64,000 nucleotides of DNA from Chrysoperla carnea (lineage: Eukaryota; Arthropoda; Insecta; Neuroptera; Chrysopidae). The stretch is taken from the NCBI RefSeq assembly GCF_905475395.1, contig NC_058339.1, positions 57,111,172 through 57,175,171 on the forward strand. The letters run 5' to 3'. The translations under genes were made by a program, and so were the position numbers. Of this stretch, positions 1-64,000 are shown one piece after another; position 1 is the stretch's first letter, and every line of letters starts with the position of its first letter. The notes under the pieces were generated by a model, which made no database searches, was not told the origin of the DNA, and saw only the letters and a list, made by a program, of their open reading frames with translations.

Positions 1-595
1 TCAGGATTTGGTAAAACGCGGTGTATAAGGGAATTTTGATCCAATAAATAAAAAAATCGGGTTAATTTAACGATTGGTCGGGTATTTTTTATGGCAACGT
101 CCAATTTCTTACACAACGCCCAAATCGTAAATGAAATGAAAGATATATTTTTTAAAGAAATTTTTGATGATTTTTTGAATCTTTGCCAAAAACAAAGAAT
201 TTCAACATAAGAACTTCCAACTCCAAAATAAAATATTATGATTGCATATAAAAAATTTTCGATCAAACAAAGACACGGAACTCTTCAACAAATAAAAATT
301 ATGGGAAAAATATTATAGGATGGTTCTCTTACACAGGAAATGTTTATTTACAACACAACAGTGACACACAATGGTAGAACATTGAGATGTCAATTACAAC
401 TATTGTACCAGCCAGTTCGTTCGTTCATTTTAATAAAATAAAAAAATATTTTCAATTTAAAAAATGTTTAGTAAGTGAATTTTTTTCACAACATATCCAA
501 ATTGTACATACAATTTAATTTAATGATTAATTTAACCTCTATAAAGGTTATATTTATTTGTGAAATATAGATTACAATAATTTATAAATGCACAA
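1..595. other. Gene-free AT-rich sequence
   Basis: No coding exon, RNA gene or clear repeat end is visible on either strand. The sequence is AT-rich with stops in all frames and short homopolymer runs. Confidence 0.5.
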
Positions 596-792
596 TAGGG
601 GAGAGTGGCCACGGCAGATTCATATTTAGAAAAAGATACAGTAATTTTTAACGTTTCTGAACGTATCTCATAGCTGTTTCAGTTTTATTCGAGTCAAAGA
701 TTTGTGAGTGATTGTTATCTATTATTCAGAAACGTTAAAAAAATTAAAATGTTTCTTTCAAGACATGACTGTGTCATTGCCACTCTCCCCTA
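596..792. mobile_element. MITE with 12-14 bp TIRs and TA flanks
   Basis: The segment opens with TAGGGGAGAGTGGC and closes with its exact reverse complement GCCACTCTCCCCTA. The outermost TA on each side can be read as the target duplication, leaving a 193-bp non-coding body that starts GGGG. A second inverted pair lies inside, around AACGTTTCTGAA near 650 and TTCAGAAACGTT near 725, so the single strand would fold extensively. TA duplication and G-rich TIRs fit a non-autonomous element moved by an IS630/Tc1/mariner-type or similar transposase. The superfamily is an inference; the termini are seen directly. Confidence 0.8.
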
Positions 793-3265
793 CTACAGTC
801 AAAATTGTCAAAAATAAAAATAATAATTGATAAATATATTCTAAGCAAAATTATATTGTATATAGTTCAATCATTATGGATTTTTACCTTCTAAAAATGC
901 AAACAAGAAAAACTTTTAGACTACCCACATCATAAAATGAAATTTTATATATACGAATGTAGTTAAATAAATAAAGAATAAGAAAATAATAGTGTGGGTG
1001 GCCTCTGTTAAGGCATATTTCAGAGAAACGGAGGTTAAACGCCATTATTATATTAATGCTACACAAAAGTTTACTTTTAGTGCTACCTGGTTAGATTTTA
1101 CACGTCTCCAGGAACAGACAATTATAATTAAAAACATATCAAACTCTTTTACACAATGAAAATTGTTTTTGAAGCTGAAGACAAAAGATAATTCAACTTT
1201 TATTTCCTTTATTTTTTATTATTTGTCATTCAGTCACATCTGACACAATATTATAAATAGCATGAAGCCACATTTTATTTTCAATCTAGATATTCAATTT
1301 TCTCTCACAAAAAGAAACTTTCAATTCGAATTTTTTTTTACATCAATATATCTACATAATACATTTTGACTAGAGTAAAAAAAATTATTATTATTTTTAA
1401 TGATTATGACAAATTTATTACTTGTCTCAACTAACCAAATTAATGACAAAAATATTAAAAATAAGTCATAAAATACATTTTTAATTACATCGCATAAATA
1501 ATAGCACAGTTGCTAATAATTATCTTACTTATCAAGTATGATGATAGCTTGGCTTGTGTAATACAGTAATAATAAACTTTATATAGAATTTTGTGGGTAT
1601 TAATTATTTGTTTAACTTTAAAATTATCATTTTCATCAATTTTTCTGATGAATTTATAAACCTATTTCTTGTTATTTAATAACTAACAACTGTCATGTCA
1701 GTTAAATAATAAATTACAAATTGATCAATTAATTAATAATTATCATCATTAACAGATATTTGTTGTTTGGAAAATGCCTTAAAAGAATAATACAGGATAA
1801 TATAAATGAATGCAAAATTTTTGTTTTGATCGGATTGAGGTTCGTTCGTCTAGACTTAATTTTCCTTTTTTATCTTTCATTGTCGGGAATTTTTCTATTC
1901 AATTACTAGCACTTGCGATCTCCAACGATGGAAGAGGGTAAAAAATAAAAAATTTGGAGTAAAACATTGTGCAATTGTTAGTTTTTTTTTATTAATATTT
2001 ACGTTAATTGAGGGGTCGGAAGTGTAAATAACGCCAGTTCTATAAACAAAACACAACGACCTAAATAAAATATACATAGGACCTTTTCTTGAGCAAAAAA
2101 AAAAATCGAAATTATTAATTTTTGACAATACAGTTTATAACAATTGAACGGTCAAAGATAAAAGGTCGCGCCTATGGACTTCAACGATATATTTTAAAAT
2201 ATTTTTATTTTTTGTTTTCTAATTTTTTTTAGTCCGGCACACCATTATTCTTACTTAATAAGTCGAAAAAATTAAAATTTTCGCTAAACAATATCATTTT
2301 TATCAATGAAGAAAGAATTTTTTGGAGTGAACGTCAACTTTTCCTTTAATTAATAAACCTGTCTTTTGGTTTTTGCAAGTCCCTTTCACTCACGCGGAGG
2401 CATAAAAAACAATATTCCCGGGACATAATAAGCAATTTTTGCAATACATATTAAGGAAAATTGTTAAAAAAATTTCCGACCTGACTATTTGAAGAGAATC
2501 GTATAACAATATTGAGGGAGAATGATTGTTTGTAATCATGCGCCAATTCCTACTGGACTTGGTTTAAAATATGAATATATCTTTAAACAACGATTGAACC
2601 AATAAAAAACCTTGTAATATATATCAGGGAGAGATGTAGAATTAAAAATGATCTCATCGCATCGGTCGGTTTTTTTTCGACTAATCTATTATTTAAACAA
2701 ATGTTTTCGACGTAAGTATGAAAGGATTGATTTTTTATTATTACTATGAATATGAATAAAGTTCTCAGCCACAGCTGAAATAGAAATACAATTGTTATTC
2801 ATTTATTCAATGGTGTGACGTCAGTGTCTTATTATTATAATAATATATAGACAACAACAACAACCACAAACGTGCAATGAACCAACATAGAAACACGTGG
2901 CCAATAATAAACATAATATAGAACTAAATTGTCTCTTCTGTTCGATATTTAATATATTCATAGTTTGTGACGTATGTTTTAAAATTTCTATTCCAAATCA
3001 ATAGAATAAGGGAATATAATTATCACAATGAATAAATTAACATATACAGGATGTTCATCAAGTTTACACTGATAATGGTGTCAAGTCAGTACCTAAATTT
3101 TTGGATTCTAGTTTGGAAAGTGTTGATCTTAAAGCTGACTATAGTGAGAGAGAAATTTATAGACCGTGAGACACCACGGGTTTTTTAATGATAAATACAT
3201 ACCTGAAACTTCATGAGTGGCTTAATTTTGACGAGTCTACCAAGCTTTTCTCTACGATCTTTTTC
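793..3265. other. Gene-free AT-rich intergenic sequence
   Basis: No exon with splice sites and a recognisable protein is visible. Several 60-80 codon open frames occur, as expected by chance at this composition. The sequence 'tacaggatgttcatcaag' near 3048 resembles the end of a degraded dispersed repeat but has no matching partner end that I can see. Confidence 0.45.
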
Positions 3266-3267
3266 AA

Positions 3268-3487
3268 GTGAGCATGAAGACGTCATATTTTAGTTACCGT
3301 TCTGAAAAAACGCAGCAAGAAATTTGACAGACTATGGCCACTTGAGAACATTAATTATTGAATAATTCAGCAAAAGTGAATTATCTATGTATATGTATTG
3401 AAGTAATCAAATGGCCAAAGTGTCCGACAAATTCCCTGCTGCGTTTTTTCGATAACTCAAATATGACGCAACCATGCTCATTTGAAA
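3268..3487. repeat. Inverted repeat, ~75-bp arms
   Basis: The arm at about 3268-3347 (around 'gaaaaaacgcagca') is repeated in reverse complement at about 3410-3487 (around 'tgctgcgttttttcg'). Both arms also carry the 'atggccac'/'tggccaaa' and 'gagcatg'/'catgctc' pairs. The arms are imperfect with a ~60-bp AT-rich spacer. It looks like a degraded fold-back or MITE; no coding content. Confidence 0.6.
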
Positions 3488-5640
3488 ACGCAGCCCTTTC
3501 ACTCCATTACAAGTGAACCCGAATATATTTAAAAAATCGTTTTCTACAATTCTCAAACAAATGAATTTTTCAATAACCTTTCCCCAAGAAAAAGAAAGAC
3601 AGCAGTCTCTCAAATATCTGTGCTTCATAAAATAAGGTTGATCGAACATCTGACGAAGAGTTTTCATGTAGTTAATTAATCATTAACAATTGGAATTTTA
3701 ACATGTTGTAAAAAGCTTTAGTACTGAAGGAAGAACGCATAGGTTTTCAATAATGTTGCTCCACCTTCTATAAATTAAAAAGCAAAAATCTTCTACTTTT
3801 ATAAATTTATCGTTCATTACATTTAATTTAATTAATTAATTAAGAACTTAAAACTTTTAATTTTTGTTTAAAAATTTGGAGGGTACTATAAAATCCGATC
3901 ATCCTTAAAGGTACGCTAGCTGTATCTAATGAAAGAGGTGCTTTTTAGAGATACCATCTTGTATACCTAAATAGTTTATGAATAATACATAAAGGATACT
4001 AAAATATAATTGTTACATAAAATTTAGAATAAATTGATTTTAAAGTTCATTTTCTACACAATGAAGCCCACCATGCAGTGAACTAACTATTGGATCTTGT
4101 TAATTTGAATACAAGTGGACGTTTCCATACTGAATTCTATTCAATTTATACAAAATTTGATTTTGAAAACTTCTTTATTTTTGGAATGAAGAAACAGCAC
4201 TGAACTTTCGTGACCGACAAAATCAATCAGTGTTCAACCTGCTTGGTGGAACATTGGTATCGCTACTGGACTGCCATTCAAAAACCTGCGTTCGAAAACC
4301 AAACCAATCAAAGTATTTTTTTAATTATTTATGATAGATTTTTATACCCATGATAATAATTTCAATTTATAATATATGAAATTTTAATTTTTCATACTAA
4401 AATTAGTTATTTTCATGTCGAAATTAAAAAAGAAAACCAAAGTTATTCCAACGTTTTAAGTTTTTACTTCTATCGACAGTCCTTATGACTGACTACAACT
4501 TTTTTTTACTTTTAAAGAGGCGATTGAAAAGGTAATTTGAAGATATTCTCTAACCATCACAATTTACGTTATAAATTCGAAAATTTGAAGTATTGAAAAA
4601 TAAAAGATCTACTCTTCAAATCGAATGTCAGTCACCAACTGCTTTAAATTAATGCAATTTTTATGTTTTAATGTAATTTTAAAATTTGACAAATTTCTCT
4701 CCATATTTTGGCAGCTACAAATAGGATAAACTTCCATTTTATTCACGATTTGGCATGGAAGGTGACAAAATCAAGTTGTGCTGAAAAGATTGACAAAAAC
4801 GGCGCGAGAATAATTAGGGAAGTTGGGAAGGGGAGAAAAATACCCGTTAGTATTTTTTTTATAAAGTAACTAAAATTTAGAGAAATATTTACGATAACTG
4901 ATTTTATGCATTTATATAATATTTTTTAAAAATTTCCCGTCAGCCGGGTTTTTATCTCAGTACTTACTCCCTCCATGCAAAACGAATATTTTTTAGCTCT
5001 ATTGAAGTGTTTTGCGCAGTCTTAGAGAGGTATTTTTATCATTTGAGAAGTTGAAATATTTGTACCACAAGAACCTTTTGTAATGTATTTTAAAAGTAGT
5101 AATTTTGGTCTAAAGTCTTCATTCTCTGATCTCTCGAATATACCAGCAAGAACTACCCTCTTAACAAAACAAATATGTATGAATATAATTAAAAGCAATC
5201 AACAGCCAAATTAATTAAATAAGATATAAATAAAGATGAACTAACCAAATTGATTTCGTTCCTAGCCACACCAATAATTAATTAAATATTTCGATTTAAT
5301 TTATAACATACGGAATGAAATTACTACCAACTGTGGTAAAATAATATAATATTCATATTGATTTTTCAATTTTTATGTCTTTTTTATGACTTTCTGGGCT
5401 GGTAACATAATAAAATATTTCTACATTTTAACATAGGCGATATTGGCTTTTGATTAAAATGTATTCGACAAAATTTCTTCATACACAGAGAAGAGAAAAG
5501 GAACAATTGCAAGAAAACATGTTCTTAGCATGGTAATTCTGGTTTATAAACATTCCGGAGATTATTTTGAAGCACAAAATACTCAATTTTATTTTGAAAG
5601 TGATTTGATCCCATTTTATTTTTTTAACGGAACCCAATTG
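3488..5640. other. Gene-free intergenic sequence
   Basis: I see no supported gene, RNA or bounded repeat. Open frames are short and lack splice sites or recognisable protein signatures. Confidence 0.4.
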
Positions 5641-6172
5641 TTATACCATGTATATGTGAAATATATCATAGTATATTAAGTTTAGTCCCAAGTTTTTAAC
5701 GCTTAAAAATAATGATGCTACAAACAAAATTTTGGTATAGGTGTTCATAAAATACCTAAATAGTCCATTTCCAGTTGTCTGTCCGTCTGTCTGCCCGTAA
5801 GCACGATAACTCAAAAACTAAAAGAGATATCAAGCTGAAATTTTTATAGAGTGCTTAGGACGTAAAAAGTGACGTTCAGTTCGTAAATGAGCAATGTAGG
5901 TCAATTGGATCTTGGGTCCGTAGGACTCATCTTGTAAACCGATAGAGAGAGAACTAAAATTTAAATGTAAACAATGTTCCTCATAAAAAATAAACATAAT
6001 AAATATGTATTATATGGGAATAACAGTTATGAATGTGTGACTATCTAAGAGTGCAAATCATTCTTTACTTACGTGATGTCAAAAAACAAACGATTGCGTA
6101 ATCAACACTGTCTATACATGATATTTCAACAAGTAACTCAGTCAATTGTTTGTTTTCACTTGTTTTTTGTTG
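5641..6172 (+). mobile_element. INE-1/DINE-1-like repeat, copy 1
   Basis: This copy begins TATACCATG and continues to GTATATTAAGTTTAGTCCC. It has a (GTCY)n proto-microsatellite near 5775-5800 and a long conserved middle ('ataactcaaaaac', 'ttgtaaac'). It ends with an AACAA..TTGTT hairpin followed by TTTTCACTTG and a T-run. Drosophila INE-1/DINE-1 elements share the order: a TATACC start, a GGTATACTA-like block, (GTCY)n, then a 3' hairpin. I infer a non-autonomous Helentron-type element. Copy 2 lies just downstream in the opposite orientation. Confidence 0.65.
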
Positions 6173-6332
6173 GTTTTTTTTAGTAACAACATGAATATTT
6201 TGTTTGAAACTTATTTTGAGTTCAAATAATTTGTTTTATATTTTTTTTGTTTTTTTTTTTTTTTTTTCAAACTTAATATGCCAATTTAATATGGTTTACT
6301 TTATATACAACTGGAAAAAATAAAAATTTATA

Positions 6333-7001
6333 TGAAACAAGTGAAAACAAACAATTGACTGAGTTAATTGTTGAAATACCATGCATAGTCAGTGTTGATT
6401 TCTTTATCACATTACACATACATACATGTGACAGATACATAACTGATAATCAAGTATAGTACATATGTAAATGACTTTATAGGTTTCTGCATTACCGACC
6501 GACATTTAGTGTATAGTTTGTACACATATTATAAAATTTCCGCCTAATTGGCGCCCTCACGGGTAAACAGTGATGTTTACGAAAAAATGTTTCAAACAAA
6601 AGTTTTTTAATTTTTTATAAGGAACATTTTTTACATTTAAACTTTTGTTCTATCTCTAACGGTTTACAAGATGGGTCCTACGGACCCAAGACCCAATTGA
6701 CCTATGATGCTCATTTACGAACTTGACCTGACTTTTTACGTCCTGAGTACGCTGTAAAAATTTCAGCTCGATATCTTTTTTCGTTTTTGAGTTATCGTGT
6801 CCACAGACGGACGGACAACCGGAAATGGACTAATTAGGTGATTCTATGACCACCTATGACAAAATTTTTTTCCTAGCATCATTATTTTTAGGCGTTACAA
6901 ACTTTGGACTAAACTTAATGTACTATGTATATTTCATATATACATGGTATAATGGACTAAACTTAATATACTATGTATATTTCATATATACATGGTATAA
7001 A
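6333..7001 (-). mobile_element. INE-1/DINE-1-like repeat, copy 2 (inverted)
   Basis: Reverse-oriented copy of the family: it starts on + with CAAGTGAAAACAAACAATTG (the 3' hairpin end) and finishes near 7001 with CATGGTATA (the 5' end). The GTCY tract appears as 'cagacggacggacaacc' near 6805-6822. The 5' end is duplicated: a ~48-bp block containing 'ggactaaacttaat' and 'catggtata' occurs at about 6905-6953 and again at 6954-7001. The block GTAAACAGTGATGTTTAC near 6564 is shared with the other copies. Confidence 0.65.
6905..7001. repeat. Tandem duplication (~48 bp x 2)
   Basis: Two near-identical units of about 48 bp, each running from 'ggactaaacttaat' to 'tacatggtata', lie head to tail at the outer end of the inverted INE-1-like copy. 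They differ at very few positions, which suggests a recent local slippage or unequal exchange. Confidence 0.75.
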
Positions 7002-7160
7002 AAGAAAATAATGTATTTCTGTATAAATATACAATCTTGATAAGATGAATAAACATTATTGTCTTCTACTAGTATAGTAAGTAGTATATTATATGGACAT
7101 GACCTTTCAAAATTACAAAATTATAAAATATTAAAATGTATCAGATCTGAGTAAGTATAC

Positions 7161-7900
7161 AGGGTGAGCCATTTTAATCAATACACCTAAACATCTCGTT
7201 TTTTAGTTAACCTAGTAAACCAATTAAAAAATAACATAAACAAAAGGTACAGAGTTTGATGAGGGATATCATGTTCTGACATCAGATTAGACCCTGTTCT
7301 TCGGGTTTCTTTAATAGCCAATTTAGATCTTAAACGGTTAGAGATAAAATAAAACTTTAATTTAGAAAGTTGATCCTCGTAAAAAAAAACTAACAATTTT
7401 TGTCTAAAAAATTTTTATACAAAAACCTTAGCTAAAGAAGAAAATGCGGTTTAAAAATATGTCATTATTGCATTTAATCCAAAGAAAATACGGGGAAATA
7501 CGGAAAAATCTTTTAGGCAAAAGTTATCAAAGGCTATAGACTACTATAGAGGACATTCACCTGTGTCCATAACCTTGACCTAGATTTATTGATAAACTTT
7601 AAGCGTATTTTCTTTCGATTAAATGCAATAATAACACAGTTTTAAGTCGCATACCTCCGAAAGCTAACATTTTTTGAGAAAATGCTTTAAACAAAAATTG
7701 TTAGTTTTTTTACGAGTTTAGTTTTTTCTCTCTTACCGTTTAGGATCTAAATTGGCTATTAAAGCAACCCGAAGAACTAAGTCCAACCTGATGTCGGAAC
7801 ATGATGCCCCCCATCAAACCTTGCAGCTTTTGTTTAAGTTATTTTTTGATTGGTTGACTATAAAACGAGATATTTATGTGTATACATTAAAATGGCCCAC
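7161..7900. mobile_element. Fold-back element, ~250-330 bp arms
   Basis: The left end reads AGGGTGAGCCATTTTAATC and the right end reads ATTAAAATGGCCCAC. The arms continue as imperfect inverted copies: left 7161-7410 against right about 7690-7900, with an inner matched pair near 7442-7492 and 7600-7655. Shared blocks include 'ttcgggtttctttaatagccaatttagatc'-type sequence and 'ctaacaatttttgt'. No intact coding frame is present. The 'agggtg..ccatttta' start is typical of fold-back MITEs in insect genomes; that classification is an inference. Confidence 0.65.
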
Positions 7901-10153
7901 ATAGACAACTTACGTTCCAATAGAAATTTTTTCAATCTGTTACCAGTTACGAACTTAAGAATTTTTAGTCCTCTGCGTCTAATAGGGCAGATGAAAATTT
8001 GAAATAACTAAATGCCTGTGTTAACACAAGACAATCGAAAGTATTGTTAGCTACCGGTCTATTCATCTGATTTTAATATAATTTAATTTACTCGTCCATT
8101 TCAGACGTGAATTAAAAATACTTAATTATGTGAATTAATAATTATTACTCAATATACTTTTATTGTTTTGGTTGTTGTTGTTGTCAGTGATTTGCAGTCA
8201 GGGTTAAATCTACATATAAAAAAATGTTGATTTATTCATAACAATTTTATCAAGGTTACAATCAATGCACAACCAAAGTTTAATCATATTATTATTGAGA
8301 ATAATTGTGATCTAATTTATAAGTAACAATCTTTATCAGATGGAAGTTCCCATAAAAATGTAGATGAGTAATACAGAATTTATCAGAATTTATTTGACAA
8401 AATAGATTAGAATCAATAGTGATCCAAGTATCATTTGAACTTTTTTATTTAAGTTGCAATGTTTGGATATATGTATGCATGTTTGTTCGGGTTAAATCTT
8501 ACAACTCAATTTTAAAGCAGTTATTCTCAATCAATCAAACTGAAATTTTGCATACATGTATAGTTTAGATGACAATGCAGAGTGACGTCAATCTGAATCC
8601 AATATGGTGATTTTTTTCGCTCTTGCGTTATATCAAATGACTCCCATAGTATCAAATTAAAGGGTTTGCTGCGAAGAAAACGAATAACAAATATAAATCG
8701 CATGTTAATGCATTTTTATGGTAAACTTCAAGTAAGAATTCAATTTAAAGGATTTTGATATATCCTCTTGTTTGGATTATGAGATCGAATCTTGGAGCAA
8801 ATCCCGACGCAGTCTAGAAAGATTTTTTTCGTTATCAAAACTTTAAATTGCTACGCATATTGCTAAAACCACCAATGGAATAAGAGTCGAAAATTTGTGT
8901 GCACTAGCAACGTGACTGATAATAATAATGCTGAAGGTTATTGCTATGTAAAGCAACTTACTACACACGAACTACAAGGTTAAATTTACAATTTACCAAT
9001 AAATAATAGCCGAAACATTTTAATTTTTATGCAAATTTGAGATCGATAACATCATTAATATGCTTATAACTTCTTTTTGAATTTCAAATAGGTGTTTTAG
9101 ATTCATTACTGTAAGTTCCTTAAACCGGAAAGTTAATAAAAAATTTTTATTTTTTATTTATAATAGGAACTTATCTATTACAACTACCTTAAATGGTTTT
9201 TTTCTAAAAAGACATATTTAATTGATTTGTAAGTAAAAAATTTGGTATGAAATAATCATAAGGCCTTCAGTTATATACAGAAAAGCATATGGCTACATAT
9301 CAGTTCATTATCAAAAGTTTATGTTATAAAAATTATAGTTTATACCTTTTTAAACTAAACTTTTGTTCATATCACGTGTATTTTGGCATATTTGATTCAC
9401 TAGGCACATGTGTTTGGCAATTATATGGAAATAGTTCCACTTCTTTGTACAAAGTCAAGAAAGTTTTGTAATTTAGAAAAAATTCTGTGTAGTTTCGTGA
9501 ATTCATTTCGAAGAATATCAGCATGTCTGTAGTAAAAATTTTCTTGAAAAAAATTTAAAACGTACACGGAAGTCATATGATGTCCTGATCAGATTTTAAA
9601 CAAGATAAATTAATATTTTTGGTACTTGGCTCTTTTGAAAGACTCACATAAGAATGAATTACAAGAGGTATAGAGGAAGCATCAATTCTGACGACAGAAG
9701 TATGGTTGATCATTTGCAGAATGAACTAAAGAAAATATGTAATTAAGTTCTTCTAATTTATAAAATTTTTGTTAATATGACATTAAAAACAACATTATTT
9801 TAACTAGGCCTTTTTGTCTACGTCATCGATGAATTTGTTATTTTATTATATACATTTAAATTAAAAAATTTCATACACATAGCTTGTATGTTTTGAATGG
9901 TTCATACAATTTATTTCTCAAAATATAAGTTTATAAAAAACTCAACCATGTTACTTCTAAAAGTGTCTTAATTGTCAAAATAGTATAATGTTTAAAGAAT
10001 ATCGCGATTTGTTGGTGAAATAAACGAACTTATCAGAAATCCTAGTCGATAATGTAGGAAAAGAAATGTTTAAATATGGATAATCACATTTATATGAATG
10101 TGTGGTTGAAAATAAATGTATAGATATGTGATATATAATTCTTTGTGTATTTT
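7901..10153. other. Gene-free intergenic sequence
   Basis: No gene or bounded repeat is supported. A short frame near 9640-9740 reads as a polar peptide on +, but it has stops on both sides and no splice context. Confidence 0.4.
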
Positions 10154-10752
10154 TATACCATGCATATATGAAATATACATAGTATATTAAGTTTAGTCCC
10201 AAGTTTGTAACGCTTAAAAATAAAGATGCTAGGAAAAAAATTTTGTCATAGGTGTTCATAGAATCACCTAATTAGTCCATTTCCGGTTGTCCGTCCGTCC
10301 GTCCGTCTGTGGGCACGATAACTCAAAAACGAAAAAAGATATCGAGCTGAAATTTTTACAGCGTACTCAGGACGTAAAAAGTGAGGTCAAGTTCGTAAAT
10401 GAGCATCATAGGTCAATTGGGATAAACCGTTAGAGATAGAACAAAAGTTTAAATGTAAAAAATGTTCCTTATCAAAAATTAAACAACTTTTGTTTGAAAC
10501 ATTTTTCGTAAACATCACTGTTTACCCGTGAGGGCGCCAATTAGGCGGAAATTTTATAATATGTGTACAAACTATACACTAAATGTCGGTCGGTAATGCA
10601 GAAACCTATAAAGTCATTTACATATGTACTATACTTTATTAGTTATGTATGTGTCACATGTTTGTATGTGTAATGTGATAAAGAAATCAACACTGACTAT
10701 GCATGGTATTTCAACAATTAACTCAGTCAATTGTTTGTTTTCAATTGGTTTT
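10154..10752 (+). mobile_element. INE-1/DINE-1-like repeat, copy 3
   Basis: Long copy of the family: TATACCATGCATATATG start, 'gtatattaagtttagtccc' block, (GTCC)3-GTCTG tract at about 10287-10312, 'cgataactcaaaaacg' and 'gtaaacatcactgtttac' conserved blocks, then the AACAATTAACTCAGTCAATTG hairpin near the 3' end. The terminal CACTTG of other copies is changed here to CAATTG. The 95-codon frame on - at the 5' end is a by-product of the repeat. Confidence 0.7.
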
Positions 10753-11790
10753 TTTCTTAAATTTTGAATGTTTAACTAAATTATTAAAATTTCCAAATGC
10801 GAGAATTTTTTCTAAGTAGGATAAAAAATTTTTATTTACAATTTTTACAATAATAGTTTTATAAAAAAAGAAGCTTTTAATTTTTTTATAATATACAAAC
10901 TTGTTTTTAGGAAACCTTAACGCTAAAAATTTTTAATTTATTTATGAGTATGTTGTATGAGCCATAATTTAGTAGAACTCTTAGTCTATAAAATTATACT
11001 TGATAATAAAATTATTAAGGGGAACACAATTAGGAATGTAAGCGTATGTAATAAAAACATTTAATTTAATAAAAACATTTAATTGAATACATTGTTTAAA
11101 ATATTTACCCACGAGAGAAAATTGGGACCAAGTTCGAGCATAGCACAAACGTATATGTATGACACTTACGAGTGTATATTTATTTTCAAGATGATAACTT
11201 TATTTTTTATTTTTTTAATCGAAAAACTTTTCTAGTTAGATATAGCTTCGAGTAGTTTATTCACTGTAATTTACATACCAACCGAAGAATATGATTTTTT
11301 ACATACCACCCCTTCACTTGTATATAGTGAATCTTCCCTTTAAAAGTTATTATGTGACTCCGATCGAATTAAATTTAGTGTCGATATACAGGATATTTAA
11401 ATAATTAACTATATCAGTTGTCAGAGAAAACATGAACTGGGTGCTTTGTTACAGTTACATTTTTGATGAGATATAATCAATATTGATTTAAATTTCAAAC
11501 ATTTTTCATTTATGTCGTCTAAAATCTACATGTTCATGATACAGGGTTATTCCATTGGATGTTACCATTTGTATGGTAATAGACAATTTTTAATTTTTTA
11601 TTGTTTCAGGCTGAATATGATAAATCAATTGGCTTTGAAAGAGAGAAAGAAGGTAGCAGCTTGGTAGGATAAAGTAAATAAAATAGTTGTAAGGCTAATT
11701 AAAATCAAGGAACACACCAATTTCAAGAGGTGTATTTATCAATGATAATGTATTTTGTGGGGTGAAATAAAGATGTTTCATTAAAAACCA
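10753..11790. other. Gene-free intergenic sequence
   Basis: AT-rich, with no supported gene. The words 'atacagggttattccatt' near 11541 may be the edge of an old repeat; its other end was not found. Confidence 0.4.
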
Positions 11791-11794
11791 TTCG

Positions 11795-11875
11795 CTAGTT
11801 TTAGCGTGAAAGCATACCAAACAAACAAACATGCTTACTTTTGCATTTATAATACATAGAGAAAGAGGATAGAGA
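11795..11875 (-). repeat. Fragment of (GTTT)n-bearing dispersed repeat
   Basis: On the minus strand this reads 'tattataaatgcaaaagtaagcatg', then GTTTGTTTG, then 'gctttcacgctaaaac'. That is the same opening as the fuller copy at 15490-15960 and the fragment at 17660-17735. The right part is missing or too diverged to follow. Confidence 0.6.
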
Positions 11876-12559
11876 ATTTCTCTAGACTGTTTTTAGCCGC
11901 CGGTACCGCACTATGAAATTCCACAAGAGTCGCGCTAGTGTTATAAATTACATTATAATCTAAATTATGTCATCTTTACAAATGAGAAGAAGAAAACGCG
12001 TTCACAGTTTATAATCATTTAAGCCGTTTATCTCACGCTTATTATCCCTCAAAACATATAGAGTCAGATAAAATAAATGTCAGTTGCTACTATTTCATTA
12101 ATATCCCATATGTAAATAGTTGATTACCCAACATAAATATGACAACATAAATGCAGGCACAACTAGATCAAATAGTACTACTCAGAGAAACGTTATTATT
12201 AGCATTATCATCCAAGTTTAAATTGAATATAATTTAATTTTCTTTATACATACATAGTATATAAAATAATATTTCATAACTAGATTGTATGATACTTGAT
12301 TGTAGAATTCAGACTGAGGCAAGATAACTAAATATTATTTCAGATAATATAATAACGTTAAATTTGTTGTAAATATTTACTTAGCAAACAGTTCGCATTT
12401 GTCGGGAAATATTTTCTTATTCAATTTTTTCAAATATTTCTTGAAAATTATAGTTCCCGATAAAAACCACCTCCGGTTATTATTTGGATTTTTTTGGGTT
12501 ATATTAAAGTAAAAAAAGGATCTGATTGTTCTACATGGACAAATGCAGAAGAATCAGGT

Positions 12560-12800
12560 TTTAGGACTGAAAAACAACGTTAAACAAATGAAATTTATAA
12601 ATTTTAAAAAACCCCTGACAAAATTTTTGGATACGCAACAATGAACTCGCACTTGAAACATATCTAAGAACACTCTCCATGAAATTACCTTTATCCTTAG
12701 TCTTTTCCAAGATGAACCGATTTTGAAGATTTTCAACAATTTTTTAGTTTTTTCGGGTACGGAACCCTAAACTCGCACTTGGCACATAGCTAAGAAAAGG
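12560..12800 (-). repeat. Dispersed repeat with 'ggttccgtaccc' units
   Basis: On the minus strand there are two related units. Each runs through 'gagagtgttctta.atatgtttcaagtgcgag'-type sequence and one has GGGTTCCGTACCCGAAAAAA. Similar units recur at 60,720-61,070 on +, where they are tandem. The repeated unit is roughly 115-140 bp and non-coding. Such 'gttccgtaccc' repeats are common in insect genomes; the class is unknown to me. Confidence 0.55.
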
Positions 12801-12985
12801 TACTCGTATTCTACCTGCTCTGGTTACTTTTATTGAAAATCCTGTTAATTTTCCCAGTTTTCATTGTTCATATCCAGATATAGTGGAATATAAAAAAGTA
12901 CCTAAATGTGAACAATGAAAATTGTGAAAATTAACAGGATTTTCGAAAAATAAAGTAACTAGGGCAGATAGAATATGAGTACCTA
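12798..12985. repeat. Inverted repeat, ~75-bp arms
   Basis: Left arm about 12798-12874 contains 'aggtactcgtattctacctgc', 'aatcctgttaatttt' and 'tttcattgttca'. The right arm at about 12908-12984 carries the reverse complements 'tgaacaatgaaaa', 'aaaattaacaggatt' and 'atgagtacct'. The arms are close to full length with a few mismatches and a ~35-bp spacer. It adjoins the dispersed repeat to its left. Confidence 0.7.
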
Positions 12986-15489
12986 TAACATATCCAAATT
13001 TCAAATCGATAGAGTAAATGGTATAATCGCAGTTCTTGAAATACAACTGTAACTTTAACCGTTCTTATCTGAAAAACCACTTTTCTTTATAAACATTTTT
13101 TTCCGCCAACGAATGTTTAAGAGGAATCTTAAAAAAATTATAAAGTTTCACGCCAATCAAATAATGATTTCACGCCATTGAAAAATGTGTATAGAACCGT
13201 CTTAAAAGAAATATACTATTCAATTGAATCCAACTAACTCTTGTAAAATTTCCAGAATACGTCCTTGATGAATTGCTATTAATTTTTTAATTTACCATTT
13301 TTTTAAATATCTAATAATATACTTTACGACAATTCATTGAAGCATTTTGTAAAAGAACTTAAAATGTGTTTCAGATCAAATTTCTTTTGATATACATATA
13401 TACATATTTGTATACCATAGTCATAAGAATTTATTGTACAATCGTTTCAAGGTTCTCTGTACTTAATAAATTAAGGTTCATAGTTAACTACTTTTTTTAA
13501 ATTCATTTAAAAGATCATAGTTTTGTTAGTAAAGAGAAAAAAATCAGATATTTTTATGCAAATTTACATGGGATCTTATGAATGTCTCTGTTAAACAATG
13601 CCGGAAATTGATGAATTATGAAAAATATGGAACGCTCTTCAATCATAATAAAGAATACCAATAAATATTTGTTACAACCAAAATAGGGTATTCTCCTATA
13701 TTTGAAAAAGTACTTCAAAATGTTGATTTTGCTAATAAAAAGCCACAAAAATTTATTTCGGAAAAATACACACGCTTTTTGCCAACAACTTAAATTAAAT
13801 TTTAAACATTTTCTAAACTGTCAAAAACGCGGGCATCCAATTTGGTGACGTAATATCGGTATTATTATACGAAATAACACACATAAGTTTGACAAATATA
13901 TTCATAGACAACTAATTATAATAAATATAAATATTGATTATCTATGGATATATTATACCCAGCTGTCTACACTAAGTTAGCTGATGGTTCATACCGATAT
14001 GACATCACATCAAGGCTTGCCCGCGTTTTAGGTCACGTGATATACAGTTTAAAAATTACTATTTTTAATTTTAATATTATAAAAGAAAAATGTGCTTTTA
14101 TGACTCAAAATCAGAATATTTAAGTATATTTTTACTAACTAAGTATATTTAACTTTTTTTCAAATTTCATAATTTATTTTTCACTACCGAAAGTACCCTA
14201 TTAATGCCTATTAAATCAGAATCTTGTTTAGGCAGCACATGAAATTCACGATGATACTTCACTTTTAATAATACATATATCATTTACTCAAATTGGCTAA
14301 TCGGATTAACAATTATCACTCAATTTTTTATTTATTCATCTTGATCTATAATATTTAACAATATTTTTAACCGTACAGTACATTAAACAGATGTAACATA
14401 CGGTGTTTATAGTCAGGTGGCCACTCGTATGGATGGCAAGCAGTATAAGATAAACGGCAGGTGATGCGGGTGAACAACATACACATTTGTTTTGGTTGCA
14501 TTTGTTGGACCATAATAATCTACTTGTACAAAATAAAAACAGAACACCTGCCTATACCGGGTGTTAAATCAATGCACAAAATATTAATTAATTTTTTGTG
14601 TTTTTTTAAATTATAAAATAACTTTCTATCAAAAAAGTATGGATTAATAACTGATTATTTTCGAGGCATAGTTTACGAATTTTATGGTCCCTGGTCCAAT
14701 TTTTTGTGCCTTGCTTTGTCATGATCATATTTTAGCAAAATAAAAATCAATGATCTCTCCGTGGCAAGTATGAATTACATCCTGGTCTTACGAACAGCGT
14801 CTAGATCAGTTTCTCGAAAATTTATGCATCTATAGGCGGTGAATATGAAAGGGTCTATGAATAGTCTGGTAAATTTTTTCCGGAGCAGAATTATCAAATA
14901 TTATTTTGCAAAAGACTGGGACTAAAAATCTTTTAATTTTTCGTTGTTCTTGTGATCTCGTTGCGTCTGGAGATGATATTTTCAAGAAAAATATAAATAT
15001 TTTTTTTTTTTTTTCACAATTTGTAAAACAATAATTCTTTTCTGTGATTCTTTCAAAATGAAACCAATTATAAAATATATGCCTTACTTTGTTATCTATC
15101 GATTAGATAAAAAAAATTGTTTCAGAATGAAATTGTAAGAGTATGCCATTCTTATCATACACAAGGTTAAAGTCGTACTTGACCGACATTTTATAAATAT
15201 TACTATATATAACAACAAAAAATTACAATAATTCTTTACCAACATTGTTAGTAAAACCATTATTTTTTTATATGGACGGAAAAATGTAATTTAGTTGAGA
15301 AACGTTAATAAAGTTCTTTAATTTCACATTTACAATTAAAATAATTAATGTACTCCTTCTTAAGTTACACGAAACCTAATACACTCTGTTGTCAAAAACA
15401 TCTGTCAGCGAAGGAATAGTTTTTTAAAAGCAGAAATGATAAAAGTTAAAGTAAAGTTGAAATGATTACCAATCTCCCCATATCGATAT
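12986..15489. other. Gene-free intergenic sequence
   Basis: No gene, RNA or bounded repeat is supported. The segment near 14560 ('ctataccgggtgttaaatc') could be a repeat terminus without a visible partner. Confidence 0.4.
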
Positions 15490-15960
15490 ATGTATATTAT
15501 AAACGTGAAAGTAAGGATATTTGTTTGTTTGTTACGCTTTAACGGAAAAACTACTAAATGGATTTGAATGAAACTATACAATAATATATATAATTTAAAC
15601 AGACTAACACATGAACTATAATTCATAAAGATAAATTTACAAAACAAATTAAAAAATTAAATTTAGTCTATGACATTTTACTACGTCATCTAAGAGTATC
15701 ATTTTGAACTCTAAATTAAAGATTTCTGTAAAAACAGTAGGAGGTACAAATTCATGGCCACCTGCTTATATAACTACTCTAAATGAATCAACACTAATAA
15801 AAAATTGAAAAATGAACATAAATTTTACCTGTGTAAAACAATCCCTACCCAAGTGTTATGGAAGGGTGATAAATGAGAGCAAAAGAGGTGGAGGCTGTAA
15901 CGCGGTGGTTTTTACTTTTAAGCCCAGCAAAGCGGGCCCGTATCAAGCTAGTGTTAAACG
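15490..15960 (+). repeat. Dispersed repeat with (GTTT)n and 'gcgggcc' tail
   Basis: It opens near 15490 with 'tatattataaacgtgaaagtaagg', then TTTGTTTGTTTGTTACGC and 'aaaaactactaaatgg'. It closes with 'agcccagcaaagcgggcccg' and 'caagctagt' near 15920-15955. This opening and closing pair is a widespread pattern among insect non-autonomous elements. Reverse-oriented fragments of the opening occur at 11795-11875 and 17660-17735. No protein is encoded. Confidence 0.6.
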
Positions 15961-17659
15961 TTTTTTTTTTGTAGCGATTTAACATTTGGTCCATTCTACG
16001 AATGGTCAGTTGGAAAAAAAACCAAGCGATAGACATAACCAAAAAAAATATTTTGTGCTAACTGCTAGGATTGATTCGACAGCAGAAATATTTTTTATCA
16101 GACTTTTGAATTATCGCGGATGAGAGAAAAAATTTATTTGCTATTATTGCCTTAAAGTATAAGAGGCGTTGAACAGAGCAAATTACATATTCGATTGAAT
16201 TATTTCAACCAAGTATTATTTCGATTTCATAAACGATAAATAAAAATCTTAAAATAAAGTTTTTAAATGATTAAATGATACTGAATTTCATCGGAGTAAT
16301 AAAGGGTAAAAAGAAAATGTCACACTAAAATATCATTATAATAACCATAATCAGAAAACTAAAAAATATTAGCTCGATAGTGATGAGTTAAAAGAACTCC
16401 TTAGACACGAGTCTATCTCGAATTACAATTTTTAAAAGGGGTTTATTTTTATATTATCCCAATTTATAATAATGAATATTGCACTCTTCAGTAGCTTTAC
16501 ACGTAGTACGTAGTGCGCTTCGCTTCGTCTATTAATATGAATAATACAATATGTCGCCATTGATGTGTTGCCATAATAAAACAAGGATTAATATTACTAC
16601 TTGAATCGGTAGACTGGTCGTAACATCATTTTGAAAACCTACAACAGTATGTATTTAATTTATAAATTATTCATACACTGAACTTGTTATATACACCTGG
16701 TATATTCATATAAAAAAACATATATAAACAAAATAATGCAATTTAAATAAGAATGTATATTTATATTCTACGCTCAATTGTATACATAGTCTACCGCACT
16801 CTAAATACAATATTCATATAACCGCACTCATAACACATATAGGTAAAAAATAATTTCATCTACGGACAGATTTAAGATATTCAAACATCTGCAATCTTAA
16901 AATATTAGAAGCTAGCTGATTTTGAATAAGCAAAACGCGGTGAGACAGTATCCAGCTTTTGGCTCACAATTGCGAGAAAAACAGAAATTCTTAGTCTTAA
17001 AATTGCATAAATTCAATAGAATTTCGGCATAAGCACATACTTAGTCAACTAAATCCAGCAATTTTATTTTCCAGCTGCCCTAACCTGCCCTCCAGCCATG
17101 CTTGGATGTATGAAATAAAAACCGATTTCAATTAAGCGTTTGTTAACTTTGAAAAATTCGTTAAATTATGTTTTCTGCTAATAAAGAAAATTGTATGTAT
17201 TGGGAAAATCATTAACGATGTTAAGCAGTTAATATTGCTGTCATAAGCAAGCTATAATATTTTTAAATAAAACAGCAGCTATCTATGGAATAACTAGATC
17301 ATTAAAAGACTAGGATTTTTCATCATTAGAAAGTTCATTTATACGAATAGTATTGTTGCCAATTACTATGGTTTCTTGACATCCATCTATTTTGTTCAAC
17401 AACTGCTGAAACTCGATTTAAGCCTTATAAGTTATCGTGGTTCAATTTTAAGCCAAAGGTTGCGCATAGCTAAATTACTTTCTCAATAATGATGTACTGT
17501 TAACAATTTTATCAGAACAGATGGCCATGAATTATATTTTTACCATTTTTACATTTTAACGTTTACCGTTTTTACAGAAATATATTTCATTTGTTACTCT
17601 GATATATGAACTATATTATTGTAGAGTTTCAATTCATTCAATAGTTTTTGCTTGTAAGC
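15961..17659. other. Gene-free intergenic sequence
   Basis: No supported gene or RNA. The GC-richer patch near 17075-17105 has no open frame with splice context. Confidence 0.4.
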
Positions 17660-17735
17660 GTCACAAACAAACAAACAAACAAACACGCAAACAAATAAAC
17701 AACCTTACTTTCACATTTATAATATATAGGGATAA
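17660..17735 (-). repeat. Repeat fragment with (CAAA)n microsatellite
   Basis: A run of CAAA units at 17667-17700 is followed by 'ccttactttcacatttataatat', the reverse complement of the opening of the repeat at 15490. The microsatellite is therefore part of that element and not an isolated simple repeat. Confidence 0.65.
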
Positions 17736-18458
17736 TCCATAGTTTGTAAAGATGCATATGATATTAACAGAGGCAATTCTACTCATTGTTGTGCATACTC
17801 AACACCAAGTATAGCCCACTTCTCTCTAATCTTTAGAATTAAATAATTCAAAGAAGCGCTACAGAACAACAATAGAGCTTTTATTTAGGATGCACCAATA
17901 TAAACTATAAAAATAACAATTTGAACCTACAGAATGGTTATGGCTTTTATATCTATGAAAGGAGTTACTGTGTGATTATTATTTATAAACAAATATGACT
18001 CTGCCTTTGGTAAATAGTTTTACACTGTGATAATAAATCATCGTTCGATATTTTGAAACAGAATGAATTCCGAGTCAGAAATGTGCTCGAGAAACTTAAA
18101 ATGTAATTCGCCAATTACATTAAAACTAAGGATATTTTGAGTCGTAGCTTAACCTATTGGAAAATTTTTCTGATTGTACCATTCAGCGCCAGAAAAATAC
18201 ATGAACACCAACATTATTTTCTCAAATGGTTAGAGCATCCATCCAAATATATTATATAATTTGTGAATTATTAGTTCGCCGAGCATATTTCGACCATGGG
18301 ACTTTCATTCGATTCATCGCGACAAAAATACATCAATAAGTACATTTCCAAAATGGGTTTAAGTGGAGCTCAAAAAAACTCCTAATTTTGAAATTACGAT
18401 CGAGTGAAAAAATACCTCTTATCGTAGAATAGCCCGTGTATGTGGATGAGTGTGTTTT

Positions 18459-19005
18459 TATACCATGTATATAAAATATACCAGGGTATACTAAGTTTAG
18501 TCCCAAGTTTGTAACTCTTAAAAATATAGATGCTATGAACAAAATTTTGGTATAGGTGTTCATAAAATCACCTAATTAGTCCATTTTCGGTTGACTGTCT
18601 GTCTGTCTGTCTGTCATCACGATAACGCAAAAACGAAAAGAGATTTCAAGCTAGAATATTTATAGCGTGCTTAGGACGTAAAAAGTGAGATCGAGTTCGT
18701 GAATAGGAAAATAGGTCTATTGGGCCTTGGGTCCATCTTGTAAACCGTTAGAGATAGAACAAAAGTTTAAATGTAAAAAATGTTTCTTATAAAAAAATAA
18801 ACAACTTTTGTTTGAAACATTTTTTCGTAAATATCACTGTTTACCCGTGAGAGCACAAATTATGCGAAAATTGTACAGTATGTATTATATGGGAATATCA
18901 GTTATATATGTGTGACATGTATGTATGTGTAATGTGATCAACAAATTATGTCTATATCTATAACATGGTATTTCAACAATAGTCAATTGTTTGTTTTCAC
19001 TTGTT
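18459..19005 (+). mobile_element. INE-1/DINE-1-like repeat, copy 4
   Basis: It begins TATACCATGTATATAAAATA and continues CCAGGGTATACTAAGTTTAG, the copy in which the likeness to the INE-1 'GGTATACTAG' block is clearest. A (GTCT)5 tract lies at about 18594-18616. The 3' hairpin is partly deleted (AACAATAGTCAATTG), and the copy ends TTTTCACTTG followed by T-runs. Confidence 0.7.
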
Positions 19006-20669
19006 TTAATTAAAATCTTTAAAAAGCATTTTAGCTGGAAAATTTTATTTTCATCTGAAAAATATCTATTTTAATACAACATTTGTTCTTCAAGTACATA
19101 TTATACATATAAAGTATAGTTAGTTGTTGATAAGACTTATAAGTGAAACAATAATGTATTGTTCTTATTATAAAATATAATACACAGTATTTTAAAAGCA
19201 ATATATTTTTCATTCAAAAACAAAGTTTAAAAAAAATTCAACAAAACAATATTGTAGTTTAAAAATATAAAAAAACGATCAAGTGTGAACAGAAACCCTG
19301 TTAAGTATTCAGAAAAAAAAAATCCCGTTTAAAGAGTACCAGCTACTAACAGAAATGCATCAATCAAATCGTATATGCCCCTTAATATTTATATTATTGG
19401 AAACGTACTCATTAACTATTGTACTCACTACCGCAAGGAGAAAATACGGCATCGGGGATAAATAAGTTTGGGCCCTTACTCCCAATCATTTCAACAAACA
19501 CTATGTAATATGGCACAATAATATATGCTGATTTTAGGAGGCAAAGGGTAATCAAAATTTGTAGGCTTTGTTATTTTATTGAATCAACACACCTCCAAAG
19601 ATATTTCTCAAAATTTTTTGTTAAACCAACAAATGAGCAGATGAACAGATTATTCTTCAATTTTAAGAATTACTGCTCAATAAGAAATATTTCCGCGCCC
19701 CCGTAAGAAACAGAGCTCTTCACTTACAAGAATTTTCGCTGAAGAAAAATTTGCTAGGTTAAACACAATAAAAGCAACAATAATTTTTAGTTTCATGTTG
19801 TAATGGTCTCTAGAAACGGTCACATTAATATTGCCACCTTCTCTATTATTTGGTACGATATCCTAAAACATCATGTTGATATTATAATACTTAATAATTT
19901 TAATTGTTAGTACTCTAGCATATTAGTACTTGGTAATGATTTATAAATTACAGTTAAGGCTACAGATTTTCAACTGTGGGGTCATATAAAAATATAAAGA
20001 AAAAAATGTTATCAAGCCGATCGAAAATTCGTCATCCAAATTAAGAGAAACAGTGTGGTGTTTTCCGTAAGAGACGAGAGAAACAAGACCAATATATTTT
20101 TGTATTTGACAGATATTTTTTCCTTTAATCGAATATAAAATTAAGATAAAAGGTAATATGACTGGTAGGAGTCTCAATTTTCTGGTTTTTTCAAATTAAT
20201 TTTAGATTAGAAAACATGTTACCATATGGCTACGCCGGACTGGAAAGGATTACATCTATTAAAATGCACCTTTTTATCACAAAACTTCAAATTGTTGTTA
20301 ATTATTTTAATAACAATATTACTTTTTCTTAAATTTTGTCAAAACTGTGGAATAGAGACAGCACGAGTTTCAAAACAGGACAATTGATAGGCTACTCTCG
20401 CCTCGACTTTAAACTATGATGCAGATAAAAATTAGCATTGCATTAAAATGGAATTCAGAGTTCGTTAGTAGTTATTAATATAAACGTAATTTTCAAAAAC
20501 ATTAATTTTTGAAGGGATAATATTCAAAATTTAACAATTAACTAAAAGAAGTTCAGAATTAAGAACCTTTTTATGAAAATTTCAGACAGGCAAACGAAAA
20601 TGAACTAATTTTCGAATATGATTTTATGAATACCTAATATCAAAATTTATGTTGAAGCCTCAATATTTG
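19006..20669. other. Gene-free intergenic sequence
   Basis: No gene or bounded repeat is supported. A 78-codon frame on - near 19941-20177 has no recognisable features and no splice context. Confidence 0.4.
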
Positions 20670-20672
20670 TAC

Positions 20673-20733
20673 GCCTTAAAAACTTCGGACTAAACCTAAT
20701 ATACTTTGGTATATTTCATATACAGGGTAAAAT
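20673..20733 (-). repeat. INE-1-like repeat, 5'-end fragment
   Basis: The sequence 'aaacttcggactaaacctaatatac' followed by 'ggtatatttcatata' is the reverse complement of the first ~60 bp of the INE-1-like family. The rest of the element is absent. Confidence 0.65.
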
Positions 20734-23424
20734 TAAAAAATAATAAATTTTCGTAGCCCGTTCATAAATGATCGCTAAATAAAACCTCCCAATATCGTCA
20801 CTGCATGAAAATAAACTAATATCATATATCAATAATTGAAGTTCAAAGGTTAGTTACGTAGGAATTAACACTGATTTCTGATATTAGTCACGAATTGTAA
20901 ACTATATTATAATTAACAATAAACTCGAAAACAAATCGATTCCCAATTAATAATTTACTTGAAATTCATGCATAGTTCGCATAGAATTGAAACTATATCG
21001 TTGCGTTTAGAACCGAATTTAACGCCGTGAATAATTGAATTACGTATACAGATTACCCAAAATTATGACTTGACTAAAGAATTACAAGTTTTAAACAATA
21101 ATAAAATGTAATTCTTTATCAAATACCATCAACTTTCCTATAGCTAACTGTTTACGTTTTCGTGGAAGACGAACATTTTTAGATTGCAAACTGATTTTAA
21201 CATATTTTTAAGTTGTGATGGGCTAGTAAAGTGCTTGGTATTATGGCATGAAGGAGGTGTTGTAAATTCAAATATCCTAAATACATCTTAATTTCTCCAC
21301 ATTAATTTAACATTTATGTCATAATTTTGCCTGTATTTCTTAATAAATGGGATATATTTTTAATATAAGGTGAAAATAGCAAATTTGCTGCCACTGGCGC
21401 TCTGTCTCAGTTCTTCATTCAACGAATAATGACTTGTTGATTTTATTTTTAAATAAATAAACAGCATTAATTAATTCAGTTCGTAATTAATATTAAGTTA
21501 TAAAAATTATTATACAATATATTATTAATTATTTTTATAAATTAAAAAAAAGTTTATGATTATATAGTTTTACTACACAACATTCTGTAAAATAAATAAT
21601 TTTACTTAAGGTTAGTTATGTATTTATGACTTTAATTAATATGCAAATTTTCAAGTGTCGGAAATAATATCTCATGCAAGATAAGTATTATCTTCGTGCA
21701 CGCTTTTAATCATAGATCAGGTTGCGGAAGAAGTTTAGTTTAGTTTTGAAAGCTTTGGAGAATTGTGATGTCATAGAAAATATCACACAGTCTTAAAATA
21801 CTCTATGAGGCCCAAAATTGAGCTTGAGAATTGTTGCAGTTACCCTCAACAGCATCACAAAGAGGATTTTCGAAGATAGCTCTAAGTACTCCTCAAGTTA
21901 TCGAATAACTCGAGAAGTACTTTTTCGAAAATTCCTTTGATGCATTTTCTTCATTTTCACAAGTATATAGGTGCAAATCTATCAGCATTTCACTTTTGTT
22001 TGAAAGTTCATGCTGCTTAGAATTTTCAATAGTTTTTTCAAACTTCGGGCAACATTACGAAATCTTGTCGAGTACCAGCATTATCATTAAAACTTAGACA
22101 CGACTAAGAAAGATCCCTTAGAGATTTTTGCTTTAGTAACAAATGTAAGGTACGTACCAAAATTTTTAGATCAAAGAGAAGCAAGATAGGTTGTTGCAAC
22201 TTGAGCGAATAATAACTGCTAATATTAATTTAATCAATACCATTTTAGCAAAATATATTAAAGCTTTTTTGTTTTTGAAAGTTTATTTTCCGTTAAAGCA
22301 TCGCTTCAAAAATTGCTAGAGGCCTGATACAGTTCAAATTAATTTAAATACTAGTTCAATGATGAAATTAGTTATGGCATATTCAAAACATAAGAGGAAA
22401 TCAGTTTGTAAGTTCTTGGAAATTGGCATTGAATTATAAACGGGTAGCAGAATTTTAGTTTCGAACAAACTGTGCCTACCCTTCAAAATTTTAACAGACA
22501 GTAATGATTAATAATTGTGAGTTTCCATTAGCAAATCCGTATGGCGAACCCTAATGACTTGAATCGATGTTTTTTTATAACACAAGGACATATTTCACAC
22601 ATTAACCGAAAATTTATTTAGGAGGACTCCGGATACTTATTTATCCCTAGCTCCATTGAAAATACTATGAATCTTGACTAATTTAAAAATTTATTGGTAA
22701 TATATTTGAATATATTATTATTCAACTAATCAACTATATTTCAAATTTCGTGGGCTACTTACAGTAATAAAAGCTTAATTGACAGTAAAACACAGGCGGA
22801 TTGATGGAAAATTTATAATCCCGCTTTCAGTATTTTTGAATAAGCCTTTTTTCGTAATTACTTACTTTAAGGTGCCGTTCTAGTAGGTATTTATTTCATA
22901 GCCCTTAACATTATGAATTAATAATAATTGTATAACATTTTTGTTTTATTCAAAAACAATTTCGATATATATAACAAATAAAATTTTATATAGTGAATAA
23001 GATTATAAGAAGGACATCAATTTTATAAATGAATAAACCAAAATAAACAAAAAAATATTTTATCATACTTGCAAATAAAAATAGACAAAAATTAATAAAT
23101 TCATTCAAAAATAAAAGACATTACGAAAAAAAAGCGTTACATATTCTTACCAAATTATTATAAAATTTGCCTTTAACAAAACACACCGTCGATAACATTT
23201 TTAAATTTTACGATTTCATTATGATTTATCAAATAATTTTAAATTTATCAATTATTAATGTTTAATTATATATTAAAAATCGAAAGATATTTTATTTTTA
23301 TTATTTCACAAACATTCAACACAGATTACAATCAATTAATTAATATTTTCTTCACAAATTTTCAACGATAATATTATAAACAACACACTCCTTACTCAAC
23401 TAGTGTTAAACGCTTACTGGTTGA
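20734..23424. other. Gene-free intergenic sequence
   Basis: AT-rich sequence without a supported gene. Stretches near 21480-21600 and 22920-23330 are almost pure A/T. Confidence 0.45.
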
Positions 23425-24724
23425 CAGATGTTTCCGCGTACTACCATTCAATTTCTCTTCACTCAATACAGTACATGACAATTATGAAGTCATTTATTTT
23501 CCCATATACAGTACGCAACAATTTGTATCTGTAAATAATATCCTGAATTGGACAGAGTTTTTCACATTAAAACGTGCATGTATACACTATATTACACTCG
23601 AAATGTTCACGATCGAGTATCTCCACTCCAAGCACTCAGAAGAAAAAAATTAAAGAATGTTTAAAAATACTTTTTGAAATGAACGAAATATTTCAACTTA
23701 TTTGTTGGATACTGACTAGAGCTAGCACACGATGTAACTAACAAATTTGCCAGTTTCACGCTATAAAAAACAATTTTAAAAACTCAGAATATTTAAATTG
23801 ACAAAAATAATACTTTATAGTTGTCACTGGTTTCACGAGTGATAATTATGAATAAATATTAAAAAATTGCTAAAAATTCTTCCAAACCTAACTGAAATAC
23901 TAAACAATTAACTACCCACGAAAGAAAATATTACCATAAAAATAGGGAGTGTTAAAAATTTGTCTAGGACCTATTATTTGGCCAAAGTATGAAATAATAA
24001 ATATTTCTGCAAGGTGGCCCTTATTATGGTTTTTCACTAAGCGAATAAAAACCATGAGATATTTACTCTTCTCTCCTTTTTCTGTGAAAATTTTACTATG
24101 GCGTACATTTCACAGAAAAAGCAAAGAAGAAATTCTGTAAATATCTCGCCTAGAATCTAGACGATACTTTATGTGCGTCTCTAGCTACACTTCAGCTTCA
24201 TGGTTGAATATATGATTCAAAGGTGGCAGCAGAATGTATTGAAACTTTGACCAGTTTAATTTAAAATTATATTTAAATATTTGTATTTTTAAACTAATTT
24301 ATTTACAAGATAAAAAATTTTCAAATATTTTATGATTACGATTGTCGAAATAGATTAATATTAATCAATTAACTTAAAAAAACAATGTTAATTAGATAAA
24401 ATAATGATTATAATTTTATCACTATATGACGTAACATACACTTTAATGTTAGATAATTTAGAGCATAATACAACCAATACGCTACCACTTCTCTAAACAT
24501 CTTGCATGCGCCAATCAATACCATAACAAAAATAAAACACAAGGTGCATGTGTGTTGCTTCTAGTTTGTTATGAATAAAAATAAATAAACAGAATATTTA
24601 CTAAATTCCAATATTATACAAATTACATTGTTATATTTAAAATTATAATTTAGTGTGTATATATAATCAAATATTATTGAATAATTAAAGGATAAAACCC
24701 GGAAAAGGTTTAAGCAATTCAATT
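23425..24724. promoter_or_regulatory. Upstream region of the WW/CUE gene
   Basis: This 1.3-kb stretch precedes the WW/CUE start codon. It has a short inverted pair, 'gagatatttactcttctctc'-type at 24056-24075 against 'aaatatctcg' near 24138. On the minus strand near 23,425 there is a good donor-like site, CAACCA then GTAAGC, that could end a 5' untranslated exon of a leftward gene. No coding sequence for such a gene is visible to the left. Promoter function is inferred from position alone. Confidence 0.3.
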
Positions 24725-27700
24725 ATGGCTGAATTAAATGACCCAGTTCCACTTCCTCCAGGATGGGATTGTAAATTTGATCCTCGAACTTCAAGATAGT
24801 TAGTATCAAAATATTTTTATATTATACCTATAATAATATTGAGAAGTACTTGAGTTTACAATAGTTTCTAATTTTGTTTCAAATATTCAATTTCTTAAAA
24901 ATATTTTATGAAACAAAAGCTGTAAATAAGTAATCCAATGTTTATGTTTAATTCAGTAATTCACATTAATATTTTTTAATTCATATAAATTCATTTAGTT
25001 CATAAATTTTAAAATTTGATTTGTATTATGTGTATTATGGGACATCTACAAGTTTCTTATATAACTAAATTAAGAGCGTGAAAAATGAATATTTAATGTA
25101 GGTACGAAATATGTATGTAAATTGTATTTTGTATTTACAATTATTAGTCAGCAAGATATCTCTGTTGATGATATCTCTGAATGGCTCCGAATTAATAGTT
25201 TTTCGCACCGGATATTATTACCAATATTAGAGTATGTACACCCCCCACTATCCAAAGCGAGCCCAAATTCGGAAAAAAAATCATTTGAAGATGAAAATGT
25301 TGTTGTAGATTATTTTTGACTCAAATTCATAATTCAGTCGACTTAACTTACCCTTAAATCTCAATATGAGCCAGATTTTCTTGTGTTTTTTGCAAACAAA
25401 CCACTGTCGTCGAAAATAAACGAAAAAGTGTATAAGTTTGTAAAAAGTTGGAGATTTCATTTACCTAAAAATTTCTATCTTTTTGCAACTTTGCGTACTA
25501 TACAAGCCTCGGGAATATAAGATATTAATAACAAAATTTCGTATTTTTCAGCTATTTTATTAATTACTACACCAAAACCACAACTTGGGAAGATCCACGC
25601 TTAAAAAATCAACAATTACAAAATCATGGAGGACATAATCAAAGAGTAAGCATTGGAGAATCAATTCCCTTACAGGTATATTATAAGTAAGCTAGGCAGT
25701 GCCACACGTATGAATGCGACTAACTCCATTCGATGTTCTACATATACATTTGATGTTTTAACCTTCAGATTTGTATTAGAGCCATTTAAGTGTTTAAAAC
25801 ATTTTCTAACCAATACAATTCATCTCTTTTTAATCGAAATTAATATTCATCATACTAAAAACATAGTACTTCTAGTAATAATATTAAAAAAGCGCATTAA
25901 AGGCTTGAACTTGTTTCAAGTAAAAGACTATACTCAGCTTAAAATTTTGTTTAGAGTATATGTACGTTTTTGTAGCACGAAAACAGCTTCGTATCTTAAT
26001 TTTCTATTAATCGGCTATTTTTAATTAAGAGATGCTCTTAATATAAAAAATCCATTCCTTTTTTAACATAAATATATATTCAGGTCCGACGAAAAAGTTC
26101 AAACCCGAGAGTCAGAAAGTGTAAGTAATGGAATGGGATGAAGTGCGTAAAAGAAACTGGATAGAGGTATGAGTCTAAAAGCAGAGTTATGAGAACACAA
26201 TAGCCTCTAAATTTTGAAAAATATTAAAATTTTCTATACCTTTTGTTTCTAATTAATAGGTGTTAGAAACACCGGACCTGAATATTTTTATTATTTATTA
26301 TTATATTAAAACTAGAGATCTGATCATGGACAAAGTGGAGAGAGATGCAAATCGAAAAATGTAAGAGGCAGAAAAACAAGAGTTTTTCGCCTAAGAGGGG
26401 CAGAACTTCATCAATGCAACAGTACTTTGACATATTATGTATACTCTAAGTCGAAATAAAGGCAAAACTTAAACCATTCTAAATGCTATAACTATAACAT
26501 TACATGTAATTCACACATAATGTCATAGTTATAACACTTAGAATAATAAAACACGTTCATTTTTTATGATCCAAAGTTTACATAATTAATCAGATGAGTT
26601 TACATAATTAATCATAATTAATCAAAATCCCCCATTACTTAATTGCTTATAACTTTTCCCTATTCAATAAAAATAATTAATGTTATTAATTGTTGTGAGC
26701 TTTAATTTGTGGAAGTTCATTTTAATTTAGTTTTAGAAAAATAAAATTTTATAAATTAATTATTTAAAAATATTTATTTATTTATTATAATTTGCAATTC
26801 CACTAATTTTATTTTAAAAAATATGTTAACATGTTTCGGGTTTTATCCCATTGTCGAAACTCAACAATGGTTTCGACAATGGGATAAAACCCGAAACATG
26901 TTAACATATTTTTTAAAATAAAATTAGTGGAATTGCAAATTATAATAAATAAATAAATATTTTTAAATAATTAATTTATAAAATTTTATTTTTCTAAAAC
27001 TAAATTAAAAATAATTAATGTTATCTAAAAAAATCCTTTTTTGTATCCTTTATTTTTGTGATCCTGCTTTGAATTATTGTTACCAATATTTAATGTTTTC
27101 CTATATCACACCTGTCTGTTTTTCAAATATCAAATTCATGTAATTCTAGCTCTACAGGAAAAATTATACCTTATTTTTATATTTAACGTTTAGATTATCT
27201 TTCTACTATCAAGATTGTTTTATGTTAAAATAGTTCGAAAAAAAATCTGTGATAAATTTATTATGAGCCTCATATTCATGCTTCACAACGAATATTTCGG
27301 TATATTTTCTGAATAAAAAAAAAGACATAATATATGACAGCAATCTGAAGAGGATTCATAAAAATTCTGATTAAGAAAATGTTCTCTTTAGGCTAATTTA
27401 AACCGGTTTTAAACATATATTTTGAAAATTTCTTTGGAATGTTATTGCATGGCAGAAAAAAACTCGTAAATTATTATTTTGGGGATATATGTAGGCGGAA
27501 ATTTTCTCAATGCGCCTCTGGAAGTAATTGAGCTATCGAAAACTAATTTTTTTTACAATTTTCTAATTAAAAAGTACTGCTGTAGATATGCGCATAGACA
27601 GTGGATTTTTTTCTATTGCCGATGGGTATGCGCAGGTATGATTATGAACTAATTGGCCTTTAAATGGAAGAACAACGTAGTATCTTTATCATTTTTTTAT

Positions 27701-30700
27701 TAGTGTCTTTTCAGGTGTCGATTGTAGATTAAAATCAAAATGAAATCCATTTCATTGATGAGTTTTTCTGCAACAAGAAACGATTATTTATCCGTGGCTT
27801 CTAAAGTACTATTATTACCAAAAACTAGTTTAAGATAATTATTTCTGTATATTAACTAATTTTTCCATTTTAATATCGATTTATATCTTGGTGTCTTTTC
27901 GATAGGTTGATAAAACTTGATGTATTAATTAATGAATCCTCAATTCCTAAATATGTATAGATATTCAAAAATGTATAACTAATTTGCACGCTGCTAATTT
28001 GGAAAACCCAGCACGGATCTCCTGACCTAAGGCGTAATCATGTGTACCCTAGTAATTCACATGCATCTCCTTTAAGAGCGTTTCAAATGCCTGCTAATTA
28101 CAGTCCCAAGACAATACCTTTGCAGGTAGGCTAACAAAATCCTAAAAATGCATGCAAATGTAGAATTAACAAATATGAACATTTTTATTTTTGTAAGCTA
28201 TGCAACATAATAAAAACTGTGCATAAATGTTTAAGGATATGAGTAAAGAAAGTCCTTTAGCGAATCGGAATAAAGTAAAAAATGAACAAGAGTCATCTTT
28301 AACAGCAGATACAGAACAATTAGTTACTAAAATAGGATCAATGTTTCCAACTGTGGCAGAAACACATATACGATTATTATTAAAAAAGTAAGTGAAATAT
28401 AATTTGAGAATTTTTTTTTTGAAAGTTGATTAACACTTGTGTTTGTTTTTTAACACAGCTTTTTAACGCAATTATTATCAGTTTTCAATATTAACGAGTT
28501 TTAAGTAAATCAAAAATAAACTTAATGCTTTCAATACTAACCATTTTCAGGTACTATAATCGTGAGGCTGTTGTAATGAGTGCTTTACAGGTTGAAAAAC
28601 ATCCGATAACAACACCAGGGCCGTATTCGACGCCCCCGCCTCCTATCAAAAATTTTTCAGCAATGGTAACTCGTGGGGGTAGTCCAATACAACGCCCTGG
28701 ATCTGGTGGCAGTGGAAGTTTTATAGGTTCACCACGAATTGGAGACACATTCAAGCATTCACCCAGACCCCACTCCTCACCCAAGATGAAATTGAGGTTA
28801 CTACTAAACCCATCAAACTGCTTGCGTTTAGTTTGTGTCATTTGCATGAATATAGGTATTTTCATGTTGCATGAATCTTTTTTTAAGTCCATTTTCAATT
28901 TTTCATTTACAAATTCATTATTGCATGTTTTAAACTTTTAAAAATATTACTATATTACTATAAAAACAGTTTACTTTTTAACTAAGGAATGATATTGAAT
29001 TAATTTGTATGGACAATATAATTTTTGTAACGAGAATGATGTTTTATATTAATTGTAGGTAAATTGTATGCTTGTAAACCCAACTATTAACAAAGTTTTA
29101 TTCCAAAATAAAGGCCATAATTAGATTACAGGTAGTTTATGTATATTACTAGGCTTTGATGCACTTCAACGATCAACCAATGAGAATTTACGACTAGAGA
29201 TAATGAGTTTATTATATGTTTTCGTATTCTTAATTAGATATCATGTTTCTTATTTGTTAATTGATGATGAGCGTCAATGAACTAAATATTTGCTAGACAA
29301 AAACAACTAGATCTGATAGAAAATGTACTATAGACAGAAACTATTTTAACTGGCGTAAAATGTATACAACTCCTTAAAGGGGACATCAAAGATCGTTTAA
29401 TGTCCCCACACAACGCCGAGCCGATCCGAATCAATGCCGACAGTAAAATTCTAAGTCGGTAAAGCGAACGTTCATAATTTACATTTGAATTAAGTTTACA
29501 CCGCTTTTTTTCATTTTTCTAAACAATTAGTAGCTAGATGCCACTTGAACAACAATTTTCACCTACGAACCAACGCCTGAAAGATATAGTTTCCAATATC
29601 TGGGGCAGGTTGCTCAAAAAGGACAATGTCTACTGGGCATCTAGGGAAGATAATTAACAAGTATTGTGGTTTTTTTAATCCCAGCTTTCGAATTCTTGAA
29701 TTTACCGTGACCAGTATACGTAAATTTCAGAAAACGTAGTTAGAGTTAGTTTCTTGTTTTTATACCCAACGGATACTGAGTACTTGTAATAAACATAGAG
29801 CATAGTGATCACATACCAGCTCATACCAACTTATGAAATTTTGATGTTACAAATTATATCCTACGAACTTCTAAGGACTTTTTTTTACTTAGAACGGTTT
29901 TTACGATATCACTATATATTGTCCGAAAATATTATTATGGGACACCTTATTTATATAGAAAATTTTTTTTAACTAGATCCCTGATATTATGGAATAAAGA
30001 AAGGCCATTTGGTCCCCGTATTTGCTCGGAGCATTTAAAGTGATCAAAGTCTACTAATTAAACTCATTTTACCACAAAAAATATTTGTAAATAAATAGCA
30101 TTTTGAACTAGCATAAAATATTTAGCTTAGCTATTAGCTATTTTATTTGAATTCTTGTGTTGGTTTTTTTATCTAATACATCTAGGGATTTTAGAATGGG
30201 TCAACTTTCAATTGCGATGATAGAAATTCATAATGTAATTTTTCAGGCTGTTCTCTGCTCGTGCCTTATTGTAATAAAATATTCGAGCCTATACATGAAC
30301 ACCAAAATAACTAGCAATTACTAATATTATATAAACTTTTAGATATATGAAAAGTATATTTCCTTCGGTAGAAGAAACAATATTGCTAGATGTTTTAACC
30401 AGTAATGAGAATAATGTACAAAAAGCATCTGAAGCATTGCTAGAAATGGGATATGAAAAGAAAGATATGAAACCACCAAAATTACAACAAACAAAATCGG
30501 AAGAAGACAAAGCTAATGCAACCGATACTTCTAAAGAACCGACACCACCACCCAGAATGAAAACATTAGAAGAAAAAGCAAAAAGTAAAAAAAATTATGA
30601 AATATAATAAATAAACAATTTATAAACTGAAAATGAATATTTACAGTTAAAGCTCAATTGCAAGAAGATTATCCAAATATTCCGGAGCAAGTTATTAATT

Positions 30701-33233
30701 TAGCTCTGGATAGTGTTAATTATCAAATAATTCGTGCCAATCAAATTTTACAAATAATGATTCAAGAAGATAATAAACCTCAAGAAAATAACAACGAGGA
30801 TGAAATTGAAAATAATACTTTAGTTACACCTACGTAAGTATTGATTCAGTTGGAATGTTTTTTTTACAATATCGCAAAGTAATATGAGCATGTGGAATGA
30901 TTTTCTTTATAATTCGTTCATTAATCATCCACCATTCATTAAACAGTAAAATTTTTACAATTAAATATTGTCCTAAACTTTTTGATACTATATTGATCAT
31001 TCATTTTATCATCTTCATAATTGTAATTAGCAGCTCATCACCGTCACATTGGGTTTATAATTTATTTTGATTTTGAAAACAAAATGTCCTCCTCACTATT
31101 ATTATCTTTTTGATCATTCTCTATTGTAATAGGAGGGTCTTTAACTCTTCTCTATTTCAATAATAGTAGCCCTACCAAACAACTCTTCAGTCTTCTGGCA
31201 TGACAACATTAAAAGCGATCTTTAAATTGGAATCCCTCGTAAAGTCCGACACTATAAGATCATTTAATTTACCTACCTCTGATTATCGCATATTCCTTTT
31301 GATACAGATACGGTAACGACACTGACATTTCAACAGAAGTAAATACAGTAATATTGAATATTACAGTGATACTAATTGATACTACACTTTTTATATATTA
31401 AAAAACATAAGATTTGTGGTAGGCTCATTTCTTTGTCGGCATATCATGAGCGCATAATAGATGGTAGGTATAATCATGTACACTCATGACTCCGCCGTCG
31501 CTTACCAAAACGCCCAGATATATGAAAGTAAAATACCCTATTTTCAATAACTTACAAAGTATCAACAATATATCAAATATTCGTTGCTTAAACACGTTCT
31601 TAGATTATAGGACGGGTATACATATATTACAAATTTGCCTATATCTATGGAAGTTTAAACACACATTTATATAATCACTACGAAATATTGCAACAACAAA
31701 AAAAATCAGTATGAAGGACCACCATTCATCCTCTAACCACATACTTCATCTATTGGAATATTCGACATCTATTGGAATATTTTTCTGAAATGTGTCGCGA
31801 CTTAACTTCATTTACCTTAATTACACAATCATGAATAATTAAGGTAATAAAGGTGTGCTCGTACTTGAGTAACCAAATATATATCAAACGTTGCGATCAA
31901 TGGTTAGGGATGAAAAGCCTGCCTGGCCAGGCCACCCTCTTTGATTTTGACTATCCTTAAATGCTTAATATCGTCTGTCTGCACTTGATATATTGAAATA
32001 AGTATTTACGACACGAGTTTTAGAAAATTATTAATATTTTTTATTAAAAATATGGTAAACCAGTAAAGATAAATTATTTCAATGCTTACAATGTTTTATT
32101 TTTATTGCTTAATACATAATAACCGCACTACCATCATAAAGGTATTTTTTCATCGGTTTTATATTAAACGATCGTAAGTTTTAGCTAAAATAATTTAATT
32201 TTTTTTAAATTATTGAAGATTGGCTAATTTTTTATCATTCCAAATTACATGGCACCAATTGAATTGGCTTAGAGCACTGCCATCACGCTGCAAAAAATGT
32301 ATATTATTGAATATGAAAATAGACCAAAATATCCATGCAATTATTTTCTCATAAAACTTTGCGATAAAACTTAATATATATAGTATCATAGAATATCTGT
32401 AAAAGAGAAATTTCTACTCTACAGCTTAACGAAAGATGACAAATTTATTAGATCAAGAACTCCTGAACCATCACCTGAAAAAAAACCTGTCACTGATTTG
32501 AATAAAAATTGGCGTAATAAAAATATAAATGTACCCGCAAAGTAAGATAGAGGAAATAAATGCAAACAAAATAAAGTTAATTTTAATAAACTTGAATATT
32601 TTTCTAGAACTTCTAGAGAGGAAAGTATTGAGAATGATACTCAAGAATATAAATCAAAGTGTATTATAACACCACATGGACCAAATTTACAACTACAACA
32701 AGGTCCTAATAACGATTTATTATTGTAAGTATGTACAGATTAAGGAAATCCTCCCACTGGTCAACAATTGATTTTTCACATATCAATCACAATTTCATTA
32801 AGTTCATTGGAATTTATCTCTCAATCGATTGTCGCTATGATTTCAACTTAAACGAAACACATTTAATACGTCGTTTGTTATTACGACACTGTTGTACAGG
32901 CAAAACGGCAATTAATTGTATAATCGATTTAAGAGGACAACTGACTTTCAACCAGCGGGAGGATCCCCTTAGCTAAAAAACTGAAATTAATTTTAATTTT
33001 ATATGTGACTATTTAGACCAGATTATACCACTTGGAATGGTGCAAATCCAAATTTGGCAAATGGAAGAAATTTATCATACGCTAAAGGTCCGAATAAATT
33101 GTTACTTCAATCAAAGACATATCAAGCTAAAGGTCCAAACAATGATATTAGAAAAGGGCCAATTTTTGGATTGGCAAAAGGAAGTATTTATTCACAATTA
33201 AAATCAATATTGAATGAATCACGTGCTAAATAA
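24725..33233 (+). CDS. WW domain and triple CUE-like domain protein, ten exons
   Basis: Exons: 24725-24798, 25552-25675, 28012-28125, 28236-28387, 28551-28796, 30343-30584, 30647-30833, 32425-32541, 32608-32724, 33017-33233. All junctions are GT-AG and in phase, giving 529 aa. A WW domain spans residues 10-41 (LPPGW, then W37 and P40 in TWEDPR), a class that binds proline-rich ligands. CUE-like ubiquitin-binding modules lie at about 130-172 (with MFP at 140-142), 238-275 (IFP) and 320-357 (DYP in place of MFP). Between CUE1 and CUE2 is a proline/glycine/serine linker with PPPPP-like runs. The C-terminus repeats GPN motifs (HGPN, QGPN, AKGPN twice). There is no signal peptide or membrane segment. 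A cytoplasmic ubiquitin-linked adaptor is the likely role; I do not recognise a named orthologue. Acidic Ser/Glu-rich linkers separate the modules. The exon 6/7 intron is only 62 nt with a weak donor (GTAAAA). Confidence 0.85.
26474..26547. repeat. Short hairpin repeat in intron 2
   Basis: 'ttctaaatgctataactataacatt' is mirrored by 'aatgtcatagttataacacttagaa' across a ~20-bp spacer, giving ~25-bp imperfect arms inside the second intron of the WW/CUE gene. It may be a tiny MITE. Confidence 0.6.
26720..27010. repeat. Perfect palindrome, 141-bp arms, 9-bp spacer
   Basis: Left arm 26720-26860 and right arm 26870-27010 appear to be exact reverse complements, separated by TCAACAATG at 26861-26869. 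The arms hold 'tgttaacatgtttcgggtt' and its complement near the centre. An 18-bp direct repeat, AAAAATAATTAATGTTAT, sits at 26669-26686 and 27007-27024, overlapping the right arm's outer end. It lies in intron 2 of the WW/CUE gene and encodes nothing. Confidence 0.9.
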
Positions 33234-33264
33234 ATTTTAGCACGTACTCTCTTTTATTGAGAAG

Positions 33265-33270
33265 AATAAA
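33265..33270 (+). promoter_or_regulatory. Poly(A) signal of the WW/CUE gene
   Basis: AATAAA occurs 32 nt after the stop codon. It is the first canonical signal downstream and would give a very short 3' UTR. Confidence 0.5.
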
Positions 33271-36200
33271 TATAAACATTGAATTAATTTAGACAGATCT
33301 CATAGTATCAATAGACAAATCGTCGTCCTGATAAATGTATTTATTGCATATCAAATTCTTAAAATTTTTTAACTGAATGAACTTTACCCAAATTATTTAG
33401 TAAACTCATTAATCTAAATCGAACTCAATGACGCTTAAGCTTGTGATGCTTTTAGCTACTTTATAAATGTGGATTAACTAAGTCAATACTTTTTTTTTTT
33501 AAATAAATTCGATTCAAGTTCTATTGTTTCCGAAACTAAAATATTATGTAATCCATGAAGAATTTTTGAAGCGTCAATTTTAGTTTACTATTTCAAAGTT
33601 GTTATGAAATATGCAAACTATTTTCACTAGGATTACATTATTGAGCGTCTAACTGTCCGTTAAATTGTTAAATGTGCGTTTGGTAATTGATTAACAAATT
33701 CAAGTACCTTCGTTGAGTACCTTTATTACTCATAAAACATTATTAATTCATATTATTTTGTCAACCGCGCATTTTCCACTTTTTAAGGTGACCAATGTTT
33801 TATAGTGAAAAGGAAGACATAAATGAATTATTTACTAGATGATGAATTATTAAAGCATTGAAAGTACTTGCCTGTGTATAATTGAATATACAATAATTAG
33901 TTTAGATTCGAATTACGATTAAGCCATTAAAAGAGCTTTTGTAACGCGTTGTAGCTTCTTTTCTTTAAAAGCATTCCAAGAGCTAAGTATTCATGAAGGC
34001 TTTGATCTAAATGTATAATCTGACACTTAACTTGCTGATTGTCTCGGCGTTATTCGAATAAGAAAATTCCTAAAGGGGGGGGGGGTGATTGGTCACCTTA
34101 CTTTTTCTTTAAACAAATTACTTTCCGCAACTTGATCCGTGGTTTCTTAACGTACAAAAAGCTCTGGAAAGTAAATAAGATATTCATTTAAAAAAATGTA
34201 TTTTTTTCGCAATCACGTTTCGCTGCGTCATGGAGTCTTTATGGACGCTCTATTTCGCTATCTATGAATATAAACAATTATTTATTCGCGGTTGCAATCG
34301 CGGTATATCTTGAGAATATATATTTTTATGAAATTACCCCAAAGTTATTTTTTTATAGATAATATTTAAAGAATTTGTGATTATTACATTTTCTTATTTA
34401 GCTTAAACTAATTTTCTAATATTCACGTCCTTGAATGAGGCTGTGGCTAGTGCAATGGAAACGCCGCCCACATTATAATAATAACTAACGTACCTTTAAA
34501 CTAATACCAAATTTCTAAACTTATCTTTTTATTTATGCTTCTTGTTATGTGTTGTGTAAGTTTAAAAAACTTTGTTTAGGTATTTTAATTGTTTTGTAAA
34601 TTTGAAGTCCATTCATTCTTTGTAAGTAAAGATGCTTTTTAAGAGTATGTTTTACTAACGGAAGTGGCTCATATTTATTTACTTTGAAATTTAAGTAATA
34701 ATATGCCTGAATTTGAATAATTGTAAAATTTATGACATCGGTATTTGATATAAAGAAACATAAACATCTGAGTGGAAGAAATGCCCGCCCAGATTTATAT
34801 ATTTTTCAAATATCCGGTAATGATTGATGCCATAAAATATTTGAAGAATTCAATATCTTCCAGTAGATCCTACCAATAAAAACTAAACTAACTACCAATA
34901 AAAATCCATGTTTAGAGACAATCTCCCTCGAAATGTTATTATTCTGAGAATTGTTGTATGTTAAATAGATAATTGTAAATTATCAGTGTCAAACGTTTAG
35001 AAAACTTATTGTGCAAAATATACGTAACTAGGAAATACGTAATAGGATCCACCCTACAAAAAATTGGTGGAAGGTTGTTCTTATTTTGATTATTTTCCAC
35101 CAGATTAATTAACTTTCTAGGGACTTATTTTCGACTTTTTTGAATTTATCGGAAGTATTTTCATAATAATGAATATGTTGAATACTAAATTTAGATTCAG
35201 TGAAAACTTCCACTTCAATTATGTGTTTACTGCACTAAAATAAAGAAAGAAATATAAGGAATATATACATATATATATATATATTTATAATGCGTGATGT
35301 GATGTATCAATTAGGTTATTCGCGCGAGTGGATGAGGTATGAAAATAATGAAACTCTTTACGACAAAGGCAAAGCCCAAACTTAAATTTAAATACAAAAA
35401 TTTGAAGTCTTTCAAAAAAAAAAAAAAAAATAGGATAAAAAACATCATCCACCGTTGAGATATTCCCGACTCCAAGAAACCATAGATAGCACTATCGTGA
35501 CGGTTGAAGAGGGTATATATAAATCTATCTCCATGGTATAAAAAAACAAACAATTAGTAGGAATTCACTTTTTTGTCATTTAATTATACGTTCAAAGTTA
35601 ATGTTTACATCTTCGTTAACCGCCATTACAGTGCTATCTATGGTATCTTAGGGTCGCAAATAGTGGAGAATTATCTTTCTTTTTTCTACCTCATTTTTTC
35701 AATCTCTAATGCTGTATATAATCAAAATAAATATCTTTACAGCGATTAATATATAACGTCCAAAATAAGTATATTTGAAAACTGTCCTCAGAGTGTGGTT
35801 TTAATACCCTGAGACGAAATCCAGTAGCTAATTTCCATGTACTAATAAACATTTTAAATTGGTTTTAACTATCCTGTCCAATAAACAGTCACAAAGACTG
35901 TTAAATCAATGTATCTGATGTTTAATGTAAAATTTAGAAATATTCTACGTCATCATCGTTCAGAACTTGTAGTACATAAAATGTTTATCTTCTATTGTTT
36001 AGTACATTGATAAGTGTGCTGTGACCCAATGTAATTTGTTTTGATCAACCAGAATAATGTGCATACGAATCCGGGAATATATGATAACAAGCAGCCATTA
36101 ATTGGCAAGTTGCCTGTTAACATTTTGATTAGCACCGCAATAATAAATCTGACGCACATAAGATTCTTGGCGTGTTATCTACGGTCCTACACGATCGCTC

Positions 36201-37391
36201 TACTATCGATTCACATACATAATTATCTCCCCAAAAAAATGATATAGAATCGTTTTGAATATTTTGAAAATTTTATAAAATTCTATCTAATGTTAATATT
36301 TTAGAATAGATTTCAGTTTAATATTTGCAATATTGCAAAGTGCAATTTTATCTCGATTTCAATAATTTTATAAATATATCAATCGTATTTATAATCTGAT
36401 TTACTAGCCATTAATTACTATCATTATATTATTTGAGTTAGGAAATGGTTACGAATATATTCCTCTTTATAATAGCAATAAAGTGCTATAAAACCAAAAG
36501 CTTATTCAACAGTCATATTTAAATAGTCTATTAATAAAATATGCTTAAGCGACCATAAGATAATACTAATTTGAAATTTCTTCCTTGAATGTCTTCCTCT
36601 AAAACCAATGCTTAATCTCCAAAATAATAAAAGATTTACATTTCCATATCAGTCCTCTAAATACATTCAAGACTATTCAATGTATACTAATTATTTAGCC
36701 CGCAGGCCCATGCCGAAAAATTTACTGATTACATGACCGTTGAGATTTTGTATGTGTTTTTTAAGTTCTTTTTCACAACTTCTTTCTTGAGAAAATTCTT
36801 GGTAGCTGGTGAAATCATTTTGTCCAACACTCAATAATAATCTGTTCGGGGTATCTGCTCACCGACACCTTGAAAATTGCAAATGCAAGTTTTCGAAGCC
36901 CCTTAAAAAGGTCGCCTCGTTGCCGAGAATTTTTCTATGTAAGAAGTTGTTCAAAAGAACACAGAGAAAACATATAGAAAATCTTAAAGCTGATGAAGTT
37001 AGTAATTTTAGTGTTTTTAACAAGATTTTAGGCGTGAGTCTGTGGACTCGAACGAACCGTGAATTCGCATGATTTTTGAAAAATATTCATACTGTTACCT
37101 TATAATTTGTTCGAAATCGATATCTTATAAATACTCTTCGTAAATTTAATTCGATAATTGTAGGTATGTGGTTCTTATTACTATAAAAAAGTTAAAATTG
37201 GCTTATGTAAATCAGACTAAATATTGTATTGATAAAAACTCAACATTAAATTAAATGGAATTGAAAAAAAAATCAGTTAGGATCTATTAATAACAACATA
37301 TTAATATCAGAGATTGTAATATTTTTAAATAAAAAACTTAATAATGTACGTACTTAGAACTAATTCATAAAATTATTTTTGTATTAATATA
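33271..37391. other. Gene-free intergenic sequence with simple repeats
   Basis: No supported gene. Simple features are a run of 11 G at 34075-34085 and an (AT)n tract at 35261-35284. The 87-codon frame at 36809-37072 has no recognised domain. The region ends at the left terminus of the DNA transposon. Confidence 0.45.
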
Positions 37392-37404
37392 TACCCAGAC
37401 AGCA
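37392..37404 (+). repeat. Left terminal inverted repeat with TA
   Basis: TACCCAGACAGCA; the exact inverse occurs at 43747-43759. A longer match is not evident, so the TIR proper is about 11 bp plus TA. Confidence 0.9.
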
Positions 37405-37748
37405 CGCAAATCATAAAGAATCCAGTACGGATTCATTTAAAGGATTTCTTACCGGAGTCTTATTACGGCTTCTTACAGAATTCATTTTTAAGAGGTCCTA
37501 AAAAAGAATTCTTCAAGAACCTCAAACAAAGACTTCAGATTTTTGACACTTGCAAGTGTTCTTTTTTCTCAATTCTTACAGTATTCAAAAATAAGAACAC
37601 CTGAAGACATTTTTAATCTGTTCTAGACTTACGCATGCGCAATGCGTCTTATGAAAATGAATGGTTGTGTTTTCTAACCAAACAATTCTGTTTATTTATA
37701 ATTATTTACTTTTTCTCACTCAAAGACTTTTTTCCATTATAAAAAAAA

Positions 37749-39794
37749 ATGATTCCACGGAAACCATTCGCGGAATTATCTAAAAGTCAAAAAAATCGAA
37801 GACTACAAAGAACTCGGCTTGATCATGACTCAGGTGATGATGGTCCGCAGTTACTTCAAAGTTTTTGTTTTGATGAGCGAAAAAATGATAACAATATCAT
37901 TAATCCTGGCATCGAACTTCATGGTAACATCGTTTGTGATGAAAATGTCTTTAATTTTGTGCACACGAATGATAGTGAAAATGGTGTTGCAGCGGAAAAT
38001 GTTAATCTTGAAATAAATGAGGAAACTCTGAAATTAGATTCAAAAATGGACCTAGGACGTCAAATTGCACAGTGGCAATGTCAATTTAATATTTGCCAAG
38101 CAGCAACTGGAGGTTTATTAAAAATACTTAGTAAAGTTGAGTCAATAGAAGAGTTAAAAAAACTGCCAAAAGACCCTCGTACTTTAATGGGCACACCGAA
38201 AACTACCGTTATACGTTCTGTACCACCTGGTGAATATTTCCATTACGGGTTAAAGCAAGGATTGATTGATCAATTGACAGCTATTGGAGCAAGTAAATTT
38301 CCTACAAACATTCAAATACATGTGCACATTGACGGACTACCTATTTCAAAAAGTTCCAAACAGCAGTTGTATCCAATATTAGCAGAAGTTTATCCGAAAA
38401 TTACGACACCTTTTGTCATCGGAGTATATCATGGACTTGGTAAACCTGGTGACTGCAATCAATTCCTCGAAGAATTTATTGATGAATATAAAAAATTGAA
38501 ATCAGGTTTTGTATTTGACGGATATCAGTTTTTTGTGACTATTAGGGCTGTTATTTGTGATACACCTGCGAGGTCTTACGTGACATATACGAAAGGTCAT
38601 AATGGATATTATGGTTGTGGTAAATGCATGCAAGAAGGTGATTATGATAATCGAATGAGATTCTTAGAAATGAATGCACCTTTACGTACCGACACAAATT
38701 TTATTGAGCGGTTTAATGAAGAACATCATCTTGGAGTCTCTATATTTGAAGAAATAGGTGTTGGTATGGTGTCTCAGTTTCCTATTGAATATATGCATCT
38801 AGTGTGTCTTGGGGCTATGAAAAAAATTATAAATTTGTGGATCAAAGGATTTCATCCCGACAAAAAAACATTAATGAAATTGAGTAGCAACCAAGTGTTG
38901 CAAATGTCGGATTTATTAACCACAATTAATAGTTGGATTCCTTCAGAGTTTGTTAGAAAAACTCGAGGGCTAGATGAAATAGATCGATGGAAAGCTACTG
39001 AGCTGAGGTTATTTTTGTTATACGTGGGTTCAGTTGTTTTTCAAACTTATATACCTGACGCTTACCTGCATCATTTTAATAGTTTACAGTGTGCAATTAC
39101 TATTTTATGTGATGAAAATAATTGTATTAGTAACAATACATGCGCGAAAAATTTATTATATTATTTTGTTGAAGAATCTAAAAAATTATATGGAGAAAAC
39201 TTTGTGATTTACAATATACATAATTTGCTCCATTTATCTGATGAAGTATTGAAATTTGGTGCTTTAGATTCGTTTAGTGCTTTTCCATTTGAAAGCTTTT
39301 TGTGTTTTATTAAAAAAATTTTGAAAAAAGGCGAAAGACCACTGCAACAGCTGCATAAAAGACTGGAAGAACGAGTTAAATGTGGTTATCACCAAGTACG
39401 AAATGAAAACATTATTACACCTGAAGTATCTGATTTTAATACACAAAAGTCTAAAAAAAGGGGGATTCTTACATATGATAAAATTAATTATGGTAATTTT
39501 AAGCTTTCTGTTCGTAAAACTAGTGACAAATTCTGTTATGTAAAAAATCATGTTGTATTTCGTATTAATAATATTTCAAAACAAAATGATGATATTATAT
39601 TACATGGCCATACATTAATTAATCCTACAAATTTAAAAAATTATCCAATTGTATCAAATTTACTTCAAATAGTTACCGGAGATGAATGGTCTAATTTAAT
39701 AAGTTTTAAAGCAAGTGACGTATTGAAAAAAGCTGTTTGCATTCCCCTTAAAAATACTTTTCATTTTTTTCCAATGATTCATTCATTCACTTGA
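37749..39794 (+). CDS. Transposase, Tnp2/Transposase_21-like, 681 aa
   Basis: A single uninterrupted exon. It contains the run typical of animal proteins annotated 'transposase domain-containing': HIDGLPIS near residue 195, PFVIGVYHGLGKP, then CDTPARS near 271, a YGCGKC zinc-ligand motif near 289, FPIEYMHLVCLGAMKK near 350, and RWKATELR near 418. Candidate acidic catalytic residues of an RNase H-like fold are D195, D271 and E418, inferred by position only. The N-terminus is basic (KNRRLQRTR), consistent with nuclear import or DNA contact. There is no frameshift or early stop. An AATAAA lies at 39967-39972. It should cut and rejoin the element whose ends lie at 37394 and 43757. The downstream DUF4806 gene is on the same strand, 580 bp away. 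Confidence 0.88.
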   Translation: MIPRKPFAELSKSQKNRRLQRTRLDHDSGDDGPQLLQSFCFDERKNDNNIINPGIELHGNIVCDENVFNFVHTNDSENGVAAENVNLEINEETLKLDSKMDLGRQIAQWQCQFNICQAATGGLLKILSKVESIEELKKLPKDPRTLMGTPKTTVIRSVPPGEYFHYGLKQGLIDQLTAIGASKFPTNIQIHVHIDGLPISKSSKQQLYPILAEVYPKITTPFVIGVYHGLGKPGDCNQFLEEFIDEYKKLKSGFVFDGYQFFVTIRAVICDTPARSYVTYTKGHNGYYGCGKCMQEGDYDNRMRFLEMNAPLRTDTNFIERFNEEHHLGVSIFEEIGVGMVSQFPIEYMHLVCLGAMKKIINLWIKGFHPDKKTLMKLSSNQVLQMSDLLTTINSWIPSEFVRKTRGLDEIDRWKATELRLFLLYVGSVVFQTYIPDAYLHHFNSLQCAITILCDENNCISNNTCAKNLLYYFVEESKKLYGENFVIYNIHNLLHLSDEVLKFGALDSFSAFPFESFLCFIKKILKKGERPLQQLHKRLEERVKCGYHQVRNENIITPEVSDFNTQKSKKRGILTYDKINYGNFKLSVRKTSDKFCYVKNHVVFRINNISKQNDDIILHGHTLINPTNLKNYPIVSNLLQIVTGDEWSNLISFKASDVLKKAVCIPLKNTFHFFPMIHSFT

Positions 39795-39966
39795 AATTTG
39801 TTTTTAGTAAACTCTTTAAATATGTGTACAACTGCTGGTATAATTTTTTATTGAGTTATTATATATGTGTTTACATTATTATTATGTGTAATTTTACTCA
39901 AACAAACAAATGCTTAACATATTTTTTGTACATATTTTGTATAAAGTTACACTTAAAAATTTATAT

Positions 39967-39972
39967 AATAAA
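39967..39972 (+). promoter_or_regulatory. Poly(A) signal after the transposase
   Basis: AATAAA lies 173 nt beyond the transposase stop. It separates the transcript from the downstream gene, supporting two transcription units rather than one. Confidence 0.4.
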
Positions 39973-40374
39973 ATTTAATACTTAAAAGTTATTTTGTGTC
40001 GATTATGTTTATTTTAGTTAAATTAAATTTTCGCGCTTTCCAACTGTCACTGCAGTTCAACTATAATAAATTGGCTTCGGCAATCTTCGTTATTGATCGG
40101 GTTTATACTTGGTCTATTAGTACACCTATAGTATACCTACCTATATCGAGCCTCCCACGTTTTTACAAAGTCCGAGTATTGTGTGTACTGTTTTATAACA
40201 TAAAAAAGTAAAGTAAGTACAAAATGTTATAAATAAAAAGGGCTGTTATTTTAATAGCGCGATAACTTATGAAAAAAAATATTATTTCAAGACATTTCAC
40301 TGTTCAATACACAATTTTTAAATGAACATAAAAATTAACCTCACTTTTAATTGTAATACTAATTTTTTTTTTAG

Positions 40375-42586
40375 ATGTATTTTGTTGTATTTTGCGAAGA
40401 TTGGTGTTCAACTGTTCCAGAAAACTGGATTTTTATAGAAGAGAAAGTAGTTAAATGGCCTCCAAAAAATGATAATGTAACAGCAGCTTGCAAGAAAAAT
40501 ATCAAGCCGAATAACAATTGGCTGACTAAAAAATACACCAGACTGTTTGGACCTTACAGTAAGAACTTAATTTTTTAATTTATAAAAACAATTATACTAA
40601 TTTTAACAAATTCCACTCGTTTGAATACAAATGATAAATAATTATAAAATAAATGAATAAATTTGTAGTAATAATTTTAATTTAATATGTAATGTTAATT
40701 TTTGTAATTTTTCAGAGACTTATGATACGGCTAGAGAAATTGAAATTGCTACCGTTAATATATCGACAAGTGACGAAGCATCATTTATAAAAGAATCGCA
40801 AACGAACGAAGAATTGCCTAAACGATCACGAAAACTGCCAGTACGCTATCATCAAAGTTCCGACAATAGTTCAACTAATAGTACTGATGATCTTGAAGGT
40901 ACGACCATCTTATATCTTATAATAATCACAAATATATGATATTTTAATTTATTTAATTTGTTAATAATAGAAATCAATGAAAAAAAAACTGGAAGCACTA
41001 CTATGAAAAATTTTGGATTTGTGCCCACTGACTCTAATAATATTATTATAGAAGATGATTTACTTGATACACAGCCCTTGGATTATGCTGATTTTTTTGA
41101 AAATCAAGATAATAATTCACAAAAAGAAGATAATAGACGTAGAAAACCATCAGTAATTAATGTTGAAGTTCTTGGTAAATATTGAACATTATAAGTTGTA
41201 ATTTGGTGAAAATTATGTTATTGTAACATGTATCATTCGTTTCCATAGACATTCCTTACAAATCAAGTGAAATTATTACATTGAAGCAAAATAGAATTCA
41301 AGAAGACAATGCTTCTAGTTGTGCTGCTCCCCAGAAGTCTCCGGAAATTAATGTTAATAATAACATACAATCTATTGCACCATGTTCTCAAGGCTGCTGT
41401 TGTAAGTATAATTTAATTCTATTAAGTTCAAGTCACAAAAATGAAGTGAGCTTTTTTACTATTACTTTAAAAACTATTTCTTATTTTATTTCAACAGCTA
41501 CATGTCGATCACAACTACATCTCATTTCTCGTAAACTTGACATTATAATCATGAACTTCAACTCTTTAAATTCTGATAAAACAAATGAAATATCTCAAAA
41601 AACTTTACTCGATGCACTACCTCAATTTGCTATTGATAAAATTGAAGACTTGAACCAATTTAACACAACGTTAACAAACACTCAAGAAGCACGCTCTCAA
41701 TTTGTAAAAAAAATATTATTATTATTATTATTATATATTCTACCTAGATTATGATTGATAGAATTAAAATGAAAGGCCTATTAGCAGAACATTTTAATAA
41801 TCTTTATTTCATAATTTATCTCGTACGTTATAAAATAACATGTTTATTTTTCCCTTATTATTTCCATCCGCTATTAAAGTTTTTTAAACGTTATGATATA
41901 AGATATTATGTCCATTTAAAAAAAAAATTATTTTGTATTATATTTTAGTGAGAATTATTGAGATTGTTTTAAAAGCGATATAAATCAATTATCAACATTG
42001 TTCGTGGTTCTGGTATTAGGTTTTTTATTTGATCGATTTTCATTTTTTCTTCATTGTATTTTCTAAATATTAATGTTTATTTGTTTCATCTATCAACCAT
42101 AATTGCGTCGTTTGTATCATGGAAATTAATTTACTTTTTAATCATTTACGTTGTGTACTGCTGTACTTTTCCAGATTAAACTCATTACATTCAGAGGAGG
42201 TTCGGGTGGTAAGAAAACGATTCGCGACATTTTAAGTTATATAATAACTGACGAATTAAGTTGCAAATTGTCATGGAGCGGCCAAAAAAATACAATTGCC
42301 GTTAAAAAAATGAAATTTATTGAAATACTAACAGGTAATCTAATAATAACGTGCAGTTAAAAATTGCAATACCTCATTATTACTATACCATTAAAAATTA
42401 AAGTTTGTACTAAAATTATATATATATAATTGTTTATTCATTTTTATGATTCTAGATACTATTGCTTCAATAAATAACATGCGAGTCACAATTAGTGAAA
42501 TCAACCAATCGATTATGACTTGGCTCCAACACGGTACTGACCGTGTCAAATATAAAAATAAAAAACACGATCAAGCGGATAATTAG
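40375..42586 (+). CDS. DUF4806-type accessory protein of the transposon, seven exons
   Basis: Exons: 40375-40558, 40716-40898, 40971-41174, 41249-41401, 41498-41703, 42175-42334, 42456-42586. All junctions are GT-AG and in phase, giving 406 aa. The N-terminal ~75 residues (CEDWCSTVPENW, VKWPP, LFGPYKTYDTA) match the domain that starts many insect DUF4806 proteins. A long acidic, Ser/Asn/Gln-rich middle follows. The C-terminal ~105 residues (ITFRGGSGGKKTIRDILSYI, LSWSGQK, KKMKFIEIL) form the DUF4806 domain. Its function is unknown; position inside the element suggests a transposition helper or DNA-binding partner. The ATG directly follows an acceptor (TTTTTTTTTAG), so an upstream non-coding exon is likely. 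A donor-like AAA/GTAAGT near 40213 could end it. Confidence 0.8.
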
Positions 42587-42684
42587 AAGCAAGCTGTTTT
42601 ATTTTTTTTTTTTATATTTATTTACATTTATTTTTTTTTTTCATATTTATAATTAATTCTTGAATAGTTCATTATATTTTATTA

Positions 42685-43308
42685 TTATACCATGCATATA
42701 TGAAATATACATAGTATATTAAGTTTAGTCCCAAGTTTGTAACGCTTAAAAATAATGATGCTAGGAAAAAAATTTTGTCATAGCTGTTCATAAAATCACC
42801 TAATTAGTTCATTTCCGGTTGTCCGTCCGTCCGTCTGTGGTCACGATAACTCAAAAACGAAAAAAGATATCGAGCTGAAATTTTTACAGCGTACTCAGGA
42901 GTAAAAAGTGAGGTCAAGTTCGTAAATGAGCATTATAGGTCAATTCGGTCTTGGGTCCGTAGGACCCATCTTGTAAACCGTTAGAGATAGATCAAAAGTT
43001 TAAATGTAAAAAGTGTTCCTTATAAAAAAATAAAAAACTTTTGTTTGAAACATTTTTTTGTAAACATCACTGTTTACCCACGAGAGCGTTAATTAGGTGC
43101 AAATTTTATAGTATGTATTAATATAGCAATTGTGTGTTGCCTATTTAAAAGTGAATATCTTTTGTTATTTACGTGACGTCAAAAAAACAAACAATTGCGC
43201 ATCAACACTGTCTATACATTTTTGTATGTGTTAAAGAAATCAACACTGACTATATGCATGGTATTTCAACAATTAACTCGAGTCAATTGTTTCTTTTCAC
43301 TTGTTTAA
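42685..43308 (+). mobile_element. INE-1/DINE-1-like repeat, copy 5 (nested)
   Basis: This copy lies inside the DNA transposon, about 100 bp after the DUF4806 stop. It starts TATACCATGCATATATG, has GTCCGTCCGTCTG near 42821-42838, the conserved 'gtaaacatcactgtttac' block near 43060, a 3' hairpin AACAATTAACTCGAGTCAATTG, and the end TTTTCACTTG followed by T. It joins sequence segments seen separately in copies 1 and 3 ('acgtgacgtcaaaaaaacaaac' and 'aaagaaatcaacactgac'). Confidence 0.75.
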
Positions 43309-43467
43309 TATAAACTTAAAAACATTTATTATGTATTATGTATAAACTGTTTTAAATAGCTTCATAATAAATAAATTATAAAATTATAGATAAAAATTTA
43401 ATTTCCCTAAAAACTATTTTTTATTATAAATTCTAAAAATTTAACTCATCAGGAAGTCATTTATCTC

Positions 43468-43590
43468 AATCAGAAATGGAAACTCTTGGAGAATTAAAAA
43501 ATCTGAATCAGAAATGGGAACTCTTAAAGAATTAAAAAATCTGAATCAGAAATGGGAACTCGTGAAGAATTGACATATCTGAATCAGAAA
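43468..43590 (+). repeat. 38-bp tandem repeat, just over three units
   Basis: Units start at 43468, 43506, 43544 and 43582 with AATCAGAAA, each running through 'tgggaactcttaaagaatt' and 'aaaaaatctg'. The period is exactly 38 bp. The array is subterminal in the transposon and could be a transposase-binding array, as in other elements with clustered subterminal motifs (inference). Confidence 0.8.
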
Positions 43591-43759
43591 AAAGGGTTCC
43601 TAATAAGTCCTTTTTTAAGAGTTCAGAAATTATTCATTAAGTGGCGCATGGAATTCTTCAAGAATTCTTGAAGAGTCCTTCGCGTTAGTAATCGGAAGTC
43701 ATAACCAGATTTGAGAATTCGGTTGAAATTCATCAGGACTTCATATTGCTGTCTGGGTA

Positions 43760-45380
43760 CAATTGAAAAAAATATATACTTAGAATGCTAAATAATAATC
43801 TATTTTTGAACTGTGTTGTAAATAGTCAATACTTTGCTGCAATATTATTTAGCAATAAGTGAAGAGCTTGTTTATTTATGAATGTTTTCTTAGTAAAACT
43901 AAATGGCAAAAGCAATTCAGGAACTTCATTCACGACATGGTTATGTTTAGTCATGGCGCCCATCCATGACTTTGATAAATGAAAAAATAACACAACGCTC
44001 ACAAATCACACTGTACGAACGCCATTTTGTTCCAAAGTGCTCTTATCGGGCATACCAATAAATCGGAATTGACGATTATGAAATAATCATATAACAATCG
44101 CAGTTGTGGAAAAAAAGCGATTACTTATTGGGATTTCGTTAAATCATTTCTACTGTTAAAATGTAATAAAGTTTTACTGGTTACGATATATCTTTTAAAG
44201 ATAATTCAGGACAAATGTCATTACAAACTTCATAATATTCGGGCAAATACTGAATCGTTAAAAGGCAACATTCGTTATGGTTATTATTCGCGATATTTTG
44301 AATATCTAAATCCCAAATGAAGATAATTTAATTAGAAAATTATAGAAAAAATTTATATAATTTAAATATAAGTACGATTCGGGGATAGTATAATCATAAA
44401 TCTTATAAAAAAAAGGCCAAAGACTGGGTATAATATTAAAATGCATTGTGAGGCGTCCGTGTTTTACTGTGCTTTATCTTAAATTTAAAGAAATCAATCG
44501 ATTAAGTATTTATAAATTTACGGTAATTATTTGCTATACAATTCCTCAAGAATGGCATGTGATCTTAAAGGTCATAGTGATTCACGTATCGCACATATCA
44601 TTGGGATCGTCCAAAACAATAATTCCAGCTTAGTGTAAAAATTTTGTCCGATTGCTATTTATAACAATGATAGTAAATACACAAATGAATGGCGGTGTAA
44701 GGATTAACAACATTACAAAATCGTGTGCAGTTTAGTTTTTTCAACTTTTCATTCAACCCGAAAAATTGGCTATAAATAAAAGGTAATGTGACAATTGTAT
44801 GTTAGAATCCTCCAAGAGAGTTGCCTGTGGCGAGGGATATTCTCCCCGGCGAAATTTGTCTAAATGAATAGTAAATTTAACATTCCTATTTGATATCATT
44901 GATTCTGATTGACTGAATCGGACTTTTTTTTATTAAGGCTCCGCCATGCTAATTACTTTTATTGCTATCCAACAAACCTTACTTGAAGAAAATTGAACTT
45001 TTTTGTTTGAGCTAACCTGACCTGGGTCGAATAATTTTTGGACTTTTTAGTAGTAACTAGTGACTTTCTTGAGGACGATTTAATAAATAATTACAAACTT
45101 ATCGATTATTTTTGTTATTGTAAAAGAACTGCTGATAAATTTAAAACAAAATAATGGATTAATCGTAAGAAATTGTTAAAATTTGTACAAATTCAAAATA
45201 GTATATTTTTGATACGGAATTATATAAAGAAATTAGAAAGTAAGCGATTGAATTATAAAATATTGCATTCATAATGAAATTTAACCACACAGTTCAATAG
45301 ACTATTATTTTCAATTAATATATTAAATGTAATTTCATGTAACTTAAATGTAAAAAAAATTAATAAACTAAATTATGAAA
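43760..45380. other. Gene-free sequence between transposon and TRMT112
   Basis: No supported gene or repeat boundary. A 61-codon frame near 44448 has no recognised feature. Confidence 0.4.
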
Positions 45381-45821
45381 TTAAACTTCAGCTTCATTTA
45401 ATAACATATTCGGAATTCCTTTTGTAATTGGAAACTTGCGACCCGTTTCCGGACAAACTAATTCACCTGTAATTACTTCAACTTCTAACAGAACATGGTG
45501 TATTTTTCGTAAAAACTCTTCATTGTTGTCAAAATCCGTTATCATTTCATTCGGTAATCCTTCCGCATATCCAAGTGTATCAGCTGCTGACCATAATGCT
45601 TTGTAATCAATTTTTGGTATTATTCGACTGATGAATTCTGGATTGAATTCAACACTGGATACCTTTACATCATTTGCCTATCGATTAATGTATCATTATA
45701 ATTAAAAAATAATATAATAATTAAGGTTATGTAAGATACATACAATAATTCCTAGAGGATAACCTTCAACGACACCTTTAATGCATCGAGATGTTAGCAT
45801 ATTATGGCTTAGTAATTTCAT
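45381..45821 (-). CDS. TRMT112: TRMT112 methyltransferase activator, two exons
   Basis: Exon 1 is 45744-45821 and exon 2 is 45381-45677, with a 66-nt GT-AG intron, giving 124 aa (human is 125). The protein starts MKLLSHNMLTSRC (human MKLLTHNLLSS) and continues VEFNPEFISRIIPKIDY, then EEFLRKIHHVLLEVEVI, then CPETGRKFPI, ending GIPNMLLNEAEV. TRMT112 is a small activating subunit for several class I methyltransferases: tRNA m2G (TRMT11), mcm5U (ALKBH8/Trm9), eRF1 glutamine (HEMK2/Mtq2) and 18S rRNA m7G (BUD23). Zinc-ribbon cysteines are partly lost, as in metazoan forms. Start choice: the in-frame methionine matches family length; the frame upstream is open but not conserved. It is divergent from the zinc-finger gene 908 bp away. 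Confidence 0.96.
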
Positions 45822-46728
45822 ATTTTGTTTAGAAATTGTTTTTGTACAAATTTTTATTTTATGGATATTTATGAAACACGAATAACGAAATCGCACATGC
45901 TTTTAGACAAAATCTTCTCTATAAACAATGCAAACATGCTCTTTGGTAATAATTATACTTTGACATTTGTAAATCAGAAGTGTATTTGAAATTTCTTAGA
46001 AATTCGGATCAGGAAACCATAAAACAGCGTCGGAAAACATTCATTTAATTAAATTTATATCATTAACAGGCTGAACCTTAGACATTGGGTTTCAACAGGC
46101 GTTAAATAAATTTATAGATACTCAGAAACCGTTGTAATTTGTAAAATACTGTTCAAATGCATAATAAATGAACTGATCTAATAAAAATAGCCTAATCTTT
46201 CAATACCAGCTATTACATAGTCCATTGCGGGTTTTTTTTTAAGATTTAAGCCTGCTTATGACTGCCATAAAATTATAATCAGAAATCTACCACAGTGTAT
46301 ACTTTCTAGCATCGGTCTTTTCTAATTAGAATTTCTGTTGGCGTGTCTAAGGTTGAGGTTTCAGTAAAGCCGACTAAGTTGTGATACTAACTGTTGCTAA
46401 ATCTGTGATACAAAAATGTGAAAACCTATATATGGTTTTAGCATTAATACATGTAAATACATCCCTGTGAAATTTGGAAGTATGGGCCATGTATGGGCAC
46501 ACTTATGAGCACTTATGTAATGCAAAGACTATAGGATACTCTTCCTATACTCTTTGATGTAATGTTTATAATTTATATAAGTCTGTGGATGTTATTATAA
46601 TTTATAAACTTTTGACATTTGATAAAATTCTGGCAAAGTGGGTAAATTTTGCAATAGTTATAATTTTGTTATAACTTTTTTTAATTCTAAGTATTTTTAT
46701 TATAGATTACTCTTTTGTTGCTCGTAAA
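45822..46728. promoter_or_regulatory. Divergent intergenic region, TRMT112 and zinc-finger gene
   Basis: The two start codons face away from each other across 907 bp, so the segment should hold both promoters. An acceptor-like TTATTATAG at about 46704 precedes the zinc-finger start by ~24 nt, and the frame stays open through it. A spliced 5' exon is therefore possible. No core-promoter motif was identified with confidence. Confidence 0.35.
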
Positions 46729-49197
46729 ATGGAAACAAATAATTTGCAACCCTTACAAAATTATCCAAATTACCAAAACATTCCAAACTCAAGTCGTTTG
46801 AATTGCAATCAACAGTCAATTCCTACAGTACCCCAAAAATCACATTACCTACCATATTCCATGCCACCCATATCCAGCAATATCGGAATGCCTCCTCAAC
46901 CTTTAATGTACAACACACAAAACGCTTATAATATAATGTACGGTTCTCAAACTATGTACCCAAATCAGAATTCATTCCCGCCACCACCACCAAATTTCAA
47001 TTCATACTGTTCACAATATAATACGGATCCATGGCTTACCGAAAATACACAAAACCAAAATAACAAACTGAAAGGAATTAAAAATGCTTCGGAGAAAATA
47101 ACGAATGATAAATTAAGTCCACATAGCTGTTGCTCAAGTCAAATGGATGCTATAGCTATTGGAATTTGTTCACCATTAAGTGATTCATTTAAAACTGTAT
47201 TGAATAGCGAACTTACAAATTATAGGAATTCCCAATGGCATTACAATTCAAATTTTAACACCCAAAATTTACCATCCTGTTCTCAAATTTCGAACGATAT
47301 GGATTCTTCTGTTACGCTGCAGAATAATTGTTGCCAGGATTACAGCGATGCCAAAAATTCTATCAACTCGGTTAAGTATTGCAGTATCCAAAAATCATAC
47401 GACAACGAATTAATGAAAAGTTATCCAAATAATAAATATTCAAGCGAATACTTAAATGATCCAATTTTATTTAACCTACCTCAAATACAAGAAAAACCTC
47501 CAGATAAGCCAGCACCAGGGAAGGACTTTTCCGAATATCGACAATGTGAACTCATGCCACTTACAACTTGTCAACAGGATTCATCCGAAAATGTAACACA
47601 GACAACACAATTTTTTGCTACGGAAATGCCTTGCTTAGACATTTATGGCGATGTCAAAAACGATTCCAAAAGCGATAGCCAATGTGGCGGAGAAAGTGAC
47701 ATAATTGTTGAAGAATCGGAAGATGATTCTTCGGTAAGCAGCGAGGAATGTGATATTGAAAATACAATTATTTATATTTGTGTTGTATGTAGTATAACTT
47801 CTAGTGCTCCAGATGTAGTTTTCTTTCGAGTTAATGACGAAACTCTTTTGACAAGTACGACACAAATTCCGGTTGTACAAAAATTAAGAGACATTACAAC
47901 AAAAATATTTCCAAAAAGTATTATGGACCATATATGTAATTTATGTTTACGATTGGTCAATAACGTAGATTGTTTAGAATTCCAGTTGAATAATAGTAAA
48001 AAACAGTTGATAGAAATTTGTGAAAAAGCTTCTGCAGTTCTTCAAGAAGTTGCAAATGAAACACTCGACACAACACATAATTCTCAAGAAGAAACTTTAA
48101 TAAATGATAAAACAAAAATAGACAATACTAATTTTGATTTAAATTTATCAGAAGATTTTATTCAACCTACAAATGATTTGAATTCTTCACAAAATAAACG
48201 TATTTGCAAAATTTGCAATAAATATTTTTGCCAAAGTGATTTTCATAAACATAAACAACTTCACGCAAATCATATGAATTTCAAATGTTCGCTGTGCCAT
48301 CGCAGCTTTACAATGAAAAGACTTTTAGATAATCATATGAAACGGCATAATGGTGAAAGAGATTTTCTTTGCGATCGATGTGGAAAAAATTATATTAAAA
48401 GGCATACTTTGGAATTACATTTACGTCGACATTACAATCAATTTACATTCTTTTGTGAGACATGTAAAAAGGGATTTGTTACGAATTCATCGTTGGAAAT
48501 CCATCGACGGTGTCATACAGATGTTCGTCCATACGATTGTAAAATTTGTGCGAAAAAGTTTAGGACTAACACAAATTTACAGGAACATGTTAGATATTGT
48601 TCCGGTGATTTACCGTTTGAATGTGATCAATGTGATAAAAAATTTGCTGCGGTTGCTAAATTAAATGATCATATAAAACTTAGACATGAAAAAAATTTTA
48701 AAATAACATGTGAACATTGTGGTATGGGTTTTACGAAAATGTCCGATCATAAAATACATTTGGTATCACATTCTGATGTAAAATCATTTTCATGCTCTAA
48801 ATGCCAAAAAAAATACAAGACAATTGGAAATTTAAATCATCACATGAAAGTTCATGGTGAATTACCATTTAAATGTGATATTTGCCAAAAAGGGTTTCGC
48901 AGAAAAGAAAATTATGAAATTCATAAAAATTTACATTCTGGTGTTAAACCGTTCCCATGTACGGTTTGTAGTAAAAAATTTGCGGCGCAAATACATTTAG
49001 ATGCTCATTTAAAAATACACAATGGTACAGTAAAGAAGAAAACTTGTACCGTTTGTGGGAAACAATTAACACACGGATTAACTGAGCATATGCGACTTCA
49101 TACTGGCGACAGACCTTTTAAATGTTTGCATTGTTCATTAACATTTGCTAGTAAATGTGCCTTACAAAAACACAATAAAAGAAAACATTCTATGTAA
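46729..49197 (+). CDS. ZAD-like, 12-finger C2H2 zinc-finger protein
   Basis: 822 aa in one exon. The context AAAATGG is favourable. Residues 1-330 are low-complexity, rich in Asn, Pro, Ser, Gln and Tyr with PPPPP and MPPQP runs. An acidic stretch (EESEDDSS) sits at about 325-345. C351-x2-C354 and C403-x2-C406 frame a ZAD-like domain, the arthropod zinc-finger-associated dimerisation module. From residue 493 to the end there are 12 C2H2-type fingers. The fifth ends in Cys instead of His (C2HC), and one finger (CTVCGKQLTHGLTEHMRLH) is two residues short. TGEKP-type linkers are mostly degenerate. It is expected to be a nuclear sequence-specific regulator; the target and orthologue are unknown. 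Neighbours are TRMT112 (divergent) and KLHDC4 (convergent). Confidence 0.93.
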   Translation: METNNLQPLQNYPNYQNIPNSSRLNCNQQSIPTVPQKSHYLPYSMPPISSNIGMPPQPLMYNTQNAYNIMYGSQTMYPNQNSFPPPPPNFNSYCSQYNTDPWLTENTQNQNNKLKGIKNASEKITNDKLSPHSCCSSQMDAIAIGICSPLSDSFKTVLNSELTNYRNSQWHYNSNFNTQNLPSCSQISNDMDSSVTLQNNCCQDYSDAKNSINSVKYCSIQKSYDNELMKSYPNNKYSSEYLNDPILFNLPQIQEKPPDKPAPGKDFSEYRQCELMPLTTCQQDSSENVTQTTQFFATEMPCLDIYGDVKNDSKSDSQCGGESDIIVEESEDDSSVSSEECDIENTIIYICVVCSITSSAPDVVFFRVNDETLLTSTTQIPVVQKLRDITTKIFPKSIMDHICNLCLRLVNNVDCLEFQLNNSKKQLIEICEKASAVLQEVANETLDTTHNSQEETLINDKTKIDNTNFDLNLSEDFIQPTNDLNSSQNKRICKICNKYFCQSDFHKHKQLHANHMNFKCSLCHRSFTMKRLLDNHMKRHNGERDFLCDRCGKNYIKRHTLELHLRRHYNQFTFFCETCKKGFVTNSSLEIHRRCHTDVRPYDCKICAKKFRTNTNLQEHVRYCSGDLPFECDQCDKKFAAVAKLNDHIKLRHEKNFKITCEHCGMGFTKMSDHKIHLVSHSDVKSFSCSKCQKKYKTIGNLNHHMKVHGELPFKCDICQKGFRRKENYEIHKNLHSGVKPFPCTVCSKKFAAQIHLDAHLKIHNGTVKKKTCTVCGKQLTHGLTEHMRLHTGDRPFKCLHCSLTFASKCALQKHNKRKHSM

Positions 49198-49921
49198 ATA
49201 ATATTTTGAAAATTTTAAATACACCTAATTATAAGTTAAGGCTTCTTAGGAGAGGTTCCTGATGATATGCTATAGATATTTTACCTTATGGCCACTATAT
49301 AACGTCAATGCTCTCCCAAGAAACCAAAGCTTATGAACAAATTTTTCCGCTTTCCTTTATCCATTAAGACAGCAAACTACTATTTGTTACAGATTAATTC
49401 AGTATTTATGTTTCATAGATTAATCTCACATAACGGTAAACAAGATTTTTCAAATTAATGTGAATTTTGGAAACCGAGAAATTTCCATTAGCTTGGCATT
49501 TTCGAATGTGTGAAGCAGAAATTAACCATCTTTTGCCAGAAAAATTAAAACTTACATACAAAAACATTCAAATTTTCAATTCTTTTAAGCTTCATTTATG
49601 TACCTACAGCTTCATATCAAATTGGAGGAAACAACAAGCTTTCTTGTGAATATATTTTTTTTATCAAACGCACGTTACATAGGTGAGAGGTACATAATTT
49701 CAACCATTCTTTTTTTTTGTCGAGCCGGCGATTGGTTGAACGAACCGGTTAAAAGGATATTGGACCAACTGGATATTCAATTTATTTACCTCTGAAATGA
49801 ACCCTGACAGAGCGAAAAAGAGTCAAGTGTATATATATATATAATAAAATACAATAATAAAACAAGAATTCCGAACAAAAATTTATTAAAACCTAGAAAT
49901 TAGTACAATAACTTAAAAATA
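49198..49921. other. Convergent 3' intergenic region
   Basis: This lies between the stops of the zinc-finger gene (+) and KLHDC4 (-). AATAAA on + at 49843-49848 and TTTATT on + at 49882-49887 (AATAAA on -) are candidate polyadenylation signals for the two genes. They are close enough for the transcripts to overlap. Two 60-65 codon frames here are not conserved-looking. Confidence 0.4.
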
Positions 49922-52900
49922 TTAATCTGTTTCCATATCTGATTCATCTTCGTTTTCGCTTCCCGATTCATCTTCACTTCCACTACTTTCGTCCTCACCT
50001 TCACTCTCAGAATCGAACCACTCTAATTGTGATAAATCATCTTTAATTACAGTTTTCCATTCATCTAATTTATGTAAGTCTAGAGAATATAAATCATTTA
50101 ACGTTAACTGTTTATCGCCATCTTCAATCATACCGCCATAAATGTATAAAATGCCCCGTTTTATCGCCATACCACAATTCATTCGTGGACTTGGCCAAAA
50201 TTCAGTAACTTGTGATAATGGAGCACTTGATGATACAGATCCGTTTGTAGATGTAGATGGACCTATTTTTACGGTAAAAATTCCATCATCTGCAATTGTA
50301 GTTTCTTTTGGAGCGGTTTCTTCATCAACTTCCATTTCATCTTCTTCATCACCACTTTCATCACTATTTTCGCCTTCGCCTTTATCTTTTCGTCTACGTT
50401 TTGGTTTATCTGATTTTTTATTTAAAGTTATCGTTCTCCAAACCAGCTTTTCTAAATCCAAACAATGAAGATCGTTGAAAAATTTTCCAGATAAATCCTC
50501 TTCATTTTCTTCCACATCAAAAACGCCACCAAAAGTATAGGCTTTATTATTAGGTGCACATGTAATTGGCATACTACACCGAGGTGATATTTTGATACCA
50601 CCTTGTTTTGATGAAATAAATTTCCATTTTGTTCCGGTAGTATCATGTTCTGCAATTAAAAACCAAATTGTGAAAATCATGTATTTGTATGGGCTTCAAT
50701 TAAAATCAGTTTGACTTGATTTTGTATTTATCCTCAGAATTTCGAATGATAACTCGAAAATTGACGTTAAATGAGATTGTTTTTGAGTACTAAATACTCT
50801 TAATATTGATTTATATTATAAACAGAAAACAAAATTTTTGATTTCATTGGTAAATTTTAACAGTATTAGCGGAGAGCCGTTAGATTTATACCTCGGAATC
50901 CAAGAGTAGTCAATGTATATTTATAAAAACTTTTTCTATAGGATTATGGGCGATATCTCAGAAACAATGCATTCAATCATTAAATGCACCCCATTTTTGT
51001 ATTTTTTGAGATCAAAATTATTTATCAATTCTTATCGGTACTTCTTTAAAAAAGTCGAAAAAAAAAAATCACAAATAAGTTTTTATTCAGAATTTTTATT
51101 TAACTCGGAATGTAGACTAATTTTTACTCAAAAAATACAAAAACCGGGTTCATCTAAAAAACTTTCACCCAAAATCCTTTCTGAGATTTTATATTTTTAA
51201 CATATTTTCGGAATATTTTAACATATATCGAGAACTACTCGTCTTATCGGTTAGTGATATAGATTATTATGTTTCTTTTGTTACCCAATTTATATACAGT
51301 GTGTCCCTTGATAGAGGTAACTATACTTGTAAATTTTCTTATTTTGCATTTTAAGACAAAAAGTAATTCTATATAAGAAGTTTTGCTTATTATGAAAAGT
51401 ATGTAGGAATATTCAAAACTTCTAAATAATGTGTAGGGTAGCTAAAAATTTGGTATCACTATTTTTTTTTTTGAGTAAACTACCCTTCGTTTTTATAAGT
51501 TGACAAAAGGTTACTAAAAATTAATAATTATGATATACAAAATATCAAGAAGATCTTTCCAACTTTGACAATTCCATTCTTATTGAATGTTTATACACAC
51601 GATAAAATAAACTTTCTTTTTAATTTTCTAAACTAGTCCAAAAAAAATTACACTCTCGGATAGTACATGTTAATTGATTTATTATTATTTTCTTTCTTAC
51701 GTTTTTTTATAATAAGAGCTTTCAAATAAAAAATGATGCTATAATTAAAGTACACGGATCTTCTTGATATTTTGTATAGAGTCATAATTTTTAATTTCGA
51801 GTAAACTTTCTTAGTAACATTTCGCCAACTTATAAAAAAGAAGCGTAGTAAAAATAAAAATAGTGATTCCAAATTTTTGGCTACCTTTTACATTATTAAG
51901 AAGTTTTTAATATTCCTACATACATTTCATAATAAACAAAACTTCTTATAAAGAATGAAGATAAAAAAAATTTGGAATTTTTTGGTAATTTCTAAGCGTA
52001 CTGATAAAATTATAAAAATCAAATATTGGTAAAACTAAAATAAAAAAAATTCATGAAATATGATATTTGTATAATATCATTTTTAAACTTACTATCTGGA
52101 GTTAGTAAATAGAAATCATTATGAACTTGTCCTTTATCAACATCTTTTTTTAATTTAGTTCTACTGTATCCACCAAATATTGCAATTTTGCCATCAGGTA
52201 ATGGTACCATATTACAACCAGATCGTGGCGGTGGTGCGATACCACTTATATCAAGTTTAGTCCACTGGTAAGTTTCTAAATTAAACGCATATACATCATT
52301 AAAATATTTGTAGTCTCTCAAATTATCATGAAAACCGCCAAAAACAATTATTTGCTTCTTTAAGCAAACCATTCTGTGCCCACTTCTTGCGCTGGGTCCA
52401 CCAGGAGCAGTTATTTTTTCCCACTTTTTTTGGTGTAGATGATATACCCACAAGTCTCGGTAATGATAAAACTGCGACTGAGTAGCACTTGTAAATTCCC
52501 CACCAAAAACCCAAAGCTGTCCTTTATTTATTGAGGTAACAACCATTTGATGACCACATACTGGTGCAGGACCACCGGGTGCTTTCACAACGGTCCACTC
52601 ATTACGAGGAATGTTATAGAAAAACAAATCATTGTAGACAAAAGTCTAAAACAAAGTTACAGTTTTATTATTGCTAAAATGTATTTTAATCGAGCATACC
52701 TTTTGACCATTGAAGTATTCCCCTCCAAATAAAATTAATTCATCTTTATCAGGATGAGATACAAATGAAAAATTACTTCTTCTTGATGGTGGTGAGACAA
52801 CAGTTTCTACAACTTTTTGTCTAGCTTTTTCTTCTTTTTCAATTTGAGCAACAATTGCTTCAATACTTTCCTATAATTATTTGCATTTTCGTGTAAAATT

Positions 52901-53050
52901 AACCATTATCAAATACATTGTCAAACATTTTCTAACCTCACCTATGGCTGCTAATTCTTTTTTTTGTTTCGCTGATAATTTCTTTTCGGTTTTAGTAGCA
53001 GTTTTTTCTGCACCTTTTCCTTTTTTCTTATTTTTATCCTTTTTACCCAT
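49922..53050 (-). CDS. KLHDC4: Kelch domain-containing protein 4, four exons
   Basis: Exons in order: 52937-53050, 52700-52870, 52093-52645, 49922-50649, all GT-AG and in phase, 521 aa (human 520). The protein starts MGKKDKNKKKGKGAEK, with a lysine-rich N-terminus matching the family. Then come [59 protein letters not shown] and FGGYSR..KKDVDKG. These are successive kelch motifs of a six-bladed propeller. A basic/acidic insert (KPKRRRKDKGEG then EEDEMEVDEE) interrupts the last blades, and the C-terminal ~35 residues are almost all Ser/Glu/Asp. KLHDC4 lacks BTB and BACK domains; its molecular role is little known. Intron 3 is 1,443 nt and contains an inverted repeat; the other two are 54 and 66 nt. 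Confidence 0.96.
51375..51950. repeat. Inverted repeat in KLHDC4 intron 3
   Basis: Left arm about 51375-51555 ('aagaagttttg' to 'tatcaagaagatc') is mirrored at about 51757-51950 ('gatcttcttgatattttgtat' to 'aaaacttctt'). The arms are ~180-195 bp with scattered mismatches. The upstream 'acagtgtgtccctt' at 51297 may be the outer end of the same fold-back element. In the pre-mRNA it would form a long hairpin. Confidence 0.65.
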
Positions 53051-54195
53051 TTTAGTTAATACTTTAGAAAATTATTATGAAACTAATAGTAAGCACATGT
53101 GCGTTCATACAATATTTTGAAGTAAACATCAAACAATAAAGAAAAAATTATTTGAATATTACTTTTATAAATTGCTAATAGGTGGCGAAGGAAGGGCTAT
53201 GCTACTCTGCCCACTGGAATCAGAAATCTTAACTATTTTATAATTCATCCTTAAGATGTGCCGATTGCCGAATCAGCAAAAACTATAAATTTTGTTGACT
53301 GAGTATGTGATTATGCCAAAATCCGAGGACCCCAAAATTCTGTTGAATTTATGACAAGAAATATCTGATTTGCGCTCTCCCCCATAAGGCGAAAAGATCC
53401 CATGACTACAGCCGCGGATACGGAAATTAGTTCTGCTTTAGTTCCAAGATCTTCAGACTGGCTCTATTGAAACATTGTAATTATGGAATTGTTTATTTTT
53501 GAAATTATTTCATCGATAAAAATTATACACTAAGCAAAAATAAAAACATGCACCTTGTTATACTTGGTCCTTTTGGGATCTAGAGCTGTCAGGGCTTATT
53601 TTTAGGGTAAAGAAGTCATGACTTAGTATATTATCAAGAAAGCCCTGTTCTTTTTTAAATTGATAAATACTTAATTCCGGTGCGATTTTTCGTTTTCAAT
53701 ATCTTAGCATTTTTGTAGACGATGATAGCACAATTTTTAAAAACTTTAAAATAACAGTCTTTAATATACAAAAACTCAAGCAAAATATCCGTCTAAAAGA
53801 TGAAAATTTTGATAAAATACTTTCTAATGGAGAATTTGACGATCAATCAGTATCAAAGGTTTTTTTTCTATTTCAAATAGTTTTAGAGATGTTTGCAATC
53901 AAATATTTTCTAGGCAGAAAAGTGCAAAAAGTGTTAGGCTCACGTTAGAGATGTAAACTTTTTTTTATTAGATTCTACGCATCAAACTCTATATGTCATC
54001 AAATATTTATACCTTGTAGTTGTGTCATTTTAGCATTTTATAGAGAATTTTTTTTAAACCTCACCCTATCGAGGCAGTTTTATTTTTAAATGATCAGGAA
54101 GGTTCATATATCGGAATCTACATCTAAGTTTTTGCCGCTAGAAAGTTTTGGTTTTTGCTATGGGCCCAATAGGCAAATCATTAGAATCCATTTAT
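53051..54195. other. Upstream region of KLHDC4
   Basis: It contains the presumed KLHDC4 promoter just right of 53,050. No motif is certain and no further exon is seen. Confidence 0.35.
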
Positions 54196-54219
54196 GAGGT
54201 GATTTTGAAAATTTTTAAG

Positions 54220-54545
54220 CCTTGAAAATATGGGCCAGAGACGTATAATCGGGGGTTTTCGACGTCTTTGATCACTATTCCCAAATCAGAATTTCGATAT
54301 AATCTCCCCCTCTTGGGGTAATTTACCTCACTTGTCCAAAATTGCAATATTCTGTAAATATTCAACAAAATGGATAAAAAAAGTATACTCAGGGGTTTTG
54401 GGGTCACTGAGCACGATTCCGAAGTTAGAATGAAGATGTGCTCCCCTCTTCTGGGGTTATTCGCCCCCACTGGTTCAAAAACATCAGGATTCTGTAAATA
54501 TTTGACAAATTGTACCAAAAAGTATAAAAGTTGTAATGGGGACAT
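54220..54545. repeat. Degenerate tandem repeat, two ~140-bp units
   Basis: Two diverged units repeat the series 'ggggtttt', 'gatcac/gagcacgattcc', 'tctcccc..ctggggt', 'tgttcaaaa/gtccaaaa', 'attctgtaaatatt'. They are GC-richer than the surroundings. The 123-codon frame on - (54192-54563) repeats in the same way because the period keeps phase; I read it as repeat sequence, not a gene. Confidence 0.6.
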
Positions 54546-56170
54546 ATGGACCTTCCTGAACATTTAAAAAAAACTGGCCCGACAGGTTGAGGTACATAAA
54601 AATTCTTCATTTTACCTTTTTTTGATGTGAGACGTGAAAGCCCAAGATAATTGTAGTACTAGGTTTTAATGAAACATAATAAATGTACAATAAAATCAAG
54701 TCTTTATTTATAATATACATTATATATAAATATGTCCCGTAATAATTGTATTCGGATAATGCAGTAAAATCAAGAAAAAAAATTCTTAGCAAAAAATTGT
54801 TTTCTTTTCTAAGCATGCGATTAATATTCGATTGAAACGAAAATACATCACATAAAATTAACGAAGTTTTTTTTAAGGTATTTCCAGCATGAAAGCACTT
54901 GTCGACAGATTTGGCCTATTTTTTCACAGACTCAAAATAATGTTCAGCTGTGTGATCCCGAAGTTGCAAAATTTTCAATCGTTTATGTCGTGAGATAATC
55001 AGCTATTAAAACATTCCTTCGAGATAATTGAAAAAAAGTAGGAGAGTTAAAAGGATTAATTTTGACGTAAATTGTCAAAATTGGGAACTTACGAAATAAT
55101 TATTTCGTGTTTTAAACAGTCAAAACTAAGAACAAAATTCTTTAAAGTGCTTTAATTATGCATTTCATTATTTATATCCGAATACGTTTGTTTATACTGT
55201 TATGCCCGAATTACGGGCCATTCTATATATAAATACATGTAGGTATTTATTTTATACAATTAAATATATAATAAATTAATTTATAAATCTCTTTAATTTT
55301 TATACACAAAATTTATAGCTCTGAAATTAATAAACATTATTTTAAATAAAATAAGAAATTTTAATCTTAATAATTTTCTTTTAGAAATGAATCGACAGCC
55401 ATCAAGCGGTTAATAATTTTTAAAATATCTCGTTCAGTGTAAAATAAGTTAACTTTGAAGAATTAACAGCAAATGTGTGGCCAGCCAGGGTGTTGAATTT
55501 TTAGCATATTATGTAAGGTATCTATATGTAAAACATCGAATAGTGTGGGCGTTGGATGGGGTTGAGTGTGCAAAATATGAGTACCGCATTTTGTCAATTG
55601 ATTCTTGTTTAGAAAAACTTATAGATTAATATTCTGGATCTTGCCAAAAACCCTCTTGGTCCAATTTTTGCCTACCCTCCCCCCCCTGTCATGTTTCATT
55701 CATTTGAATTCATTATTTTAAATCATTATATACCCGTTTGATGGTTGTTATTCATTCTACAGAGTGGATCATAACCCCCCAAGTATTTTTTGAGCAAGAA
55801 GTAAGTACTCTGCCAATAGCAAATATGCGGTTTGATGTAATACGTTTTCAGAGAATTTCCTGATCATAAAACACTTCGGTATTATGAGCCATCCTGTATA
55901 TTATATATACATCATTTATGTTAGGTGTATTTTTTTAAAATATAGCACTATATTGTCTGAATAAAGTAAAAAAAATAATTAGGGTGCTCGTTCACTTACT
56001 CATTAAGGTTTTTGACGTCTGAATTTATTGTAGATAATTTGATTAAGGAACGTCGATTTGGGCGAAGCATCACATCGAGGTAATTTTCATATAAATACAA
56101 ATACTTATTTATACACAGTAATACTTTTTATTAATTGAATTTATATTAGGTTTTTGGTAGTACATACTAT
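54546..56170. other. Gene-free intergenic sequence
   Basis: No supported gene. Text near 55880-55900 ('atgagccatcctgtatat') resembles the end of a dispersed repeat, perhaps starting near 55735. Confidence 0.4.
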
Positions 56171-56312
56171 ATTATAATAAATAATTAAAATAATAAAAAA
56201 ATAATTTTATTATTAGTGTATGACTTCAAATTTTGAGATCAAATAATAAACTTGTAGTCATACACTAATAATAAAATTATTTTTTATTATTTTAATTATT
56301 TATTATAATACT
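56171..56312. repeat. Inverted repeat, ~55-bp arms
   Basis: 'ttataataaataattaaaa' through 'attagtgtatgact' (56171-56225) is mirrored at 56256-56312, differing mainly by one A in a homopolymer run. The spacer is ~30 bp. The almost pure A/T arms with a unique tip (GTGTATGACT) suggest a MITE remnant. Confidence 0.75.
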
Positions 56313-59300
56313 TTTTAATTGAAAGTGAATGTGCACCAATATTATTTATTATCTTTACAATTGTAAACATAGATATACTAGCCGTAAGCCTTGGGATTCC
56401 ACAAGTAAGTTTCATAACTTTCCAGATTATTCTATCTAAATGACTAAATTTTATTGTTTGAAAATTCCCTTTTAAGTTTGTTTCTTATTTTTTCGGCCGC
56501 TTTCGCAAATTTAAGAAGTTTCTGGACAATTAAAAAAATCTTCATTGCCTGTCGGTACATTTCGTCTTTCAGATGGTGAGTCTATTCTAAGATATTCTGA
56601 AATCTTTTGGGGTGAAGCATTACTTTACGCTCCCCGTATCAAAACTTTCAATCAATGGGCGATCACGGACAGAGAAAGGCTTAAGTCGAGGTTCTTAGAG
56701 ATTACAAATAACAGAAACAGAATAACATAACTTAAAAAAAATTTGAGCAACTATGTTAGAAGTGGGATAACGTTTTTTCCACAATATTTAATGTTTTGTG
56801 ACTTTGAACCAAAACGAATAATTATTAATTGCAGAGTAATTTAACAAAAGGTAAATAAGGTATCTGACTTTCCCTTCTACTTGGTGTCAATTTTATTCCT
56901 GCCATTCAACAAACACAATCACCAAAGCACACTAAAGCCAACAGTAAGTTCTTTCGCCAACTTGCCATCGCGATTTCAATTTGATTTAAATAAGAATCGT
57001 ATAAGGGATATACGGGATTATCCAATCAGAATTTTGTTTAACAGATGTAAATTTCATTGCTTTGGCATACGAATGGGCTAAGTATGCTGGAATTAAAAAT
57101 ATAAAGGGCTCCGCACAAGCAGCAATAATCCATATCTCCAAAATCAGTGATTTTTTTTTTGTATATAAGCGATCTCTGTTTGTTTTGTATGATAAGTACC
57201 TAACAGCACACGAAGTTCGATTCACAAAAGGAATAGACAGATCTCTGTTATACAGGGCCTGTACAGATCTAATGTCTTTGAACTTGGAATGACCTTGACT
57301 TTAGCTTTCATATTTTTCTGCGAGATGTCCAGGAGTTTTCATACTTTTAGGACACCATGTATATGATATCTTCGATATTTACCATGCCTTTCTCTTTTCG
57401 GAGCCCCTCAAATAGTAAGCAATGAAGTATTGATTGAAACATTTTCTTTTTTGGCTAGAAATCAGTTTAATATTATAATTGTAAAGAATAAAGATTATAA
57501 TCGTTTAACTTAATTAAAACGATAACATTAATATTATTAATAATATTCACATTTTTCTAAATTTTTGTTTGCATGTTTTAAATATTTAATTATATTAAAT
57601 ATTTAATTAAATATATTATTATTTTTCTCTTTTATAGATAACCACAAAATATAATAAATGTTCTACATTTCTTTCTTTTGTATATATTTATATATTTAAG
57701 AATTTTTTCGTGTTTTACATTGGTAGTTTTTTTCATACTGGTTTGATTAAAATTGATAAAAATGTTAACATATATTTTATAGAATTTATAATCTATAAAC
57801 AATATATTTTATCAAATATAAAAGGAAGAGCACATACCTCTTTTTAATAAATTAGGTTTATGTATGGTATATAGCGGATTCGACTTCTACCAGATGTTTG
57901 CCGAGCATTCTCACCATATCAATTCGAATAAATTTTAAAATAATAAAAAAAATTTAAATAAACAATTCGTTATGATATCGTGAGTATTCGGTAAGGATCG
58001 TTGATGCCAACAGGAAGCATCTGACAGAAACTAAATATGCTAATTGTAATCAAGTTTCAAGTTGGTACCAGGTTTGATACATTTTAAAGCTCATGTTTAT
58101 GATTGAATTTTGTATTTTTAAATAAAAAAAATTGCAAATACAATTAAATTTGTTTTTTATTACAATGGCACATTATCTCGAACAATGACCAAAAAGAATT
58201 GTAAATATAAGGAAACTGTATTTCTCCCATTATGCAATCTAAATAAACTTTAATAAAACTATGACAAAAAATTTGTTTTAGTAATGACTGCACAGTAGTC
58301 TAAGCTGTCTTATTTAAGAGTTAAGTTAATCGGTAGTTATTATAATATCAACCAATGAAAATATTAGTTGGTCTTCAGATTCTCAAGCCAAGAAAAGTAC
58401 AAATAATTCAATAATTTTAACTCATTTTCTTGTAGTGAAATTTTCATCAGACGATTATTATATGATAATAAAAATGTAAAATATTTTAAACATAGTACAA
58501 ATAAATAGCCAATTTCTTGAATAATCAATTATAAATTTTCTAAGGTCCTATTGAAAGTAAAAACCTAACAGAAATATAAAAAGAGTTTATCTTTTTAAAT
58601 TATAAGAGACTTTTTAAATTTATTTTTACATTTGATTAGGTAAGTAGTTTGAAAAATATATTAAAAATGTATTTAATATAATCAGGTATGAGCATAAATT
58701 TTAGAGGTAAGTGCGACCCAAATTAACATTATATTATAAATTTTAATTTAATTTAAAGCTGAATGTAAATTGACTTTTTTTTTTCAACTACAAAGATTAA
58801 TAATTTTTGAAAAACTATTAAGCCATTCGTATTATGAATTATTTTTCGAAGGTAATATCAAAAATGATACAAACTTGATATGGACATTACATAAGGTTAG
58901 ATAAATTAAGATTTAACTTTACAGTCATTGGAAAACATGTTATTTTTGATTCATAATTTTGTTTAAACATTAATATGTGTCAGTGTCCATGGGAAAGGTC
59001 CATATATCGTATCAATTTACATAGTTGAATGGCGTTACCATTTTAAATTAAACGTTTAAATATATTGAAAAGGAAATGTGGTGTAAAATTTACCAGAAGA
59101 ATATTGTTTTAAACATAGTTATGTGAAGTAGGTAATCACACCTTCCAATTGGATATTTTTAAGCAAATTTTTATTTTTTGGCCACCTTTTTAACCACACT
59201 TGAATATGTGCAAATTGAAATATTTATATTTATTTAGTATGGCAATCCCAAATTTTTTGTATAGTTTTTTTTGGTCCATATACTGCTCAGCAATTAGTTG

Positions 59301-59909
59301 TTTACTGACCGCTGCTAGGTTAAAAGGCAAAGTAAGAAAATGGATGGACTATCAATAACTTTTTTTATACCTATCATTATAATCTCCAAATCCCTAATTT
59401 GACGTATTTGTTATTTGATGTCGTCGTGAGTCTAATGATTTATATAAACTCTTGGTAATTGCTAGAAAAAAAATTTGGGTTTTGCTTTAACTTCAAAACG
59501 AATGTTGATAACACTATTATAAAATTTGTGGGAATAAAAATAAGAAAAACATATGTGACGTCTAAATTTCAAGATATTTAAACGTTCAAATTAAAATGAG
59601 AATTGCATTTAGGACGTTTTAATTTGAGTAAGTAATATAATTGAGCATTAAAGAATTAATATAATTAAAATTAAAGATTTTTGAGAAAATCCACACTCAT
59701 AAAATTTCACACGCTTGTTTCAAAATCTCCCATCATACTTTCGCGCTAAAGTAAAATTTTAATTTCTTTATAAAAAAATATTAATTTTCATCATCGACAT
59801 TTGGTCCTTTCTTTTGAACATTATCACATATTTAAATATTTTTTATCCTCAATATTGTGCCAGGAGGAAATATTTTTTTTTATTTAAATGATTGTTTTAT
59901 TTAAAATAG
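56313..59909. other. Intergenic region 3' of NPDC1
   Basis: No gene is supported. Open frames at 56545-56730 and 56986-57292 are GC-richer than the surroundings but broken and unrecognised; they could be remnants of a mobile-element coding region. The rest is AT-rich with no structure that I can see. Confidence 0.35.
59896..59901 (-). promoter_or_regulatory. Possible NPDC1 poly(A) signal
   Basis: TTTATT on + reads AATAAA on -, 8 nt after the stop codon. It is very close, so a more distal signal may be used instead. Confidence 0.25.
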
Positions 59910-62900
59910 TTATTTCAAATCTGGTGTACCACCCATTGGTGCTGGAGACTTTTCATTTGCTGGTCCTGTCGCTGGCGTTGGATCATCTTGGAATAATGGG
60001 TTTTTTACTTCCATTTCACCCGTCTGAAAATAATTATAAAATCTATTATATGATCTATTACAAGGTTTGAAAATCAGTTTATTGCAATGAAACTTACTGG
60101 TGCCAATCCGGGACATTCATAAACCGTATAATCACCTTCTTCATTTTCCTCATCAGTATCTGCTTCAGACATTGACCCATGCCTTTCATTTGCCGCTCTA
60201 AAATGAAAAAAAAAGGTTAAATAAATTTTGGTAAGGCCAGATATTTACTTCTTTTTAATAGAGATTTGTGGTTTAAAAAATAATAATTTCTTTTTTGCCA
60301 ATTATTTAAAACTTAATCCGTAATTGCCGAATACTTTCAAACTTCCTCTTATTTGGATAATTATACAAAAAAAAAAAAAAAATTTTTATAAAATCAAGAA
60401 AATCGAATAACTCGATTTCCAATAACGTCACACTCCGGTCAAGATTAGAGCCTCAATTTTCATTATTATCTACCTTATATTTATTATTCTTCTAAAAGGC
60501 ACATAAAAGAATTATCGAGCTTTCATTAAGTCCTCATGGTCTATTATCGATAGTCAGCGCGAGACCTAGAACTCCCAACAGTAGGACTTTTGCACAAGGT
60601 CCCCAAAATCACGAATTCAGTAGTTTGCTACTTTTGCTACATAGCTAACTTGCTACTGTGAAGCAAAGAAGTGTGCGATTTCGAAAACTATTTTAATGAA
60701 GAGTGCTCTTATATATGTTTCAAGTGCTAGTTTAGGGACCCGTACCCGAAAAAACAAAAAAATTGGTGCCGTTCTTCAAAATGCTTTAAGGGAAAAGGTA
60801 ATTTAATGGAGAGTGTTCTTATATATGTTTCAAGTTCAAGTTTCGGGTTCCGTACCCCAAAAAATTTGTCGGGTGTTTAAATTTTGTAAATTTTACTTGT
60901 TTATTTATTTAAAAGGTAATTTGACCGAGACTGTTTTCAGCTATGTATCAAGTTCGAGTTTAAGGTTCCATTTTCGTATAACAAATAAGAAAAAAGTGAT
61001 GAACTTCAAACAGTTGATCAAATTTTCTTGAAGCATAGCTAAAAACACTCTCGATCACTGGTTTAAGAGCTACGATGCCACAAACGAATCGCCCAGGTCT
61101 AATTTTGTATTTTGCTTCGGTTTAATTTTTTTAAATTTTTCTATTGAATGATGTCTATGTAGGAATAGAAATATTTTTCATAGGCGTATAGTTTTAATTA
61201 TATATTATTGATGCGTTTCGTACATTGAATATACCAATACTACGGTATACTCAGTTATTTCAAGTATTTCAAATATTTCGCTCATTTTCTTTATTCTTTT
61301 TACATGGCAGTATTTTAATATAGGTATTATTATTATATGAAAAGACATTAGAATATATTTAATAATAAAATAGTTGAAAGTATATTGTCAGTCATAATGC
61401 GTTATTTATATGGCCTACGTGCTATATTTATATAAATTATCATACACATAATGTCGATGAATATTCAGTGTATTCTGAGCAAAAATACCTAAAATTAATA
61501 GAAATATCTCTTATTAATGGAAATAGTTAATGCAACATCCCTCATATTTAATTAGAGATGAACTTCGTGTATTTTTACCACGGCGAGTCGAACAAAACCA
61601 TCGACTTGAGCCACAGTTTGACAAAGGAGGAGGTTATCAATTCGACTGTATTTTTTTTATGTTTGTTACTTCAGAACTTTCGACTGGGTGAACCGATTTT
61701 GATGATGCTTTATCTATTCGAAAGCTGGTGCTTCTCGTGTGGTTTCATTTTATTTTGATCCAGTTCTGACAATGACATCCATGAGAAAACCATAAAATTC
61801 TTAAATTTGCATTAAGTAAGTATGCACGATAAGAGGACGAATAACTCAATATCACGCCAGCCGATTTCGATGATTCTTTTTTTTAGTGACAAATTAGTTA
61901 GTGTACTTTAGATTCACTAAAAAAAACAAAATTAAAAAAATTTTAACAAAAAGAAAACCGACTTCAAAAGAAAAACTTTTTCAAAACAAAGTAATATGCA
62001 CTAAAAAGTAAAAAAATTTCGATAATATAATGTAGTTTTAATTATTGTTATTTTTGGAGTCGGTGTCAGTCAAGCTAATGTAGCAAACTGTTCTGTCAGA
62101 GTTGTTTCCTTGGCTGACACCGACTCCAAAAATAACAATAATTACAACTACATTATATCATCGTAATTTTTTTACTTTGTAGTGCATATTACTTTGTTTT
62201 GGAAAAGTTTTTCTTTTGAAGTCGGTTTTCTTTTTGTTCTTTTTTATTTTGTGATTTTTAGTGAATCTAAAGTACACTAACTAATTTGTTACTAAAAAAA
62301 AGAATCATCGAAATCGGCTGGCGTGATATTGAGTTATTCGTCCTCTTATCGTGCATACTTAATGCAAATTTAAGACTTTTATGGTTTTCTCATGGATGCT
62401 ATTGTCAGAGCTGGACCAAAATAAAATGAAACCACACGAGAAGCACCAGCTTTCGAATAGATAAAGAATCATCAAAATCGGATCACCCAGTCGAAAGTTA
62501 TGAGGTAGCACACATAAAAAAAATACAGTCGAATTTTATGTAACTTCAAGAAGGTATATGCAAAGTTTTAGAGCTGTTCCGAAAATTAGTTCCTACAGTT
62601 GCTTTCCGTATTGTACCGAAAGAAGGAGAAACAGAGGAAAGTCGTTTATATTGTATTAGTTTTTGTAAATAATTCAAAAGTTTTCAACGAGTTTCCGCCT
62701 GGCATTTTTTAATTTTTTCATAAACGAAATATATGTGAATAAATAAAAAATTTTTTGAATATATTTTCATAGGTGGTCGTTAAAATGGAATGCCATAAAA
62801 TATTATCGATTAAAAGTATCTGAATGGTATCATCTTTACATTTAATAAAAAGCCAGCACGTTTTCATATAGAAGGTTATATTGGCCACCAAAAAATAAAA

Positions 62901-63449
62901 AATAAAATAAATTTTGACTGAGAATCAATACAAATTTAAAGTGTGGAAATCTTCATTTTTGGCTAACAATTGTCACAAAAATTTTCAATCTAATATTTCT
63001 CTCATTATTATTGACTGTAGCAAAAATAAAATACGAACAACTTTTGTTTAAAATTTTATTTGAATCTTTGCAAAGGATAATATTTGTTATTTGAAATAAT
63101 CAAAATTGATCCCTTTTTCAATCTCTTTCAACTAAATTTTTTCTGTATGTAGGTGTCAAGAGGATCAACAACTAACTATATGATCATATCCACAAAATAA
63201 TATGTGCTTCGTAAATTTTGCTATGGAGGGGAGTGTTTCGTTTTTCGGGGTCCATGGTATTTGTATTATCTATGTTAATAAAACTACCTTTCCATGGCAA
63301 TTATTTGTTGTTTTTGATGTTGGTAGTGATACATGTGAGCCGATTGAGCCAGCCTTCGATCACCTGATGGTGAGACATCTTTGTGTGGACCAGTTACCCC
63401 ATATGCTGGATATTCTACGTCAGCAGCAGCTTTGGCATTTTTCTGTAAG
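59910..63449 (-). CDS. NPDC1: NPDC1/CAB-1 homologue, last three coding exons (5' partial)
   Basis: Exons in order: 63288-63449, 60098-60197, 59910-60023, all in phase, ~125 codons. The first carries LQKNAKAAADVEYP then GDRRLAQSAHMYHYQHQKQQ. The second carries DTDEENEEGDYTVYECPGLA. The third carries PTGEMEVKNPLFQDD and ends GGTPDLK. This matches the cytoplasmic tail of neural proliferation differentiation and control protein 1, a single-pass membrane protein of neurons; worm CAB-1 binds the AEX-3 Rab3 exchange factor. The membrane segment and ectodomain must lie beyond position 64,000. The 3.1-kb intron (60198-63287) holds repeats. The first exon starts in the middle of a codon after an acceptor (GTTACAG). 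Confidence 0.93.
60720..61070 (+). repeat. Tandem 'ggttccgtaccc' repeat in NPDC1 intron
   Basis: About three units of roughly 110-120 bp, each with 'gagagtgttctta'-like, 'atatgtttcaagt' and 'gggttccgtacccc'-like words. They are diverged from one another. Related units occur in reverse at 12560-12800. Confidence 0.6.
61640..62534. repeat. Large inverted repeat, ~430-bp arms
   Basis: Left arm about 61640-62072 and right arm about 62111-62534 are near-complete reverse complements, outer ends TTCGACTGTATTTTTTTTAT. The inner ends carry 'ttttggagtcggtgtcag' and its complement, and the spacer is ~38 bp. Mismatches and small indels are scattered. There is no intact frame. It lies in the intron between the first two visible NPDC1 exons. 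It could be a fold-back element or two copies of one element inserted head to head. Confidence 0.8.
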
Positions 63450-64000
63450 CTGTAACAAATAAAAATAAAATTATAGAATGTTTTTTTTTATTTTTAAATA
63501 TCTACGTAAATTGTAAATTTTATGGGTTTTTTTTTTTACATTAAATTTTTATGTTATTTGAAGTTCAATAATAAAAAGTAACTACAAAATACTGTATACC
63601 TTATTAATTTCAAAGCCACTCTATTATAATATGGCTAGCAAAATTATATAGTTTTAAAGATTTTTCATTTATATAGCCCTTCCAATTTGACCTAGACAGA
63701 TCAAAATTAGTAGGTAGTTTCGAGGCTCGGAGTGTCAAACTGGCGGACTACGGACGCGTAGCTTTGAGTGCCGGTCCAAAGATAACTGTGTAAGAGGAGG
63801 TTATCTTCTTGTTAGAAGAAGAACACAAGCAGATTTTGATAAATAGAGGATAATCCTGATATCGAAATGGCCATATTATCCAAAAAATGTAAAACTAGAC
63901 TTGATATCATGACAAAATTTGAAAGTGAAATTAAAATTGAGTAAAAAACGAAGAAGTTATAAGCAATCAAAGATTGCATTCAAAGGTTGCTCATCTCCTT
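63450..64000. other. NPDC1 intron or upstream sequence to window edge
   Basis: No further NPDC1 exon was recognised here on the minus strand, so this is presumably intron reaching beyond the window. Confidence 0.4.

Follow-up and report, generated by a model that had tools for sequence, protein, structure and literature searches.

The DNA between positions 37392 and 43759 of the 64-kb window, the whole stretch that we analyzed, looks like a CACTA-related transposon with inverted ends at both edges and two plus-strand genes, one for a transposase and one, spliced, for a protein that probably binds DNA. What is new is the partner gene, which encodes a DUF4806 protein; the type of transposon itself has already been described in animals. 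We consider it fairly probable that this is a single cut-and-paste transposon of the TRC type (transposons related to CACTA), inserted at TA, with a TNPD-like transposase and a DUF4806 protein that binds its ends in the manner of TNPA. All inferences at the level of the element rest on the one copy in the 64-kb window. That the two genes form one element, as an initial annotation proposed, is well supported by anatomy, because both lie on the same strand and are enclosed by the two inverted ends, whose sequence occurs nowhere else in the window.

The element opens with TA and CCCAGACAGCA (37392..37404, +) and closes with the exact inverse, ending in TA (43747..43759, −), confirming the exact 13-bp terminal inversion that had been described. 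CCCAGACAGCA occurs exactly twice in the window, at 37394-37404 (+) and 43747-43757 (−), with no further copy at one mismatch; allowing up to one mismatch, 0.23 matches are expected, and two or more appeared in 1 of 100 shuffles. The arms comprise 13 bp including TA, and beyond them only 9 of the next 50 bases match. Exact 13-bp inverted pairs spaced 2–12 kb number 617 in the window whatever their composition and 51 with at least 7 G+C. After exclusion of pairs with both arms inside 5–21 kb, where repeat copies lie, the element's pair was the sole G+C-rich pair (at least 7 G+C) remaining. With a single copy available for study, the arms could be chance inverted 13-mers flanking two unrelated relics or host genes; we regard this as very improbable, given that the pair is distinctive among those rich in G+C, that inverted pairs with at least 7 G+C were absent from all 20 shuffled windows, that the start CCCAG is common to the element's ends and two published TRC ends, and that the enclosed reading frame has TRC-like motifs.

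Both ends begin with CCC, a feature of TRC ends. Their ten first bases match the Aedes end CCCAGTCAAC at 8/10 positions, the Hydra end CCCAGCCAAC at 8/10 and the Tribolium TRC end at 6/10. TA flanks both sides of the one copy, consistent with a putative 2-bp target-site duplication; a search of the window for an empty site, using the joined flanks, returned four short matches of 18–68 bp, none spanning the junction. A Tc1/mariner assignment, prompted by the TA duplication, was dropped because the Pfam search gave no Tc1/mariner family. The element also differs from CACTA in the narrow sense (En/Spm), in which the target duplication is 3 bp: its ends start with CCCAG, not CACTA, as the initial annotation had recognized, and its putative TA duplication is 2 bp. 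The available text of PMC8195511 gives one example of a 3-bp duplication in plant CACTA. The annotation's further idea, that the superfamily may be poorly described, was abandoned in light of the literature, since CCC ends with 2-bp duplications were published for TRC in 2006 (PMC1636069) and for a Hydra element (PMC4298943), according to the accessible portions of both papers.

The first gene is an uninterrupted reading frame of 681 codons (37749..39794, +; 681 aa), just as initially annotated, followed by a possible polyadenylation signal (39967..39972, +). Its candidate catalytic residues are D195, D271 and E515, the last of which we take, from general DDE anatomy, to be the third. Candidate roles for D195 and D271 are suggested by the TRC motifs set out in the accessible part of PMC1636069, where the two aspartates of TRC proteins lie about 80 residues apart. 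Here the spacing is 76 residues, with D271 our own choice, and a CxxC follows at C290-C293, in agreement with the TRC pattern of two aspartates and CxxC. The first half of TRC box I is exact (IQIHVHIDG at 188) and is followed by S for F/Y and Y for W, short of the full motif; box A, [LVI]-D-x-[LM]-H-x3-L-G, appears as IEYMHLVCLG at 346, agreeing at every position except D, which is E, and so departs from the strict motif. In 20,000 protein shuffles, the box I first half arose in 830, the box A variant in 5 and both in the same order in none. A Pfam search of the transposase with maximum E 10, whose filters drop most matches above E ~0.1, returned no family, including Transposase_21 (PF02992). 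With Transposase_21 unmatched and substitutions in the TRC motifs, formal TRC membership is not proven. Single-sequence structure models of the transposase and of the exon-6 fragment (mean pLDDT 33 and 59) gave no support for a DDE or BEN fold and were too poor for fold searching.

The second gene has seven coding exons on the plus strand, at 40375..40558, 40716..40898, 40971..41174, 41249..41401, 41498..41703, 42175..42334 and 42456..42586, the last with the stop. Joined, they encode 406 aa in a continuous frame across six introns, all GT-AG, which upholds the seven-exon structure originally put forward. G+C content is 28–37% in the exons and 14–24% in the introns. Scored with a rough approximate matrix against the 3017 GT sites, the donor of exon 5, TTT|GTAAAA, is a weak one at the 38th percentile, and a possible donor at 40213..40214 (+) reaches the 98th percentile. 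A non-coding first exon is likely, since exon 1 begins directly after a good acceptor and the donor at 40213 is good. Donor-like sites as strong as 40213 also arise by chance within the transposase reading frame.

The spliced protein matches DUF4806 (PF16064) at residues 285-367 with 39.4 bits against a Pfam cut-off of 25 (E 7.9e-10). Exon 6, which holds the domain core, scores 18.9 bits on its own, under the cut-off; the rise to 39.4 bits on splicing speaks for the junctions that link exons 5 to 7, and this backing does not extend to exons 1–4. DUF4806 is described as a subtype of the BEN DNA-binding domain in the available part of PMC11075544. In distinction to BEN domain proteins, the spliced protein matched no BEN family in Pfam, where the only match besides DUF4806 was a Peptidase_M28 below threshold; a PDB sequence search (phmmer) likewise gave no BEN chain, returning only two DnaJ chains at E ~0.9. 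NCBIfam, PDB by sequence and Rfam yielded nothing useful.

The subterminal regions, at 37405..37640 on the left and 43430..43746 on the right, carry AGAATTC-type motifs in both orientations, and the excess is present at both ends. In these 553 bp, AGAATTC has seven matches over both strands (shuffle mean 0.49, maximum 4 in 1000 shuffles); since the motif almost equals its reverse complement, these seven trace back to five GAATTC sites. The excess is weakened by a control over any 7-mer, in which some 7-mer reached at least seven copies in 32 of 500 shuffles and eight in 18 of 500; the commonest 7-mer observed is AAGAATT, with eight copies. The 64-kb window holds the palindrome AAGAATTCTT in two exact copies, one within each end (37504..37513 and 43660..43669), and a 38-bp tandem repeat of 3.4 copies at 43463..43590 has AAGAATT within its consensus unit. 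Near the right end, an interspersed repeat of about 625 bp (42681..43306, boundaries approximate) is nested in the element; it has relatives elsewhere in the window and does not belong to the element's own structure, which corrects an earlier description.

A role for the DUF4806 protein as a transposition factor is plausible because of the reported BEN relation, the palindromes inside both ends and the precedent of spliced second proteins. The first gene, its coding part uninterrupted, would supply a DDE transposase acting like TNPD, which would cut the CCC...GGG ends and join them to the target with a 2-bp stagger. The spliced second gene would supply a BEN-like DNA-binding protein acting like plant TNPA. 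This protein would bind AAGAATTC-type sites, some of them palindromic, inside both ends, and would draw the ends together or recruit the transposase; it may also control the element's promoter. Binding of GAATTC-like sites by a BEN-type protein is our conjecture, and no report of such binding was found in the literature searched. Since the available part of PMC10080584 treats BEN proteins as factors of transcription and chromatin, the DUF4806 protein might instead be a regulator only, an element repressor or a chromatin-targeting factor outside the cutting complex. We think this improbable, as the motif excess at both ends fits end recognition; but the distinction between regulator and end binder is not sharp, plant TNPA itself being called regulatory (PMC8195511, in the text available).

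A stronger competitor to the end-binder reading, albeit one we hold unlikely, keeps the TRC-like transposon and makes the DUF4806 gene a captured host gene or the gene of another inserted element, with no part in transposition. It would fit the appearance of DUF4806 genes without a word of transposons in the accessible parts of papers on zebrafish, beetle and mosquito, as well as the donor at 40213, which suggests a leader of the second gene's own, tempered by the equally strong chance sites noted above. Against it, the gene, complete and open, follows the transposase gene on the same strand, the position of the second product in SmTRC1 and Spm (PMC1636069, available part). Non-systematic inspection noticed no other element's ends around it, and the Hydra expansion of DUF4806 is tabulated together with transposase domains in the portion of the source available.

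We looked for relatives in collections of viruses, prokaryotes, phages and plasmids, and because of this coverage the searches are uninformative on spread in animals. Pattern scans for the transposase gave 4 matches in viral contigs and 11 in genome contigs, none of them a relative by tblastn, and a scan of viral contigs for the DUF4806 protein gave 10 pattern matches and no relative. A degenerate motif pattern found four stretches in genome contigs and none in viral contigs, a 16-base end pattern matched eight viral contigs, and the exact nested-repeat pattern was absent from viral contigs. With tblastn, neither protein matched the 12 retrieved loci (E up to 1), the window outside the element or phages, and the transposase did not match plasmids. 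No report tying DUF4806 to a particular transposon was found in the accessible portions of the literature searched, whose scope excluded Repbase. The descriptions of animal CACTA-like elements given there cover the transposase, joined for one element by an anonymous second protein (PMC1636069).

More broadly, DUF4806 proteins could be TNPA-like end-binding partners of an animal CACTA-like branch, a generalization that we offer tentatively. If it holds, many of the DUF4806 (BEN-like) genes still uncharacterized in insects, Hydra and fish would be transposon genes or their domesticated descendants, and a transposon partner protein would be among the origins of BEN-type DNA-binding factors in animals. 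This offers a possible explanation for DUF4806 genes that the available parts of genome papers count or list as unknown: they may be parts of mobile elements or descendants of them. With both its genes open, the present element puts a name to the second-protein slot and suggests for it a role that can be tested.

Among known systems, the animal TRC elements (SmTRC1 of Schistosoma and those of Aedes and Tribolium) share with the present element CCC ends and the CxxC; they have a 2-bp direct repeat, comparable to the putative one here, and transposase motifs that the present protein matches in part. In SmTRC1 there is also a second protein that is spliced, along with a tandem repeat on the 3' side, as in the present element (PMC1636069, available part). 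The element differs from TRC in that its transposase lacks a Pfam Transposase_21 match, its box I lacks F/Y and W, and its box A has E for D. Its inverted ends measure 13 bp against 54 bp in SmTRC1, whose proteins are called not detectably conserved beyond the transposase domain; the accessible part of that account contains no mention of DUF4806 (PMC1636069). Spongebob_HMa / EnSpm-4N1_HM of Hydra, 5,836 bp long, has ends CCCAGCCAAC... (8/10 identical to the element's) and a 2-bp duplication; its authors did not find the exact transposase owing to stops or frameshifts, and the available text describes no second gene (PMC4298943). Maize En/Spm and plant CACTA elements, with TNPD and TNPA, likewise pair a transposase with a multi-exon partner and have direct and inverted subterminal repeats, as here. 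Plant tnpA candidates were filtered with Pfam Transposase_24, whereas the present partner carries DUF4806; in plant CACTA elements, TNPA, called a regulatory protein, binds the subterminal repeats (PMC8195511, in the portion available).

The putative two-gene transposon lies at 37392–43759 in an AT-rich window (28.7% G+C) that we judge to be eukaryotic DNA, probably from an insect, where it is delimited by the exact 13-bp inversion TACCCAGACAGCA. Exact 13-bp inverted pairs 2–12 kb apart are common as such (617 in the window), and 51 carry at least seven G+C. Once pairs with both arms within 5–21 kb, a region holding copies of a repeat, were left out of these 51, the end pair was the sole survivor, and none was found in 20 of 20 shuffled windows. 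With up to one mismatch allowed, the core 11-mer of the ends occurred at two places only (0.23 matches expected in the window; at least two in 1 of 100 shuffles). The terminal inversion proposed in the initial annotation holds, both arms being exact and the core occurring at no other window site. The TA flanking each side of this one copy fits a 2-bp target-site duplication.

Between the ends, the 681-codon uninterrupted transposase frame and the seven-exon, 406-aa partner gene in continuous phase were both recovered as first described. The transposase ORF (37749–39794) matched no Pfam family up to E 10 and no NCBIfam family up to E 1, and a PDB sequence search listed a single chain at E 2.4. 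D195, D271 and E515 are a candidate DDE triad, with C290xxC293; E515 is presumably the third residue, as we assume from general DDE anatomy. The first half of box I, a motif of the CACTA-related animal TRC transposases, arose in 830 of 20,000 shuffles of the protein and box A, allowing D or E, in five; the two in order arose in none of 20,000.

The seven coding exons of the partner gene are separated by GT-AG introns (14–24% G+C vs 28–37% in exons) and end in a stop codon at 42584–42586. The spliced protein carries DUF4806 at residues 285–367 (39.4 bits; cut-off 25 bits), a domain recovered by exon joining, since exon 6 on its own scored 18.9. The gene probably begins with an additional, non-coding exon whose donor lies at 40213, but strong donor-like sites are also present within the transposase ORF, and the 5′ leader contains one (37425) that scored at the 95th percentile; thus, an Spm-like transcript bypassing the transposase may exist. 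Exon 5 has a weak donor, and a TAT microsatellite (41714–41739) just 3′ of it may have disturbed the site.

The unit had been called apparently intact, which is true of its two open reading frames but not of the whole, as it carries a nested repeat (about 42681–43306). Lying between the partner gene's stop and the right subterminal region, this repeat leaves both reading frames uninterrupted; subtracting it shortens the element to ~5.7 kb. Five further window locations match it (about 5637–6165, 6324–7015, 10148–10750, 18455–19031 and 20585–20747), with main alignments at 77–87% identity and an additional 87-bp fragment (7331–7416). Some copies have TACCATGYATA at the left end and inverted TATRCATGGTA near the right end, and the repeat is therefore possibly a miniature inverted-repeat element. 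Some 3 kb downstream of the transposon, a single uninterrupted plus-strand ORF (46729–49197) encodes an 822-aa C2H2 zinc-finger protein, and two minus-strand ORFs with kelch repeats (49922–52627) are probably exons of one host gene.

The subterminal regions contain repeated motifs. GAATTC occurs five times in the two ends (0.21 expected) and 23 times in the remaining window, and AGAATTC gave seven matches in total over both strands of 553 bp of subterminal DNA (shuffle mean 0.49, maximum 4, n=1000). This excess calls for caution: AGAATTC is almost palindromic, which makes its matches overlap, and chance enrichment of other 7-mers is not rare enough to ignore. AAGAATT, also present in the unit of a 38-bp tandem repeat (43463–43590), was the most frequent 7-mer in the ends (eight copies); some 7-mer reached eight in 18 of 500 shuffles and seven or more in 32 of 500. 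A firmer observation than this excess is the palindrome AAGAATTCTT, of which the 64-kb window has two copies, one ~110 bp in from the left end (37504) and the other ~90 bp in from the right end (43660).

In plants, the subterminal repeats are bound by TNPA, the partner of the En/Spm transposase, and neither protein is dispensable (PMC8195511); the authors who described SmTRC1 likened its second, spliced product to TNPA (PMC1636069). On these precedents the DUF4806 partner gene would fill TNPA's place, and we propose that its protein binds AAGAATTC-type sites at both ends. The transposase would cut at the CCC...GGG ends and join with a 2-bp stagger. DNA binding by the partner, co-operation of the two proteins and activity are what we infer. 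Within the open-access literature searched, where four papers mention DUF4806, the partner's domain appears to be the new part. One domain table counts 69 and 54 DUF4806 domains in two Hydra columns and 6, 0, 1, 0 and 0 in five others, which we read from their abbreviations as other cnidarians. Hydra also has a described TRC element (PMC4298943), and its high counts would fit a mobile partner.

TRC elements have CCC-starting ends, 2-bp repeats and Transposase_21 motifs, as DeMarco et al. 2006 describe (PMC1636069). Since the Pfam domain was not found here and the TRC motifs were found only with substitutions, we do not file the element as a proven TRC member. Its end CCCAGACAGC shares six of ten bases with the Tribolium TRC end and eight of ten with both the Aedes TRC end CCCAGTCAAC and the Hydra end CCCAGCCAAC (PMC4298943); its mode of action would therefore be that of the TRC elements, among which it probably belongs.
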